A stretch of DNA of 61,196 bases from Thioalbus denitrificans (GTDB lineage: Bacteria; Pseudomonadota; Gammaproteobacteria; DSM-26407): NCBI RefSeq assembly GCF_003337735.1, contig NZ_QPJY01000017.1:1-61196 (forward strand). The letters are read 5' to 3'. The translations under genes were made by a program, and so were the position numbers. The notes beneath the pieces are model-generated. The model was not told where the DNA came from, ran no database searches, and saw nothing but the letters and a program-made list of their open reading frames with translations. Of the stretch, positions 1 through 61,196 are shown one piece after another (within the stretch, counting starts at the first letter, position 1; each line of letters opens with the position of its first letter).

Positions 1-95
1 ACACGGAACACGGAACACGGAACACGGAACACGGAACACGGAACACGGAACACGGAACACGGAACACGGAACACGGAACACGGAACACGGAACAC
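1..95. repeat. 7-bp tandem repeat (ACACGGA)n
   Basis: Thirteen perfect head-to-tail copies of ACACGGA plus four bases run from the window edge to base 95, and may continue outside. The array lies just beyond the mutS stop codon, so it is intergenic. There is no spacer, so it is not a CRISPR. It resembles the other short-period intergenic repeats in this window. Confidence 0.95.
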
Positions 96-102
96 CCGGG
101 CC

Positions 103-2682
103 TCACTCCCTGTCCACCATCCCCTTCAGACGGTAGAGCGTCTCCAGCGCCTCGCGCGGGCTGAGCGCGTCGGGCTCCACTGTACGCAGGGCCTCCAGGG
201 CGGGGTGGGGCGGCGCGGCGGGGAAGAGGTCGGCCTGCCGCGGGGCCGAGGCCGCCACCGGGTGACCGTGCTCCCGGTTCTGGTCCTCCAGTTCCCGCAG
301 CTTCTCCCGCGCCTGGCCGATGACCTCCCGGGGTACGCCGGCCAGCTGGGCCACCTGCAGGCCGTAGCTCTGGTTCGCCGGCCCCTCTTTCACTGCGTGC
401 AGGAAGACGATTCCCTCGCCGTGCTCCACCGCGTCCAGGTGCACATTGACCACGCCCTCGTACTGTTCGGGCAGGGCGGTCAGCTCGAAGTAGTGGGTGG
501 CGAACAGGGTGAAGGCGCGCAGCCGGCTCGCCAGCCAGGCGGCGCTGGACCAGGCCAGGGAGAGCCCGTCGAAGGTGCTGGTGCCCCGACCCACCTCGTC
601 CATCAGCACCAGGCTCTCGGCGGTGGCGTTGTGGAGGATGTTGGCCGTCTCGGTCATCTCCACCATGAAGGTGGAACGTCCGCCGGCGAGATCGTCGGAA
701 GCGCCGATGCGGGTGAAGATGCGGTCGATGGGGCCGATTCGCGCGCGCCGGGCCGGCACGAAGGCGCCGGTGTGGGCAAGCAGGGCGGTGAGGGCGATCT
801 GGCGCATGTAGGTGGACTTGCCGCCCATGTTGGGGCCGGTGATGACGAGCATGCGCCGGGTCTCGTCGAGGTGCACGTCGTTGGGCACGAAGGGGGCTTC
901 CAGCACCTGTTCCACCACCGGGTGGCGCCCCGCCTCGACGACGATCCCCGGTTCGTCCACCAGCTCCGGCGGCACCAGGTCCTGGGCGGCGGCCCGTGCG
1001 GCCAGGTTGGCCAGCACATCCAGCTCCGCCAGCGCCGCGGCGGTGGACTGCAGCCGCGGAAGCTCCGCGGCGAGGCAGTCCAGCAACTCCTCGTAGAGGG
1101 CCTTCTCCCGCGCCAGCGCCCGCTCCCGGCTGGAGAGCACCTTGTCCTCGAAGCCCTTGAGCTCCGGGGTGATGTAGCGTTCCACGTTCTTCAGGGTCTG
1201 GCGCCGGGTGTACTCGGTGGGCGCCTTGGCGGCCTGGCTGCGGCTGATTTCGATGTAGTAGCCGTGCACCCGGTTGTAGCCGAACCTGAGGGTGGGGATA
1301 CCGGTACGCTCCCGTTCCCGCAGCTCCATCTCCAGCAGGCGGTCGCCGGCGTCCTCGCTCAGGCCGCGCAGCTCGTCGAGCTCCTCGTCGTAGCCCGGGG
1401 CGATCACCCCGCCATCGCGCACCAGCACCGGCGGGGTCTCCACCAGGGCGCGGCAGAGGCGCTCATGCAGCGCCGGCAGGGGCGCGGTCTCGCCGGCGAG
1501 CTCCGCCAGCCGGGGGGAGTCCAGCCCGGCCAGGGCCGTATTCAGCCCGGGCAGCATGCCCAGCGCCAGGCGCAGCTGGCCGAGATCCCGTGGCCGCGCC
1601 GAGCGCAGGGCCACCCGCGCCAGAATCCGCTCCACGTCGCCGATGCCCCGCAGCAGCGGGGCGATCCCCTCGTGGCGGTGCTCCTCGAGCAGGGTGCCGA
1701 CGGCGTGCTGGCGCAGGCGCAGCGTGGTGCGGTCGCGCAGCGGGCGCTGCAGCCAGCGGGCCAGCAGCCGCGAGCCCATGGGGGTGGCGGTCTGGTCCAG
1801 CACTGCCAGCAGGGTGTGCTCGCGCCCCCCCGAGAGGTTGACCGTGAGCTCCAGGTTGCGGCGGGTGGCCGCGTCGAGAATGACGCTCTCCTCCCGGGAC
1901 TCGGTGCGCAGGGCGCGGATGTGGGGCAGGGCGCTGCGCTGGGTGTCCTTGGCGTACTGCAGCAGACAGCCGGCCGCGCCCACCGCCAGGGGCAGGTGGG
2001 CGCAGCCGAAGGGGTCCAGGTCGCGGGTGCCGAACTGGGCGCAGAGCTCCCGGGTGGCGGTCTGCGGGTCGAAGTACCAGGGCGGCTGGCGGGTGGGGCG
2101 GAAGCGCGGCTCCAGGAAACCGGACTCCAGCTCCTCGTCCACCAGCAGCTCGGCGGGCTGCAGCCGCTCCAGCTCGCCGAGCAGCGCCTCCCGGCCCTCC
2201 ACCTCCAGCACCTGGAAGCGGCCGCTGGTGATGTCCAGGCTCGCCAGGCCGTAGTGCCCGTCGTGGCCGGCCAGCGCCACCAGCAGGTTGTCCCGGCGCT
2301 CCTCCAGCAGGGCCTCGTCGCTGACGGTGCCGGGGGTGACCACGCGCACCACCTGGCGCTCCACCGGCCCCTTGGAGGCGGCGGGATCGCCGATCTGCTC
2401 GCAGATGGCCACCGACTCGCCCAGCCGCACCAGGCGGCCCAGGTAGCTCTCCACCGCGTGCACGGGCACGCCCGCCATGGGAATCGGCGCCCCCGCCGAC
2501 TGGCCCCGGGTGGTCAGGGTGATGTCCAGCAGCTTCGCCACCCGCCGGGCGTCGTCGTAGAACAGCTCGTAGAAATCGCCCATGCGGTAGAACAGCAGCC
2601 GGTGGGGCTGCTCCGCCTTGATGCGCAGGTACTGCTGCATCATCGGCGTGTGGCGGGAGAGGTCCTGGATTGCCTGGGTCAT
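103..2682 (-). CDS. mutS: DNA mismatch repair protein MutS
   Basis: This 859-aa protein is the normal length for MutS, the ATPase that recognises mispairs and recruits MutL. The N-terminal mismatch-binding motif GDFYELF is at about residues 35-41 (F37 and E39 are the stacking and contact residues). The C-terminal ABC-type ATPase has Walker [10 protein letters not shown] near residue 620 and the Walker B/D-loop [13 protein letters not shown]. Near the C-terminus QADLF fits a beta-clamp-binding motif. The start ATG at 2682 gives [19 protein letters not shown], which matches the family N-terminus. It is transcribed away from the next gene. All key residues are present. Confidence 0.97.
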
Positions 2683-2778
2683 GGGGGCGCAGTTTAACGG
2701 ATGCGGACCGGGGGGTGGAGTGGGTGGCGAGCAGGAGCGGGGCGGACGACATTGACAGGGCGATTTAATAGACTAAAT

Positions 2779-2787
2779 TGCTATGAT
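2779..2787 (+). promoter_or_regulatory. possible extended -10 promoter for the DUF1326/DUF2182 pair
   Basis: An AT-rich patch in the mutS divergent space contains TGCTATGAT, an extended -10 element. A TTGACA at 2752-2757 lies 24 bp upstream, too far for a standard sigma-70 pair, so this would rest on the extended -10. The leader to the DUF1326 start would be about 125 nt. Confidence 0.35.
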
Positions 2788-2917
2788 ATTAGGGCGTGTC
2801 CCCGCCCCACCCCGCACACCCCTTTCGGCTTCGCGGAGCCTCCTTCTCGGCACAACCCTGTGTCTTCCGCCGATTACCTCTCCACAGGGGTGTCCCGACG
2901 GCATCGAGGAGGAAAAT

Positions 2918-3520
2918 ATGGCGACCTGGAACCTGTCCGGAAACTATGCGGAGACCTGCAGCTGCTCCGTACCCTGCCCCTGCAACTTCCTGAACGCCCC
3001 CACGGAGGAGGACTGCACCGCCTGGGCGGCGTGGCACATCGAGGAGGGCGAATTCGACGGCACGCCGCTCGGCGGCCTCAATGTCGCCCTTGCCCTCAAC
3101 TCGCCCGGCCACATGCTGGAGACCAAGTGGCGGGTGGCCATGTATGTGGATGACCGGGCCGGGGAAGCCCAGCGCGAGGCCCTGCAGCAGATCTTCGGCG
3201 GCGAGGCCGGCGGCCTGTTCGGCGAGCTGAAGGGCTTCATCGGCGAGGTCGCGGGGGTGCGCAGCGCCGCCATCGAGTTCCGCAACGCGGGTGGCGGTCG
3301 CCACTTCAGCATCGAAGGGGCCGGGTCGGCGGACATCGAGCCGGTGGCGGGCGAGGGCGGCCAGGCAGTGCGCATCGACAACGCGCCCCTGTCGCTGTCT
3401 CCCGGTCAGCCGCTCACCGTGGGCAAGGCCGCGGCGGTCAGCCTGAGCGACCACGGCATCACGCTGGGGAAGGCGGGTCTCAACGCCTTTTTCGCTCCCT
3501 TCAGCTACACCTCCGGGTAG
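2918..3520 (+). CDS. DUF1326 domain-containing Cys-rich protein
   Basis: A 200-aa protein with a cluster of cysteines at the N-terminus (C14, C16, C20, C22 in a CxCxxxCxC arrangement, then C33), the hallmark of DUF1326. The biochemical function of the family is unknown; the Cys spacing suggests metal or redox chemistry (inference). The start at 2918 is preferred over the upstream in-frame ATG at 2783 because GAGGAGG lies 5 nt before it and the family similarity begins at MATWNLSG. It is followed after 8 bp by the DUF2182 membrane protein, a pairing I know from other proteobacteria, so they probably form one operon. Confidence 0.85.
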   Translation: MATWNLSGNYAETCSCSVPCPCNFLNAPTEEDCTAWAAWHIEEGEFDGTPLGGLNVALALNSPGHMLETKWRVAMYVDDRAGEAQREALQQIFGGEAGGLFGELKGFIGEVAGVRSAAIEFRNAGGGRHFSIEGAGSADIEPVAGEGGQAVRIDNAPLSLSPGQPLTVGKAAAVSLSDHGITLGKAGLNAFFAPFSYTSG

Positions 3521-3528
3521 GCCGGGCG

Positions 3529-4308
3529 ATGACCGCCACGACGGCCCGGCCATTCGCCGGCGGCTGGGTGGTCTGGATTCCGCTCGCCCTGGTGGTCACT
3601 GCGGCCTGGGCCTACCTGCTGGTCATCGACCGGCAGATGGCCATGACGGAGTGGCTCAGCGGCCTGCCCGTGCTGATGCCGATGAGCAGCAGCTGGAGCA
3701 GCGCGGATGCCGTGCTCATCTTCGCCATGTGGACGGTGATGATGGTGGCGATGATGACCCCGACGCTGGTGCCGCTACTGCTCCTGGTCACGCGGCTCCG
3801 GCCGGGCGGCCGGGGTCGGCTGCTGGTCCGGGTCGGCGCCCTGATCGTCGGCTACAGCATCACCTGGGCGCTGTTCAGCGCCATTGCCACCGGTGTCCAC
3901 TGGGCCCTGCTGCAGGGTGAGGTGATCACCCCCATGCTGGCGGGACGGCGGGTGGAGTTCGCGGCCGTGCTGCTGGTTGCCGCCGGCCTGTTCCAGCTGA
4001 CCCCCCTGAAGAACTACTGCCTGACCCGCTGCCGGTCGCCCCTCGGCCTGGTGATGACCGAATGGCGGCCGGGGCCGGCCGGCGCCCTGCGCCTGGGCTG
4101 GCTGCACGGCCGCCACTGTGTCGGCTGCTGCTGGGCGCTGATGGGGCTGCTGTTCGTGTTCGGTGCCATGAACCTGCTCTGGGTCGCGGCGCTGTCGCTA
4201 CTGGTGCTGGCGGAGAAGGCGCTGGTGCGGGGTCCGTGGCCGAGCCGGGTGCTGGGCGGCCTGCTGATTGCCTGGGGGCTGGGTCTGCTGATCCGCGGCG
4301 TCTATTGA
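3529..4308 (+). CDS. DUF2182 integral membrane protein (predicted metal-binding)
   Basis: A 259-aa polytopic membrane protein with about seven hydrophobic segments. It carries the family signature MWTVMMVAMMTP (residues about 67-78) and the second hallmark HGRHCVGCCWALM near residue 200, with vicinal cysteines in a membrane segment. The family is described only as predicted metal-binding membrane proteins. The gene lies 8 bp after the DUF1326 gene, so the two probably work together, perhaps with the Cys-rich partner delivering or receiving a metal at the membrane. That role is inference. Confidence 0.85.
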   Translation: MTATTARPFAGGWVVWIPLALVVTAAWAYLLVIDRQMAMTEWLSGLPVLMPMSSSWSSADAVLIFAMWTVMMVAMMTPTLVPLLLLVTRLRPGGRGRLLVRVGALIVGYSITWALFSAIATGVHWALLQGEVITPMLAGRRVEFAAVLLVAAGLFQLTPLKNYCLTRCRSPLGLVMTEWRPGPAGALRLGWLHGRHCVGCCWALMGLLFVFGAMNLLWVAALSLLVLAEKALVRGPWPSRVLGGLLIAWGLGLLIRGVY

Positions 4309-4340
4309 AGCGCCTCCGGTGAGTCGGTAACTTGGTCGCC

Positions 4341-4844
4341 ATGAACGGCGAAACCGAACTGGAGTCCCTGGCCCGGCGGGTGGGGCGGACGCTGCTGGAG
4401 CGGGGGCTGATGCTGGCCACCGCCGAGTCCTGCACCGGCGGCTGGGTGGCGCAGGCCGTGACCGCCGTCGACGGCAGCTCGCAGTGGTTCGAGCGCGGCT
4501 TCGTCACCTACAGCAACGCGGCCAAGCAGGAACTGCTGGGGGTGCGGGCGGAGACGCTGGAAGCCCACGGCGCCGTGAGCGAGGCCACCGTGCTGGAGAT
4601 GGCCACCGGGGCCCTGGCCCACAGCCGGGCCCGGGTGGCGCTCTCCATCAGCGGGGTGGCCGGCCCCACGGGCGGCACGCCGGAAAAACCGGTGGGGACG
4701 GTCTGGCACGGCTGGGCGCTGGCGGGGCGGTCGCCCCGGGCGCGCCTGCACCGCTACGACGGCGACCGCACGTCCGTGCGCCGGCAGGCGGTGATCACCG
4801 CCCTGGCGGGGTTGCTGGAGCTGCTGGAGGAGCGGGCGGACTGA
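4341..4844 (+). CDS. pncC: nicotinamide-nucleotide amidase (CinA C-terminal domain family)
   Basis: A 167-aa stand-alone CinA C-terminal domain, the NMN deamidase that converts nicotinamide mononucleotide to nicotinic acid mononucleotide in the pyridine nucleotide cycle. The signature TAESCTGG is at residues 27-34 and SISGVAGPTGGT follows further on. The ATG at 4341 is chosen over an in-frame TTG at 4332, though no strong ribosome binding site is visible. The position next to recA is conserved in gammaproteobacteria, where the gene is often called cinA or ygaD. Confidence 0.92.
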   Translation: MNGETELESLARRVGRTLLERGLMLATAESCTGGWVAQAVTAVDGSSQWFERGFVTYSNAAKQELLGVRAETLEAHGAVSEATVLEMATGALAHSRARVALSISGVAGPTGGTPEKPVGTVWHGWALAGRSPRARLHRYDGDRTSVRRQAVITALAGLLELLEERAD

Positions 4845-4848
4845 CGCC

Positions 4849-5385
4849 ATGCCGTCCGAACCGTCCGCCCGCGAACGCCTTTTCTTCGCCCTCTGGCCCG
4901 GGCCGACGGTGCGGGCGGCCCTGGCCCGGCAGGCGCGGGAGGCCTGTGCCGGCCTGCGGGGGCGCCCGACCCCCGCGGACAACCTCCATGTGACCCTGGC
5001 GTTCCTGGGCGACCTGGACGCCGAGCGGCGCGCCTGCATGGAGGCGGTGGCGGGACGCCTGCCGTTCGAACCCTTCGACCTGGTCCTCGACCGCCTCGAG
5101 TATGTCCCCCGCAACCGCATCCTCTGGCTCGGCGCCGGGGAGCTGCCCATGCCCCTGGCGCGGCTGGCCGGGGGGCTCAACGCCGGCCTGCGCGAGTGCG
5201 GCCACGAACCGGAGCGGCGGCCCTTCCGCGCCCACATCACCCTCATGCGCAAGCTCGACCGGCCGCCCCGGCACCTGGCGCCGGAGCCACTCGCCTGGCA
5301 TGTGGACGGTTTCGCCCTGGTCCGCTCCCGCCTCGCCCCGGAGGGGGCGCACTACGAGGTGGTGGCGCGCTGGCCGGCCGGGTAG
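4849..5385 (+). CDS. thpR: RNA 2',3'-cyclic phosphodiesterase (2H family)
   Basis: A 178-aa member of the 2H phosphoesterase superfamily (also called 2'-5' RNA ligase, LigT). Both catalytic HxTx motifs are present: HVTL at residues 47-50 and HITL at 129-132. Family members hydrolyse 2',3'-cyclic phosphate ends of RNA to 2'-phosphates. It starts 5 bp after pncC and probably shares its transcript. The length is normal and nothing is missing. Confidence 0.92.
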
Positions 5386-5530
5386 CCCACCGGCCCGCAA
5401 ATCCGCTTTTCACCCCCCTTCCCATGCGGCATCCGGGCTAGGAGCCCGTTTCCAGGTATGGGATAATTTTCATTTGGATTTCAGGCAGGCTCCCCGGGGC
5501 CTGCCGCGGACGCCGATCACAGGAGCGACG

Positions 5531-6567
<1,037 letters not shown>

Positions 6568-6571
<4 letters not shown>

Positions 6572-7020
6572 GCGAGCAGGCCGATGTCCGGGCCGCGGCG
6601 CTCCAGCGCCTGGCCCGGCGCGAATATGCCCGCGGCGAGCTGCGCGCGCGGCTGCTCCACGGGGGGCACCCGGCGGCGGCGGTGGACGCCGAGCTGGACG
6701 CCCTGGTCCGGGAGGGGCTGCTGAGCGACGAGCGCTTCTGCGAGGTGTTCATCCGCACCCGCGCCGGCAGCGGCTACGGGCCGCTGCGCATCCGCCAGGA
6801 GCTGAACCAGCGCGGCGTCGACGAGGCGCTGGCCGGGCAGGCGCTCGCGGCGGCGGAGGCCGACTGGGCCGCGCTCGCCGCGGAGGTGCGCCGCCGCCGT
6901 TTCGGGGAGCGGCTTCCCCGCGGCTACCCGGAGTGGGCGAAGCAGGCGCGCTTCCTCCAGTACCGGGGCTTCGGCAGTGAGACGATTCGCGCCGCCCTGG
7001 GCGGCGATGCGGACGATTAG
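6568..7020 (+). CDS. recX: regulatory protein RecX (probable CTG start)
   Basis: RecX binds RecA filaments and modulates their activity. The typical RecX N-terminal helix ([16 protein letters not shown]) is encoded from about 6610, but the only ATG/GTG/TTG in this frame is a GTG at 6682, which would remove that helix. A CTG at 6568-6570 overlaps the recA TGA (CTGA) and gives a 150-aa protein of normal length, so translation is probably coupled to recA termination through this CTG. The later motif [16 protein letters not shown] is characteristic of the C-terminal third. Family call is secure; the start is inference. Confidence 0.88.
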
Positions 7021-7079
7021 GCGCCGGCGACGCACGACACAGAACATCCATAAAGCAAGACCAAGACCGAGGCGGTCCG

Positions 7080-9713
<2,634 letters not shown>

Positions 9714-9776
9714 TGTTTAGATTTCCGGTGGATAAACCTATAAAATAACGCGTTTTTATCGCCCAAGAGGCAGTAC

Positions 9777-11021
9777 ATGGCACTTATTGTTCAGAAGTAC
9801 GGCGGTACCTCGGTGGGCACCATCGAGCGCATCGAGAACGTGGCCGAGAAGGTCAGCCGGACCCGGGACGCGGGCAACAGCGTGGTGGTGGTGGTCTCCG
9901 CCATGAGCGGGGAGACCAACCGGCTGCTCGACCTGGCCCGCGGGATCGACCAGAACCCCACCCAGCGCGAAATGGACGTGCTGGTCTCCACCGGCGAGCA
10001 GGTGACCATCGCGCTTCTCAGCATGGCGCTGACCAAGCGCGGCTGCCCGGCCCGCTCCTACACCGGCGGCCAGGTGAAGATCCTGACCGACAGCGCCCAC
10101 ACCAAGGCGCGCATCCTCGACATCGAGACCGAGCGCATGCGCGCCGACCTCGACGCCGGCCGCGTCCTGGTGGTGGCCGGCTTCCAGGGGGTAGACGAGG
10201 GCGGCAACATCACCACGCTCGGCCGCGGCGGCTCCGACACCACCGCCGTGGCCCTGGCCGCGGCGCTGAAGGCCGACGAGTGCCAGATCTACACCGACGT
10301 GGACGGCGTCTACACCACCGACCCGCGGGTGGTCTCCGAAGCCCGGCGGCTCGATCGCATCACCTTCGAGGAGATGCTGGAGATGGCGAGCCTCGGCTCC
10401 AAGGTGCTGCAGATCCGCTCGGTGGAGTTCGCCGGCAAGTACAACGTCCCCCTGCGCGTGCTGTCGAGCTTCGAAGAGGGCCCCGGCACGCTGATCACCT
10501 ACGAGGAAGAGGACCAGGCTATGGAACAACCCGAAATCTCCGGCATCGCCTTCAACCGGGACGAGGCGAAGCTGACCATCACCGGCGTGCCTGACCGCCC
10601 GGGCGTGGCCTACAAGATCCTGGGCCCCATCGGCGAGAGCAACATCGAGGTGGACATGATCGTCCAGAACGTGGGGGCGGACGACACCACCGACTTCACC
10701 TTCACCGTCCACCGCAACGACTATGAAAAGGCGCTCGGGCTGCTGGAGCGGACCGCCGCCGACCTTGGCGCCCGCTCCGTGAGCGGCGACAAGAAGATCG
10801 CCAAGATCTCCCTCGTGGGCGTGGGCATGCGCTCCCATGCCGGCATCGCCAGCAGGATGTTCGAGTGCCTGGCGAAGGAGGGCATCAACATCCAGATGAT
10901 CTCCACCTCGGAGATCAAGATCTCCGTGGTCATCGACGAGAAGTACCTGGAGCTCGGCGTGCGCGCTCTGCACTCGGGCTTCGGACTGGAAGGGGCGCAG
11001 GAGGAGACCATCTCCTCCTGA
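9777..11021 (+). CDS. lysC: aspartate kinase
   Basis: A 414-aa monofunctional aspartokinase, which phosphorylates aspartate in the first step of lysine, threonine and methionine synthesis. The N-terminal kinase motif KYGGTSVG is at residues 7-14 and the regulatory half contains two ACT domains (starting around [16 protein letters not shown] and [13 protein letters not shown]). The ATG at 9777 has AAGAGGC upstream. The 63 bp between alaS and lysC are too short for a lysine riboswitch. Confidence 0.96.
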
Positions 11022-11175
11022 CCCGACAACGGGTCCACCCTGCAGGCCAGCCGCGCCAGGGTTCAAGGGGTGGCGCAGCGGGTCCGGCGGGGAGGCCTCA
11101 GCAACAGCCAGGGAAGGACTGAGGAGCTGCAAAAACACAAGCGAAGACGGGTCCCGTACAGGGTTGAAACATTAT

Positions 11176-11205
11176 TGTCAAACATTGTCACAGTCGCTTG
11201 ATATC
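11176..11205 (+). promoter_or_regulatory. possible csrA promoter
   Basis: TTGTCA at 11176-11181 and TGATAT at 11200-11205 are separated by 18 bp in the 258-bp gap before csrA. The leader would be about 68 nt and contains GGA motifs near 11236-11239 and 11259-11263, the latter inside the Shine-Dalgarno region. Such motifs are what CsrA binds, so autoregulation is possible. Confidence 0.35.
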
Positions 11206-11279
11206 CAACCCCAACCCGGGAACCCTGAAGCAGCACCGGAATCATAAAACGACGCAATAGGGAAGTGAGGTGATTGACG

Positions 11280-11474
11280 ATGTTAATTCTGACAAGGCGT
11301 GTCGGTGAAACCCTGATGATTGGCGACGAAGTCACCGTGACGGTGCTCGGGGTCAAGGGCAACCAGGTGCGGATCGGCGTAAACGCTCCCAAGGATGTCT
11401 CCGTTCATCGCGAGGAGATCTACCAGCGTATCCAGCATGAAAAGGAGGGCGAGCCGGACAGCAATGCCGGTTGA
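11280..11474 (+). CDS. csrA: carbon storage regulator CsrA
   Basis: A 64-aa RNA-binding global regulator that represses or activates translation by binding GGA motifs in mRNA leaders. The sequence starts [15 protein letters not shown] and holds the RNA-contacting [10 protein letters not shown] motif around residues 42-51. The ATG at 11280 is chosen over an in-frame TTG 6 nt upstream; GGAAGTGAGG provides the ribosome binding site. It lies between lysC and tRNA-Ser, the conserved order, and is followed by a terminator. Confidence 0.97.
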
Positions 11475-11499
11475 TTCACAGTCCTTTCAGACCCCCTGA

Positions 11500-11534
11500 G
11501 AAGGCCGATCGTGTTCTACACATCGGCCTTCTTT
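11500..11534 (+). terminator. rho-independent terminator after csrA
   Basis: A perfect 10-bp stem (GAAGGCCGAT at 11500-11509 pairing with ATCGGCCTTC at 11522-11531) with a 12-nt loop is followed by a short T-rich tail. It lies 25 bp after the csrA stop. Confidence 0.8.
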
Positions 11535-11559
11535 CATGCTATTCTTCGCGCTCGTTTTT

Positions 11560-11652
11560 GGAGAGGTGGCCGAGAGGCTGAAGGCGCTCCCCTGCTAAGG
11601 GAGTATGGGGTCAAAAGCTCCATCGAGGGTTCGAATCCCTCCCTCTCCGCCA
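11560..11652 (+). tRNA. tRNA-Ser(GCU)
   Basis: A 93-nt class II tRNA. The acceptor stem GGAGAGG (11560-11566) pairs with CCTCTCC (11642-11648), a long variable arm is present, the T arm contains GGTTCGAATCC and CCA is encoded at 11650-11652. The anticodon loop CTGCTAA gives GCT at 11594-11596, reading AGC/AGU. The position after csrA is conserved. Confidence 0.97.
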
Positions 11653-11668
11653 GTATCCCAGGAAGCAG

Positions 11669-11690
11669 ACCGCCCGCAGGCGGTTTTTTT
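11669..11690 (+). terminator. rho-independent terminator after tRNA-Ser
   Basis: ACCGCC (11669-11674) and GGCGGT (11679-11684) form a 6-bp stem with a CGCA loop, followed by a run of seven T residues. It lies 16 bp after the tRNA. Confidence 0.85.
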
Positions 11691-11782
11691 GTGCCTGGAA
11701 TTGACCGGATTCGTTACCGCCGGGAATCCGATCTCCGGATCGTATCTTCCAGGCGGTGTCTTCCGGATGATCGTCCCGGCGC

Positions 11783-14479
11783 TCAGACCGCGCCTGGCTC
11801 GAGATTCAGCGTCACCCGGATCATGCCGGGTTCGTCCGCCACGGCGGCTTCCCTGAACCCGAGGATGCCGCACAGCTTGCGCATCTGCCGGTTCTCCTGC
11901 AGCACGTCGCCGAAGATCTCCCGGATGCCGCGCTGGCGCGCGTAGTCGATGATGCGCTTCATCAGGAAGATGCCCAGGCCCATGGCGGTCATGTCGTGGC
12001 GGACGATGATGGCGTACTCGGCGCGCTCGTTCTCCGTGTCGGCGATGATGTTCGCCACGCCGTAGATCTCGGTCTTCCCGGGAATGCCGCTCTCGGTGAG
12101 GATGAGCCCCATCTCGCGGTCGTAGTCGATCTGGGTGAAGCGGACCGCCGCCACGTGGGAGAGAGTCTTCATGGAAATGAAGAAGCGCAGGCGGACCTCC
12201 TCCGGGGTGAGCTTGCTGAAGGTGGCCTGCAGCGAGGGTTCGTCCTCCGGGCGGATGGGGCGCAGCAGGAGCGTGCGCCCGTCGCCGAGGGGAATCTCCT
12301 CCTCCAGCTCCTTGGGGTAGGGGCGAATCGCGAGGCGCTGGCCTGCCGGCCCCGTGGCCTCGCCCACCCGCATGCGCGCATCCAGCGCGATTACCCCGTA
12401 TTGGTCGGCCAGCAGGGGATTGATGTCCAGTTCCATGAGCTCGGGGATGTCGATGACCAGCTGCGCCACCTTGATGAGGGTGAGCGCGATGGCCTCGAGG
12501 TTGGCGGGGGGCAGATCCCGGTAGCCCTGCAGCAGGCTGTGGATGCGGGTGCGCGACATGACCTCGTGGGCCAGCCGCATGTTGAGCGGCGGCAGGGCCA
12601 GCGCCTGGTCCTTCAGCACTTCAACGGCGGTGCCGCCCTGCCCGAAGAGGATGGTGGGGCCGAACTGGGGATCCTCCGTCACCCCGATGATGAGCTCGAA
12701 GGCCTGCGGCCGGCGCACCATGGGCTGGACGCTGAAACCGGTCAGCCGCGCTTCGGGGCGGGCCCACCGGACCCGCTCCTGCATGGTGACGGCCATCTCC
12801 TGCACGGCGGCGGGGCCGTCGAGATCCCGGGCGACCCCGCCCACGTCGGACTTGTGGCTGATGTCCGGGGAGACGATCTTGAGCACCACGGTCCCGCCGA
12901 TCCGCGCCGCGACCGAGGCGGCCTCCCCGGGTGTGCGCGCCCACTCGGTGGAAACGATCGGGACACCGTAGGCGGCGAGCACCTCCTTGGCCTCGGGCTC
13001 CGTGAGCCAGTCGCGGCTCTCCCCCAGTGCCTGCCGGATGACCCGCTGCGCCCGCGCCGTGTCGGTGGTGAACTCCTCCGGCACCGACGGCGGGGTCTCC
13101 ATCAGCGTCTCCTGGTTGCGGCGGTAGTTCACCAGGTGCATGAAGGCGCGCACCGCCTGTTCGGGGGTGTCGTAGCTCGGGATCCGGTGGCGGGCGAACA
13201 GGTGGCGCACCTCCGCCGCGGAGCCGTCGCCGACCCAGCTGGTCAGCAGCGGCAGCTTCGGCTTCGCCGTGGCGGTGCGGATCACCGCCTGGGCGGCGTC
13301 GGTGCTGGAGGCCACCGCCGTGGGGCAGTTGAGGACGAGGATGGCATCGATGTCCCGGTCGTTCGCCAGCACCTCCAGGGCGTCGGCGTAGCGGCTGCCC
13401 GTGGCGTCACCGACGATGTCCACGGGATTACCGTGGGACCAGGTGGGCGGCAGTACCCGGTCGAGGTTCGCCAGGGTCTCCGGGGCGAGCTCCGCCAGGC
13501 GCGCGCCCTCGTCGATGACCGCGTCCGCGGCGAGCACGCCGACCCCGCCGCCGTTGGTGAGGATCGCCAGCCGCTCCCCCCTCGGCCTGCAGCCCATGGC
13601 CAGGGTCTCGGCCGCGTCGAACAGCTCCTCCAGGGTATAGACCCGCAGCATGCCCGCGCGCCGGAAGGCCGCGTCATAGACCGCGTCCGAGCCGGCCAGC
13701 GCCCCGGTGTGGGAGGCGGCCGCCCGGGCTCCCTCGGCGTGGCGGCCCGCCTTGACAATGATGACCGGCTTCATCCGCGCCGCGGCGCGGGCGGCCGACA
13801 TGAACTTGCGCGCGTTGGTGATCGCCTCGACGTAGAGGAGGATGGCCCGGGTCTCCCGCTCGTTGGCGAGATAGTCCAGCAGGTCGGCGAAATCCACGTC
13901 GGCCATGTCGCCGAGGGAGACCAGGTGCGAGAAGCCGATGCCGCGGCTCTGCGCCCAGTCCAGGATGGAGGTGACGATGGCCCCGGACTGGGTGACGAAG
14001 GCGAGCTGGCCCGCCAGTGGGTTGAGGTGGGCGAAGCTGGCGTTGAGCCCGATGCCGGGAATCAGGACGCCCAGGCAGTTCGGCCCGACGATGCGCAGGG
14101 TGTGGGGCCGGGCCGCGTCCAGCATGGCCTGCTGCAGCTCCCGGCCGTGGGTTTGGGCGGTTTCGCCGAAGCCGGCGGTAATCACCACCGCGGCCTTGGT
14201 CCCCCGCGCGCCGAGCTCGGCGATGATGCCGGGGACGGCATCGGGCGGGGTGGCGATGACGGCGAGATCGGGCGTGACGGGGAGGTTGGCCACGTCCGGG
14301 TAGGTCCACACGCCGCGGACGAAGCGGTGGCTGGGGTTGACGGGCATGATGGGCCCGTCGAAGCCGCCGAGGTAGAGGTTGTTGGCCAGCACCGCGCCGA
14401 TGGACGACGGCCTGTCGCTCGCGCCGATCAGTGCAACGGATTTCGGCCGGAACACGAACTCGAGGTTTTTGATGGTCAT
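11783..14479 (-). CDS. PatZ-like acyl-CoA synthetase (NDP-forming)/GNAT acetyltransferase
   Basis: An 898-aa fusion with the architecture of PatZ/Pat protein lysine acetyltransferases: CoA-binding domain (LIGASDRPSSIG, residues 18-29), succinyl-CoA-ligase-like domain (GPNCLG at 132-137), ATP-grasp domain and a C-terminal GNAT (RHDMTAMGLG). Family members acetylate the catalytic lysine of acetyl-CoA synthetase and shut it off. Here H257 in SHTGALAG sits where ADP-forming acetyl-CoA synthetases have the phospho-histidine, so synthetase activity may be retained. It is divergent from an acetyl-CoA-synthetase-like gene 101 bp away, a likely substrate. Confidence 0.88.
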   Translation of the reverse strand: MTIKNLEFVFRPKSVALIGASDRPSSIGAVLANNLYLGGFDGPIMPVNPSHRFVRGVWTYPDVANLPVTPDLAVIATPPDAVPGIIAELGARGTKAAVVITAGFGETAQTHGRELQQAMLDAARPHTLRIVGPNCLGVLIPGIGLNASFAHLNPLAGQLAFVTQSGAIVTSILDWAQSRGIGFSHLVSLGDMADVDFADLLDYLANERETRAILLYVEAITNARKFMSAARAAARMKPVIIVKAGRHAEGARAAASHTGALAGSDAVYDAAFRRAGMLRVYTLEELFDAAETLAMGCRPRGERLAILTNGGGVGVLAADAVIDEGARLAELAPETLANLDRVLPPTWSHGNPVDIVGDATGSRYADALEVLANDRDIDAILVLNCPTAVASSTDAAQAVIRTATAKPKLPLLTSWVGDGSAAEVRHLFARHRIPSYDTPEQAVRAFMHLVNYRRNQETLMETPPSVPEEFTTDTARAQRVIRQALGESRDWLTEPEAKEVLAAYGVPIVSTEWARTPGEAASVAARIGGTVVLKIVSPDISHKSDVGGVARDLDGPAAVQEMAVTMQERVRWARPEARLTGFSVQPMVRRPQAFELIIGVTEDPQFGPTILFGQGGTAVEVLKDQALALPPLNMRLAHEVMSRTRIHSLLQGYRDLPPANLEAIALTLIKVAQLVIDIPELMELDINPLLADQYGVIALDARMRVGEATGPAGQRLAIRPYPKELEEEIPLGDGRTLLLRPIRPEDEPSLQATFSKLTPEEVRLRFFISMKTLSHVAAVRFTQIDYDREMGLILTESGIPGKTEIYGVANIIADTENERAEYAIIVRHDMTAMGLGIFLMKRIIDYARQRGIREIFGDVLQENRQMRKLCGILGFREAAVADEPGMIRVTLNLEPGAV

Positions 14480-14580
14480 GTCACGCCTTGCAGGTCATCA
14501 GCCGGACCGCGCATCGACCGGGCTGCGGGTGTCGATCCAAGTCTGGGACACTACACTGGAGTTAACAACCCAGGCACCAG

Positions 14581-16344
14581 GTGCAGATGCCGATGAACGA
14601 AGGACCACCCACGGGCCGGAACGCGCCACCCAACCTGGCGGACTACGAGGCCGAGTGCGCCGCCTTCTCGTGGGAGGCCGCCCGCGCCGGGCTGGAGGGA
14701 CTGCCCGGCGGGGCCGGCCTGAATATCGCCCACGAGGCGGTCGACCGCCATGCCGCCGGTCCGCGCCGGGAGCGGATCGCCCTGCGCGCGCTGCGCCGCG
14801 ACGGGTCCGTGCAGGAGATCACCTATGGGGCGCTGCGCGAGCTCACCGGCCGCTTCGCCAACCTGCTGCAGGGCCTGGGAGTGGGGCCGGGGGAGACCGT
14901 CTTCACCCTGCTCGGCCGGGTGCCCGAGCTCCATGTTACCGCCGTGGGCGCCTGGAAGCACCGCAGCGTCTTCTGCCCGCTGTTCTCGGCGTTCGGCCCC
15001 GAGCCCGTCCGCACGCGCCTGGAGATCGGCCGGGCCCGGGTGCTGGTCACCACGGCGGCGCTCTACAGGCGCAAGGTGGAGCCGCTGCGCGCGGCGCTCC
15101 CGCACCTGGCGCACGTGCTGCTGGTCGGCCTGGAGGGCGCGGCGGCCCCCGCCGGCACGCACGACTTCGACCGCCTGCTCCGGGCGGCGGATGCCCGCTT
15201 CGACATTCCCCCCACCGACCCGCAGGCGCCGGCCCTGCTTCACTTCACCAGCGGCACCACCGGCCGCCCGAAGGGGGCCCTCCACGTGCACGAGGCGGTG
15301 GTAGCCCACCACGCCACCGGGCGGCTGGCCCTCGATCTCCACCCGGAGGACATCTACTGGTGCACGGCGGATCCCGGCTGGGTGACGGGCATCTCCTACG
15401 GTGTCATCGCGCCGCTGACCGTCGGCGCGACCCTCGTCGTGGACGAGGAGGAGTTCGACGTGGAGCGCTGGTACCGGGTGCTCCAGGAGCAGGGGGTGAA
15501 CGTCTGGTACACCGCCCCCACGGCGGTGCGGATGATGATGAAGTACGGCGCGGAGGTGGCGCGTGGCTACGACTTCTCGGCCCTGCGCTTCCTGGCCAGC
15601 GTGGGCGAGCCCCTCAACCCGGGGGCGGTTGAGTGGGGGCGGGAGGCCTTCGGCCTGCCGTTCCACGACAATTGGTGGCAGACCGAGACGGGGGCTATCA
15701 TGATCGCCAACTTCCGCGCCATGGCGATCCGGCCGGGCTCCATGGGCCGGCCGGTGCCCGGCATCGAGGCGGCCATCGTGCGCCGCACCGGTGCGGCCGG
15801 CGTGGAGGTGGTGGAAGAGGCTGGCGTGACCGGCGAGCTGGCGCTGCGCAGCGGCTGGCCCTCCATGTTCCGCGGCTATCTCGGTGACGAGGCGCGCTAT
15901 CGCAAGTGCTTCGCCGGCGGCTGGTACCTCAGCGGCGACCTGGCCCGGCGTGACGCCGACGGCTACTTCTGGTTCGTCGGCCGGGCGGACGACCTCATCA
16001 AGTCCGCCGGCCACCTCATCGGGCCGTTCGAGGTGGAGAGCGTGCTGATGGAACACCCGGCGGTGGCCGAGGCCGGCGTCATCGGCAAGCCCGACCCGAT
16101 GGCCGGCGAGATCGTCAAGGCGTTCGTGGTGCTGAAGCCCGGCCTGGTCATGGACCGGGATCTGCAGCGCCAGCTCCTGGCCCACGCCCGCCGGCGCCTC
16201 GGCGCGGCGGTGGCGCCGAAGGAGATCGAGGCCCGGCCCGAACTCCCCAAGACACGCTCCGGCAAGATCATGCGGCGGCTGCTGAAGGCGCAGGAGACGG
16301 GACAGCCGGCGGGCGACCTCTCGACACTGTCGGGCGATGCATAG
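14581..16344 (+). CDS. AMP-forming acyl-CoA synthetase (acetate-CoA ligase-like)
   Basis: A 587-aa ANL-superfamily adenylating enzyme. The ATP-binding motif [15 protein letters not shown] is near residues 221-235, WWQTETG (typical of acetate-activating members) near residue 362, and the C-terminal catalytic lysine motif [11 protein letters not shown] near residue 559. It most resembles the Bacillus AcsA type and probably makes acetyl-CoA or a short acyl-CoA. The start is uncertain: GTG 14581, ATG 14587 and ATG 14593 are all in frame. It is followed after 18 bp by an acyl carrier protein gene, so loading of acyl groups onto the carrier is an alternative role. The SGK lysine is the site PatZ-type enzymes acetylate. 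Confidence 0.85.
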
Positions 16345-16362
16345 GCGAGGCGATAGAGAATC

Positions 16363-16611
16363 ATGAACAGAGAGGCACTCCGGGCGGAGACGCTCGACAT
16401 CCTGCAGGAAATCGTTCCCGACCTCGAACCGGAACGGCTCGACAGCAAGGCCAGCTTCCGGGACCAGTTCGAAATCGACTCCATCGACTACCTCAACTTC
16501 GTCCTCACCCTGGAAAAGAAGCTCGGCATCACCATCCCCGAGGTGGACTACCCCCGGCTCTCCAGCCTCGACGGCTGCCTCGCCTACCTGGAGGCGAAGA
16601 CCGGCGGCTGA
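16363..16611 (+). CDS. acyl carrier protein (phosphopantetheine-binding)
   Basis: An 82-aa acidic carrier protein. DQFEIDSIDYLNF (residues about 32-44) holds the DSI motif whose serine takes the 4'-phosphopantetheine arm. It is not the housekeeping fatty-acid ACP by context, since no fab genes are near. It lies 18 bp after an AMP-forming ligase, an arrangement suggesting a dedicated ligase-carrier pair. The acyl group and the downstream enzyme are not visible here. Confidence 0.88.
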   Translation: MNREALRAETLDILQEIVPDLEPERLDSKASFRDQFEIDSIDYLNFVLTLEKKLGITIPEVDYPRLSSLDGCLAYLEAKTGG

Positions 16612-16622
16612 GGGACGCCCGG

Positions 16623-16997
16623 AATCGCCGCGAGGGCGCGCCTCCCACAAGGCATCCCGGCCCCTGCGGCTCGATCAAAGCCAGTGGGAGGCCCGCCCCC
16701 GGGGCGATAGGGGCGGGGCCGGAGCCCGGTGGATGACTTGTCCCCGGAGCACCGGAAGCCAACGGGACAGGAAATCATGTCACCCCTGTAAATCCTGTCC
16801 ATTCAAAACCAATCGCCGCGAGGGCGCGCCTCCCACAAGGCATCCCGGCCCCTGCGGCTCGATCAAAGCCAGTGGGAGGCCCGCCCCCGGGGCGATAGGG
16901 CGGGGCCGGAGCCCGGTGGATGAATGGTCTCCGGAGCACCGGAAGCCAACGGGACAGGAAATCATGTCAATCCTGTAAATCCTGTCTATTCGAATAT
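16623..16997. repeat. 188-bp direct tandem repeat, two copies
   Basis: The 390-bp gap between the ACP gene and recQ contains no gene but two nearly identical head-to-tail copies, beginning at 16623 and 16811. Each opens with AATCGCCGCGAGGGCG, carries an internal imperfect inverted repeat around CCTCCCAC/GTGGGAGG, and ends with the ATCCTGTAAATCCTGTC motif found elsewhere in the window. Differences are limited to a few substitutions and an indel. Confidence 0.93.
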
Positions 16998-17000
16998 CCA

Positions 17001-18917
17001 TCATTCCAGCCGTGCCTCCGCCCACGCCAGCACCTCACTGAAGGGCATCCGCTCCAGCCGCCCGAACAGCCGGTGGCTGCCGAGCCTGGCGCGGCTCAGC
17101 TTCGGGGTGGTGACGCCGCAGAGAAAACGGGCCAGCGCCCGTGGAGTGCCGAGCAGCGCCTCGCTCTCCAGCAGGGGTTCGAGCTCCGTTCCCAGCCCCG
17201 GCGGAATGGGCGGGTTCCGCCGCTCGACGGTCACGGCACCCTCGCCGCGGCAGCCGCTGCAGTGGCCGCAGGGCTCCACCAGGGTCTCGCCGAAGTGGGC
17301 GGCCAGCGCGGCGCTGCGGCAGCCCTCACCGGCGGCGAGCGCGAGCACCTGCCCCAGGCGATCGATCTCTGCGGCCTCCCGCCGCAGCATCCGCTGGTGG
17401 AGTTGATCGGCCAGGGAGTCGGTGTCCTCCGGGGCGCGCAGGCGCCGGTAGCGGTTGCGCACCCCGGCCGCCTTCACCTCCAGCATCCGCTGCTCCCCGA
17501 GCCAGTCCAGCGCGCGGATCACCCGCTCCCGGTCGCAGCCGAGGGCCGCGGCCGCCGCGGCCGGGTCGAGGCTGAACCAGGTGCGGCCCTTGCGCGCCTG
17601 GCGGAAGAGCCCCTCGAGGAAGATGCGCCGCTCGCCCTCGAAGCGATCCAGGATCTCCCCCGAGCCGAACAGCGGCTGGAAACGGTAGTCGGCATAGAAA
17701 GGCGTGCCGGCCTCCAGCCAGCCCTCCAGCTCCAGGTAGGTGAGCAGGGTGCGCAGGACCAGGGGGCGGATATCGTGGCGGGCCGAGAACTCGTAGAGGG
17801 ACAGGTCGAACGCCTCCCCCGCGGCGAAGAGCGCACCCAGCAGGCCGCGCACCGCGCCGACGTCGGGCGTATCGCCGTAGACGAAGTTCTCCAGCACGTT
17901 GAGATCGTCGGCGCAGAGCAGCAGGTGGCAGATGGCGGGCTCTCCGTCCCGTCCCGCCCGGCCGATCTCCTGGGCGTAGTTCTCCAGGCTCTTGGGCGGG
18001 TTGTAGTGGTAGACGTAGCGGATGTCCGCCTTGTCCACCCCCATGCCGAAGGCGATGGTGGCCACCACGATCCCGTCTCCCGAGGCCATGAACCACTCCT
18101 GCACCCGGGTCCGCTCCTCCTCCTTCAGGCCGGCATGGTAGGCCCGCGCCGGCAGGCCGGCCCCGGCGAGCCGGCCGGCCAGCGTCTCGGCGGTGCGCTG
18201 CAGGGTGACGTAGACGATGGTGGGGCCGCGCGGACGCTCCCGGAGCAGGCCCAGCAGCTTCCCGTCGCGCCGGTCGGCTGCCACCGGGGTCGTCAGCAGG
18301 TGGAGATTGGGCCGGTAGAAGCCGGTGCGCACGGCGCACCCGGGCGCGATCCGGAACGCCGCGCAGATATCCTCCAGCACCCTGGGCGTGGCCGTGGCGG
18401 TCAGGGCCAGGATGCGCTCGGCGCCGAACTCGCGGGCGAACTCCGCCAGCTTGAGGTAGTCGGGCCGGAAGTTGTGGCCCCACTCGGAGATGCAGTGGGC
18501 CTCGTCCACGGCGAACAGCGACACCCGCACCCGGGCGATGGCCGCGCGGAAGCGCTCGTTGTTGAAGCGCTCGGGGGCCACGTAGAGCAGCCGCAGGCTG
18601 CCGTCGCGGACCCGCTCCATCACCTCCCGGTGGCCCTCGGCGCCGAGGGTCGAGTCGAGGCGCCGGGCGGCGATGCCGCGGGCGGCCAGGGCGTCGATCT
18701 GATCCTTCATCAGGGCGATGAGGGGCGAGACCACCAGGGTCAGGCCCGGCAGCAGCAGGGCGGGCAGCTGGTAGCAGAGGGACTTGCCGCCCCCGGTGGG
18801 AAACACCGCCGCCGCGGAGCGCCCGGCCAGCAGGTGCTCCATCACCGGCGCCTGGCCGGGGCGCAGCTCCGCGTGGCCGAAGTGTTCCCCGAGGGCGGAC
18901 CGAATCCGTTCGGTCAT
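17001..18917 (-). CDS. recQ: ATP-dependent DNA helicase RecQ
   Basis: A 638-aa superfamily 2 3'-5' DNA helicase. It has motif 0 (LRPGQ), Walker A (PTGGGKSLCYQLPALL), the DEAH box with aromatic-rich loop (VDEAHCISEWGHNFRP), motif V (ATIAFGMGVDK) and motif VI (QEIGRAGRDG). The C-terminal region contains a CGHCSGC pair consistent with the RecQ zinc site, but the middle is divergent and a clear HRDC domain is not evident. The gene faces the ACP gene across the tandem repeat. Start ATG at 18917 with AGGAGG upstream. Confidence 0.93.
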   Translation of the reverse strand: MTERIRSALGEHFGHAELRPGQAPVMEHLLAGRSAAAVFPTGGGKSLCYQLPALLLPGLTLVVSPLIALMKDQIDALAARGIAARRLDSTLGAEGHREVMERVRDGSLRLLYVAPERFNNERFRAAIARVRVSLFAVDEAHCISEWGHNFRPDYLKLAEFAREFGAERILALTATATPRVLEDICAAFRIAPGCAVRTGFYRPNLHLLTTPVAADRRDGKLLGLLRERPRGPTIVYVTLQRTAETLAGRLAGAGLPARAYHAGLKEEERTRVQEWFMASGDGIVVATIAFGMGVDKADIRYVYHYNPPKSLENYAQEIGRAGRDGEPAICHLLLCADDLNVLENFVYGDTPDVGAVRGLLGALFAAGEAFDLSLYEFSARHDIRPLVLRTLLTYLELEGWLEAGTPFYADYRFQPLFGSGEILDRFEGERRIFLEGLFRQARKGRTWFSLDPAAAAAALGCDRERVIRALDWLGEQRMLEVKAAGVRNRYRRLRAPEDTDSLADQLHQRMLRREAAEIDRLGQVLALAAGEGCRSAALAAHFGETLVEPCGHCSGCRGEGAVTVERRNPPIPPGLGTELEPLLESEALLGTPRALARFLCGVTTPKLSRARLGSHRLFGRLERMPFSEVLAWAEARLE

Positions 18918-19141
18918 GGGTATCCTCCTGGAAGGTTGGTCGGGTCATCAGGACCGGGTGGCCCGAACCCGGTCGCGGAGTTCCGTCCCCGCGCCGGAAC
19001 CCACCCGGCAACCGGGCCAAGACACCACACAACCGCCCGCGGCGTCAATGGCCCGGGTATGCCGCGCAGGTAAGCCCGTGACCCACCGGGGCGGCGGGAA
19101 AGGGCGGTCGGCCAGCGCCGGTTACGGCGCCGGCCACTCCC

Positions 19142-19170
19142 TTGACAGCCCAGCCCCGAATGAGGAAAAT
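19142..19170 (+). promoter_or_regulatory. promoter of tRNA-Arg
   Basis: Perfect TTGACA (19142-19147), 17-bp spacer, GAAAAT (19165-19170). The predicted start lies about 10 nt before the mature tRNA. The 220 bp between recQ and this promoter show no other feature. Confidence 0.7.
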
Positions 19171-19186
19171 ACCGCACCTCAGCAAG

Positions 19187-19263
19187 GCGCCCGTAGCTCA
19201 GCTGGATAGAGTACCTGGCTACGAACCAGGCGGTCGCACGTTCGAATCGTGCCGGGCGCGCCA
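19187..19263 (+). tRNA. tRNA-Arg(ACG)
   Basis: A 77-nt tRNA: acceptor GCGCCCG (19187-19193) pairs with CGGGCGC (19253-19259), the D arm is AGCTCAGCTGGATAGAGT, the T arm has GTTCGAATC and CCA is encoded. Anticodon loop CTACGAA gives ACG at 19221-19223, whose A34 is normally edited to inosine to read CGN codons. The accessory island starts directly after it. Confidence 0.97.
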
Positions 19264-19270
19264 GAATCCC

Positions 19271-19313
19271 AAAAGGGCCGACTGCCTTCAGCAGTCGGCC
19301 CTTTTCGTTTTTT
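19271..19313 (+). terminator. strong rho-independent terminator after tRNA-Arg
   Basis: A perfect 15-bp stem (19271-19285 with 19291-19305, core GGGCCGACTGC) and 5-nt loop CTTCA is followed by CGTTTTTT. Poly-A on the left arm makes it potentially bidirectional. Confidence 0.92.
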
Positions 19314-19376
19314 ACCTCGCATCAACGCCAACCCCGCGCCTGCTCCAGCCGTAACCTCAAGGTGGCCCCTGAAATA

Positions 19377-19390
19377 TTCCCGAGCGGGAA
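19377..19390. promoter_or_regulatory. palindromic operator 1 of the HipB-like regulator
   Basis: TTCCCGAGCGGGAA has perfect 6-bp arms around two central bases. It lies just upstream of the predicted -35 box of the regulator gene. A second copy lies exactly 50 bp downstream. Binding by the adjacent HTH protein is inferred. Confidence 0.7.
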
Positions 19391-19398
19391 AGAGTCGT

Positions 19399-19427
19399 TT
19401 GTAATGCAGACAGTGGTCCTCTATCTT
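19399..19427 (+). promoter_or_regulatory. promoter of the HipB-like regulator
   Basis: TTGTAA (19399-19404), 17-bp spacer and TATCTT (19422-19427) lie between the two palindromes; operator 2 touches the -10 box. The arrangement predicts autorepression. Confidence 0.5.
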
Positions 19428-19440
19428 TCCCGAACGGGAA
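19427..19440. promoter_or_regulatory. palindromic operator 2 of the HipB-like regulator
   Basis: TTCCCGAACGGGAA, same arms as operator 1 and extended by one T/A pair outside. It overlaps the end of the -10 box and ends 16 bp before the start codon, a typical autorepression position. Confidence 0.7.
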
Positions 19441-19456
19441 ATTCTGGAGTGCCCGC

Positions 19457-19726
19457 ATGAACCGCAAAGCGCCATTGCCGAACTGGACTCTCGTGACCGC
19501 CGAGGACATCGGCCGCTGTGTCCGTGACCAGCGCAAGGCCCAGGGGGCCACCCAGTCCGATCTCGCCGCCCTGTGCGGCGTCGGTATTCGCTTCATTTCC
19601 GAACTGGAGAACGGCAAGCCCACCGCAGAGTTGGGCAAGGTCCTGCAGCTGCTCAAGTGCCTGGGGCTCGAGATCAGTGCGAGGCCCCGGCACTGGGAAT
19701 CTAGATCTATATGGCGGTCTGAATAA
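19457..19726 (+). CDS. HipB-like XRE-family transcriptional regulator
   Basis: An 89-aa protein with an XRE-type helix-turn-helix (QSDLAALCGVGIRFISELENGK, residues about 32-54) followed by the LLKCLGLEISARPR tail typical of HipB/Y4mF-like antitoxin repressors. Such proteins normally precede a HipA kinase toxin, but no hipA follows. Instead the last residues (after about position 77) read into unrelated sequence and the frame stops 149 bp before hsdM. Two palindromes flank its promoter, so it probably represses itself and perhaps the restriction operon. The start has GGAG 10 nt upstream. Confidence 0.82.
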   Translation: MNRKAPLPNWTLVTAEDIGRCVRDQRKAQGATQSDLAALCGVGIRFISELENGKPTAELGKVLQLLKCLGLEISARPRHWESRSIWRSE

Positions 19727-19878
19727 TCAGCTGCAGCATCGTCTGTACTTGGATCGAAAAGCAGGGCATGTCCGCACATCGCTTCGGACGCATCTGGAGG
19801 TTCAGGAAGGACGATGTGGACAATTTGGTGAAGGCTGGCGGCGTGGTGGACAAGACAAGACAGGAACAAGGGGAATGA
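19723..19878 (+). pseudogene. remnant of an excisionase-type HTH gene
   Basis: In this frame the translation WIEKQGMSAHRFGRIWRF (from 19750) followed by RKDDVDNLVKAGG is the C-terminal half of a helix-turn-helix 17/excisionase-family DNA-binding protein. Small genes of this type often precede hsdM. The N-terminal half is missing: the frame is closed by a TGA at 19720 and the only ATG is at 19768. The stop codon overlaps the hsdM start as ATGA, the spacing expected of an original operon. The residual 36-aa frame could still be translated and couple hsdM expression. Confidence 0.65.
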
Positions 19879-21395
19879 GAAGGAAGAACGGAAATGACAA
19901 TTCAGTCGCTCTGGATATCGGGACCCTCTCAGGACATCTCTGGGAGGCGGCCAATATCCTGCGTGGCCCGGTCGATGCGGCCGATTTCAAGACCTACATC
20001 TTCCCGCTGTTGTTCTTCAAGCGGCTTTCCGACGTCTATGACGAGGAGTATGCCGCCGCCTTGGAAGAGGCTGACGGGGACGTGGAGTACGCCCGGTTCC
20101 CCGAGAACCACCGGTTCCAGGTGCCGGAGGATTGCCACTGGCAGGATGTCCGGGCCAAGAGCGCCAATATCGGCCATGCGCTCCAGAAGGCCATGCGCTG
20201 CATCGAGCAGGCCAACCCGGACACCCTGCACGGCATCTTTGGCGATGCCCAGTGGACCAACAAGGATCGCCTTTCGGACGCGCTGCTCAAGGACCTGCTC
20301 GAACACTTCTCGTCGCTCAACCTGGGCAATGAGCTCTGCAAGGCGGACATCCTCGGCCAGGCCTATGAATACCTGATCAAAAAGTTTGCCGACCTCACCA
20401 ACAAGAAGGCCGGTGAGTTCTATACCCCGCGCTCTGTGGTCGCGCTGATGGTACGCATTCTTGCGCCCAAGGCCGGGGAAACCATCTATGACCCGGCATG
20501 CGGGACCGGCGGCATGCTCCTCGAGGCACTGCACCATGTCAAAGAGCATGGCGGCGACGAGCACCTCATGCTGGGCAAGCTCTACGGCCAGGAAAAGAAC
20601 CTGACCACATCCTCCATCGCCCGGATGAACCTCTTCCTCCACGGCGCGGAGGATTTCCATATAGAACGCGGCGATACTCTGCGCCTGCCCGCCTTCTACT
20701 CAGGCGACAGCCTCGCCACCTTTGACTGCGTCATCGCCAATCCTCCCTTCTCCCTGGAAAAGTGGGGGGACGATGTCTGGATCAACGACCCCTACGGACG
20801 CAACTTTGCCGGGCTGCCGCCAGCCAAGTCCGGCGACTTCGCCTGGGTCCAGCACATGATCAAATCCATGGCCCGCAAGACCGGCCGCATGGCCGTGGTG
20901 CTTCCTCATGGCGTGCTGTTCCGCATGTCCAAGGAAGGCGAGATCCGGCGCAAGCTGCTGGAGATGGACATGCTCGAAGCGGTGATCGGCCTCGGTCAGA
21001 ACATTTTCTATGGCACCGGTCTCGCGCCGTGCGTTCTGGTCTTCCGGGACAGCAAGCCCAAGGCGCACCGCCAGAAAGTGCTGTTCATCGACGCCTCCAA
21101 GGAGTTCAAGACCGGCCGCGCCCAGAACGAGCTGCTGCCGGAACACGTGGACAACATCCATCGCTGGTACGAGGGCTATCAGGATGTGGAAGGGATCTGC
21201 CGGGTGGTTACCCTCGACGAGATCCGCGAGAACGATTTCAACCTGAATATCCCCCGCTACGTGGAGCCGGTGATCGAGGAAGAATCCATGACCATCGATC
21301 AGGCCATCGCCAACCTCAAGGAATCGCTGCAGGCGGCGTATGCGGCCGAAGATCGGTTGAAGGCGTTGCTCGAGAAAGAGGGGTTGATGGCATGA
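19875..21395 (+). CDS. hsdM: type I restriction-modification DNA methyltransferase, HsdM paralogue 1
   Basis: A 506-aa class I N6-adenine methyltransferase. The N-terminal HsdM domain (ILRGPVDAADFKTYIFPLLF) precedes the SAM-binding motif DPACGTGGM at residues 206-214 and the catalytic NPPF at 289-292. It methylates adenine in the sequence chosen by HsdS. The ATG at 19875 has AAGGGG upstream and overlaps the stop of the excisionase remnant. It overlaps the next small gene by ATGA. About half of its residues match the second HsdM downstream, so the operon carries two complete, diverged M subunits. Confidence 0.93.
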   Translation: MRRKNGNDNSVALDIGTLSGHLWEAANILRGPVDAADFKTYIFPLLFFKRLSDVYDEEYAAALEEADGDVEYARFPENHRFQVPEDCHWQDVRAKSANIGHALQKAMRCIEQANPDTLHGIFGDAQWTNKDRLSDALLKDLLEHFSSLNLGNELCKADILGQAYEYLIKKFADLTNKKAGEFYTPRSVVALMVRILAPKAGETIYDPACGTGGMLLEALHHVKEHGGDEHLMLGKLYGQEKNLTTSSIARMNLFLHGAEDFHIERGDTLRLPAFYSGDSLATFDCVIANPPFSLEKWGDDVWINDPYGRNFAGLPPAKSGDFAWVQHMIKSMARKTGRMAVVLPHGVLFRMSKEGEIRRKLLEMDMLEAVIGLGQNIFYGTGLAPCVLVFRDSKPKAHRQKVLFIDASKEFKTGRAQNELLPEHVDNIHRWYEGYQDVEGICRVVTLDEIRENDFNLNIPRYVEPVIEEESMTIDQAIANLKESLQAAYAAEDRLKALLEKEGLMA

Positions 21396-21625
21396 GTAAC
21401 ACATCAACCAGAGTCGAACGTGCGCAGAAACCACGGAAATGTCCCGAATGCGGGCAGGCCCCTCTGGCCAGCATCCTCTATGGCATGCCCGCTTTCGATG
21501 AGGAGCTAGAACGAAAAATGAATGAAGGCCGGATCACGCTTGGCGGCTGCTGTGTCAGCGATGACGATCCAGCGTGGGAATGCACCCACTGCGGGCTCAA
21601 GATTTTCCGGAGGCAGGTGCAATGA
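21392..21625 (+). CDS. small zinc-ribbon protein inside the type I RM operon
   Basis: A 77-aa protein with two CxxC knuckles, CPECG at residues 17-21 and CTHCG near 65-69, separated by about 44 residues that include YGMPAF and LGGCC. It belongs to a small zinc-ribbon family I recognise from other genomes but cannot name. Both ends overlap their neighbours by ATGA (21392-21395 with hsdM1 and 21622-21625 with hsdM2), so it is a translationally coupled member of the operon and not a chance frame. A role in assembly, regulation or DNA contact is conceivable but not shown. Confidence 0.85.
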   Translation: MSNTSTRVERAQKPRKCPECGQAPLASILYGMPAFDEELERKMNEGRITLGGCCVSDDDPAWECTHCGLKIFRRQVQ

Positions 21626-23136
21626 TTTCCCAATCCCAACTCGAATCCTACCTCTGGGGCGCGGCCACCCTGCTGCGCGGTTACATCGACGCCGGGGACT
21701 ACAAGCAGTTCATCTTCCCGCTGCTGTTCTACAAGCGCCTGTGCGACGTGTACGACGAGGAACTGGCCGATGCGCTGGAGGAGTCCGGCGGCGATCAGGA
21801 ATACGCCGCGCTTCCCGAACAGCACCGCTTCCAGATCCCGGAGGACGCCCACTGGACGTCCACCCGAACCAAGGTCAAGAACGTAGGCAAGGCCATTCAG
21901 GACGCCCTGCGGGCCATTGAGACGGCCAACCCCGACACTCTGTACGGGGTCTTCGGCGATGCCCAGTGGACCAACAAAGACCGCCTGCCGGACCGCATGC
22001 TGCGCGAGTTGATCGAGCATTTCAGCTCGCAGACGCTTTCACTCTCCAACTGCCCGGAGGATGAGCTGGGCGTGGGCTACGAGTTTCTGATCAAGAAGTT
22101 CGCCGACGATTCCGGCCACACCGCTGCGGAGTTCTATACCAACCGCACCGTGGTCCATCTGATGACCGAGATGCTCGAACCCAAACCGGGTGAGTCGATC
22201 TATGACCCCACCTGCGGGTCAGCAGGCATGCTGCTCTCCGCCGTCGCCCATTTGAAGCGGCAGAACAAGGAGTGGCGGAACCTGCGGCTGTTCGGGCAGG
22301 AGCGCAACCTGCTCACCTCCGCCATCGGCCGGATGAACCTGTTTCTTCACGGCATCGAGGACTTCCGCATTGTCCGGGGCGATACCCTGGCCAACCCAGC
22401 CTTTGTCGAAGGCGACCGGCTCATGCAGTTCGATGTGGTCCTGGCCAATCCGCCGTACTCCATCAAGCAGTGGGACCGCGATGCCTGGTCCGCCGATCCG
22501 TGGGGCCGGAACATCTACGGCACGCCGCCCCAGGGCCGTGCCGACTATGCCTTCTGGCAGCACATCATCAAGAGCATGAAGGCCAAGAGCGGTCGCTGCG
22601 CCATCCTGTTTCCGCATGGTGTCCTCTTCCGCAACGAAGAGTCGGCCATGCGCGAGAAGCTGGTCGCCCACGACGTGGTGGAGTGCGTGCTGGGTCTCGG
22701 TCCCAATCTCTTTTACAACTCGCCCATGGAAGCCTGCGTCGTCATCTGCCGGATGAACAAGCCCAAGGAACGCAGGAATAAGGTGCTCTTCATCAACGCG
22801 GTGAACGAGGTGACCCGCGAGCGGGCACAGAGCTTCCTGACTGACGATCACATCCAGCGCATTGTCGCCGCCTACCAGGCTTTTGGTGACGAGGACGGCT
22901 TTGCCCGGGTGGTCGGCAATGACGAGATCCGGGAGAAAGCCAGCAATCTCAGCATCCCGCTCTACGTGCGGGCGGACAACGGAAATGGCAATGGCAATGG
23001 CAACGGCGCGACCGAAACGGTCAGTCTCAAGCAAGCCATTGCGAACTGGCAGGAAAGTTCGATGGCATTGCGGGAGTCGATGGACGGCCTCTTCGAGGTA
23101 CTTGAGGATGCACGGGTGATGGGAGGTGGCAAATGA
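21622..23136 (+). CDS. hsdM: type I restriction-modification DNA methyltransferase, HsdM paralogue 2
   Basis: A 504-aa HsdM with SAM motif DPTCGSAGM at residues 195-203 and catalytic NPPY at 276-279. It shares the HsdM N-terminal domain and the GDAQWTNKDRL segment with paralogue 1 but differs in the SAM loop. Both look catalytically competent, so an M1-M2 heterodimer with HsdS is plausible. Near residue 453 an Asn-Gly run is encoded by GGCAAT hexamer repeats. The start overlaps the zinc-ribbon stop (ATGA) and the stop overlaps the hsdS start. Confidence 0.93.
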   Translation: MISQSQLESYLWGAATLLRGYIDAGDYKQFIFPLLFYKRLCDVYDEELADALEESGGDQEYAALPEQHRFQIPEDAHWTSTRTKVKNVGKAIQDALRAIETANPDTLYGVFGDAQWTNKDRLPDRMLRELIEHFSSQTLSLSNCPEDELGVGYEFLIKKFADDSGHTAAEFYTNRTVVHLMTEMLEPKPGESIYDPTCGSAGMLLSAVAHLKRQNKEWRNLRLFGQERNLLTSAIGRMNLFLHGIEDFRIVRGDTLANPAFVEGDRLMQFDVVLANPPYSIKQWDRDAWSADPWGRNIYGTPPQGRADYAFWQHIIKSMKAKSGRCAILFPHGVLFRNEESAMREKLVAHDVVECVLGLGPNLFYNSPMEACVVICRMNKPKERRNKVLFINAVNEVTRERAQSFLTDDHIQRIVAAYQAFGDEDGFARVVGNDEIREKASNLSIPLYVRADNGNGNGNGNGATETVSLKQAIANWQESSMALRESMDGLFEVLEDARVMGGGK

Positions 23137-24299
23137 GTGAGCAGTCCCTGAAGCCCGGCTGGAAGATGGTGAAGTTCGGCGAGGTGGTGAAGAACGCCAA
23201 CCTCGTGGAACGTGATCCCGAGGCCAATGGCGTTGAAAGAATCGTCGGGCTTGAACACATCGATCCCGAGAATCTGCATGTCCGGCGCTGGAACTCTGTT
23301 GTGGATGGCACCTCGTTTACCCGCAAGTTCGTACCGGGACAGACGCTCTTCGGTAAGCGCCGGGCCTATCAACGCAAGGTCGCCTACGCTGAGTTTGAAG
23401 GCATTTGCTCCGGGGATATCCTGACGTTCGAGCCGAAGAACAGAAAGGTTCTACTGCCGGAGCTTCTGCCATTTATCTGCCAGAGCGATGCCTTCTTCGA
23501 TCATGCGCTTGACACCTCGGCCGGATCGCTGTCGCCGAGAACCAGTTGGACGGCATTGAAGGACTTTGAATTCTCGCTGCCGCCGCTTGACGAACAGAAG
23601 CGTATTGCCGAGATTCTGTGGGCGGCCGATGAGGCGGTGGAGTCATGGAATAGTTGTCAATCAAGTTTGCAGCGTTTAATCGAATCTGTTGTTGAAGAGA
23701 CGGCAAAAAATGCTCGTGACAAAGGTTGGGCTTTCAAAGCTCTTGGGGATGTCGCAACCGTTGAACGTGGGAAGTTTTCACATCGACCGCGAAATTTGCC
23801 TCAGTTTTATGGAGGGCCATATCCTTTTGCGCAAACAGGAGATGTGCATCGTGCAAAGGGCTTCATCAGGGATTTCGAATACACGTTGACCGATGAAGGG
23901 AAGCATTACAGCAAGAGCTTTCCCTCTGGCACCATCCTAATCACAATCGCGGCCGTCATCGGTGCTACAGCTATTACAGAAGCTGAAACCTGGGCTACTG
24001 ACAGTGTTGTTGGGATTGTTCCCGGAGATGAAATCAACGTCTATTTTCTTGAGTATTTTTTGAGGACGCAGCGTCACTATCTCGAAAACGTTGCAGCGAC
24101 CCAAACAGCTCAGAAGAATATCAATCTGCAAATTCTGCGACCACTCCAGGTGCCGGTTCCACCGTTGGCGGTTCAAGAATCTATCGTTCAGAAAATCGCA
24201 AAAATACAGGCTCAAATAGACCTTTTGGAAAGCCATTTGGCGAGCTGTCGCGGTCTGATTAAGTCAACGACAAATGGTATGGGGGCTATTCATGTTTAA
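23133..24299 (+). CDS. hsdS: type I restriction enzyme specificity subunit HsdS
   Basis: A 388-aa specificity subunit with two target recognition domains (TRDs) that each read half of a bipartite DNA site. TRD1 spans roughly residues 5-145, followed by the conserved helix start LPPLDEQKRIAEIL; TRD2 spans about 195-345 and ends with VPPLAVQESIVQKIAKIQ. Base composition changes sharply: from about 23640 to 24299 the DNA is clearly AT-richer than TRD1 and the flanking hsd genes, indicating replacement of TRD2 by transfer. It overlaps hsdM2 (ATGA) and hsdR (8 bp). Confidence 0.92.
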   Translation: MSEQSLKPGWKMVKFGEVVKNANLVERDPEANGVERIVGLEHIDPENLHVRRWNSVVDGTSFTRKFVPGQTLFGKRRAYQRKVAYAEFEGICSGDILTFEPKNRKVLLPELLPFICQSDAFFDHALDTSAGSLSPRTSWTALKDFEFSLPPLDEQKRIAEILWAADEAVESWNSCQSSLQRLIESVVEETAKNARDKGWAFKALGDVATVERGKFSHRPRNLPQFYGGPYPFAQTGDVHRAKGFIRDFEYTLTDEGKHYSKSFPSGTILITIAAVIGATAITEAETWATDSVVGIVPGDEINVYFLEYFLRTQRHYLENVAATQTAQKNINLQILRPLQVPVPPLAVQESIVQKIAKIQAQIDLLESHLASCRGLIKSTTNGMGAIHV

Positions 24300-27246
24300 C
24301 GAAGAAAATACGGTCGAACAGATGGTTCTCGACACGCTCTGCGGCGGCGTGACTTCGAACATGGTTGCCGAAGAGCTTGCGAGCTACGGCGGCGAAGTCA
24401 AAAGCTGGCGCTTCGTGTCCGCCGAGGAGCTGCCCCGTCAGCACTCCGACGTGCTGGTGGAGTCGATGGTGCGCGACGCCCTCATCCGCCTGAACCCGGA
24501 AATCAAGGCCCAGCCCGACCGCGCCGACGAGGTGCTCTACCGCCTGCGGACCATTCCGCTGTCGGTACAGAGCGAAGGCCTGGTGCGGGCCAACGAACTG
24601 TTTGCCGAATGGCTGCGGGGCGAGAAGTCCATGCCCTTCGGCGAGCGCGGCGAACACACGCCGGTACGGCTGATCGACTTCGAGAACCTGAGCAACAACG
24701 ATTACGTGGTCACCAACCAGTGGGTCTATCCGGTCAAGGAAGGCGGCCGCCGCTTCGACATCATCATGCTGGTCAACGGCATCCCGCTGGTGGTCGGCGA
24801 GGCCAAGACGCCGGTGCGCCCGGCGGTGACCTGGGTGGACGGGGCCAGCGACATCCATAACGGCTACGAACAGAGCGTGCCACAGATGTTCGTGCCCAAC
24901 GTCCTCTCCTTTGCCACCGAGGGCAAGTGCTATCGCTACGGCTCGGTACGCATGCCCATCGATATCTGGGGGCCGTGGCACGAAGGCGAGAACAAGGCCG
25001 AGGGGACGCTTGCGGATGTGCAGCGTTCCATCCGCTCCATGCTGCGCCCCCATGTGGTGCTGGACATCCTGCAGAACTTCACCCTGTTCGCCACCGACAA
25101 GAAACACCGGCGCATCAAGATCATCTGCCGCTATCAGCAGTACGAGGGCGCTAACCTGATGGTCGCCCGCGTGGTCAAAGGCTACCCCAAGAAGGGCCTG
25201 ATCTGGCACTTCCAGGGCTCGGGCAAGTCGCTGCTGATGGTGTTCGCGGCGCAGAAGCTGCGGATGCACCGCAAGCTCGGCAACCCCACGGTGATGATCG
25301 TGGTGGACCGCATCGACCTGGACACCCAGATCACCGCCACCTTCAATGCCGCCGATATCCCGAACATGATCGGGGCCGCCACCCGGCAGGAGCTGCAAAG
25401 CCTGCTGGCGGCCGATACCCGCAAGATCATCATCACCACCATACACAAGTTTGGTGAGGCGGACGGCCGCCTGAACGAGCGCTCGAACATCATAGTGATG
25501 GTGGACGAGGCGCACCGCACCCAGGAAGGCGATCTGGGCCGCAAGATGCGCGACGCGCTGCCTAACGCCTTTCTCTTTGGTCTGACCGGTACGCCGATCA
25601 ACAAGCGGGACCGCAACACCTTCTGGGCCTTCGGCGCGGACGAGGATGAGCAGGGCTATATGAGCCGCTACTCGTTCCAGGACTCGATCCGGGACAAGGC
25701 CACGCTGCCGCTGCATTTCGAGGCGGTAGACGTGAAGCTGAAAATCAACAAGGACGCCATTGACGAAGCCTACTCGCAGATGACCGATGAGCTGAGCGAG
25801 CTGGATCGTGACGACCTGGCCAAACGGGCCGCCAAGATGGCGGTGCTGATCAAGGCCCCGGTGCGGGTGAACGCCATCTGCCAGCATATCGTCAAGCACT
25901 TCCAGGAGAAGGTGGAGCCGAACGGCTTCAAGGCCCAGGTGGTGACCTTCGACCGGGAGTGCTGCGTTCTCTACAAGAAGGCCATGGACGAGCTGGTCGG
26001 ACCGGAGGCCAGCGCCATTGTCATGCACACCCAGGGCGGCAAGTCCGATCAGTACGCGGAATGGAAGCTGGCCAAGGACGAGGAGGAAAAACTCCTCGAC
26101 CGTTTCCGCGATCCGAACGACCCACTCAAGTTCCTGATCGTCACCTCCAAGCTCCTGACCGGTTTTGATGCGCCCATTCTGCAGGTGATGTACCTCGACA
26201 AGCCGATGAAGGATCACAACCTGCTGCAGGCCATCTGCCGTACCAATCGCGTCTACCCCGGCAAGACCCACGGCCTGATCGTGGATTACCTGGGCATCTT
26301 CGATGACGTGGCCACGGCCCTCGATTTCGATGAAAAGGCGGTGCAGAAGGTCATCACCAATTTGGATGAGCTCAAGAAAGAGCTGCCCGGCGTGGTGGCG
26401 AGATGCCTGGCGTTCTTCCCCGGTGTGGACCGTACTGTGGGCGGCTACGAGGGGCTGATCGCGGCGCAGGATTGCCTGCCGAATAACGAGACCCGGGACA
26501 AGTTCGCGGCGGAATACTCGGTGCTCTCCCGACTGTGGGAGGCGCTGTCTCCCGATCCCTGTCTCGGCCCCTATGAAAAGGACTATAAGTGGCTGACCCA
26601 GGTCTATGAGTCCGTCAAGCCTCCCAGCGGGCATGGCAAGCTCTTGTGGCATGCATTGGGCGCTAAAACCATTGAGTTGGTCCATGAGAATGTGGCCATC
26701 GAGGAGGTCAGGGATGACCTGGAAACACTGGTCATGGACGCGGAAGTGCTGGAAGGACTGCTGGAGGTCAAGGACCCGGACAAGAAATCCAAGGAAATCG
26801 AGATCAAACTCATCGCCCGGCTGCGCAAGCACAAGAGCGACCCCACGTTCGTCGCCCTCGGCGAGCGCCTGGAAAAACTCAGGGAGCGTCACGAACAGGG
26901 CCTGTTGCACAGCCTCGATTTCCTGAAGGAGCTGCTGACGCTGGCCAAGGAAGTAGTGCAGGCCGAGAAGCAGGTAGATCCTGTGGACGAGCAGGCAAAG
27001 GCCAAGGCGGCTCTGACTGAGCTGTTTGCCGAGGTGAAAGGTACAAAAACCCCGGTAATCGTGGAGCGAATCGTCAACGACATCGACGAGATAGTGGGCA
27101 AGGTCAAGTTCCCAGGGTGGCAGGACACGAAGGCGGGCGAGCGGGAGGTACAGAAGGCTCTGCGCAAGGTGGTTTACGTAAAATACAAGATCAAGGACCA
27201 GGATCTGTTTGACAAGGCTTTCGGATATATCCGGCAGTATTACTAA
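24292..27246 (+). CDS. hsdR: type I restriction endonuclease subunit HsdR
   Basis: A 984-aa motor and nuclease subunit. The N-terminal PD-(D/E)xK nuclease has FDIIML (D156) and GEAK (residues 169-172). The SF2 motor has Walker A FQGSGKS (307-313), VDEAH (404-408), LTGTP and QAICRTNR (motif VI). The C-terminal helical domain for binding the methylase follows. The ATG at 24292 is chosen over ATG 24274 because a GGGGG ribosome binding site precedes it and the family N-terminus begins there. Composition returns to higher GC, unlike the end of hsdS. Confidence 0.95.
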   Translation: MFNEENTVEQMVLDTLCGGVTSNMVAEELASYGGEVKSWRFVSAEELPRQHSDVLVESMVRDALIRLNPEIKAQPDRADEVLYRLRTIPLSVQSEGLVRANELFAEWLRGEKSMPFGERGEHTPVRLIDFENLSNNDYVVTNQWVYPVKEGGRRFDIIMLVNGIPLVVGEAKTPVRPAVTWVDGASDIHNGYEQSVPQMFVPNVLSFATEGKCYRYGSVRMPIDIWGPWHEGENKAEGTLADVQRSIRSMLRPHVVLDILQNFTLFATDKKHRRIKIICRYQQYEGANLMVARVVKGYPKKGLIWHFQGSGKSLLMVFAAQKLRMHRKLGNPTVMIVVDRIDLDTQITATFNAADIPNMIGAATRQELQSLLAADTRKIIITTIHKFGEADGRLNERSNIIVMVDEAHRTQEGDLGRKMRDALPNAFLFGLTGTPINKRDRNTFWAFGADEDEQGYMSRYSFQDSIRDKATLPLHFEAVDVKLKINKDAIDEAYSQMTDELSELDRDDLAKRAAKMAVLIKAPVRVNAICQHIVKHFQEKVEPNGFKAQVVTFDRECCVLYKKAMDELVGPEASAIVMHTQGGKSDQYAEWKLAKDEEEKLLDRFRDPNDPLKFLIVTSKLLTGFDAPILQVMYLDKPMKDHNLLQAICRTNRVYPGKTHGLIVDYLGIFDDVATALDFDEKAVQKVITNLDELKKELPGVVARCLAFFPGVDRTVGGYEGLIAAQDCLPNNETRDKFAAEYSVLSRLWEALSPDPCLGPYEKDYKWLTQVYESVKPPSGHGKLLWHALGAKTIELVHENVAIEEVRDDLETLVMDAEVLEGLLEVKDPDKKSKEIEIKLIARLRKHKSDPTFVALGERLEKLRERHEQGLLHSLDFLKELLTLAKEVVQAEKQVDPVDEQAKAKAALTELFAEVKGTKTPVIVERIVNDIDEIVGKVKFPGWQDTKAGEREVQKALRKVVYVKYKIKDQDLFDKAFGYIRQYY

Positions 27247-27344
27247 GAAGTCGCCAAAGAGACATGCGGACTAGGGTAACGGACAAGTCCGTCAGGGCTC
27301 GCCAGGCCTGAGCTCAACATAATCCGCCACATGGAGGACTGGCC

Positions 27345-28997
27345 ATGCAAGTTGAGACGGCTTGGGTGAAGGCCCCGTCACAGATAGGCGGTCTGGACCA
27401 TCTTGCTGTACAGGCCCCGTGCATCAACATCTATAGCCGCCTCCTGCCAGGAATTACCAATGTTACAGATCGGGCGCGCTACTACTCCTTCTATCCATGG
27501 CTGATATGGGCGCTAGACCAGGCGGGATACACCCAGTATGACGACACATTCATCGAGCGATTCCGACGCGCCGATTGCCTCTACTCGCTGATTGCGGAGC
27601 GCCATGCCATCACGGCGGGCGGTAACTACGAGGACCATGCGGCGGCGATGGTCGGAAGCAACACGCTGGCCACGGTTGCCTCATCTCTGGATGACAATGG
27701 CGAGGTGAGGCTCTCCGATTATTCACTTCGCGACGGTGCGAAGGCCCGCTATTTTCTCAACCGTTTGGGCGGTCTTGGGCAGTACTATCTCGGCGTTCTG
27801 CGGGAATTGAACATCCTGGATGGCGACACGACGCGCGGGATCAAGTACACCAGACAAGTCGGGGAGCAGATTGCGATCCGTGTCGATGCGGGCATCAATC
27901 GGAAGCTGTTCCTCGCGGCTGTGGACGCGGATGCCGTGACCGCGGCCGACCTGGAAGCGCTGAGCGCGTTTTGCCCCTGCCAACTTGTGAAATCTGCAGG
28001 TGAGCACGACATCCTGTCTGACCTGTTTTTCGTGCGAGGGCTGTTCTATGACAAGGAGACATTGCCGCGACGTCGAACGCTCCAATCGCTGCTCCAACTT
28101 ACAGAACTCCTTGTCAACGAAGAAGAAGAGGTTACAGAAGCAACTTTCCGTGGGTGTGCCTATACAAGTAGCCTACCAAGTGGTACTGCGTGGGTGGTCC
28201 CTCCGTCGCTCGCCGGCAATCGTCAGAAGTGGGCGCTCTATGCACGAAACGAAATTCTGTCGATTGCAGTGCAAGGGCTTTTCTACGTGCTTCTCGATGC
28301 CTATGAAGCGTCGGGGATTCGGTTCGATGCCAGCGCACAGGTGGTCGACTGGTACCTGGCCCAGCCAGAAGTGAGGGAAGCTCTGGGAACTGTGGGACGG
28401 CAGCGGACCTTTTCGCGTTGCCTTGCAGACAGCGTCGGCTGGCTGCCGGCGCTCGAGCACTGGCGCGAGCCATCCCATGAAGCGGCTCTGATGGAACATG
28501 TCGTGCAGATGTCGCGGGGCTCCAAGTCTCCCGACACACGGACAGCGATCATCGTAGCCGTTATGCGGATTTTAATCGGGCTCGCCAGTCGGGCAGATGA
28601 TCAGGCAAACGCCTACGGCGACCTCATATTCGACAAGGGCTACTTCCTCTATTACCCAATCAATTTAGAATCTTTTTCACTGCATGAGAACCATACGTGG
28701 ACAGGCATGACCATGGAGGAGGTGCTTCGGTGGCTTCTTAGCCATTGGGGTATAGACCTGCACCTGCGTGTTGCGCTGAGGAAGCTTCGCGGACAGTCCA
28801 AGTCAACCTTTCGGATCCGTCCGTCCGACCGAGGTATGGAAGTGATCGGCGCCCCGTCGGCCGCTCACAGTCGCCCACGCTTCAATCAGGCGCTCAGGGT
28901 CCTGAAGGACATCGGTGCTTTGGAGCAAACCTCGTCAGGAGTTTGGCAGCCGAGTGCACTCGGTGTTTCGGTCATGGAGTTGGGCGATGCTCCCTAG
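27345..28997 (+). CDS. unrecognised 550-aa protein, first gene of a two-gene module
   Basis: I do not recognise this family. The N-terminus contains a striking stretch (residues about 25-50) rich in Pro, Tyr and Trp: SRLLPGITNV then RARYYSFYPWL. The remainder reads as mixed alpha-helical with no signal peptide or membrane segment. The last 60 residues resemble a winged-helix-like end but without a clear motif. GGAGG precedes the ATG. It starts 98 bp after hsdR on the same strand and overlaps the next gene, a PLD-fold protein, by 11 bp. Codon use is less GC-biased than the backbone. Context suggests a defence role (inference). Confidence 0.85.
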   Translation: MQVETAWVKAPSQIGGLDHLAVQAPCINIYSRLLPGITNVTDRARYYSFYPWLIWALDQAGYTQYDDTFIERFRRADCLYSLIAERHAITAGGNYEDHAAAMVGSNTLATVASSLDDNGEVRLSDYSLRDGAKARYFLNRLGGLGQYYLGVLRELNILDGDTTRGIKYTRQVGEQIAIRVDAGINRKLFLAAVDADAVTAADLEALSAFCPCQLVKSAGEHDILSDLFFVRGLFYDKETLPRRRTLQSLLQLTELLVNEEEEVTEATFRGCAYTSSLPSGTAWVVPPSLAGNRQKWALYARNEILSIAVQGLFYVLLDAYEASGIRFDASAQVVDWYLAQPEVREALGTVGRQRTFSRCLADSVGWLPALEHWREPSHEAALMEHVVQMSRGSKSPDTRTAIIVAVMRILIGLASRADDQANAYGDLIFDKGYFLYYPINLESFSLHENHTWTGMTMEEVLRWLLSHWGIDLHLRVALRKLRGQSKSTFRIRPSDRGMEVIGAPSAAHSRPRFNQALRVLKDIGALEQTSSGVWQPSALGVSVMELGDAP

Positions 28998-31530
28998 AAT
29001 CTCCCTTTTGGACGAACTGCGGAAGGGGGGCTACGAGGCGTCCCTGATTACAACCTTCAACGCCTATCCGCCGTTCTATGAAGAGGTTGTCCTTCGTCGT
29101 CTGGTTGGCGCAGGCGTGCGCCACAACGTCCTGATGATGGATGCGCGGCAGTATGGCCACTCACTTGAACACTATCCGCCCCGGCTGGCTGGGCGCGAAT
29201 ATATCCTGCTGCCGGTCAAGGTGGCCGGAACCTTCCATCCGAAGTTGATGTTCCTGGTGGGTAAGCGCAAGGGCCTGATTGTTGTCGGCAGCCATAACAT
29301 GACGCTCGCGGGATTCGGTTTCAATCGTGAACTGACCAACCTTGCCCGTATTGAGGGTGCCGATGACAGGGATGGTGTCGCACTGGCGCATGAAGTCTGG
29401 GATGAGGTTGAGCACTGGCTCATAAATTTTTCTGAGGGTGTGCCTGATCACGTCAAGCGTATGGTGCGTCGGGTAAGGGACTTTGCCCCTTGGCTTTCGG
29501 CGGAGGGTGGGGCTGGTGATGTCTTGCGGTTACTCGTCGGCCGGCCGGGGGGGCGTACCTTGTGGGAACAACTAACGGATCTTCTAGATTCCGAGGCAAC
29601 ACATGTATCTCTCTGCGGCGCCTTCTTTGATCAAGAGCTTAGGTTCTTGAAACGGATAAAGCATGACCTCAAGCCCCGTTGGTTTACGGTGGCGGTCGAT
29701 CCAGACACGGTCAAGATACCTCCACAAGCCCGAACAATGGCGGACATTTCAATTGTCGGAGCCAATGGCCTTGGCCTGGAAGACGGAAAGGAGGAAGGGA
29801 GCAGTCGGTATCTCCATGCCAAGGGCATTCTGGTGGAGCAGGCCAACGGTGGCACGGTATTCGCGTCGGGCAGCGCTAATCCCAGCGCGCCCGCATGGTT
29901 ATCGTCTGACTCTAGCGCCAACGTCGAACTGATGCTGGCTTATACAGGCCAACGGGCGCGTGCAATCGCGGCGGACATGGGTTTCACACGGATTGTTGAA
30001 ATGCCAGTCCTTGGCGAGGCCGATTGGACGACCATTGCGTCGAACACGGAGCAGTGTGGGGATCCCATCCGGCCCCGTTACCGCAGTGGGATCGCCGTCG
30101 TCGAGGACACATGCGTCATCATCAGACAAGCCCTGCTGGAGGGGCTTGGAAATCCGGAGTTTCTGCTGTGCTCTCCCAATGGCAAAGTCCTCGATCGCTC
30201 GAGCCGGCTGCGCGTGGACTCTGATGCTGGGATCATCGAATTCCCGGAGGCAAAGCTGACAGACGCCAGTGTGGTTGATGTTGTGATTTCCGGCGAACTG
30301 GTTCTGAAACTACTGTTGCATCATGTGCGTGCGATTGAGGATCAGGCGAGAAGCGGAACCCAGCGGCGGTTCAAAGAAGCCTTGCTGAGTCTCGATACTG
30401 ACACACCAAATATTGAGCTGCTAATCCATTGCGTCGACAAGATAATCGCCTCCGAATCCCGAGATACACCGTCTCCCGGGCTCAAGAAGACGGGGACTCG
30501 AGGACAGGCGCCATCAGAGGAACAAGAGCCGCCTGCAGCTCTCGCTATCGACATCAGCGAGGTTAAGCATCACAAGTCCAAGAAACGGCTAATCCATTCA
30601 AGCGACTTCTCCTATCTGCTTGATGCTCTTATTTATCATCTCCGAATCGCTGAAGATAAGTCGATTGAAGAGCTCGACCACGCCGGCCGAAACGAGGAAG
30701 AACAAGTTGGCGCCGATGATGATCAGGACGCGGACAGTGAGCAGCCGACCGCTCAGAAGCAGAAAGTGATTCTCGATGTCTGCCATGCACGGGTAGGCAC
30801 GGTTATCAGCCGGATGGTTGCTCAGCTGAATGCCTATGCGAAGGGTAAGCAGACTCTACGAGATCTACTGGTGCGATTGCTTGCCGTATTGGCGGTACTC
30901 AGAGAGTTGCGCTCCTGCGATGGACGGGTTTCTTGGGTGGAGAAGGGACAGACCACAGTGCCAATGAAACAAAGGCACCGTCTCTTGGAAGAGATCATGC
31001 TTAATCTGTTCGAGGGCGAATCCTCTCTCCTCCAGCTGGAAGCTTTGGGCGACGACTTCCAACACAGTGACGACATGGCCCGGCTCAAGGGACTTGTTCT
31101 ATGGCTCGCCTGGGACTGTGGCCTGACCATGGAATTGAATAAACCCTTCATGGAGAGTCGCAATCAACTTGACGAACGCTTGAAGCGGAACGCGATGATC
31201 CTGGCTCTGGCCCAGATGATTCAGTCGGATGATGTGGTTATCGATGAGGCGCGTCAGAGCATCGGCAGCCTGACATCGAGCGAAATGGACTGGCTTAAGG
31301 AAGTTCAGAGATTAGCTTTTCAGTGTGAGATTCTACGCCATGACCATTCGAGCCTTTTTCCCGCCGACAGCGCTGAACCTGGTGATATCGCTCTGCACAA
31401 GAAGAAGGATGACTGGATTCTGCGAGTGGTGTCAGGCAGTGGAGGGAACCGTGTATTTCTAGTGAGGCTGAGTAGGGACAGAGAGCGTATCGAGTATCGT
31501 TCAGAGTACTTGGGCGTAACACGGTTGTAG
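28987..31530 (+). CDS. phospholipase-D-fold (HKD) protein, second gene of the module
   Basis: An 847-aa protein with two HxK motifs of the phospholipase D superfamily: H84-P-K86 with GSHN at 101-104, and H277-A-K279 with GSANPS at 295-300. The usual Asp of HxKxxxxD is absent in the first motif and Glu in the second, as in some PLD-like nucleases. A helical region with an acidic low-complexity stretch near residue 580 follows, and the last 60 residues look like a small beta-barrel. The start at 28987 has GGAG 6 nt upstream and overlaps the 550-aa gene by 11 bp. DNA cleavage is the likely activity, but the substrate is unknown. Confidence 0.85.
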   Translation: MLPRISLLDELRKGGYEASLITTFNAYPPFYEEVVLRRLVGAGVRHNVLMMDARQYGHSLEHYPPRLAGREYILLPVKVAGTFHPKLMFLVGKRKGLIVVGSHNMTLAGFGFNRELTNLARIEGADDRDGVALAHEVWDEVEHWLINFSEGVPDHVKRMVRRVRDFAPWLSAEGGAGDVLRLLVGRPGGRTLWEQLTDLLDSEATHVSLCGAFFDQELRFLKRIKHDLKPRWFTVAVDPDTVKIPPQARTMADISIVGANGLGLEDGKEEGSSRYLHAKGILVEQANGGTVFASGSANPSAPAWLSSDSSANVELMLAYTGQRARAIAADMGFTRIVEMPVLGEADWTTIASNTEQCGDPIRPRYRSGIAVVEDTCVIIRQALLEGLGNPEFLLCSPNGKVLDRSSRLRVDSDAGIIEFPEAKLTDASVVDVVISGELVLKLLLHHVRAIEDQARSGTQRRFKEALLSLDTDTPNIELLIHCVDKIIASESRDTPSPGLKKTGTRGQAPSEEQEPPAALAIDISEVKHHKSKKRLIHSSDFSYLLDALIYHLRIAEDKSIEELDHAGRNEEEQVGADDDQDADSEQPTAQKQKVILDVCHARVGTVISRMVAQLNAYAKGKQTLRDLLVRLLAVLAVLRELRSCDGRVSWVEKGQTTVPMKQRHRLLEEIMLNLFEGESSLLQLEALGDDFQHSDDMARLKGLVLWLAWDCGLTMELNKPFMESRNQLDERLKRNAMILALAQMIQSDDVVIDEARQSIGSLTSSEMDWLKEVQRLAFQCEILRHDHSSLFPADSAEPGDIALHKKKDDWILRVVSGSGGNRVFLVRLSRDRERIEYRSEYLGVTRL

Positions 31531-31712
31531 GCATGTCTTCCGCGATTCTGCTGGTTGGAAGAGCATGTGCGAAAATGACGCGAGATATGGTTTTCAGTTA
31601 CTGATGGCTGTGCAAGTTGACCTAACGAATCTGGATAAGTGCCAATGCGCAAGGACAGCCTGTACAGTGATAGTAATCGCCTGACATTTGTGTCTACAGG
31701 GCAATACTGTCA

Positions 31713-31901
31713 ATGAAGTACTACATCTGGCTGGACGGCAACGACAACCCCCTGTCGAAGGCCTGGCGCTACGACGACGAGACGGAGCGCATGGCCGAGG
31801 AGCGGCATCCGCCGTCCGCCGATGCGATCCTGCGGGCGGGGACGCGGGAGCAGCTCATGGAGCGCTATGGCCTGGGGGCGGGTGATTTCGCCGATGCCTG
31901 A
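31713..31901 (+). CDS. small hypothetical protein (62 aa)
   Basis: Starts MKYYIWLDGND and is rich in charged residues; no motif is recognised. Codon third positions are GC-rich again, unlike the island that ends near 31.55 kb, so this gene belongs to the backbone. The 182 bp between the island and this gene hold nothing I can identify. The start ATG has only a weak ribosome binding site. Confidence 0.5.
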   Translation: MKYYIWLDGNDNPLSKAWRYDDETERMAEERHPPSADAILRAGTREQLMERYGLGAGDFADA

Positions 31902-31946
31902 TGAGGGATGTCTGCTCCCGGCCACCCGGCCGGGCCGCGCCGGGGT

Positions 31947-32693
31947 CTATCCGGACACCGCCAATTGCTGCAGCTCCAGGGCGTTGAGCGCCGCGTAGCC
32001 GGCCTCGTCGTTGTCGAAGTAGCAGAAGATCTCCAGCCCCCGGCCGGCCCAGTCGTGGAAGGTTTCCGCCCACCCGGCCAGCGCCCGCCGGTCGTAGCTG
32101 CCCCGGTAGGGACCGTCGGGGCCGTGCAGGCGGACGTAGGCGAAGTCGGCCGTGAGCTCCCGGGGCGAGAGGCGGCCGTCGAGGTCGTGGATGCAGAGCG
32201 CCGCGCCGTGGCGCGCCAGCAGGTCGTAGATCGCCGGGTCCTCCCAGCTCGGGTCGCGGATTTCGAAGGCGCAGCGGCGGTCGCTACCCAGGGCCTCGAG
32301 GAAGGCCCCGAGCCGTTCCGGGTTGCAGTGCCAGCGGGGCGGGAGCTGGAACAGGAGGGGGCCGAGCCGGTCCCCGAGCAGTCCGATGCGGTCGAGTAAA
32401 GGGCGCAGAGAGCGGTCCGGGTCCTTGAGCTTCTTCATGTGGGTGATGTAGCGGCTGGCCTTGGCACTGAAGAGGAATCCGGAAGGCACCGTCGCCTTCC
32501 AGTGGGACAGGGCGGATTCCTGCGGCAGGTGATAGAAGGAACTGTTGATCTCCACGGTGGAGAGCCGTTCCGCGTAGTAGCCGAGCATCGCCGCGTCGGC
32601 GATGTCCTCGGGGTAGAAGGGGCCCTTCCAGTGGGCGTAGGACCACCCCGAGGTCCCGATGTGGATCCGGCGTGCGTGGGATTTCTTCGTCAT
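31947..32693 (-). CDS. DUF72 domain-containing protein
   Basis: A 248-aa TIM-barrel-type protein of the DUF72/YecE family. Signature segments are IGTSGWSYAHWKGPFYPE at the N-terminus, VEINSSFYHLP (residues about 47-57), FLFSAKASRYITH and FEIRDPSW in the middle, and YVRLHGPDGPYRGSY towards the end. The catalytic function of the family is not established. It is divergent from the PEP-utilising gene, with 131 bp between the starts. Confidence 0.9.
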   Translation of the reverse strand: MTKKSHARRIHIGTSGWSYAHWKGPFYPEDIADAAMLGYYAERLSTVEINSSFYHLPQESALSHWKATVPSGFLFSAKASRYITHMKKLKDPDRSLRPLLDRIGLLGDRLGPLLFQLPPRWHCNPERLGAFLEALGSDRRCAFEIRDPSWEDPAIYDLLARHGAALCIHDLDGRLSPRELTADFAYVRLHGPDGPYRGSYDRRALAGWAETFHDWAGRGLEIFCYFDNDEAGYAALNALELQQLAVSG

Positions 32694-32824
32694 CGGCAGC
32701 CCCTCCCGGCGACCCGGCCCGTCGGGTCGGCCTTCTCCCTTAGTTCAGCACATTCGCCGGGCGATGCATGTCCGGACGGTGCTAACCTCAAGGCAGGTGT
32801 CACCCGATCGGGAGGTGTCAGGCC

Positions 32825-34349
32825 ATGCTGCCGCTGCAGGGGGTTCCCTACGGGCCGGGGCGGGCGCGCGGCGTGCTGCGGCGGGGCGGACCCGGAGCCG
32901 CGGACCGGGTGCTGCTGCTGACCCACGCGGAGCTCTGCCGCCTGCAGGGCACGCCGGCGGCTATCATCGTGACCGGGGCCGCGCCCCTGTCCCACCGGAT
33001 GCTGCGCCTCATCGGGGCCGGCATACCGGACCCTCCTGCTGGCCCCGGCCCAGGCGGCGGGCCTGGAGGAGGGGATGGAGGTGACGGTGGACGGCGACCG
33101 GGGCCTTCTGCTCGAGGCCGGTGTGGCCGCTCCGGTCGCTCCGGAAGCTGTTTTCCTGCCGCCGCGGTCCGGGGCGCCTGTCCTGACCGCCGACGGCCAG
33201 GCGATCTGCCTGCGGGCCAGCATTCCCGGCGCGGCGGGCGCGGAACAGGCCCTGGCCAACGGGGCCGAGGCCATCGGGCTGGTGCGCAGCGAATACCTCG
33301 AACCCGGCGGCGGGCTTGCGCCCGATGCCGCCTTCTACGCAACGGCGCTGACCGCACTGTGCCTGGCGGCCCACCCCCTGCGGGTCATGCTGCGGCTGCC
33401 GGATTTCTCGGAGGACAAGCGGCCCTCCTGGTTCCCGGCGGACCTGCCGCTCGCCCCGCTCGGCCTCCAGGGCGTGCGCCTCTATGGACGGGAGCCGGTC
33501 AGGACAGTGTTGGGCGCGCTGCTCGAGGCGGTGGGGCCGGTCGCCCAGGCCTTCGATCTGGCGCTGCTCCTGCCATTCGTGTCCCGGCCGGAGGAGTACC
33601 GGCGCTGGCGTGGCGAAATCGAGGCTCTCCTGCCGGCGCCCATCGCGGTGGGGGTGATGGTGGAGACCCCGGCGGCGGCGCTGGAGATCCCCGAGTGGCT
33701 GCTGCTGGCGGATTTCGTCTGCGTCGGCTGCAACGATCTCATGCAGGGTCTGTACGGAGCGGACCGCAACCTGCCCGAGGTGGGGCACCTGCTCGATCCC
33801 CATGCCCCTGCCACCTTCCGCTTCCTGCAGCGGCTGGCGGAACAGGCCGGGGAGGCGACCGCGGGCGTGCAGCTGTGCGGGCTCCTGCCCCAGGCGCCGG
33901 GGGTCCTGCCCGTGCTGCTCGGCCTCGGTTTCCGCACCTTCTCGGTGGAGCCGCGCCTCATCCCCGCCCTGGCCCGCACCGTTGCGCGGACCGACTGCGG
34001 GACGGCGGAGGCGCTGGCCCGGGGCGTGTGCGCCGAGCCGGATGCGGAGAGCGCGCGGGCGCTGCTCGGGCTGCCCCGGGCGGCGGGCTGGGGCGTGGGG
34101 GCGGCGACGGGCGTCTTCCAGGAGCCTGTCAGTCCCACTCGATCCAGCGCAGCTCAAAGCGCCGGGCGTCGTCGCCGGCCACCGTCGTTCCCAGCCGACC
34201 GCACTCGCGCGCCATCACCGCCCGCAGCCAGGCCGCGTCGGCGGCGGAGGGCCGGTGCAGGCGGAAGCGCCGGATCTGCAAGGGCACCAGCGACAGGCGC
34301 AGCAGCCGCCCGCTCGCCGGGTCCAGGGTCAGGAAGTACATCAGGGTGA
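32825..34349 (+). pseudogene. PtsI-like PEP-utilising enzyme with internal frameshift
   Basis: The first part (frame of ATG 32825, ribosome binding site GGGAGG) encodes a mobile phospho-histidine domain with APLSHRMLRLIGAGIP. Near base 33029 one extra base moves the reading to another frame, which continues TLLLAPAQAAGLEEG and then the PEP-binding barrel: GLVRSEYL, VGVMVETPAAALEIP, VGCNDLMQ and the catalytic-cysteine loop QLCGLL. The HPr-binding domain of PtsI is absent, so this is a short relative. The second frame runs on into the antisense of capA, so its true end (about 34.1 kb) is unclear. It may be a real pseudogene or a sequencing indel. Confidence 0.7.
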
Positions 34350-35415
34350 GATCGCCGCGGAAGGACTCCTGCCCGCCGATGCCCTCGTAGTCGTTCAGGA
34401 AGTCGCCGCAGCCGTAGAGAATCGGCTTTTCCCGGTAGACCTCGATCCCCCGGGGGTGGTGGGAGGAGTGGCCGTGGACGACGTCCACCCCGGCGTCGTC
34501 GATCAGCTGGCGGGCGAAGCGGCGCTGTTCTGCGGGGATGTGGTAGCCCCAGTTGCCGCCCCAGTGGATGGAGGCGACGACGATGTCTCCCGCCCGCTTC
34601 ACCGTGCGGACCCGATCGGCGATTCGCCCGACCGTCGTTGGGGAGAGATCCGGCAGGAGGTCCACGCCCGGCCGGTCCGGCCGGGCGCCCCACTCGCCGG
34701 GTATTCCGCTGGAGCCATGGCCGAGGGCGAGGACGATCACGCGCCCCTTCCCGGGGCATTCCAGGACGGCGGGGGCCTGCGCCTCCGCGAGCGTCCTCCC
34801 GGCGCCGCTGGTGCGCATCCCCGCCGCGGCGAGGGTCTCCAGGGTCTGTTCCAGCCCGGGATAGCCCCAGTCCAGCACGTGGTTGTTGGCCAGCGCGCAG
34901 CAGTCGATCCCCGCCGCCGACAGGCAGCCGGCGTTGCGGGGATGCATGCGGTAGTGGATGCCCTTGCCGGGCCACCAGTCGTCGCGGTCGGTGACGGCGG
35001 TCTCCAGGTTGATCAGTCGCACGTCGGGCCTCACCCGCGCCAGCTCCTCCAGCGCCTCGCCCCAGGGGTAGCCGAACGCCACCGGCCCGGGTATCGGGCC
35101 GTTGGCCCGCTCGGCGATACGGAGATATTCGGCGGCATCGGTGACCCAGGATTCGTGCAGCGTCGGGTCGCCGGGGTGGGGCAGGAGCTGGTCGATGCCG
35201 CGCCCCGTCATCACGTCGCCGCAGAGGAAAATCGTGAGTGGACGGGTGGCGGGGGATGGATCGCTGCGGTTGTCCCGGGGCATGGCCCGCAGGCGCTCAC
35301 CCCGGGCGCGTGCCCGGGTGAAAGGGGCGGCTCCCGTCACTGCTCCGAGCGCGGAGCCACCGAGCAGCCGCAGGAACCGCCTGCGGCCCGGTTTGCTGGT
35401 TGTGGGGCCCTGCAT
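34129..35415 (-). CDS. CapA-family metallophosphatase-like protein, Tat-type signal
   Basis: A 428-aa protein of the CapA/PgsA poly-gamma-glutamate-type family, a calcineurin-like fold. Conserved segments are LCGDVMTGRGID (residues about 63-75), INLETAVTD, ANNHVLDWG, SIHWGGNWG and VVHGHSSHHPRGIE. The N-terminus has RRRFLRLLGGSALGAVTGAA, a twin-arginine-like signal, so export is likely. No other capsule genes are nearby, so polymer synthesis is not supported; the function is open. It converges on the PtsI-like gene. Confidence 0.87.
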   Translation of the reverse strand: MQGPTTSKPGRRRFLRLLGGSALGAVTGAAPFTRARARGERLRAMPRDNRSDPSPATRPLTIFLCGDVMTGRGIDQLLPHPGDPTLHESWVTDAAEYLRIAERANGPIPGPVAFGYPWGEALEELARVRPDVRLINLETAVTDRDDWWPGKGIHYRMHPRNAGCLSAAGIDCCALANNHVLDWGYPGLEQTLETLAAAGMRTSGAGRTLAEAQAPAVLECPGKGRVIVLALGHGSSGIPGEWGARPDRPGVDLLPDLSPTTVGRIADRVRTVKRAGDIVVASIHWGGNWGYHIPAEQRRFARQLIDDAGVDVVHGHSSHHPRGIEVYREKPILYGCGDFLNDYEGIGGQESFRGDLTLMYFLTLDPASGRLLRLSLVPLQIRRFRLHRPSAADAAWLRAVMARECGRLGTTVAGDDARRFELRWIEWD

Positions 35416-35564
35416 GGCGATGACTCGAAGGCCGGGGTGCTTGCTTCCATCTTAGTTTACCGAGGCGCATGACACCGACGGCGGGTGGATGTCTCTTCCC
35501 GCCTGAAGCGAGTCGGCTCGTGAGGGGAGGGCGGGGAGGAGCGGGTCCGCGGGCCCGCCGGACG

Positions 35565-35990
35565 CTATCTGCAGCTCGCCGGCAGGAACCGGTTCGGGAC
35601 GCCCGCGCTGCCGGTGCAGTCCCAGGCGATGCGGTGGCCGTCGTAATCGGGGGTGAAGATGACCGATTCGCCGGTCAGGGGCGAGAACGACAGCTCGACC
35701 CATATCACGCCGTCCGTCTTGACCTCGATGCCGTTGATGAATTTCTTGGCATAGCTGGCCTTGGGTCCGAGCCCCGCTTCGGCGTTGTTGCTGGGCCAGG
35801 TCTGGCCATGGAAGAAGAAATAGTCGCTGACGGTGGTGCGGGTCTCGTCGGCGAAGACCAGGGCCTCGCTGATCTTGGCGCGGGAGGTGTACTCGATATA
35901 GGCGGGTATGGCAATGATGGCCAGAATGCTGACGACCGCGACGACCATCATGAGCTCAATGATGGTGAATCCTCTATTGACCGAGCGCAT
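35565..35990 (-). CDS. type IV pilin (PilE/PilA-like)
   Basis: A 141-aa prepilin. The leader is short (MRSVNRG), cleaved before FTIIELM with the invariant Glu at +5, and followed by a hydrophobic helix. Near the C-terminus two cysteines (WDC and ASC) would form the D-region disulphide. The start at 35990 is chosen because a longer in-frame start at 36047 would give an atypical long leader. The upstream gene on the same strand encodes a HAMP-type membrane protein 75 bp away. Confidence 0.92.
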   Translation of the reverse strand: MRSVNRGFTIIELMMVVAVVSILAIIAIPAYIEYTSRAKISEALVFADETRTTVSDYFFFHGQTWPSNNAEAGLGPKASYAKKFINGIEVKTDGVIWVELSFSPLTGESVIFTPDYDGHRIAWDCTGSAGVPNRFLPASCR

Positions 35991-36065
35991 CGAATCCAGG
36001 CCCCCCTGCACATGTCCGGTTTCCAGTGAATCACCCTGTGAGGTCATCGGCTGTTCTGTTGTCGC

Positions 36066-36599
36066 TTATTGGGGTGCGTCAATCCCGGAGTCCTGTGGCG
36101 GCGCTGTTGCCAGGTGTTCGAGCTCCCCGCGCAGGCGCGCCAGTGTCTGTCCGGCTTCGCTGTCCGGATCCGCATGGTGGTCCAGGGTGGCGACCAGTGC
36201 CTCTATCGTTTCGACCCGTTGGCGCAACATGCCCACGTTGTCGTTCAGGGTCTCTGCGATTTCGTGGAAGTGGTCGCCCTGCCGGAGCTTGAGCCGGCTG
36301 TAGAGGTCGCCGCTGCCCAGGCGTTCGAGCCGGCGGCTGATGGCGAACATCGGTCCGGCCAGGCGATGGCTCTCCCGGGCGCTGAAGTAGAACACGGTCA
36401 GGAGCAGAATCACCTCGATCGCCGCCAGTATCGCGGTGTGGTACCAGGCGATGCCGCCCTTGATGTGGGGGCCGTAGAGGAGGATCCCGATCACGGTGAG
36501 GGCGTTGACCAGGATGATGGCGATGGAGACCGTGAGCAGGACGTAGCGGTACTGGAACTGTTTGTTGACGAAGAGTTGGTGTCTTCGTTCTTCAGCCAT
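36066..36599 (-). CDS. two-TM HAMP domain protein without output domain
   Basis: A 177-aa protein with two hydrophobic segments (residues about 20-42 and 56-75) and then a HAMP-like region: RLAGPMFAISRRLERLGSGDL followed by a coiled-coil-forming helix. No kinase, cyclase or methyl-accepting domain follows. The start at 36599 (MAEERRHQLF) is chosen over an upstream in-frame start at 36695. It precedes the pilin gene on the same strand, so it may belong to pilin biology; that link is inference. Confidence 0.75.
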   Translation of the reverse strand: MAEERRHQLFVNKQFQYRYVLLTVSIAIILVNALTVIGILLYGPHIKGGIAWYHTAILAAIEVILLLTVFYFSARESHRLAGPMFAISRRLERLGSGDLYSRLKLRQGDHFHEIAETLNDNVGMLRQRVETIEALVATLDHHADPDSEAGQTLARLRGELEHLATAPPQDSGIDAPQ

Positions 36600-36706
36600 G
36601 AGGGGCTCCCTGACAGTCCGTGTTCGGTTTCGGTGAAAATAGCACAACGGGCGGGGCCGCACTCCCCGCATGGAGTGCAGTGTGAACGGGGTCACGTTTC
36701 CGCGGG

Positions 36707-37342
36707 TCAGCGGGGCCGTGACTTGAATGCCCGGGCGTCGGCCACCATGAACTCCTCGCCCACCGGCTCGAAGCCCAGTTCGCTGTAGAAGCGTTTCACG
36801 CGCCGGAGCCGTATCGCGTGAGCCTCCCGGCTCTGCTCCTCCTCCGCGTCGGCGAGGGGAAAGGCCTTCAGCGCCACCAGGCTGTCGCCGGCGTCCAGCG
36901 CCCGCACCAGCCGGCGCACCATGCGGCTGCCGATGCCCATGCCCCGGGCTTCCGGACGGACCTCGATCTGGTCCACGTAGACCAGGTTGCAGATCTCCCC
37001 GGCGGGGTGGGTGCCGTGGGCCGTGCGCAGGCGACCGCTGCCGTCGGGCGCGAAGGCCACGCGATAGAAATCGGACAGCTCCGCGCTCAGCGAATCGAAG
37101 AGCTGTTCGAGATCGACCCCCTGGTTCAGGGCGTCACAGAAATTGAGGCGATGTCCCTCGGCCTGGCACAACTCGAGAGGGGCTTCCGCGTCGGGATCGT
37201 CCAGCAGCGCGACACCCTTGAAGCGGGTCACGTAGTCGAGGTGCGGATCGTCGCAAGCGATGGCCATGCTGAACTCGAAACGGACATTGTCCGGGCTGAG
37301 TTCGAGCACCGGCAGTTCGATGGGCGGTTTGCGGTCTGGCAC
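36707..37342 (-). CDS. GNAT-family N-acetyltransferase
   Basis: A 211-aa protein whose C-terminal part is a GNAT fold: the acetyl-CoA loop is VRPEARGMGIGSRMVRRL and the end has RRVKRFYSELGFEPVGEEF. The N-terminal half has no recognised motif. The start is uncertain: a GTG at 37342 has AGGGGG upstream and is used here; an in-frame TTG at 37399 has no visible ribosome binding site. The substrate is unknown. Confidence 0.75.
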   Translation of the reverse strand: MPDRKPPIELPVLELSPDNVRFEFSMAIACDDPHLDYVTRFKGVALLDDPDAEAPLELCQAEGHRLNFCDALNQGVDLEQLFDSLSAELSDFYRVAFAPDGSGRLRTAHGTHPAGEICNLVYVDQIEVRPEARGMGIGSRMVRRLVRALDAGDSLVALKAFPLADAEEEQSREAHAIRLRRVKRFYSELGFEPVGEEFMVADARAFKSRPR

Positions 37343-37516
37343 CCGGCACTTCCCCCTGTTGTCTGGTCGGACGTCTTCATTGACGGCCGCCCGGGTCAAT
37401 ATAGCAACAAAAATGGGGTTTCAGGTGCGAATGCCGGGCTCAGGCATGTTGCCGGGGCGTTCTCCCGTGCGCGGGTCGCAGGTGAGCGTTCACCTGCAAG
37501 GCCGGCGGTACCGCTT

Positions 37517-37708
37517 TCAGTGCGTGGCGGTGTAGTCGGCCCAGCGGTCAGGGTGACCGTCGCGGATGGCGGCCAGCAGCCTGCGCAGGAACTCCAGGCG
37601 GGGACGGCAGACGGGGGCGGTGCGGTAATCGGCGGCGAGATACTCGAGATCGTGGATTTCGCGCAGGACTTCGGCTTCGCTCCGGGGTTCAGGGTCGGGG
37701 TTGTCCAT
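37517..37708 (-). CDS. 63-aa protein with an FNR-type promoter
   Basis: A small acidic/basic helical protein (starts MDNPDPEPRSEAEVLREI) with no recognised domain. GAGGAG lies 7 nt before the ATG. The promoter has an FNR-like box centred at -41.5 relative to the start predicted from a TATAGT -10 box, so expression under low oxygen or nitrogen oxide is likely. There is one Cys, in the middle. Its reality is supported by the ribosome binding site and this promoter. Confidence 0.65.
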   Translation of the reverse strand: MDNPDPEPRSEAEVLREIHDLEYLAADYRTAPVCRPRLEFLRRLLAAIRDGHPDRWADYTATH

Positions 37709-38175
37709 GGTTCAGCTCCTCGCGTTGCAGCTGTGCTGTCTCAATTTGGCATCGTGTTGTCGTTCTGACGACACAAATGAACTATACAACTAAAAAGATA
37801 GCCCTATCTTGATGAAAGTCAAGCGTTAGTTAAATACTCGGGTAGTTGTCGATATGCGACAGGTCGGGATTGACCGGGGCTGGATGTGGTTTTGGGTCTG
37901 CCGGGTCGGCATTTCAGCCGCGGTTGTCGGAACGGGGGAAAATGATTGCAATGACAAACAATAGGTTGGCGGATCACCCTATTGTTCCGCGCTGGATCGT
38001 GGAGGGTCCTCAGGTGGCCGATGAGTGGCCGGCCGGCGGTCAGCGTCCGGATGCCCGGCCCCGGGCCGGCGCGCACGGGGTGCGCAACATGGCGGGGCCG
38101 GGCCGGTCGATGGGCTTTGTCCGGGAGGGCGCAACAGGCCTGCCGCAGTTCAATCCTCCTGCGCCCGGTTCGTCG
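37709..38175. other. 467-bp gap: promoter region, otherwise no gene
   Basis: The left 120 bp are AT-rich and hold the FNR-type promoter of the 63-aa gene. A 16-bp palindrome (AAGATAGCCCTATCTT, 37795-37810) abuts the FNR box, and TGTCG/CGACA half-sites lie near 37757-37773. From 37823 to the DUF2934 gene end I see open frames on both strands but none with a convincing start or composition. Confidence 0.6.
37781..37822 (-). promoter_or_regulatory. class II FNR/ANR-type promoter for the 63-aa gene
   Basis: On the minus strand TTGAC-TTTC-ATCAA (37822-37809) matches the FNR consensus TTGAT-N4-ATCAA at nine of ten positions. Its centre is 41.5 bp from the start predicted by TATAGT at 37786-37781 (-12 to -7), the class II geometry. 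Which regulator of the FNR/ANR/DNR family acts here cannot be decided. Confidence 0.65.
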
Positions 38176-38523
38176 TCACCGCCAGGACAGACGGCTCTCC
38201 ACCTCACGCTCGGCCTCGAGCCAGTCGTCCAGGCACCCCTCGGGCGAGAAGCCCCGCGACTCGGCCTTGAGGTAGGCCGCTTCAGCGATCATTTCGTGCA
38301 CCTGGCGCAGCGAGACCGGCATCGACCGGGACGTGCTGCGGCGGCTCGGCGTCGGGGTCCGTTTGCGCGGGGCGGGTTTGTCCGCCACCCCGCTCTTCGC
38401 CGCGGGGGACTTGGCTGCGCGGGAGGTTGTGGGTTTTCCGGCACCGGCCTTGGCTTTCGCCGCGGGGGCTGTCCTGCCGGCGGGGGCGCGGGTCGTGGGC
38501 GCTGAATCGGTGGTCTTGGTCAT
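38176..38523 (-). CDS. DUF2934 domain-containing protein
   Basis: A 115-aa protein. The first 65 residues are Ala/Lys/Pro/Thr-rich, resembling histone H1-like tails, and the C-terminal 45 residues carry the DUF2934 pattern (IAEAAYLKAESRGF...DDWLEAEREV). Function unknown; the basic tail suggests nucleic-acid binding (inference). The start at 38523 has GGGAGG upstream and is preferred over a longer in-frame start at 38718. An inverted CATGT-N7-ACATG lies at 38581-38597 upstream. Confidence 0.8.
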   Translation of the reverse strand: MTKTTDSAPTTRAPAGRTAPAAKAKAGAGKPTTSRAAKSPAAKSGVADKPAPRKRTPTPSRRSTSRSMPVSLRQVHEMIAEAAYLKAESRGFSPEGCLDDWLEAEREVESRLSWR

Positions 38524-39093
38524 CCTGAATACCTCCCTGTCCTGGTTGGGTTGCCCGGAGAGAAACCTCTTTACCGCTGTCATGTGATCAGGACATGAAA
38601 TGCCCGGCCCGGGTTTTAAATCCGGCTGTCCTGACGGCCACCGGTCTTCGCTGGCGGAGAACTGGCCCAGATTTTTCTCGCCAAGATCGCCGAGAACGCC
38701 AAGGTTCAAAATGATCAAGACCTTATGAATCGAGCATCGAGCCTCGTCTGGTACGGGGGCCGCTGCAGTATAAGACCGTCAATCCCTTGTTTAGCTGGCG
38801 TTCTTCGCGTCCTGGCGAGAGATATCAAGAAATATCGGGCCAGTGTACTGCTCCACCCTTGGCGGCACTTGCAGAGCCGCCAAGGGTGGAGCAGTACACT
38901 AGCAGATATTCGCAAGGAGTCGAGCGCTTCCGGGTTTCATCGGGGAGTCACAGTGGCGCGTTACAGTCACGCCCGCAGTCATCGTATGGACGGGCACTGT
39001 GGTCGTGCATGCGCAACCCCCGTCGCGATGTCATGCCTGCCTCTTGCGGACAGGGATGTCCGACCTTTTTGGCCATGCAAGGGAGTCTGCCTC
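38524..39093. other. 570-bp gap with a solo TIR hairpin, no supported gene
   Basis: The space between the DUF2934 gene and the small membrane protein gene contains the presumed promoter of the former and the 59-bp inverted-repeat element at 38842-38900. Frames across it have no ribosome binding site or family match. Confidence 0.6.
38842..38900. mobile_element. 59-bp perfect hairpin made of two MITE-type terminal inverted repeats
   Basis: Two perfect 25-bp arms beginning AGTGTACTGCTCCACCC flank a 9-bp loop ACTTGCAGA. The arm closely matches the terminal repeats of the element at 46414-46681, so this looks like an internally deleted member. No target duplication is evident. Confidence 0.75.
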
Positions 39094-39492
39094 TTGGAAC
39101 AACAACGTGCCACGACGGTGAAACTTTCCGAGCATCGCACCGCGCTGATCCTGGGCGGCGGTTGGCTGCTGTTCGCCCTCGCCGTGGTGATCCCCTACGG
39201 TTCCTGGCGACTGGCGGGGGGGCTGCTGCTGTTCACCGTCTTTCTGCCTGTCTACGCCGTCCCGTTGCAGACGTTGCGGTCCTACGCCCGGGCCCGGGCG
39301 GGCGATGCGCCGTTGCGGCGCCGGTTTGTCCTCGGGCTGGCAAGCTGGCTGGCGGGAATGACGCTGCTGCTTCTGCCCTGGCGCGGCGAGGCGGATGGCT
39401 GGTGGCTGTGGATGGTGCTCGGTGTGGCCCCGGTGGTGGCTCTGGCGGCCCTGCTGTTCCTGCCCGCGAAGGAAGTCCGGCCACGGACCTGA
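39094..39492 (+). CDS. small four-helix membrane protein
   Basis: A 132-aa hydrophobic protein with four predicted membrane segments separated by short charged loops (ARARAGDAPLRRR between segments 2 and 3). No family is recognised. The TTG at 39094 is used because GGGAG lies 8 nt upstream; a GTG at 39118 is the alternative. It is convergent with the Cys-rich protein gene. Confidence 0.6.
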   Translation: MEQQRATTVKLSEHRTALILGGGWLLFALAVVIPYGSWRLAGGLLLFTVFLPVYAVPLQTLRSYARARAGDAPLRRRFVLGLASWLAGMTLLLLPWRGEADGWWLWMVLGVAPVVALAALLFLPAKEVRPRT

Positions 39493-39528
39493 CACCCGGC
39501 GCCGGGATCAGGGCCGGGCCGATGGGGT

Positions 39529-39768
39529 TCAGAGGCTGGCGGCCCCGCTGTCCATGCTGCGCTTCTTCTTCAGCGCCTTCTCCGCCACGTAGCGCATGAA
39601 CGCCTCGTCCTCATTCGCTCCGTAGCCGAACGCCGAACAGATTTCCGCCAGTTCGCCGATCAACTCCCGGGTCAGTTCGATCTCGGTATGGCTGCGTCCG
39701 CAGCCGCGGCAGTGGCTTCCGTCTTCGGTGCAGTGCTCGCGGCCGCGGCAGGGCGAGAAGGCCTTCAT
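39529..39768 (-). CDS. small Cys-rich protein (DUF1289-like)
   Basis: A 79-aa protein whose first 26 residues carry CRGREHC and CRGCGRSHTEIE, a cysteine arrangement like that of DUF1289 small proteins, followed by two helices. Metal or Fe-S binding is plausible (inference). It lies 5 bp after the haem-oxygenase-fold gene in the same direction, so it is probably co-expressed from the FNR-type promoter upstream of that gene. Confidence 0.75.
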   Translation of the reverse strand: MKAFSPCRGREHCTEDGSHCRGCGRSHTEIELTRELIGELAEICSAFGYGANEDEAFMRYVAEKALKKKRSMDSGAASL

Positions 39769-39773
39769 GGCGC

Positions 39774-41021
39774 TCAGCCCTCCGCGGCGAAGACGAAGGG
39801 CAGGTCGGTGCGGGCGCGGTAGCCCGCGGCGTCCGCCACCCGGCTTGCACCCGCCTGCGCGCGGGCTTCCAGCAGGGCCGCCTCGATGCGCCGGTCGGCG
39901 ATGTGGTAGGCGGGCGCGAGCCCGATTTCCGCCGGCCCCGGGCAGGGCTCGTCGAAGACGTGGCGGTAGAGGTCGCTCATCATGGCGTAGCGGCCGCTCA
40001 TGAGCAGGTTGGTGGCGCCCTTGATGCGCGCCACCGAGTCGTCGTCGGTGGTGAAGAAGCTCGTCACCAGCATCACCGAGATGGCATGCAGCACGTCGTA
40101 GGCCACGTGGGCGATGAACACCCACAGGTGGTGGCGGTTCAGGGGCACCCCTTCGCGCCAGGCCCAGCGGATCATCCCCCCCAGCAGCAGGCTGAAGAAC
40201 TCCGGCACGCCCCACTCCATGCCCAGCCCCACCGAGGCGAGGGATTCCTGGACGCTGAAGCGTCCGTCCCCGGCCACCAGTCGCTGGATGAGCACGTTGT
40301 CCGCCACGCCGTGGATCATGGGCACGTCCTGCTCTCCGAAGGGGATTGCCAGCCCCTCGAACAGCTGCCGGTACATGACCATGTGGGTGGTGGAGCTGAA
40401 CAGACCGTGCAGGGAGGGGTAGTCATCCAGGCTGTGGGAGCCCACGCCGTACTCGTCCGCCACCAGCTGGGCCAGCACGATCTGGGCGAGTTCGGAGACC
40501 CGCTCGTTGAGCACGCCGTAGGGCATCTCCAGCAGGCCGTGGAAGCGGCCGATGGCGAGCGCCACGCACTGGCGGGTGTTCTTCACCTGGTTGAAGTACT
40601 GCAGGGCGAAGGCCCGCAGCTGGGCGGCGTCGAAGTCGCCGGCGAAGACGCGCAGGAAGAAGGGGTGGCGCCAGACCGGGTGCCCCATGACGTGCTCGTG
40701 CAGTTCCAGGAACAGCGTCGCCAGGGCCCCGGGGGCGAACACCTCCAGGTCGGCGAAGCGGTTGCCGGGGTCGCGGGCGGCGATGTCGCGCAGCTCGGCG
40801 AACATCCGGTGGAGCGGGTTCGCCGGATCCTCCAGCTCCCCGATGACGCGCCGGAAGTCGGCCTGCTGGCTGGTGCGGAACGCCTCCAGGACCCCCTCGG
40901 CGTCGAGCTCCAGCAGCTCGGGGAGGGGGTGCACGCCCTCCTGGAGCCGCGGGCGGCCGTCGGGCAGGACCCGGAGCAGGTCGGTGAAGGTCTCGGTGTC
41001 GGTTCGGGTCTGATTGCTCAT
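39774..41021 (-). CDS. haem-oxygenase-fold iron-containing redox enzyme
   Basis: A 415-aa helical protein with the look of the haem-oxygenase-like / TENA-PqqC superfamily, in which His and Glu side chains bind a di-iron centre. Candidate ligands lie in LELHEHVMGHPVW, in LVADEYGVGSHSLDDY and in HLWVFIAHVAYDVLH. The substrate is unknown. The start at 41021 is supported by the predicted transcription start at 41055; an in-frame ATG at 41066 would lie outside the transcript. A small Cys-rich protein follows immediately and may donate electrons or metal (inference). Confidence 0.75.
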   Translation of the reverse strand: MSNQTRTDTETFTDLLRVLPDGRPRLQEGVHPLPELLELDAEGVLEAFRTSQQADFRRVIGELEDPANPLHRMFAELRDIAARDPGNRFADLEVFAPGALATLFLELHEHVMGHPVWRHPFFLRVFAGDFDAAQLRAFALQYFNQVKNTRQCVALAIGRFHGLLEMPYGVLNERVSELAQIVLAQLVADEYGVGSHSLDDYPSLHGLFSSTTHMVMYRQLFEGLAIPFGEQDVPMIHGVADNVLIQRLVAGDGRFSVQESLASVGLGMEWGVPEFFSLLLGGMIRWAWREGVPLNRHHLWVFIAHVAYDVLHAISVMLVTSFFTTDDDSVARIKGATNLLMSGRYAMMSDLYRHVFDEPCPGPAEIGLAPAYHIADRRIEAALLEARAQAGASRVADAAGYRARTDLPFVFAAEG

Positions 41022-41061
41022 CTGCGCGGAGTCATTCCTGGATGCTGGATCAACGGCTCGG

Positions 41062-41103
41062 AGCATACCCGCCGGGGGGCGCGGGAACCCTGACATCGGT
41101 CAA
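41062..41103 (-). promoter_or_regulatory. FNR-like class II promoter for the haem-oxygenase-fold gene
   Basis: On the minus strand TTGAC-CGAT-GTCAG (41103-41090) keeps the TTGA...TCA core of an FNR-type site. Its centre lies 41.5 bp from the start implied by TATGCT at 41067-41062 (-12 to -7), leaving a 34-nt leader. The match is weaker than at 37.8 kb, but the geometry is identical. Confidence 0.5.
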
Positions 41104-41198
41104 TATTGCGCATGGCCCGGAGAAATCCCCTATTGAAAGAATGGTTGTCCGGGTGTAAATAACCCGCTTCCGGCTGTCGACGCCGACCGGAGGGAACC

Positions 41199-42122
41199 AT
41201 GACCGCAGAACACCCGTTCGCCCCCTTCATCCGCACCCTGGGCAAGGGCCGCCAGGGCGCCCGCGCGCTGTCGCAGGGCGAGGCCCGGGAGGCGATGCAC
41301 ATGATCCTGGCCGGCGAGGTGGAGCCCATCCAGCTCGGGGCGTTCCTGATGCTGATGCGGGTCAAGGAGGAGACGGCGGCGGAGGTGGCCGGCTTCGTCC
41401 AGGCGGTGCGCGCGGCGCAGCGCCTGCCTTCGCGCCTGCCGCGGGTGGACGTGGACTGGCCGAGCTACGCGGGCAAGCGGCGCCAGCTGCCCTGGTATCT
41501 CCTCGCCGCGCTGCTGTTGAGCGAGAACGGCATCAGCGTGTTCATGCACGGCATGACCCGGGCGGACGAGCGGGTCTATACCCCGGATGCGCTGGCGGCG
41601 CTCGGGCTGCGGCCCTGCGACTCCCTGGCCGAGGCGGCCGGGGCGCTGGAGGCCCGCGGCTTCGCCTACCTCTCCATCGAGCAGCTGGCGCCGCGCATGC
41701 ACGAGTTCATCGGCCTGCGCAGCCTGCTGGGCCTGCGCTCGCCGGCCCACACCATCGTCCGCATGCTCAACCCGTTCCAGGCGCCGCTGCTGATGCAGGG
41801 CATCTTCCACCCCGGCTTCGCCGTCATTCACCAGCAGGCCGCGCAGCTGCTCGGACAGCCGCGGGCGGTGGTGATCAAGGGGGAGGGGGGCGAGGTGGAG
41901 CGGGACCCGGACATCCCGGTGACGGTGCGTGGCGTGGTCGACGGCGATCTCTACGAGGAGACCTGGCCGGCGCTGACCACGGGTGGCCGGCACGTCAAGC
42001 CGGCGCGCCCTCGCCGCGGCTTGAGGAGCGGCTGTCCCGCTCAACCCAGGGCCGGCTCCGCCGCGTCCTCCAGCAGGCTGTCGATGTCGCGGGCGAATCC
42101 CACGCCGTGGCCCTGGGCGTAG
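41199..42122 (+). CDS. TrpD2/YbiB-like glycosyltransferase-fold protein
   Basis: A 307-aa relative of anthranilate phosphoribosyltransferase, of the TrpD2/YbiB group known to bind nucleic acid rather than make tryptophan precursors. It has the N-terminal helical domain (FIRTLGKGRQGARALSQGEA), VKEETAAEVAGFVQA and the later GLRSPAHTIVRMLNP. The last 30-40 residues are Arg/Ser/Pro-rich and overlap the convergent GGDEF-EAL gene by 82 bp, so the C-terminus may be shortened or frameshifted relative to the family. The ATG has GGAGGG upstream. Confidence 0.82.
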   Translation: MTAEHPFAPFIRTLGKGRQGARALSQGEAREAMHMILAGEVEPIQLGAFLMLMRVKEETAAEVAGFVQAVRAAQRLPSRLPRVDVDWPSYAGKRRQLPWYLLAALLLSENGISVFMHGMTRADERVYTPDALAALGLRPCDSLAEAAGALEARGFAYLSIEQLAPRMHEFIGLRSLLGLRSPAHTIVRMLNPFQAPLLMQGIFHPGFAVIHQQAAQLLGQPRAVVIKGEGGEVERDPDIPVTVRGVVDGDLYEETWPALTTGGRHVKPARPRRGLRSGCPAQPRAGSAASSSRLSMSRANPTPWPWA

Positions 42123-44815
42123 TCGACCCCGAGCGCGGCGAGGCGCTCGCGGGTCGCCTCGTTGTCCACGTACTCCGCCACCGTCTCCAGTCCCATGGCA
42201 TGGCCGATGCGGTTGAAGGCGTCCACCAGGGTCTCGGCCACCGGGTCCTCGGTGAGGACGTGGACGAAGCTGCCGTCGATCTTCAGGTAGTCCACCGGCA
42301 GGTTCTTGAGATAGGCGAAGGAGGAGAGCCCGCTGCCGAAGTCGTCGAGGGCGAAACGGCAGCCCAGCTTCTTCATCTCGTCGATGAAGCGCACCGCCTG
42401 GTTGAGGTTGGCGATGGCCGCGGTCTCGGTGATCTCGAAGCACACGGCGCTCGGCGACGCCGGGCTGCGCCAGAACTGGTTCTGGACATAGGCCAGGAAC
42501 GACTCGTCGGCCAGCGAGCTGCCGGAGATGTTGATGGACAGCTGCGGCAGCTCCTCGGGCCGGTGGGCATAGTGACGGGCCAGCCAGTCCAGGGTGGAGC
42601 GCACCACCCAGCGGTCCAGCGCCGGCATCAGGCTGTAGCGTTCCACGGCGCCGATGAAGGCCCCCGCCGGGGTGATCCGCCCATCGGCCTCCCGCAGCCG
42701 CAACAGCACCTCGTAGCGCAGCCGCAGGGGATTCACGCCGGCTTTCCGCAACGGCACGATGGGCTGGACGTAGAGCCGCAGCTCCTCCTGCTCCAGGGCC
42801 TGCTGGATGCGCGCATACCAGTCCATCTCGGCCTGGTGCCGGACCACCCGCGCATCGCCCTCGCGGTAGACGTGGATGCGGTTGCGGCCGGCGTCCTTGG
42901 CCATGTTGCAGGCGATGTCGGCGCGGCTCAGCGCGCTCTGGGGGCTGACGGTCTCGGCATCGATGGCCGCCAGCCCGGTGCTGCAGGCGATGCGGAACGT
43001 GCGTTCCTCCCAGTTGAACTGGAGCTGGGAGACGTTCTCCTGGATCTGCTCGGCCATGCGCAGGGCCCGCTCCTCCGAGCACCCTTCCAGCAGCACGCCG
43101 AACTCGTCTCCGCCCAGGCGCGAGAGCAGCCCGTTGTTGTCCAGCAGGTGCTGCAGTCGGGCGGCCAGCTGCAGCAGCAGCTCGTCCCCGGCCTGGTGCC
43201 CGCAGGTGTCGTTGACGATCTTGAACTGGTCGAGATCGATGTAGAGCAGGGCGTGCACCAGGTTATGGGCGTGGGCCCCGGCCAGGGCCCGTTCCAGGTG
43301 GCTTTCGAATTCGCGCCGGTTGATGAGCCCGGTCAGGGGGTCGTGGCTGGATTCCCAGGACAGGCGGTTGGCGAGCTCGCGGGCGTCGGTCACATCGCGG
43401 AACACCACCACGCCGCCCACGATGGCGCCGCTGCTGTTGCGGATGGGGGCTGCGCTGTCGAGGATCAGCCGTTCCTGGCCGTCGCGATGCTGGAGCACGG
43501 TGTCGCGCGCCAGCGGCACCAGCGATCGTTCCCGGATGGCGATCCGCGCCGGGTTGCCCAGGGGCTCGCGGGTGTGGCTGTTGCGGGCGCGGAAAACCTC
43601 CTCCAGGGGCAGCCCCAGGGCCTCGCCCGCGCGCCAGCCGGTGAGTCGCTCCGCCGCCGGGTTCATGCGCTGCACGCGCCCGTCGAGATCGGTGGCAATG
43701 ACGCCGTCGCCGATGGACTGCAGGGTCACATCGGCCAGCTCACGCTGCCGCTCCAGGTGCTGCTCGGTCGCCGCCTGCCGGGCCTGGTTGCGCGCCAGCA
43801 GGAGCATGACCGACAGCGTTCCCAGCAGCAGCAGGCCGGCGAGCGGCAGCAGCCAGGCCGCGATCGCCCGGTGGCGTGCCTCCACTGCGGCCAGGGGCAG
43901 CTCCCGCACCAGCTTCCAGTGGCTGTCGCCGCTGACGATGCGGCCGCCCGGGATGCCGCCGGGGCCCGAATCCCGGGACAGGGTCAGGGTGGTGAAGGTG
44001 TAGAGGCTCCCGTCGCCGCGGAACTGGCCGTTTCCGCTCTCCTGCAGCCGGGCCCATGCCTCCGGGTGCAGGCGGGCGAAACTGAGCTGGCGCCGATCGT
44101 CGTACATGAAGGCCCAGTCGGCGCCGGGAGGTCCACCGTGGAGCCAGTACCCCTCGGCGTTGAGCAGCATGAACCGGCCCTGGGTCCCGTTGTGGGGTTC
44201 GAGCACGTCGAACAGCCGGTTGCCGAGGAAGTTGAGCACGACCACACCCAGGCGCTGCCCGGAGGCATCGAACAGGGGGGCGGCAAAGCGCAGCATCGGC
44301 TTGGGGGGCTGCTCGAGGCGGCCGTGCTCGATATTGAGATCGAAGGGGGAGATGTAGATCTGCCCGCGCCCCAGCGCCATGGCGGCGTCGAAGTAGTAGC
44401 GCTGCGCCTTGGGCTGGAGCGCCTCGGGAGGAACAATCCCGGGATTGCCGTTACCCAGGTTGACGCGCAGCCGCTCCATGCCCCCGGCATCCAGGAAGCG
44501 GATCTGGTCGTAGATGTTGCGGCGCAGGGAGAAGAGCCGGAACGTCTCGGCCACCGCCGCGGACGGGAACTGCACCGGCGACTCCGGGAGCGAGGCGAGG
44601 TAGAGATCGGTGAGGAAGCGGAGGTCGGATATGACCGTTTCGAGCGTCTCGCCGGTCAACGCCCGCTGGCGTTCCACGGCCTGGTTCTGGCTGACCTCGA
44701 GCTGGGTGAGTTCAGGCTCGGTCAGTGCGCTGTAGGCGGTGTAGCCACCGAAGATGATCGCCGCTGCGAAGGGCAGGTAGAAGAGCAGGAGCTGGCGTCT
44801 GAGGCAGGCCCACAT
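42041..44815 (-). CDS. membrane diguanylate cyclase/phosphodiesterase with sensor and PAS domains
   Basis: A 924-aa cyclic-di-GMP enzyme. The order is TM1 (residues about 9-28), a periplasmic Cache-type sensor, TM2 (about 325-345), PAS (about 360-480), GGDEF domain with intact SRLGGDEFG, and EAL domain with E retained in YEVLLRL and an intact DDFGSG loop. Both synthesis and hydrolysis of c-di-GMP therefore look possible. It lies downstream of an ArsR gene on the same strand with 233 bp between them, so it probably has its own promoter. Confidence 0.93.
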   Translation of the reverse strand: MWACLRRQLLLFYLPFAAAIIFGGYTAYSALTEPELTQLEVSQNQAVERQRALTGETLETVISDLRFLTDLYLASLPESPVQFPSAAVAETFRLFSLRRNIYDQIRFLDAGGMERLRVNLGNGNPGIVPPEALQPKAQRYYFDAAMALGRGQIYISPFDLNIEHGRLEQPPKPMLRFAAPLFDASGQRLGVVVLNFLGNRLFDVLEPHNGTQGRFMLLNAEGYWLHGGPPGADWAFMYDDRRQLSFARLHPEAWARLQESGNGQFRGDGSLYTFTTLTLSRDSGPGGIPGGRIVSGDSHWKLVRELPLAAVEARHRAIAAWLLPLAGLLLLGTLSVMLLLARNQARQAATEQHLERQRELADVTLQSIGDGVIATDLDGRVQRMNPAAERLTGWRAGEALGLPLEEVFRARNSHTREPLGNPARIAIRERSLVPLARDTVLQHRDGQERLILDSAAPIRNSSGAIVGGVVVFRDVTDARELANRLSWESSHDPLTGLINRREFESHLERALAGAHAHNLVHALLYIDLDQFKIVNDTCGHQAGDELLLQLAARLQHLLDNNGLLSRLGGDEFGVLLEGCSEERALRMAEQIQENVSQLQFNWEERTFRIACSTGLAAIDAETVSPQSALSRADIACNMAKDAGRNRIHVYREGDARVVRHQAEMDWYARIQQALEQEELRLYVQPIVPLRKAGVNPLRLRYEVLLRLREADGRITPAGAFIGAVERYSLMPALDRWVVRSTLDWLARHYAHRPEELPQLSINISGSSLADESFLAYVQNQFWRSPASPSAVCFEITETAAIANLNQAVRFIDEMKKLGCRFALDDFGSGLSSFAYLKNLPVDYLKIDGSFVHVLTEDPVAETLVDAFNRIGHAMGLETVAEYVDNEATRERLAALGVDYAQGHGVGFARDIDSLLEDAAEPALG

Positions 44816-45048
44816 CTCTCACCTCCCGTTGCACGTGTTCGCCGGCCATATCCGCGCCCGACGGGACAGGGCCGCCCCTCGGTAGCCGTCGGGCCCGCCC
44901 CGCCGGCAGGCCGGAGCGTTCGGGGGAGGGGCAATGCGACGCGGCGCTGCGCAGACGCCGCCGGGGACCTCCCGGGGACCCTCAGCGAAGTCACCCGTGC
45001 CCATGCGGCACCCGCAGGGTGTGCGCGAACCGCACCCCGGACCGGCGT

Positions 45049-45372
45049 TCAGTCCTGCTCCTCGAGATTGGTGACGCACAGCACATCACGCATGTTCTCG
45101 ATCAGCAGCTGCAGCTGCTTGTTGCGTACCCGGCAGTATACCCGGGTTCCCTCCTTGCGGGAGGAGACGATGTGCTTGGAACGCAGCACCTCGAGGTGCT
45201 GGGAGATGTTGCTCTGGGTGGTGCCGACCCGGTCGAGTATCTCCTGCACGGTGAGCTCCTGCTCCCCCAGGGCGCAGAGAATCCTCCATCGCACTGGGTG
45301 CGCCATGGCCTTGAGGGCGTTGGCGGTGAGGATCGGATCGTCTTCCTGGTCGATTTCAGGTATGTCTGACAT
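45049..45372 (-). CDS. ArsR/SmtB-family transcriptional regulator
   Basis: A 107-aa winged-helix repressor. The core is LKAMAHPVRWRILCALG, then the recognition helix TTQSNISQHLEVLRSKHIV and a beta wing. The metal-binding CxC of ArsR/SmtB is absent, but two cysteines (in ILCAL and VLCVT) could form a redox pair as in the BigR/SqrR sulfur sensors (inference). Palindromic TATCAT/ATGATA repeats in its upstream region fit autoregulation. Confidence 0.88.
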   Translation of the reverse strand: MSDIPEIDQEDDPILTANALKAMAHPVRWRILCALGEQELTVQEILDRVGTTQSNISQHLEVLRSKHIVSSRKEGTRVYCRVRNKQLQLLIENMRDVLCVTNLEEQD

Positions 45373-45402
45373 GGCTGGAACGGCGGTTGCCCAAGGCTCG
45401 CG

Positions 45403-45434
45403 ATGATATCATTTCAGCGAATGCTTATATGATA
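45403..45434. promoter_or_regulatory. probable ArsR operator
   Basis: ATGATATCAT (45403-45412) is self-complementary, and TATCAT at 45407-45412 pairs with ATGATA at 45429-45434 across 16 bp. The AT-rich repeats sit 31-62 bp upstream of the ArsR start codon. Confidence 0.5.
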
Positions 45435-45504
45435 GCACCCGCAGCACTTCCCCCGGAAATTCAATCCTCTGTGCCTGCTCTTTCATGCGCATCGCTGTGA
45501 TCGC

Positions 45505-46389
45505 TCAACTCCGTTCGGCGCTCAGCGCCTCCTGCAGCCGCTTGTATTCGCTCATGTCCTTGGCGATGCAGATGATGGCCCGGATGGCGCCCTGGGTGTC
45601 GTGCATGGCCGAGCGGGAGAAGAGCACCGGCACCCGGGTGCCGTCGCGGCGGATGAAGCTCGCCTCGATGTTGGGGATGACGCCGCTGCGGATCAGCGCC
45701 TCGAGCCAGGTGCCCATGAAGGCGCCCGCCTTCTCCTCGTCCTCCTCCTGGAAGATGTCCCCCACCGAGCGGCCCAGCAGCTCCGCCTCAGGGTAGTCCA
45801 GCATGCGGCAGGCGGCGGGATTCACCTGCTGCACGATCCCCTTCGGGTCCAGCACGATGAGCGCCTCGCCCATGTAGGAGATGAGGTTGCTCAGGTACTC
45901 GTTGGCCCGGGCCAGTTCGGCGGTGCGCTGGCGCACCTGCTCCTCGAGCAGCCGGTTCATGTTGCGTTCCTGCTCGATGAGCCGGATATAGGTGGAGATC
46001 TTGTTGATGAGCTGGTTGTCGTCGATGGGCTTGAGCAGGTAGTCGACGCCGCCCACCTCGTAGCCGCGCTGCTGGAACTCGGGGGTCTTGTAGGCGGCGG
46101 TCAGGAAGATGATGGGGATGTTGCGGGTCTTCTTCCGGATCTTCAGCATCGAGGCGGTCTGGAAGCCATCCATCTCGGGCATCTGCACATCGAGGATGAT
46201 GAGGTCGATCCCCGGCGCCTGCAGTGCGATCTCCAGCGCCTCCATCCCCGAGCTGGCCTCCAGCACCTGCACCTGGAGGTACTTGCCGATGAGTGTCTTC
46301 AGGGCGAAGCGGTTGTGTTCGTTGTCATCCACCACCAGGAGGGTGAAGTTTGCCCGTTCGCTGCCACCGGAATGAGTGTCGGTCGCCAT
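45505..46389 (-). CDS. response regulator with PAS output domain
   Basis: A 294-aa two-domain protein. The receiver has acidic pocket VVDDNEHN, phospho-acceptor DVQMPEMDGF (Asp near residue 64) and Lys in LLKPID. A coiled-coil linker (RNMNRLLEEQVRQRTAEL) leads to a PAS domain (LIVLDPKGIVQQVNPAACRM). There is no DNA-binding or enzymatic output, so it probably relays by protein contact. The start at 46389 is preferred: a longer frame would begin at a GTG at 46428 inside the mobile element. A hybrid kinase lies just beyond that element. Confidence 0.88.
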   Translation of the reverse strand: MATDTHSGGSERANFTLLVVDDNEHNRFALKTLIGKYLQVQVLEASSGMEALEIALQAPGIDLIILDVQMPEMDGFQTASMLKIRKKTRNIPIIFLTAAYKTPEFQQRGYEVGGVDYLLKPIDDNQLINKISTYIRLIEQERNMNRLLEEQVRQRTAELARANEYLSNLISYMGEALIVLDPKGIVQQVNPAACRMLDYPEAELLGRSVGDIFQEEDEEKAGAFMGTWLEALIRSGVIPNIEASFIRRDGTRVPVLFSRSAMHDTQGAIRAIICIAKDMSEYKRLQEALSAERS

Positions 46390-46413
46390 CCCCTCATCTG
46401 CCTCCGTCTGTCT

Positions 46414-46681
46414 AGTGTACTGCTTCACTCTTGGAGGCCCATTCAGCGAGTCGCTGGCCGGTCAGATGCAAGGCGCGCTTGCGCAGGAATGGCAGGCCCC
46501 CTTTCAAGCAAGCGCAACGCCGCAGATGGCCGGCCAGCGGCTCGCCCGCAGGGAGCCCCCCGAAAGCACCATGACTGCGTTGCAGCGCTTGACAAGGGAA
46601 CAACCATTGCCTGTGCACTGCGCCTTGTCCTGGCACTTTCGGGGGGCTCTGAAAGTACCTCCAAGAGTGAAACAGTACACT
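46414..46681. mobile_element. MITE-like element with 24-bp terminal inverted repeats
   Basis: A 268-bp non-coding element ends in 24-bp inverted repeats with one mismatch (start AGTGTACTGCTTCACTC; end GAGTGAAACAGTACACT), flanked by CT and AG. It contains further internal inverted repeats (GAGCCCCCCGAAAG with CTTTCGGGGGGCTC) but no transposase. A deleted relative is at 38842-38900. It occupies the whole space between the kinase stop and the response regulator start. Confidence 0.8.
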
Positions 46682-46684
46682 AGT

Positions 46685-49066
46685 CTACTGTCCCAGTAGT
46701 GTCCGCAGTGCCGCACGCAGGGCCTCGGGGGGCGTCGGTCCCGGCAGGACCGTGCATGCGCCGGCCTGTTCGCAGTACTCCCGCAGTGCCGGATCGGCAT
46801 CCGCCGCGAGGATGGCCACGACCGGGAGGCCGGCGCCCGCGGGATGGCCGTGCAGGCGCTCCAGGCCGCCGGCGCCCTGCAGCTCCGGCAGGTGCATGTC
46901 CATCAGCGCCACCTCGAACGGGGCGTCGCTGTCCAGTGTCTGCAGGGCCTCCTCCAGGCTGCCGGCCGCGGTGACCTCCATGCCCCAGCCTTCCAGCAGC
47001 GGCGTCAGGCGCAGCAGCTCGCGCACGTCGTCATCCACCAGCAGCACCCGCCGGCCGCGGAACTCACGGGATTCACCCGCGCCCCCCGGCTCCGCGGCGG
47101 CTGGAGCGGCCGCCGCGCGCGGCGGCGGGGCCGCGACGGGGGGCGGCGCCGGCTCCGGCCCTTCCTCCCCCTCGCCTTCACGATGGACGTTGAAAAGCTC
47201 CGCGTCCAGCCCGCTGGTGTCGAAGGTCAGCGGCAGAAGGAGCGTGAAGGTGGTCCCCAGGCCCGTGTCGCTGTCCAGCTCGATGCGGCCGCCCATCAGC
47301 TTGGCCAGCTCGTTGCTGATGGCCAGGCCCAGGCCGGTGCCGCCGTGGCGGCGGTTGGTGGAGCCGTCCACCTGCCGGAACGGCTCGAACACCATTTCAT
47401 GCTGGGACGGCGGGATGCCGATGCCGGTGTCGTGCACGCTGATGGCCAGCGGCCGTTCATCGGCGTCCCCGGCGCGGTTGCGGCCCACGGTGACGGTGAT
47501 GCCGCCCCGGTCGGTGAACTTCACTGCGTTGGCGAGGAAATTCTTCAGGATCTGGCGCAGCTTGTCCTCGTCGGTCTCGAGGCTGGCCGGCGCCTGCTCC
47601 TCCACCACCAGGTCCAGGCCCAGTCCCTTGTTGTGCACCTGGGGCCCGATGAGCTCCACCAGGCCCCGGCAGAGGGCCGCCGGGTCCACATCGCGCAGAT
47701 AGATGGAGGTGCGGCGGGCCTCGATCTTGGACAGGTCGAGGATATCGTTGATGAGCGTGGCCAGGTCGTTGCCGGCGGCATTGATGACCCGGGCCTGCTG
47801 GCGCTGCTCCTCGGTGAGATTGCCCGTATCGTTGGCGGCCAGGAGCTTGGAGAGCAGGATGATGGAGTTGAGCGGGGTGCGCAGCTCGTGGCTCATGTTG
47901 GCCAGGAACTCCGACTTGTAGCGGTTGGACGCCTCCAGCTCCGCGGCCCGGGCGATGAGATTGCGGGTGTTGGTGGCATGGGCATCGGCGAGCCGGGTCA
48001 ACTCCCGCCCCAGGTCCTGCAGCTCCCGCGGGCCGCGCCAGGCGAAGACCACGCCCTGCTCGCCGTCGAGCACCCGGCGGATATTCTCCGTGAGCGCCGC
48101 GCCGAAGCGTTCGGCGCGCAGGCCGAGCCAGCGCGCGACGACCAGCACCACCACGATCAGCACCATCACGATGATCACCACCTGGCGTATCAGGTCGGTG
48201 CGGAAGGCATCCATGTCGGTGGGATCCACCCGTCGCCCCACCCACAGGGATCCCCCTGACTGGGTCGGGAACAGGGGCATCCAGATCACCTGGTTGCCCT
48301 GGCGGTCCTCGAGGATGGCGACCTGGGGCTGGGCCATGATCTTGCCCAGGCCGGGAAAATCCTCCAGTGCGCTGCCGGTGCTGGCCTCTGCGCGGGGATT
48401 GCTGGGCAGGTAGCGGCCATCGTCCAGCGCCCACAGGTTGTCCGGGTAGGCATAGGCGAGGCCACCGGCGTCGATGTTCACCAGCACCACCCCCCGGGGC
48501 TGCTCGTCGCTGCCGAAGATGGGCGTGGCCAGGCGGATGACCATCGGATGGAGTGCGTCCGTGTCATCGGCGGGGGCGAACTCCAGCGGGCTGAAGTAGA
48601 CCCCGTCCCGCTGCATGGAGATGGCGGCCCGGAAGTAGGGGGTGTAGTCGGCGTCGGGATTCGGCGGCGCCGCCTTCAATTCGGCCCCCACCTGGCGCCG
48701 TTCCAGGCGGTAGTACTCCCGTCCCGCGCGGTCGAGGTAGACGACCCGGAAGATCTCCGGGCCGCTGCGCAGGGTATGGTTGATCCAGTCGGTGAACTGC
48801 AGTTCGCTGTCGGGAGGGTAGGTGGAAGTAGTCTCACCCTCGGGGGAGAGGGGCGGCAGGTTGGCGAGAAAGCGCACCATCTCCTCGCGGCTGGCCAGGT
48901 AGCGGTGCAGGTCGCCGAACTCCAGCCGCAGGTTCTGCAGGTGGGCCCGTTGCACCCACAGCCCGAGCCGGTCCAGCACCATGGGCAGATTCAGGGCGAC
49001 CACCGCGGCCACGGGCGTGAGACCGACCACGATCAGGAAGATCAGTATCAGTGTGCGCAGCTTCAT
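46685..49066 (-). CDS. membrane hybrid sensor histidine kinase
   Basis: A 793-aa kinase. A first TM (residues about 4-27), a periplasmic Cache-like sensor, a second TM (about residue 300) and a HAMP-like helix lead to the H-box FLANMSHELRTPLNS, then the ATPase boxes (NAVKFTD, DTGIGIP, GGTGLGLAI), a Pro/Ala-rich linker, and a C-terminal receiver (LLVDDD, ALMDMHLP). The start at 49066 (MKLRTLILIF) is chosen over a longer frame starting at 49177. The stop lies 3 bp from the mobile element that separates it from the REC-PAS response regulator. Confidence 0.92.
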   Translation of the reverse strand: MKLRTLILIFLIVVGLTPVAAVVALNLPMVLDRLGLWVQRAHLQNLRLEFGDLHRYLASREEMVRFLANLPPLSPEGETTSTYPPDSELQFTDWINHTLRSGPEIFRVVYLDRAGREYYRLERRQVGAELKAAPPNPDADYTPYFRAAISMQRDGVYFSPLEFAPADDTDALHPMVIRLATPIFGSDEQPRGVVLVNIDAGGLAYAYPDNLWALDDGRYLPSNPRAEASTGSALEDFPGLGKIMAQPQVAILEDRQGNQVIWMPLFPTQSGGSLWVGRRVDPTDMDAFRTDLIRQVVIIVMVLIVVVLVVARWLGLRAERFGAALTENIRRVLDGEQGVVFAWRGPRELQDLGRELTRLADAHATNTRNLIARAAELEASNRYKSEFLANMSHELRTPLNSIILLSKLLAANDTGNLTEEQRQQARVINAAGNDLATLINDILDLSKIEARRTSIYLRDVDPAALCRGLVELIGPQVHNKGLGLDLVVEEQAPASLETDEDKLRQILKNFLANAVKFTDRGGITVTVGRNRAGDADERPLAISVHDTGIGIPPSQHEMVFEPFRQVDGSTNRRHGGTGLGLAISNELAKLMGGRIELDSDTGLGTTFTLLLPLTFDTSGLDAELFNVHREGEGEEGPEPAPPPVAAPPPRAAAAPAAAEPGGAGESREFRGRRVLLVDDDVRELLRLTPLLEGWGMEVTAAGSLEEALQTLDSDAPFEVALMDMHLPELQGAGGLERLHGHPAGAGLPVVAILAADADPALREYCEQAGACTVLPGPTPPEALRAALRTLLGQ

Positions 49067-49527
49067 TTGGCGATCGCGGATGGCGTCCCGGACATGGGTC
49101 TGGATTCTGCGCTCCGCGCCCGCCCGCAGGCAAGGCGGCGGCAGCTCGTGCAGGCTGTTGATTACCACGAAGAACACGAAGGGCGCGAAGAAGACCGCGG
49201 GAGCCTGACTGCGGATCGTGCGGTCTTTCTTCCGGACATGGCGATTGTTCGCGACCTGTCATTCGCGTGGGTGGCCGAAGGCGGCGGCTTGCCTGGCTTG
49301 TCAGTCGGCCTTACGTTCGAGCCGAAATCCAACTTCCTCTGTTCAAACGGAATAATCAGCGTGAATCTGCCCAAGCGGCGGTCGGGCAGTCCTTTCTTCG
49401 TGCCCTTCGTGTTCTTCGTGGTGAAGCGGGGTTCGGCCGCCCGCCTCCGGGCCGCGCCGGCAATCTTGCCTTGCCGGCTTCTTGGGCGGTATAAACGATC
49501 TCTGGATCCCGTGGAGCTGGTGGATGG
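49067..49527. other. 461-bp gap with inverted short-period repeats, no supported gene
   Basis: The divergent space between the histidine kinase and the SnoaL-like gene holds the CACGAAGAA inverted repeats at 49163-49425. Frames on both strands lack ribosome binding sites and family similarity. Confidence 0.6.
49163..49425. repeat. inverted repeats of the CACGAAGAACACGAAG type
   Basis: ACCACGAAGAACACGAAGGG (49163-49182) recurs as its reverse complement ending at 49425, with imperfect matching extending beyond. About 210 bp lie between the arms. Confidence 0.7.
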
Positions 49528-49935
49528 ATGGACAGTGACAGTAGCATAGCGGCGCAATTCCTCGATGAGTTCGCCGCTTCCGTCAATGCCAAGGACTTTG
49601 CCGCGCACATGGCGCTGATCTCCGAGCAGGTGAGCATCAAGGGCCTGCCCGGTTTCGATGCCATCGGCTACGAGGAGTGGGCGCGGCAGTGCAAGCACGA
49701 GTTCGACGAGGGCATCCTTGACCACGTGGACTACAGCGGGCTGGTGCTGCGGGAGCACGATGCCGGGCGCATCGTGTTCGCCACCGTCGAGACCGTGCGG
49801 GCCAGCGACGCATCGGTCAACACCATGGGGCTGGAGATGGAGATCGCCCGCGAGGAGGACGGCCACTGGCGCATGATCCGCCAGCGCCTGCTCGAAGAAG
49901 AGGAGATCGGCACGCTCCAGCTCGTCGCGGAATAG
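49528..49935 (+). CDS. SnoaL/NTF2-like protein
   Basis: A 135-aa protein reading as the cone-shaped NTF2-like fold: an N-terminal helix (IAAQFLDEFAASVNAKDF) then strands ending GHWRMIRQRLLEEEEIG. Members include isomerases and small ligand-binding proteins; no catalytic residue identifies an activity here. Two ATGs are close (49524 and 49528); only 49528 opens this frame and has GGAG upstream. Confidence 0.75.
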   Translation: MDSDSSIAAQFLDEFAASVNAKDFAAHMALISEQVSIKGLPGFDAIGYEEWARQCKHEFDEGILDHVDYSGLVLREHDAGRIVFATVETVRASDASVNTMGLEMEIAREEDGHWRMIRQRLLEEEEIGTLQLVAE

Positions 49936-50019
49936 GGCGCCGCAGCTTCCGGTCGCCCCGGATGCGCCAGGTTCCCACCGACCGGCTCCCGTGTTACGCC
50001 GCACCTTGCGGAGACAGCC

Positions 50020-50877
50020 ATGCCCTTTGAGCACCTGGTGGACAGCCGGACCCTGGCGGCACATCTCGACGAGCCCGGCTGGATACTGTTCGACTGCCGC
50101 TTCTCCCTCGCCGATGCCGGGCTGGGCCGGCGTCTGTATCAGCAGGGACACATCCCCGGTGCCCGCTATGCCCACCTGGACGAGGATCTCTCCTCGCCAC
50201 CGACGCCCGATACGGGCCGCCACCCCCTCCCGGATCCGCAGGCCCTCGCCGCCCGGCTGGGCGCATGGGGGGTGGAAGCGGGCAGCCAGGTGGTGGTCTA
50301 CGATGATGCGGGCGGCGGTTTCGCGGTCCGCCTCTGGTGGCTGCTGCGCTGGCTGGGCCACCGGTCGGTGGCGGTTCTCGACGGCGGCCTGCCCGCCTGG
50401 CTGGCGGAGGGACGTCCACTGACCGTGACGGTCCCCGCGCCCGAGCCGCGGCGCTTCGAGGCACACCCCGATCGGCAGGCATGGGTCGGCACCGCCGAGC
50501 TGGCCGCCGCGCTGGGAACGGGGCGCTACGCCCTGGTGGACGCCCGCGCGGCGGAGCGCTACCGCGGCGAGATGGAGCCCATCGACCCGGTGGCCGGTCA
50601 TGTGCCCGGCGCCCTGAACATTCCCTTTGCCGGCAATCTTGATGCGAACGGTCACTTCCTGCCGCCCGGACGGCTGGCCGAACGGTTCCGGGCCCGGCTG
50701 GGCGGGTTGCCCCCCGCACAGGTGGTCCACAGTTGCGGCTCGGGGGTCAACGCCTGCCACAACCTGCTGGCCATGGAGCTCGCCGGGCTGACAGGATCGC
50801 TCCTCTACCCGGGATCCTGGAGCGAATGGATCCGCGATCCCGGGCGCCCCGTCGCCACCGGCTCCGAATCCGGCTGA
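50020..50877 (+). CDS. sulfurtransferase, two rhodanese domains (SseA type)
   Basis: A 285-aa tandem rhodanese. The N-terminal domain is non-catalytic (DDAGGGFAVRLWWLLRWLGH in the equivalent region) and the C-terminal one has active Cys239 in HSCGSGVNACHN. The loop CGSGV is the type found in 3-mercaptopyruvate sulfurtransferases, while the basic residues of thiosulfate sulfurtransferases are lacking. It transfers a sulfane sulfur to cyanide or thiols. GGAG precedes the ATG. Confidence 0.92.
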   Translation: MPFEHLVDSRTLAAHLDEPGWILFDCRFSLADAGLGRRLYQQGHIPGARYAHLDEDLSSPPTPDTGRHPLPDPQALAARLGAWGVEAGSQVVVYDDAGGGFAVRLWWLLRWLGHRSVAVLDGGLPAWLAEGRPLTVTVPAPEPRRFEAHPDRQAWVGTAELAAALGTGRYALVDARAAERYRGEMEPIDPVAGHVPGALNIPFAGNLDANGHFLPPGRLAERFRARLGGLPPAQVVHSCGSGVNACHNLLAMELAGLTGSLLYPGSWSEWIRDPGRPVATGSESG

Positions 50878-51072
50878 GACCGCATCCGCGGGTTCCCCTG
50901 GCGGCAGGATGGGCGGACGGTTCCGTTCCGGGCCGGGTCGATACGGCCCTCATTTGACCACCCGGGGGGCGCGTGCTAGACAAAGGGTGGGGTCGCCGCC
51001 GGTGACGGTCGCCGTCGACAGGGCAGCGGCCGGACAACGGCTCAATCAGGAGTTTCCTCTAAGGGAGGCAAA

Positions 51073-51537
51073 ATGGCGTCCATCAGCAACGACCAGGAAT
51101 TCAAACAGGCCTTGGAGAAGCTCTCGGCGGTCCAGAAACGGGTGTTAGGCGCGATGTTCGTGGAGCGGGTGCTGGATCTCAGCGACGACTCGAGGGTACG
51201 CCGGGCCGTCGAGGTGGCGCGCAAGCCCGATGCCCAGGAGACCGAGCTCGATGGCGTCAACCGCGACGCCAAGACCGCCGCGGTGGAGAGCTACACCGCC
51301 TGCGGCCGCGATACCGACTGGCACGCCCAGGCCGCCCATTTCGTGGCCACCGCCGCCGCCGACTGTTCCGTGCCCCCCTCGCGCAGCGCCCAGGCCAAGA
51401 ACGCCGCCTGGGATGCGGCCATGTTCGCCCGCATGGCCCGCACCTGTCAGAAGATCGCCCAGGGAGATACCGAGGTGCATGACGAGGCCGAGGCCCAGCA
51501 CCGTCTGCTGGAGCAGTTCCTCGCCAGCGCGGCCTGA
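51073..51537 (+). CDS. hypothetical protein (154 aa)
   Basis: A soluble helical protein, Ala-rich, with cysteines in ACGRD, ADCS and ARTCQK. I do not recognise the family. A strong ribosome binding site (AAGGGAGG) precedes the ATG, and composition matches neighbouring genes, so it is real. It stands alone between the sulfurtransferase and the helicase-nuclease pair. Confidence 0.75.
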   Translation: MASISNDQEFKQALEKLSAVQKRVLGAMFVERVLDLSDDSRVRRAVEVARKPDAQETELDGVNRDAKTAAVESYTACGRDTDWHAQAAHFVATAAADCSVPPSRSAQAKNAAWDAAMFARMARTCQKIAQGDTEVHDEAEAQHRLLEQFLASAA

Positions 51538-51689
51538 ACGGGCCGGTCATCCCGCCCGGCCCGGCCGGGCGGGTGGTCCCATTCCTGCCATCCCTTTCCA
51601 GGACGGACCGCTTCCGCGGCGCGGGCCGTCGGCCTGCAGTGATCCTGTAGCCTCCCCGGGGCATCCGGGGTAAGCTGCGCCGGCACGCC

Positions 51690-54404
51690 ATGGACGCACT
51701 GCTCGCACAACTTCCCCCCCGCACCACCGTCGTCACCGTCAACCGGCGGCTTGCCCGCAATCTGCAGCGGGCCCATGATGCGCGCCGCCGTTCCGAGCTC
51801 GGCGACAGGGCCTGGGAATCCCTCGACATCCTCCCCTGGAACGCCTGGCTTTCCCGTCTCTGGGAAGGGCTCATGGGCGTGGACGCGCATTCCGCCGTCG
51901 TGCTGGATCCGGTCCAGGAACAGGCGGTGTGGGAGCAGGTCATCGGCGCCGGTCTCGCGGCGCTGCCGGGGGGGGCGCTGCTGCAGGTTCCACAGGCGGC
52001 GCGGCTCGCGGCCGAAGCCTGGCGGCTGCTCCATGGCTGGCGGATTCCCCTCGCCGGGCACGATTTCCTGAACGATGATGGCCGCGCCTTCAGCGACTGG
52101 GCCGGGCACTACCAGGCGCTCTGCGCCCATGAGGGCTGGGTGGACGCCGCCCGGCTTCCCGATCTCCTCGCCCAGCGGCTGGAGCAGGCGCCCTGGCTGC
52201 TGCCGCGACGCCTGCTGCTGGCCGGCTTCGACGAGCTGACACCCCAGCAGCGGGCATTCGTCGATCATCTCGGCCGCCTCGGGACCGAGCAGATCGAGGC
52301 GGGGGCTGCGGAGGCGCCGGGGCAGTGCGTGCGCCACGCTTTCACTGATGCCGAGGCCGAGGTCGAGGCGTGCGCAGCCTGGGTCCGCGCGCGCCTGGAA
52401 CGGCAGCCGGAGGCCCGTATCGGGGTGGTCGTGCCCGATCTCGCCGGGCAGCGCACCCGCATCGCCCGCTGCTTCGACGACGCCCTGCGTCCGGGGGCGC
52501 TGCTGCCCGGCGCGGGGGGGGACCCGCGCCCGTTCAATCTCTCCCTGGGGGCGCCGCTGCTGGACCAGCCGCTGGTGAACGCCGCCCTGGGTGTGCTCGA
52601 GCTGCTGCGCCGGCCCGTGCCGCTGGAGCGGGTCGGACAGCTGCTGCGCTCCCCCTACCTGGGGGAGCCGGATGAACTGCCGGCGCGGGCGCTGCTGGAT
52701 GCCCGCCTGCGCGAGGATGGCGAGCTCACGGTGACGCTCCGGGGCCTGCTGGCGCTGGCCGGGGCCGTGGATGGCGAGGGGCTGCCCCGGCCATGGAGCT
52801 GTCCCGGCCTGGCCGGGCTGCTCGCCCGGGCGCGGGAGGCGTCCCGCCGCGAGAACCCGCCGCGCACCGCCGGCGGCTGGGCCGAGCATTTCAGCCGGCT
52901 TCTGGATCTGGCCGGCTGGCCGGGAAAGCGTACCCTGGACAGCGCCGAGTACCAGGTGCTCGGCGCCTGGCGCAACTTGCTGGAGCGTTTCGCCGCCGTG
53001 GAGCTGGTGGAACGGCAGCTGGGGCCGGGCGCGGCCATGACGCGTCTGCGCCGCCTGGCCGCCGAGAGCGCCTTCCAGCCCGAGGGCGACACGGCACCGG
53101 TGCAGGTGCTGGGCGTGCTGGAGTCCGGCGGCGCCCGTTTCGATGCCTTGTGGGTGCTGGGGCTGCACGACGAGGCGTGGCCGGCCCCGGTCCGGCCCAA
53201 TCCCTTCCTGCCCTACAGCCTGCAGCGCCGGCTGGGTCTGCCCCACGCCTCCGCCGAGCGCGAGCTGGCCTATGCCGCCCGCACCCTGGACCGGCTCCGG
53301 GCCAGTGCTCCCGAGATCGTCCTCTCCAGCCCGCGGCTCGACGGCGACCGGGATCTGCGGCCCAGCCCGCTCATCGCGGCCCTGCCGGAAACGCAGTTCC
53401 CGGACCTCGCCACGCCGCGGCTCGTGGCGCACATCCGCGGCGCGGCCCGGCTGGAGCCGATGGCCGAGCCGGTGGGGCCGCCGCTGGAGGGAAGCCGGGC
53501 GCCCGGCGGCGCACGCCTGCTGCAGCTCCAGGCCGCCTGCCCGTTCCGTGCCTTCGCCGAGCTGCGCCTCGGCGCAACGCCGCTCGGCGAACCGCAGCCG
53601 GGCCTGGACCCCCTGGAGCGGGGTTCGCTCCTGCACCGCCTGCTCCAGGCCCTGTGGGAGCGGCTCGGTGACTCGGAGGGATTCGCTGCCGTGGCGCGTG
53701 ACGGCGGGCTCGCGGCCCTCCTCGACGCCGTGGTGGACGCGGTGCTCGCCGAGCTGGAGCGGGAGCGGCCGCAGACGGTCACCGCGTCCTTCCGCGCCCT
53801 GGAGCGGAAGCGCCTGCTGCGCCTGCTGGGAGAGTGGCTGGAGGTGGAGCGGGGCCGCCCGCCCTTCACCGTGGCGGGAGTGGAGCGCGAGCGCCAGGTG
53901 GTCTTCGGCGGCCTGGAGCTGCGGCTGCGGATGGACCGCATCGACCGGCTGGCGGACGGACGCCTGGCCGTCATCGACTACAAGAGCGGACGGACCCGGG
54001 TGGCCGGCTGGTTCGGTGAGCGGCCCGACGAGCCGCAGCTGCCCCTGTACGCGGTCACTGCGGCGGCGCCGGTGGCGGCGCTCGCCTTCGCCCAGGTCCG
54101 GCCGGGCGAGTGCGGCTTCCTGGGCCTGTCCGACGGCGCGGAGCTGCTGCCGGGGGTGGAGGCGGTGGACGCGGGCCGGGTCGCCGGTCTCACCGGCGGG
54201 GAGTGGAACGCCATGATCGCCCGCTGGCGCACCGTCCTGGAGCGGCTGGCCGCGGAGTTCCGCGCCGGCGATGCGCGGGTGGCGCCGAAGCACTACCCCG
54301 TTACCTGCGCCTGGTGTCCGCTCCCCGCCCTGTGCCGCGTCCACTCCGTCGCACCGCCGCCCGAGGCGGAGAACGGCGTTTCCGGGGAGGCTGGCGATGA
54401 GTGA
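51690..54404 (+). CDS. AddB-like PD-(D/E)XK nuclease / inactivated helicase subunit
   Basis: A 904-aa protein of the proteobacterial DNA-repair family related to AddB. The N-terminal half is a helicase-like fold lacking a Walker A motif. The C-terminal nuclease has RMDRIDRL then VIDYKSGRT and QLPLYAV. Cysteines in AACPFRAF and in CAWCPLPALC match the Fe-S cluster that staples the AddB nuclease. It overlaps the helicase gene by 8 bp, so the two make one complex processing double-strand breaks. This is the alternative to RecBCD; no RecBCD genes are in the window. Confidence 0.87.
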   Translation: MDALLAQLPPRTTVVTVNRRLARNLQRAHDARRRSELGDRAWESLDILPWNAWLSRLWEGLMGVDAHSAVVLDPVQEQAVWEQVIGAGLAALPGGALLQVPQAARLAAEAWRLLHGWRIPLAGHDFLNDDGRAFSDWAGHYQALCAHEGWVDAARLPDLLAQRLEQAPWLLPRRLLLAGFDELTPQQRAFVDHLGRLGTEQIEAGAAEAPGQCVRHAFTDAEAEVEACAAWVRARLERQPEARIGVVVPDLAGQRTRIARCFDDALRPGALLPGAGGDPRPFNLSLGAPLLDQPLVNAALGVLELLRRPVPLERVGQLLRSPYLGEPDELPARALLDARLREDGELTVTLRGLLALAGAVDGEGLPRPWSCPGLAGLLARAREASRRENPPRTAGGWAEHFSRLLDLAGWPGKRTLDSAEYQVLGAWRNLLERFAAVELVERQLGPGAAMTRLRRLAAESAFQPEGDTAPVQVLGVLESGGARFDALWVLGLHDEAWPAPVRPNPFLPYSLQRRLGLPHASAERELAYAARTLDRLRASAPEIVLSSPRLDGDRDLRPSPLIAALPETQFPDLATPRLVAHIRGAARLEPMAEPVGPPLEGSRAPGGARLLQLQAACPFRAFAELRLGATPLGEPQPGLDPLERGSLLHRLLQALWERLGDSEGFAAVARDGGLAALLDAVVDAVLAELERERPQTVTASFRALERKRLLRLLGEWLEVERGRPPFTVAGVERERQVVFGGLELRLRMDRIDRLADGRLAVIDYKSGRTRVAGWFGERPDEPQLPLYAVTAAAPVAALAFAQVRPGECGFLGLSDGAELLPGVEAVDAGRVAGLTGGEWNAMIARWRTVLERLAAEFRAGDARVAPKHYPVTCAWCPLPALCRVHSVAPPPEAENGVSGEAGDE

Positions 54405-57400
54405 GGCGGCGCAGCCGGATCGGGTCCGGGCCGACATCGCCGCGCGGGCCGCGGCGCTCGATCCGGAACGCTCCTTCATCGTCCAGGCGCCCGCCGGCTC
54501 CGGCAAGACCGGCCTGCTCACCCAGCGTTTCCTGGCGCTGCTGGTGCGGGTGGAGGAGCCCGAGGAGGTGATGGCCATCACCTTCACCCGCAAGGCCGCC
54601 GGCGAGATGCGCGGGCGCATCCTGGAGGCGCTGGCCGCCGCCGGCGGGAGCGAGCCGGCGGCGGCGCACGAGCGGCGTACCTGGGAGCTCGCCCGGGCGG
54701 TGCTGGCGCACGCTGAGGAACGCGGCTGGCGCCTCGCCGCGACCCCCGATCGCCTGCGCATCTTCACCATCGACGCCCTCAACGCGGCGCTCACCCGGCA
54801 GATGCCCGTCCTCTCCGGTTTCGGCGCGCCGCCGGCCATCGCCGAGGATGCCGCGGAGCTCTACCGGGAGGCGGCGCGCGAGACCCTGCGCGAGCTGGAC
54901 AGCGGGGCTGCCTGGGGCGGTGCCGTGGAGCGGCTGCTGCTCCACCTGGACAACAACTGGGGGCGGGTGGAGTCGCTGCTGGCGGAGATGCTGGCCCGGC
55001 GCGACCAGTGGCTGCGCCACGTGGCCGACCCGGACAATCCGCGCGTCCGGCGCGAGACCCTGGAAGCGGGCCTGCGGCGGCTGCTGACCGATGCGCTGGA
55101 AACCCTGCACGACGCATTTCCGTCCGCGTCCCTCCAGGCGACGCTGTCCGTGGCGCGGGCGGCGGCGGAGAACCTCGCCGCCGCCGGGGTGGAGAGCCCG
55201 GTGCTGGCCTGCGCGGGCGTGGCGGCCGTGCCGGAGGGGCTGGAAGCGGCCCGGTCCCTGTGGCTGGGACTGGCCGAGCTGCTGCTCACCCGGAGCGGGG
55301 AGTGGCGCCGGCGGGTCAGCCAGGCCCAGGGCTTCCCGGCGCCGAGCGGCACCCGGGACGCCGCCGAGAAGGCGCGCCGGCAGGCGCTGAAGGACGACTT
55401 CGAGCGCCTGGTGGCGGAGCTGGGCGCGCACGGCGACCTGGCCACGACCCTGCACGCGGTCCGCGACCTGCCGCCCGCAGCCTACGACGAGTTCCAGTGG
55501 GCCGTGCTCGAATCCCTGTTCGAGCTGCTGCCGGTGGCGGTGGCGCAGCTGCGGCTGGTGTTCCAGGCCCGCGGCCAGGTGGACTTCACCGCCGTGGCCT
55601 GGGGGGCGCTGGAGGCCCTGGGCGAGCCGGAGGCGCCCACCGACCTGGCCCTGGCGCTGGACTACCGCATCCGCCACCTGCTGGTGGACGAGTTCCAGGA
55701 CACCTCCGAGGCCCAGTTCGCCCTGCTCGAGCGGCTCACCGCCGGCTGGGAGCCGGGTGACGGCAGGACCCTGTTCCTGGTGGGCGATCCCATGCAGTCC
55801 ATCTACCGCTTCCGCGAGGCGGAGGTGGGGCTGTTCCTGCGTGCCTGGCGCAGCGGCATCGGCATGGTGGCGCTCGAACCGCTGCGCCTGAGCCGCAATT
55901 TCCGCTCCCAGGCCGGGGTGGTCGAATGGGTGAACGACGCCTTCGCCCGAATCCTGCCCGGGCGCGACGACATCGCCTCCGGCGCCGTGGCCCATGCCGG
56001 GGCCGTCGCCACCCGGCCCGGGCTGCCGGAGCCGGCGGTGGAGGTCCATCCCTTCCTCGGCGCCGCCCATGCCGCCGAGGCGGCCCGGGTGGTGCGGCTG
56101 GTGCAGGCCGCTCGCGCGGAGGACCCGGGGGGGCGGATTGCCGTGCTGGTGCGCGGCCGCACCCACCTGGCCGCCATCGCGCCGGCCCTGAAGGCGGCCG
56201 GACTGCGGTTCCGCGCCATCGACATCGAGCCCCTGGGCGATCGGCCGGTGGTGCAGGACCTGCTGGCGCTGACCCGGGCCCTGCTCCATCCCGCCGACCG
56301 CATCGCCTGGCTGGCGCTCCTGCGGGCGCCCTGGTGTGGACTGGACCTGGCGGCTTTGCAGCGGCTGGCGGGGGACGCGCCGGAGCGGACCCTGTGGACG
56401 CTCATCAACGAGCCCGGGCGGCTCGACAGCCTGGACCCCGATGCCCGCGAGCGGCTGGAGCGGGTGCGCGCGGTGCTGGTGGCCACCCTCGCCGGGCGGG
56501 GCCGCCGGCCCCTGCGGCGCTGGGTGGAGGGGTGCTGGCTGGCGCTGGGCGGACCGGCCTGCGTGGAGGACCACACGGCGCTCGCCGATGCCCGGGTCTA
56601 CCTGGAGATGCTGGAGGGGCTGGAGGAGGGCGGCGACCTGACCGATTTCGAGCGCCTGGCCGAGCAGACCGGAAAGCTGTTCGCCCGCCCCGACACGCAG
56701 GCCGACGAGTCGCTCCAGCTGATGACCATCCACAAGTCCAAGGGGCTGGAGTTCGATACCGTGATCCTCCCGGGGCTGGGGCGCAGCCCGCGGCGTGAGA
56801 GCGAACGGCTGTTCATGTGGCTGGAGCGGCCCCGCGGCGGCGGGGCGAGCGACCTGCTCATCGCCCCGATGAAGGGCAGCGGCCGGGATCGGGATCCCAT
56901 CTACGCCCACCTCTACGCCCTGGACCGGGCCAAGGGTCTGCACGAGGATGGACGCCTGCTCTACGTGGCCGTCACCCGGGCCCGGCGCCGGGTGCACCTG
57001 CTCGGCCACGTGAAGACCGTCGAGGCGGGAGACGCCCTGCGCGCGCCCCCCGCCGATTCACTCCTGGCGCGCCTGTGGCCGGTGGTGGAGGGGACGTTCA
57101 GCGCCGCGCTGGAGGCGCCCGCGGCGGCGGATGACGCGTCCGTCCCGCTGCCGCCGCCGGCCCAGCTGCGCCTGGTCAGGGACTGGTCGCGGCCGGAGCC
57201 GCCGCCGGCGGTAGGCTGGCGGGCGACCGCACCGCCTACCCCGGTGGAGCCGGAGGTGGTCTTCGAGTGGGCGGGCGAGACGGCCCGGCACGTGGGCACG
57301 GTGGTGCACCGCCTTTTGCAGAACATGGGGCTGCAGGGCGGGCACTGGTCGGCGGCGCGGCTGGCCTCCCTGCGGCCGGTCTGCCGCGCGGCGCTGGCCC

Positions 57401-57813
57401 GGCGCGGGGTGGCGCGGCAGGCGCTGGAGCAGGCGGCGGACCGGGTCATCGCGGCCCTGCACCGCTGCCTGGAGGATCCGCGCGGACGCTGGATTCTCGA
57501 CCCGGGCCAGCGGGAGGCCCGCTGCGAATACCCCCTGACCGGGGTGCTCGGCGGCCACCTGGTGCACGTGATCATGGACCGCACCTTCATCGACGCCGAC
57601 GGCGTGCGCTGGATCGTCGACTACAAGACCAGCGCCCACGAGGGCGGCGGGGTGGAGGCGTTCCTCGATCGGGAGCAGGAGCGCTACCGCGACCAGCTCG
57701 AGCGCTACGCCCGCCTCATGGCCCTGCGCGAGGACCGCCCCATCCGCCTCGGCCTCTACTTCCCCCTGCTCGCCGGCTGGCGGGAATGGGCCCCGGGCGA
57801 CTTCGACGGGTGA
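54397..57813 (+). CDS. AddA-like UvrD-family helicase-nuclease
   Basis: A 1138-aa superfamily 1 helicase with Walker A APAGSGKTGLL (residues about 30-40), motif Ia ITFTRKAAGEM, motif II LLVDEFQDTSE, motif V MTIHKSKGLEFD and motif VI YVAVTRARRR. The C-terminal nuclease has EYPLTGVL, WIVDYKTSAH and a QLERYARLM tail, as in AddA. The start at 54397 lies within the AddB-like gene's end. It unwinds and cuts DNA ends with its partner. Confidence 0.92.
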   Translation: MSEAAQPDRVRADIAARAAALDPERSFIVQAPAGSGKTGLLTQRFLALLVRVEEPEEVMAITFTRKAAGEMRGRILEALAAAGGSEPAAAHERRTWELARAVLAHAEERGWRLAATPDRLRIFTIDALNAALTRQMPVLSGFGAPPAIAEDAAELYREAARETLRELDSGAAWGGAVERLLLHLDNNWGRVESLLAEMLARRDQWLRHVADPDNPRVRRETLEAGLRRLLTDALETLHDAFPSASLQATLSVARAAAENLAAAGVESPVLACAGVAAVPEGLEAARSLWLGLAELLLTRSGEWRRRVSQAQGFPAPSGTRDAAEKARRQALKDDFERLVAELGAHGDLATTLHAVRDLPPAAYDEFQWAVLESLFELLPVAVAQLRLVFQARGQVDFTAVAWGALEALGEPEAPTDLALALDYRIRHLLVDEFQDTSEAQFALLERLTAGWEPGDGRTLFLVGDPMQSIYRFREAEVGLFLRAWRSGIGMVALEPLRLSRNFRSQAGVVEWVNDAFARILPGRDDIASGAVAHAGAVATRPGLPEPAVEVHPFLGAAHAAEAARVVRLVQAARAEDPGGRIAVLVRGRTHLAAIAPALKAAGLRFRAIDIEPLGDRPVVQDLLALTRALLHPADRIAWLALLRAPWCGLDLAALQRLAGDAPERTLWTLINEPGRLDSLDPDARERLERVRAVLVATLAGRGRRPLRRWVEGCWLALGGPACVEDHTALADARVYLEMLEGLEEGGDLTDFERLAEQTGKLFARPDTQADESLQLMTIHKSKGLEFDTVILPGLGRSPRRESERLFMWLERPRGGGASDLLIAPMKGSGRDRDPIYAHLYALDRAKGLHEDGRLLYVAVTRARRRVHLLGHVKTVEAGDALRAPPADSLLARLWPVVEGTFSAALEAPAAADDASVPLPPPAQLRLVRDWSRPEPPPAVGWRATAPPTPVEPEVVFEWAGETARHVGTVVHRLLQNMGLQGGHWSAARLASLRPVCRAALARRGVARQALEQAADRVIAALHRCLEDPRGRWILDPGQREARCEYPLTGVLGGHLVHVIMDRTFIDADGVRWIVDYKTSAHEGGGVEAFLDREQERYRDQLERYARLMALREDRPIRLGLYFPLLAGWREWAPGDFDG

Positions 57814-57823
57814 CGTTTTTTTT

Positions 57824-57912
57824 GAATAGACAGGATTTACAGGATTTACAGGATTTACAGGATGAAACAGAAAAGACCTGTTATCCGCAGATTACACAGA
57901 TTACGCAGATGG
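57824..57912. repeat. intergenic short-period repeats (CAGGATTTA and CAGATTACA types)
   Basis: From 57824 GAATAGACAGGATTTACAGG continues with a 9-bp period to about 57863, and a GATTACACAGATTACGCAGA stretch occupies 57889-57908. Both lie in the 280-bp gap after the AddA-like gene, which holds no gene. Confidence 0.85.
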
Positions 57913-58004
57913 TGAAAAGCGGAAGGCAAGCTACTCCGGCAGTCGTGATGAATGACTTGAGCGCATGCACTGCTCCAACTGCCCGACGACCGGAATGAAA
58001 CTTA

Positions 58005-58062
58005 AAACCTAATACCTAATACATCCTTAATCCTGTGAATCCTGTAAATCCTGTCTATAAAA
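58005..58062. repeat. intergenic short-period repeats, inverse orientation
   Basis: AACCTAATACCTAATACA is followed by AATCCTGTGAATCCTGTAAA and TCCTGTCTATAAAAG. The latter is the reverse complement of the array at 57824, so the two flank the gap as an inverted pair upstream of the nucleotidase gene. Confidence 0.8.
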
Positions 58063-58093
58063 GTCTGTAGGTCATTCGTGGTTTAATAACATC

Positions 58094-59008
58094 ATGGCCG
58101 TGGATCTCGGTGACAAGCTGGTGGTGGCGATCTCCTCGCGGGCGCTGTTCGACCTGGAGGAGAGCCATCGCGTGTTCGTGGAGGAGGGGGTGGAGGCCTA
58201 CAGCCGCTACCAGATCGAGCACGAGGAGGTGCCACTGGATCCGGGCATGGCCTTCCTGCTGGTGCGCAAGCTGCTGGCCATCAACACCCTCTCCGGCGAC
58301 AACCCGCGGGTGGAGGTGATTCTCCTCTCGCGCAACAGCGCCGACACCGGGCTACGGGTCTTCAACTCCATCCAGCACCACGGGCTGACCATCACCCGGG
58401 CCGCCTTCAGCAGCGGGGATCCGCCCTACCGGTACGTGGCCGCCTTCGGCGCCCACCTGTTCCTCTCCGCCGAGCCCGGCGACGTGCGTGCCGCCCTGGA
58501 GGCAGGCTGCGCCGCCGCCACCATCATTCCGGCGCGCACGGAGCATCCGGATGAGGGCCCGCCGGGGCCGCTGCGCATCGCCTTCGACGGCGACGCGGTA
58601 CTGTTCTCCGACGAAGCGGAGCGGGTCTTCAAGACCGAGGGGCTGGCCCGGTTCGCCGAAAGCGAGCGCAGCGCGGCGCGCACCCCGCTCGCCGGGGGAC
58701 CGTTCAAGAACTTCCTCGCCGCCCTGCACCGGATCCAGAAGGAGTACCCCGACCCGGCCCATGCGCCCATCCGCACCGCGCTGGTCACCGCCCGCTCGGC
58801 GCCGGCCCACGAGCGGGTCATCCGCACCCTGCGGGCCTGGGACATCCGCATCGACGAGGCCATCTTCCTCGGCGGCATGGACAAGGGGGAGTTCCTGCGG
58901 GTGTTCGGCGCCGACATCTTCTTCGACGATCAGCAGGGGCACGTGGAATCCGCCGCGCGGCACGTCACCGCGGGTCATGTCCCCCATGGCGTCGCCAACG
59001 AGTCATGA
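58094..59008 (+). CDS. 5'-nucleotidase (cytosolic NT5C1-like family)
   Basis: A 304-aa protein of the bacterial 5'-nucleotidase family (PF06189 type). It has an N-terminal KLVVAISSRALFDLEESH, VEVILLSRNSADTGLRV in the middle and IAFDGDAVLFSDEAE, a HAD-like motif. Family members dephosphorylate nucleoside monophosphates. The stop overlaps the next small gene as ATGA. Confidence 0.87.
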   Translation: MAVDLGDKLVVAISSRALFDLEESHRVFVEEGVEAYSRYQIEHEEVPLDPGMAFLLVRKLLAINTLSGDNPRVEVILLSRNSADTGLRVFNSIQHHGLTITRAAFSSGDPPYRYVAAFGAHLFLSAEPGDVRAALEAGCAAATIIPARTEHPDEGPPGPLRIAFDGDAVLFSDEAERVFKTEGLARFAESERSAARTPLAGGPFKNFLAALHRIQKEYPDPAHAPIRTALVTARSAPAHERVIRTLRAWDIRIDEAIFLGGMDKGEFLRVFGADIFFDDQQGHVESAARHVTAGHVPHGVANES

Positions 59009-59202
59009 GCATCGATCCCGTCGTTCCCCGCGGCGAGTCGCTGCGCCGGGCCCTGGCGTGGATCGCCGAACAGGGGCGCTGTGACGCGGCGGTCGTGGAG
59101 GCGGCGGCGCTGCGCTTCGACCTCGCGCCCCGGGACGAGGAGTTCCTCCTGCGCCAGCTGGTCCACCATGAGGGGGTGGGGAGCCCGGAGCGCGACGCCT
59201 GA
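59005..59202 (+). CDS. 65-aa protein coupled to the 5'-nucleotidase
   Basis: A small helical protein (RRALAWIAEQGRCDAAVVEA, then FDLAPRDEEFLLRQL) of unknown family. It begins within the nucleotidase stop (ATGA at 59005-59008), so it is translationally coupled. The sequence is unlike the usual shadow composition, which supports it as a gene. Confidence 0.6.
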   Translation: MSIDPVVPRGESLRRALAWIAEQGRCDAAVVEAAALRFDLAPRDEEFLLRQLVHHEGVGSPERDA

Positions 59203-59219
59203 GGCGGCAGCCCGCGGGT

Positions 59220-59729
59220 CTACTCGGGTCGGGTCAGGCCGTTGCGGGCATTGGAAAGGAGGTACTCCAGGATGTGCACGTCGCGCCACTCGTCGTCCAG
59301 TCGGGCGTGGCGCTGGTAGGTGCCGACCACCCGGAAGCCGAGGCGCTCCAGCAGCCGCAGGCCGGCGATGTTCTCCGGGAACACCCGGGCGACCATCTTC
59401 CACATCCCGGCCTGCTCTGCCTCGGTCAGCAGCCGCTCCAGAGCCAGTGTCCCGGCGCCCTGTCTTCGCCATTCCTTCTGGACGTAGATGCAGAACTCCG
59501 CGACTCCCTGGTAGCAGGGGCGTGGGCGGTAGGGAAAGCAGGCGGAGAAGCCGGCGATGGCCTGGTCCGCCTCCACCACCACGACCGGCATCGCCTTCTC
59601 CATCCAGTCCAGGATGCTCTCCAGGCTGCGGTGCTCGGTCTCGAAGGTGGCGGAGCGCTCCTCGATGACCTGGTTGTAGATGCAGGCGATATGCCCCGCA
59701 TCCTCTCGTCTGGCCAGGCGTGTGAACAT
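59220..59729 (-). CDS. GNAT N-acetyltransferase (phosphinothricin-acetyltransferase-like)
   Basis: A 169-aa GNAT with HIACIYNQVIEERSATFETE at the N-terminus, acetyl-CoA loop VQKEWRRQGAGTLALERL and a tail NIAGLRLLERLGFRVVGTYQ. The pattern resembles the PAT/BAR-like amino-acid N-acetyltransferases. The start at 59729 has AGGTG upstream; a longer in-frame ATG at 59774 is possible. It converges on the 65-aa gene. Confidence 0.85.
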   Translation of the reverse strand: MFTRLARREDAGHIACIYNQVIEERSATFETEHRSLESILDWMEKAMPVVVVEADQAIAGFSACFPYRPRPCYQGVAEFCIYVQKEWRRQGAGTLALERLLTEAEQAGMWKMVARVFPENIAGLRLLERLGFRVVGTYQRHARLDDEWRDVHILEYLLSNARNGLTRPE

Positions 59730-59821
59730 AGATGGCACCTTTGCGGTTTCGTTGCTGCTCCGCTCAAAGGCCACAGGGAAGAGGGGCGGAGCAGGTGCGG
59801 CAAACGGAGTGTCATGCGTTG

Positions 59822-59846
59822 ACAGGCGGGTATTCCACCCGCCTGT
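59822..59846. other. perfect 10-bp hairpin in the 250-bp gap
   Basis: ACAGGCGGGT and ACCCGCCTGT flank a 5-bp loop ATTCC. It lies between the ABC ATPase end and the GNAT start, both on the minus strand. No T-run follows on either strand, so a terminator is not clear; the rest of the gap shows nothing else. Confidence 0.6.
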
Positions 59847-60024
59847 AGTGACTGCCGCTGTCTCCCCTACAGCCTAAAGCCTGGCGGGGTTTCCGACAAT
59901 ACTGCTGCGAATTGCGGACCGGAGGGGGCGGGTCGGCACCCGCAAGCGACCGGTCGCCGCCTCCCGGGCAGGAGGCGGGTCCGCTATTCCGGACGGCGGT
60001 GTCATCCCGGGCGCAGAGAGCGGA

Positions 60025-61074
60025 TCAGCCCGCATCGCGAAAGGCGATGAAGTGGTCCACCACCGCGCGCAGACCCACCGTGGCGCCCGTGGCGAAATCC
60101 TGGCGGCTCGGCGCCAGCATCAGCAGCTCCGTGGCGCTCGGCAGGCGCAGGGTGTAGAGCGTCTCCGCGCCGCGGAAGGCGCGCGCGGTGACCGTGCCCT
60201 GCACCGGGGATTCCGGGTCCGGCACCAGGTCATCGGGCCGCAGCAGCAGTTCCACCCGTGCACCACGGGGCCATGAGTAGGCCACGTTGCCCCGAATCGT
60301 GCCCAGCTCGGTCTCCACCGTGTCCGGCGCCCGCAGGATGCCGGCCAGGAACCGGCCCTCACCGATGAAATCGGCCACGAAACGGCCGGCGGGCTCGTGG
60401 TAGAGCTGATAGGGCGTATCCCACTGCAGCAGGCGGCCCTGGTGCATGACGCCCACCCGCTCGCCGAGCAGGAACGCCTCCTGCTGGTCGTGGGTGACGA
60501 ACAGCGCGGCGATGCCGCGGCTCTTCAGGGCGGCGCGGATATCCTGGCCCAGCCGTTCGCGCAGCTCCACGTCCAGGTTGGAGAAGGGTTCGTCGAGCAG
60601 CAGCAGGCAGGGGGCGGGCGCCAGGGCCCGGGCCACCGCCACCCGCTGCTGCTGGCCGCCGGAGAGCTCGTGCGGGTAGCGCTCCCCGAGCCCCGTCAGC
60701 CCCACGAGCTCCAGCAGCTCGGCGGCGTTCTCCCGGCGCGCGCGGCGCGAGAGTCCCTTCAGCCCGAAGGCGACGTTCTCCGCCGCGGTCAGGTGGGGAA
60801 ACAGCGCGTAGTCCTGGAACACCATGCCCACCCGCCGCCGGTCCGGCGGCAGGCCGCCGGCGGCGGTCGCCAGGGTCCTGCCCTCGAGCGCGATGCGCCC
60901 GCCCCGCAGCGGCTCGAGCCCGGCGATGGCCCGCAGCACCGTCGTCTTCCCGCAGCCGCTCGGCCCGAGCAGGCAGCCGATCCCGCCCTCGTGCAGATGC
61001 AGGTTCAGGCCGTCCACCACCGGCTCTGCCCCGTAACTGCAGGCCAGCTCCTCGATCTCCAGCAGGGTTTCCAT
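60025..61074 (-). CDS. ABC transporter ATP-binding protein, FbpC-like (iron(III)/anion uptake type)
   Basis: A 349-aa ATPase with Walker A GPSGCGKTT (37-45), Q-loop FQDYALFPHL, signature LSGGQQQR, Walker B LLLLDEPFSNLD and switch THDQQEA. The C-terminal 110 residues form a TOBE/MOP-like domain (LLLRPDDLVPDPESPVQG). This architecture belongs to the FbpC/PotA/CysA class that imports iron(III), polyamines or anions. No permease or binding protein is in the window, so the substrate is undetermined; the family trend points to ferric iron. Confidence 0.9.
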   Translation of the reverse strand: METLLEIEELACSYGAEPVVDGLNLHLHEGGIGCLLGPSGCGKTTVLRAIAGLEPLRGGRIALEGRTLATAAGGLPPDRRRVGMVFQDYALFPHLTAAENVAFGLKGLSRRARRENAAELLELVGLTGLGERYPHELSGGQQQRVAVARALAPAPCLLLLDEPFSNLDVELRERLGQDIRAALKSRGIAALFVTHDQQEAFLLGERVGVMHQGRLLQWDTPYQLYHEPAGRFVADFIGEGRFLAGILRAPDTVETELGTIRGNVAYSWPRGARVELLLRPDDLVPDPESPVQGTVTARAFRGAETLYTLRLPSATELLMLAPSRQDFATGATVGLRAVVDHFIAFRDAG

Positions 61075-61081
61075 TTTTTTT

Positions 61082-61103
61082 AATAGACAGGATTAACAGG
61101 ACC
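61082..61103. repeat. short intergenic repeat AATAGACAGGATTAACAGGA
   Basis: One copy of the same motif as at 57824, right after an eight-T run upstream of the ABC ATPase start. It is a further dispersed copy of the family. Confidence 0.75.
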
Positions 61104-61131
61104 TGAATTCAACTCGTAAGTGCAACTCAGT

Positions 61132-61184
61132 TTGGCGGTGAGAGGACAAGCCACGGTAGCATCATGGCCCCCTCTAACCGCCAA
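61132..61184. repeat. imperfect inverted repeat at the window end
   Basis: TTGGCGGTGAGAGG (61132-61145) pairs with CCTCTAACCGCCAA (61171-61184), 13 of 14 positions. GAAAGAGGAG at 61185-61194 is a strong ribosome binding site, so a plus-strand gene probably starts just beyond the window. The arrangement resembles the left end of an insertion sequence, but no transposase is visible. Confidence 0.5.
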
Positions 61185-61196
61185 GAAAGAGGAGCA

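Follow-up and report, generated by a model that had tools for sequence, protein, structure and literature searches.

Behind a type I restriction-modification operon of Thioalbus denitrificans lie two genes, here called A and B, and the question they raise is whether they form a functional unit and, if so, of what kind. The pair occupies positions 27345-31530 of the forward strand of contig NZ_QPJY01000017.1, within a 61,196-nt stretch that was analysed as a whole (the window). An earlier note, based on the letters of the DNA, had singled out the two genes as an unrecognised module and as a candidate for an undescribed defence system.

The locus and its genomic island

The type I restriction-modification set upstream of the pair is complete, with the gene order hsdM, hsdM, hsdS, hsdR and thus two hsdM genes (Table 1). 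Homology in the first hsdM-like ORF begins at about residue 138; consequently, its true start lies further in. An XRE-type regulator (HTH_3) is also encoded upstream of gene A. Gene A begins 98 bp after the end of hsdR, and gene B starts at an ATG that is preceded by GGAG and agrees with the starts of its relatives. A longer, alternative GTG frame for gene B opens at 28915. The lengths, coordinates, 11-bp overlap, 98-bp gap and common strand given in the earlier note are all exact, as is its placement of the genes behind a type I operon.

Table 1. Positions of the A-B pair, its parts and the adjacent genes in the 61,196-nt window
Feature	Position	Strand	Remarks
Segment missing at the tRNA-Arg of a congener (empty site)	19270..35551		comparison with one congener
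hsdM-like ORF 1	19518..21395	+	homology from about residue 138
hsdM 2	21574..23136	+	type I modification gene
hsdS	23133..24299	+	type I specificity gene
hsdR	24274..27246	+	translocase/nuclease subunit
GGAGG	27333..27337	+	likely ribosome-binding site of gene A, from sequence
Gene A	27345..28997	+	550 aa; all-helical with a winged-helix-like C-terminus; fold unsolved; N-terminal part distantly related to ZacA/DUF6361
A residues 33-52, LLPGITNVTDRARYYSFYPW	27441..27500	+	most conserved stretch; part common to ZacA
A residues 457-546, winged-helix-like end (tentative)	28713..28982	+	weakly resembles the RecQ winged helix and eS19 (Z 5-6)
A/B overlap, 11 bp	28987..28997	+	translational coupling likely
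Gene B	28987..31530	+	847 aa; PLD-superfamily protein
Predicted PLD fold, complete and two-lobed, B residues 1-359	28987..30063	+	Foldseek, Z scores
First half-site, H84-K86-N104-E115	29236..29331	+	alignment of 69 relatives
Second half-site, H277-K279-S296-N298-E314	29815..29928	+	alignment of 69 relatives
B C-terminal extension	30064..31527	+	beta-rich domain (366-446), low-confidence linker (~491-531), helical domain, small beta end

The GC content of A, B and the hsd genes is in every case below that of the surroundings (~0.70), and values of 0.70-0.72 are reached again downstream of gene B. To this extent the genes share an island's composition, as had been proposed. They are not uniform, however: GC3 is 0.65 in gene A and 0.61 in gene B, compared with 0.81-0.84 in hsdM and hsdR and 0.55 in hsdS. 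In the one genome of the same genus that was compared, the tRNA-Arg gene (positions 19187-19263 in the window) is followed by ~140 bp and then by sequence matching the window from 35552 onward, and the 16.3 kb that hold the hsd genes and A-B are missing. A search of the right border of this segment for a directly repeated tRNA end found none; thus, no attachment site is claimed.

A strictly paired unit and its two proteins

A query of genome contigs with a single protein gave no match; an alignment query afterwards, run as a profile scan with A across 84,980 species genomes, gave 164 places, and 80 of these were taken for locus analysis. In 74 of the 80 loci, all found by A alone, B adjoins A on the same strand with A first, and in the remaining six A is truncated or the contig ends. 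Together with four viral contigs, the 74 genome loci make up a set of 78 pairs. The two genes overlap by 4, 8 or 11 bp in 46 of the 78 (with starts chosen mechanically). Pairwise distances of A and of B are correlated over 65 loci with an r of 0.97, the best of 999 permutations reaching 0.11, and plasmid searches with A alone and with B alone returned overlapping sets of loci. Since the pairing in 74 of 80 loci exceeds chance, A-B is a genuine two-gene unit, which is what the earlier note had supposed.

The pair is recorded in Pseudomonadota, Acidobacteriota, Myxococcota, Thermodesulfobacteriota, Nitrospirota, Gemmatimonadota, Omnitrophota and Verrucomicrobiota, where several of the records are MAGs, so that single placements could be binning errors. 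Carriers include both chromosomes and plasmids. Plasmids of Bacteroidota and Streptomyces have the pair, and a haloarchaeal plasmid locus is assigned to it by B and by position. One Rhizobium plasmid has the reversed order, B then A. Within its phylum the pair is sparse (7 of 398 genomes, including that of the window). A megablast search of E. coli genomes with the pair gave no match, nor did a tblastn search of phage records with A.

PLD-superfamily enzymes act through a covalent phosphohistidine and need no metal, and PLD folds also comprise lipid enzymes and Tdp1-type repair enzymes. In the AlphaFold model of B (mean pLDDT 85), residues 1-359 are predicted to adopt this fold. The nearest solved fold is Tdp1 (Foldseek E 1e-8), and Z is ~20 against Tdp1, PLD3, PLD4 and phospholipase D; SauUSI and NgoAVII, both restriction enzymes, are also among the matches. 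Similarity to Tdp1, PLD3/PLD4, SauUSI and the NgoAVII R protein lies in the fold, whereas identity is ~11-16% and none of them has a related partner or related C-terminal domains. Pfam PLDc_2 matches B with an E of 2.2e-5, just below its cut-off. Among the 69 aligned relatives of B, residues H84, N104, E115, H277, K279, S296, N298 and E314 are invariant and K86 is present in 68. B has two features of the superfamily, the two HxK...N half-sites and a predicted PLD fold. The earlier note had described HKD-type motifs at H84/K86 and H277/K279. These residues are present and the superfamily is right, but the D of HxKx4D is absent, its positions being taken by V91 and E284. Because of the predicted fold and the conserved active-site residues, phosphodiesterase activity is very probable for B, and since both half-sites lie in one chain, a single molecule would hold the full active site. 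The large additional C-terminal domains noticed earlier beside the PLD fold are likewise found, and they diverge faster, with a mean pairwise identity of 18% over the 490 residues of the extension against 32% for the PLD half.

The predicted model of A (pLDDT 93.1, pTM 0.91) is nearly all helical and ends in a winged-helix-like segment. Its most conserved stretch has the consensus LLPGITNVTxRxRYYSFYPW, which is common to ZacA/DUF6361. A fold search with A against solved structures gave no match under E 0.4. Transporter-like matches were set aside as helical-bundle noise, and those of the C-terminal end to the RecQ and eS19 winged helices are too weak for a family name. The fold of A points to no function. 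A sequence search of the PDB found nothing for A or for B, and at family cut-offs neither protein is named by Pfam or NCBIfam. Pfam and NCBIfam have missed this module despite its strict pairing, its conserved active site and its spread from Pseudomonadota to a haloarchaeal plasmid locus.

Relation to Zac, PDC-M27 and PLD nucleases

The description of the module as unrecognised was not supported. B matches the PADLOC profiles ZacB (E 2.3e-12, compared with 1e-116 to 1e-167 for true ZacB members) and PDC-M27B (E 3e-8), and A weakly matches ZacA (E 0.0024 over 44 residues). ZacA corresponds to Pfam DUF6361 (PF19888), to which A itself gave no match. By sequence comparison, Zac and PDC-M27, both PADLOC candidate systems, are distant relatives of A-B.

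True Zac loci consist of ZacA, ZacB and the helicase ZacC. They have the same order of an A gene followed by a PLD gene, with the genes overlapping or nearly touching. B is homologous to ZacB across the PLD half (hhalign E 1.8e-15, 283 columns), and A aligns with ZacA over 89 N-terminal columns only (profile-profile E 4.3e-6). However, ZacA has ~390-440 aa and ZacB ~620-710 aa (by ORF), as opposed to 550 and 847 aa, and ZacC (~1050 aa) lies beside ZacB, whereas no helicase follows B and the upstream helicase is HsdR. PDC-M27 is likewise an A-PLD-helicase operon (loci L148 and L150), and a profile of B finds its PLD protein with an E of 8e-19. In this case, the A partner (474 aa) has no convincing similarity to the A of the window (E 0.015), the proteins are smaller, and the system has its own helicase, PDC-M27C, which is not adjacent to the window pair. 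Since A-B comprises counterparts of the A and PLD genes, arranged alike and larger, but no dedicated helicase, it is best described, on these alignments, as a third, helicase-free branch that belongs to neither system. What is undescribed is therefore the branch; its kind is a predicted one that already has relatives, candidate defence families in which a helicase joins the same A-PLD order.

DrmC of DISARM and the PLD nucleases of Dpd/BRIGADE are also PLD-superfamily nucleases of defence islands. Nevertheless, the window has neither a YprA-type helicase nor a DUF1998 protein, and the partner of B is a different one. Membership in DISARM, against which the earlier note had rightly argued, was rejected: B matches DrmC with an E of only 0.02, there is no DrmA/DrmB pair, and the neighbours are hsd genes. 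A literature search found no text naming Zac proteins in a defence context, nor one naming DUF6361. The passages of YprA-family and BREX surveys that were consulted describe other PLD proteins, not the A-B pair.

Genomic neighbourhood and proposed function

An HsdR-like protein is encoded within 10 kb in 16 of the 78 loci, whereas ~0.4 would be expected for 1.04 Mb of flank. The comparison sets a phmmer count against a Pfam-domain background of one phylum: the expectation derives from the HSDR_N density in 120 genomes of that phylum, with ~153 matches counted by eye and genome sizes rounded. The Poisson p is ~4e-21 if the loci are independent, which near relatives are not fully. Pairs follow hsdR in the window and in loci L068 and L074, lie between hsdS and hsdR in L020, L072, L075, L084 and L085 (with a 4-bp overlap of B and hsdR in L084 and L085), and follow hsdS in the R-M-S operons of L107 and L114. 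Locus L075 comes from Pseudomonas oligotrophica. The same type I operons contain other effector-like extras (PIN, GIY-YIG, NucS-like, AbiEi, DUF3644 and OLD-type). Elsewhere, A-B follows Zorya ABCD on a Polaromonas plasmid and a DrmD helicase and a 587-aa protein on a Sphingobium plasmid; further contexts are an SNF2 helicase with an MmeI-like methylase, and a type III-like methylase and helicase. In roughly every second locus the flanks, some of which are short, match none of the defence-related probes, and the probe set is small. On the tree of A, the type I label changes at least 14 times, compared with a shuffled mean of 18.1; thus, the link to type I systems has been gained and lost repeatedly. 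A and B thus occur together both beside hsd genes and away from them, and the failure to co-occur elsewhere, which the earlier note had named as refuting, did not arise.

With a probability of roughly 0.58, A-B is a mobile two-component PLD nuclease module of antiviral defence that is often plugged into type I operons. Its restriction, Zorya and DrmD contexts, its relatives among the PADLOC candidates, its presence on plasmids and the empty site all support a role in defence. Against it stand the loci whose flanks match none of the probes, the lipid and repair enzymes that also have PLD folds, and the lack of a functional hint in the fold of A; moreover, the pair could still use a helicase encoded at a distance. 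B would be the effector, a phosphodiesterase acting through a metal-free covalent phosphohistidine, and its substrate is most likely a nucleic acid, probably DNA. A, the partner, would most likely control B as a sensor or adaptor, binding either nucleic acid or a partner machine, and the two probably work as a complex that may protect against phage. The pair lacks a dedicated helicase and frequently runs in the same direction as type I genes, so it probably serves as an extra effector beside a main system and sometimes stands alone. If it is protective, it adds a two-gene nuclease system whose partner has an unsolved fold, and its repeated placement in type I operons opens a direct route to studying the coupling between restriction and a second effector. 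A broader idea, tentative and on the unlikely side, is that A-B is a general plug-in nuclease recruited many times by type I/III restriction, Zorya and DISARM-like systems as a back-up effector, which the host system would keep silent until a phage disables it.

For operon-embedded copies, the best rival is that the pair guards restriction itself: on the type I enzyme, A would keep B inactive until a phage anti-restriction protein disables the enzyme and B is set free, resulting in cell death or DNA degradation. The model for this is EcoprrI, where a type IC operon houses prrC and the restriction enzyme sequesters the encoded protein (PMC3874165). As with prrC, a putative nuclease gene is added to type I genes, and A-B occurs co-directionally at three positions (after hsdR, between hsdS and hsdR, and after hsdS). 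In a minority of loci, the arrangement of the genes suggests that the effector shares an operon with hsd genes. However, PrrC is a tRNA anticodon nuclease and not a PLD protein, and B is not its homologue. Moreover, most loci have no hsd genes, the association is often gained and lost, and in the window the pair stands 98 bp behind hsdR with its own ribosome-binding site. A guard role is therefore unlikely.

The mobile defence module could instead be an accessory nuclease subunit for which HsdR or another neighbouring helicase provides the motor, in place of the Zac or PDC-M27 helicase. The helicase gene directly after the PLD gene in those relatives agrees with this, as does the location of many pairs near a helicase or translocase (HsdR, SNF2, UvrD, ZorD or DrmD). 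But the neighbouring helicases do not belong to a single family, and many of the pairs have none nearby; such a borrowed motor is quite unlikely.

It is very unlikely that B has a house-keeping role, removing protein-DNA adducts like Tdp1 or acting on lipids, with an incidental neighbourhood. Tdp1 is the nearest fold, and PLD and phosphatidylserine synthase fit too; nevertheless, the sparse accessory spread, the plasmids, the island and the strong enrichment beside restriction genes argue against it. Least probable of all is a toxin-antitoxin pair maintaining plasmids or islands, with B as toxic nuclease and A as antitoxin: the tight coupling, the partner gene first and the mobile location would suit it, but A and B are far larger than typical pairs and their placement in hsd operons points to defence.

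Putative regulatory elements of the restriction operon

The type I restriction operon opens with a gene for a regulator, and the two palindromes ahead of it likely form an operator-repressor pair with its product. A perfect palindrome, a candidate operator or hairpin, separates the end of hsdR from gene A (the 550-aa helical partner). Two tandem hsdM genes, differing from each other, are followed by one hsdS and one hsdR; methylase genes are likewise two in plasmid loci L012 and L020, both carrying A-B relatives. The 2.5 kb left of tRNA-Arg is, like the segment carrying the pair, absent beside this tRNA in the same-genus genome.

Positions of features in the window and in compared loci
Feature	Position	Location
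Left of tRNA-Arg	16621-19144	window
Palindrome TTCCCGAGCGGGAA	19377-19390	ahead of HTH_3 regulator gene
Palindrome TTTCCCGAACGGGAAA	19426-19441	ahead of HTH_3 regulator gene
HTH_3 regulator gene, 89 aa	19457-19726	first in restriction operon
Tandem hsdM	19518-23136	window
Palindrome ACGGACAAGTCCGT	27279-27292	hsdR/gene A gap
B before A	6049-10067	L022
B, apparently split	3648-6193	L117
Distant A-like protein	10392-12074	L051

Variant arrangements and neighbours

On a Rhizobium plasmid (L022) the gene order is reversed. At L117 two frames, of 263 and 598 aa, seemingly make up B, the PLD-superfamily protein, possibly reflecting a decayed copy or a sequencing error. L051 encodes an A-like protein with no recognised B, and neither of its neighbours (573 and 2275 aa) has a Pfam match. 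The Vibrio pairs L096 and L098 have a WYL regulator upstream and lie opposite a DUF3584 operon resembling a condensin-type (Wadjet-like) system; at L150, the phage-defence candidate PDC-M27 also lies behind a WYL gene.
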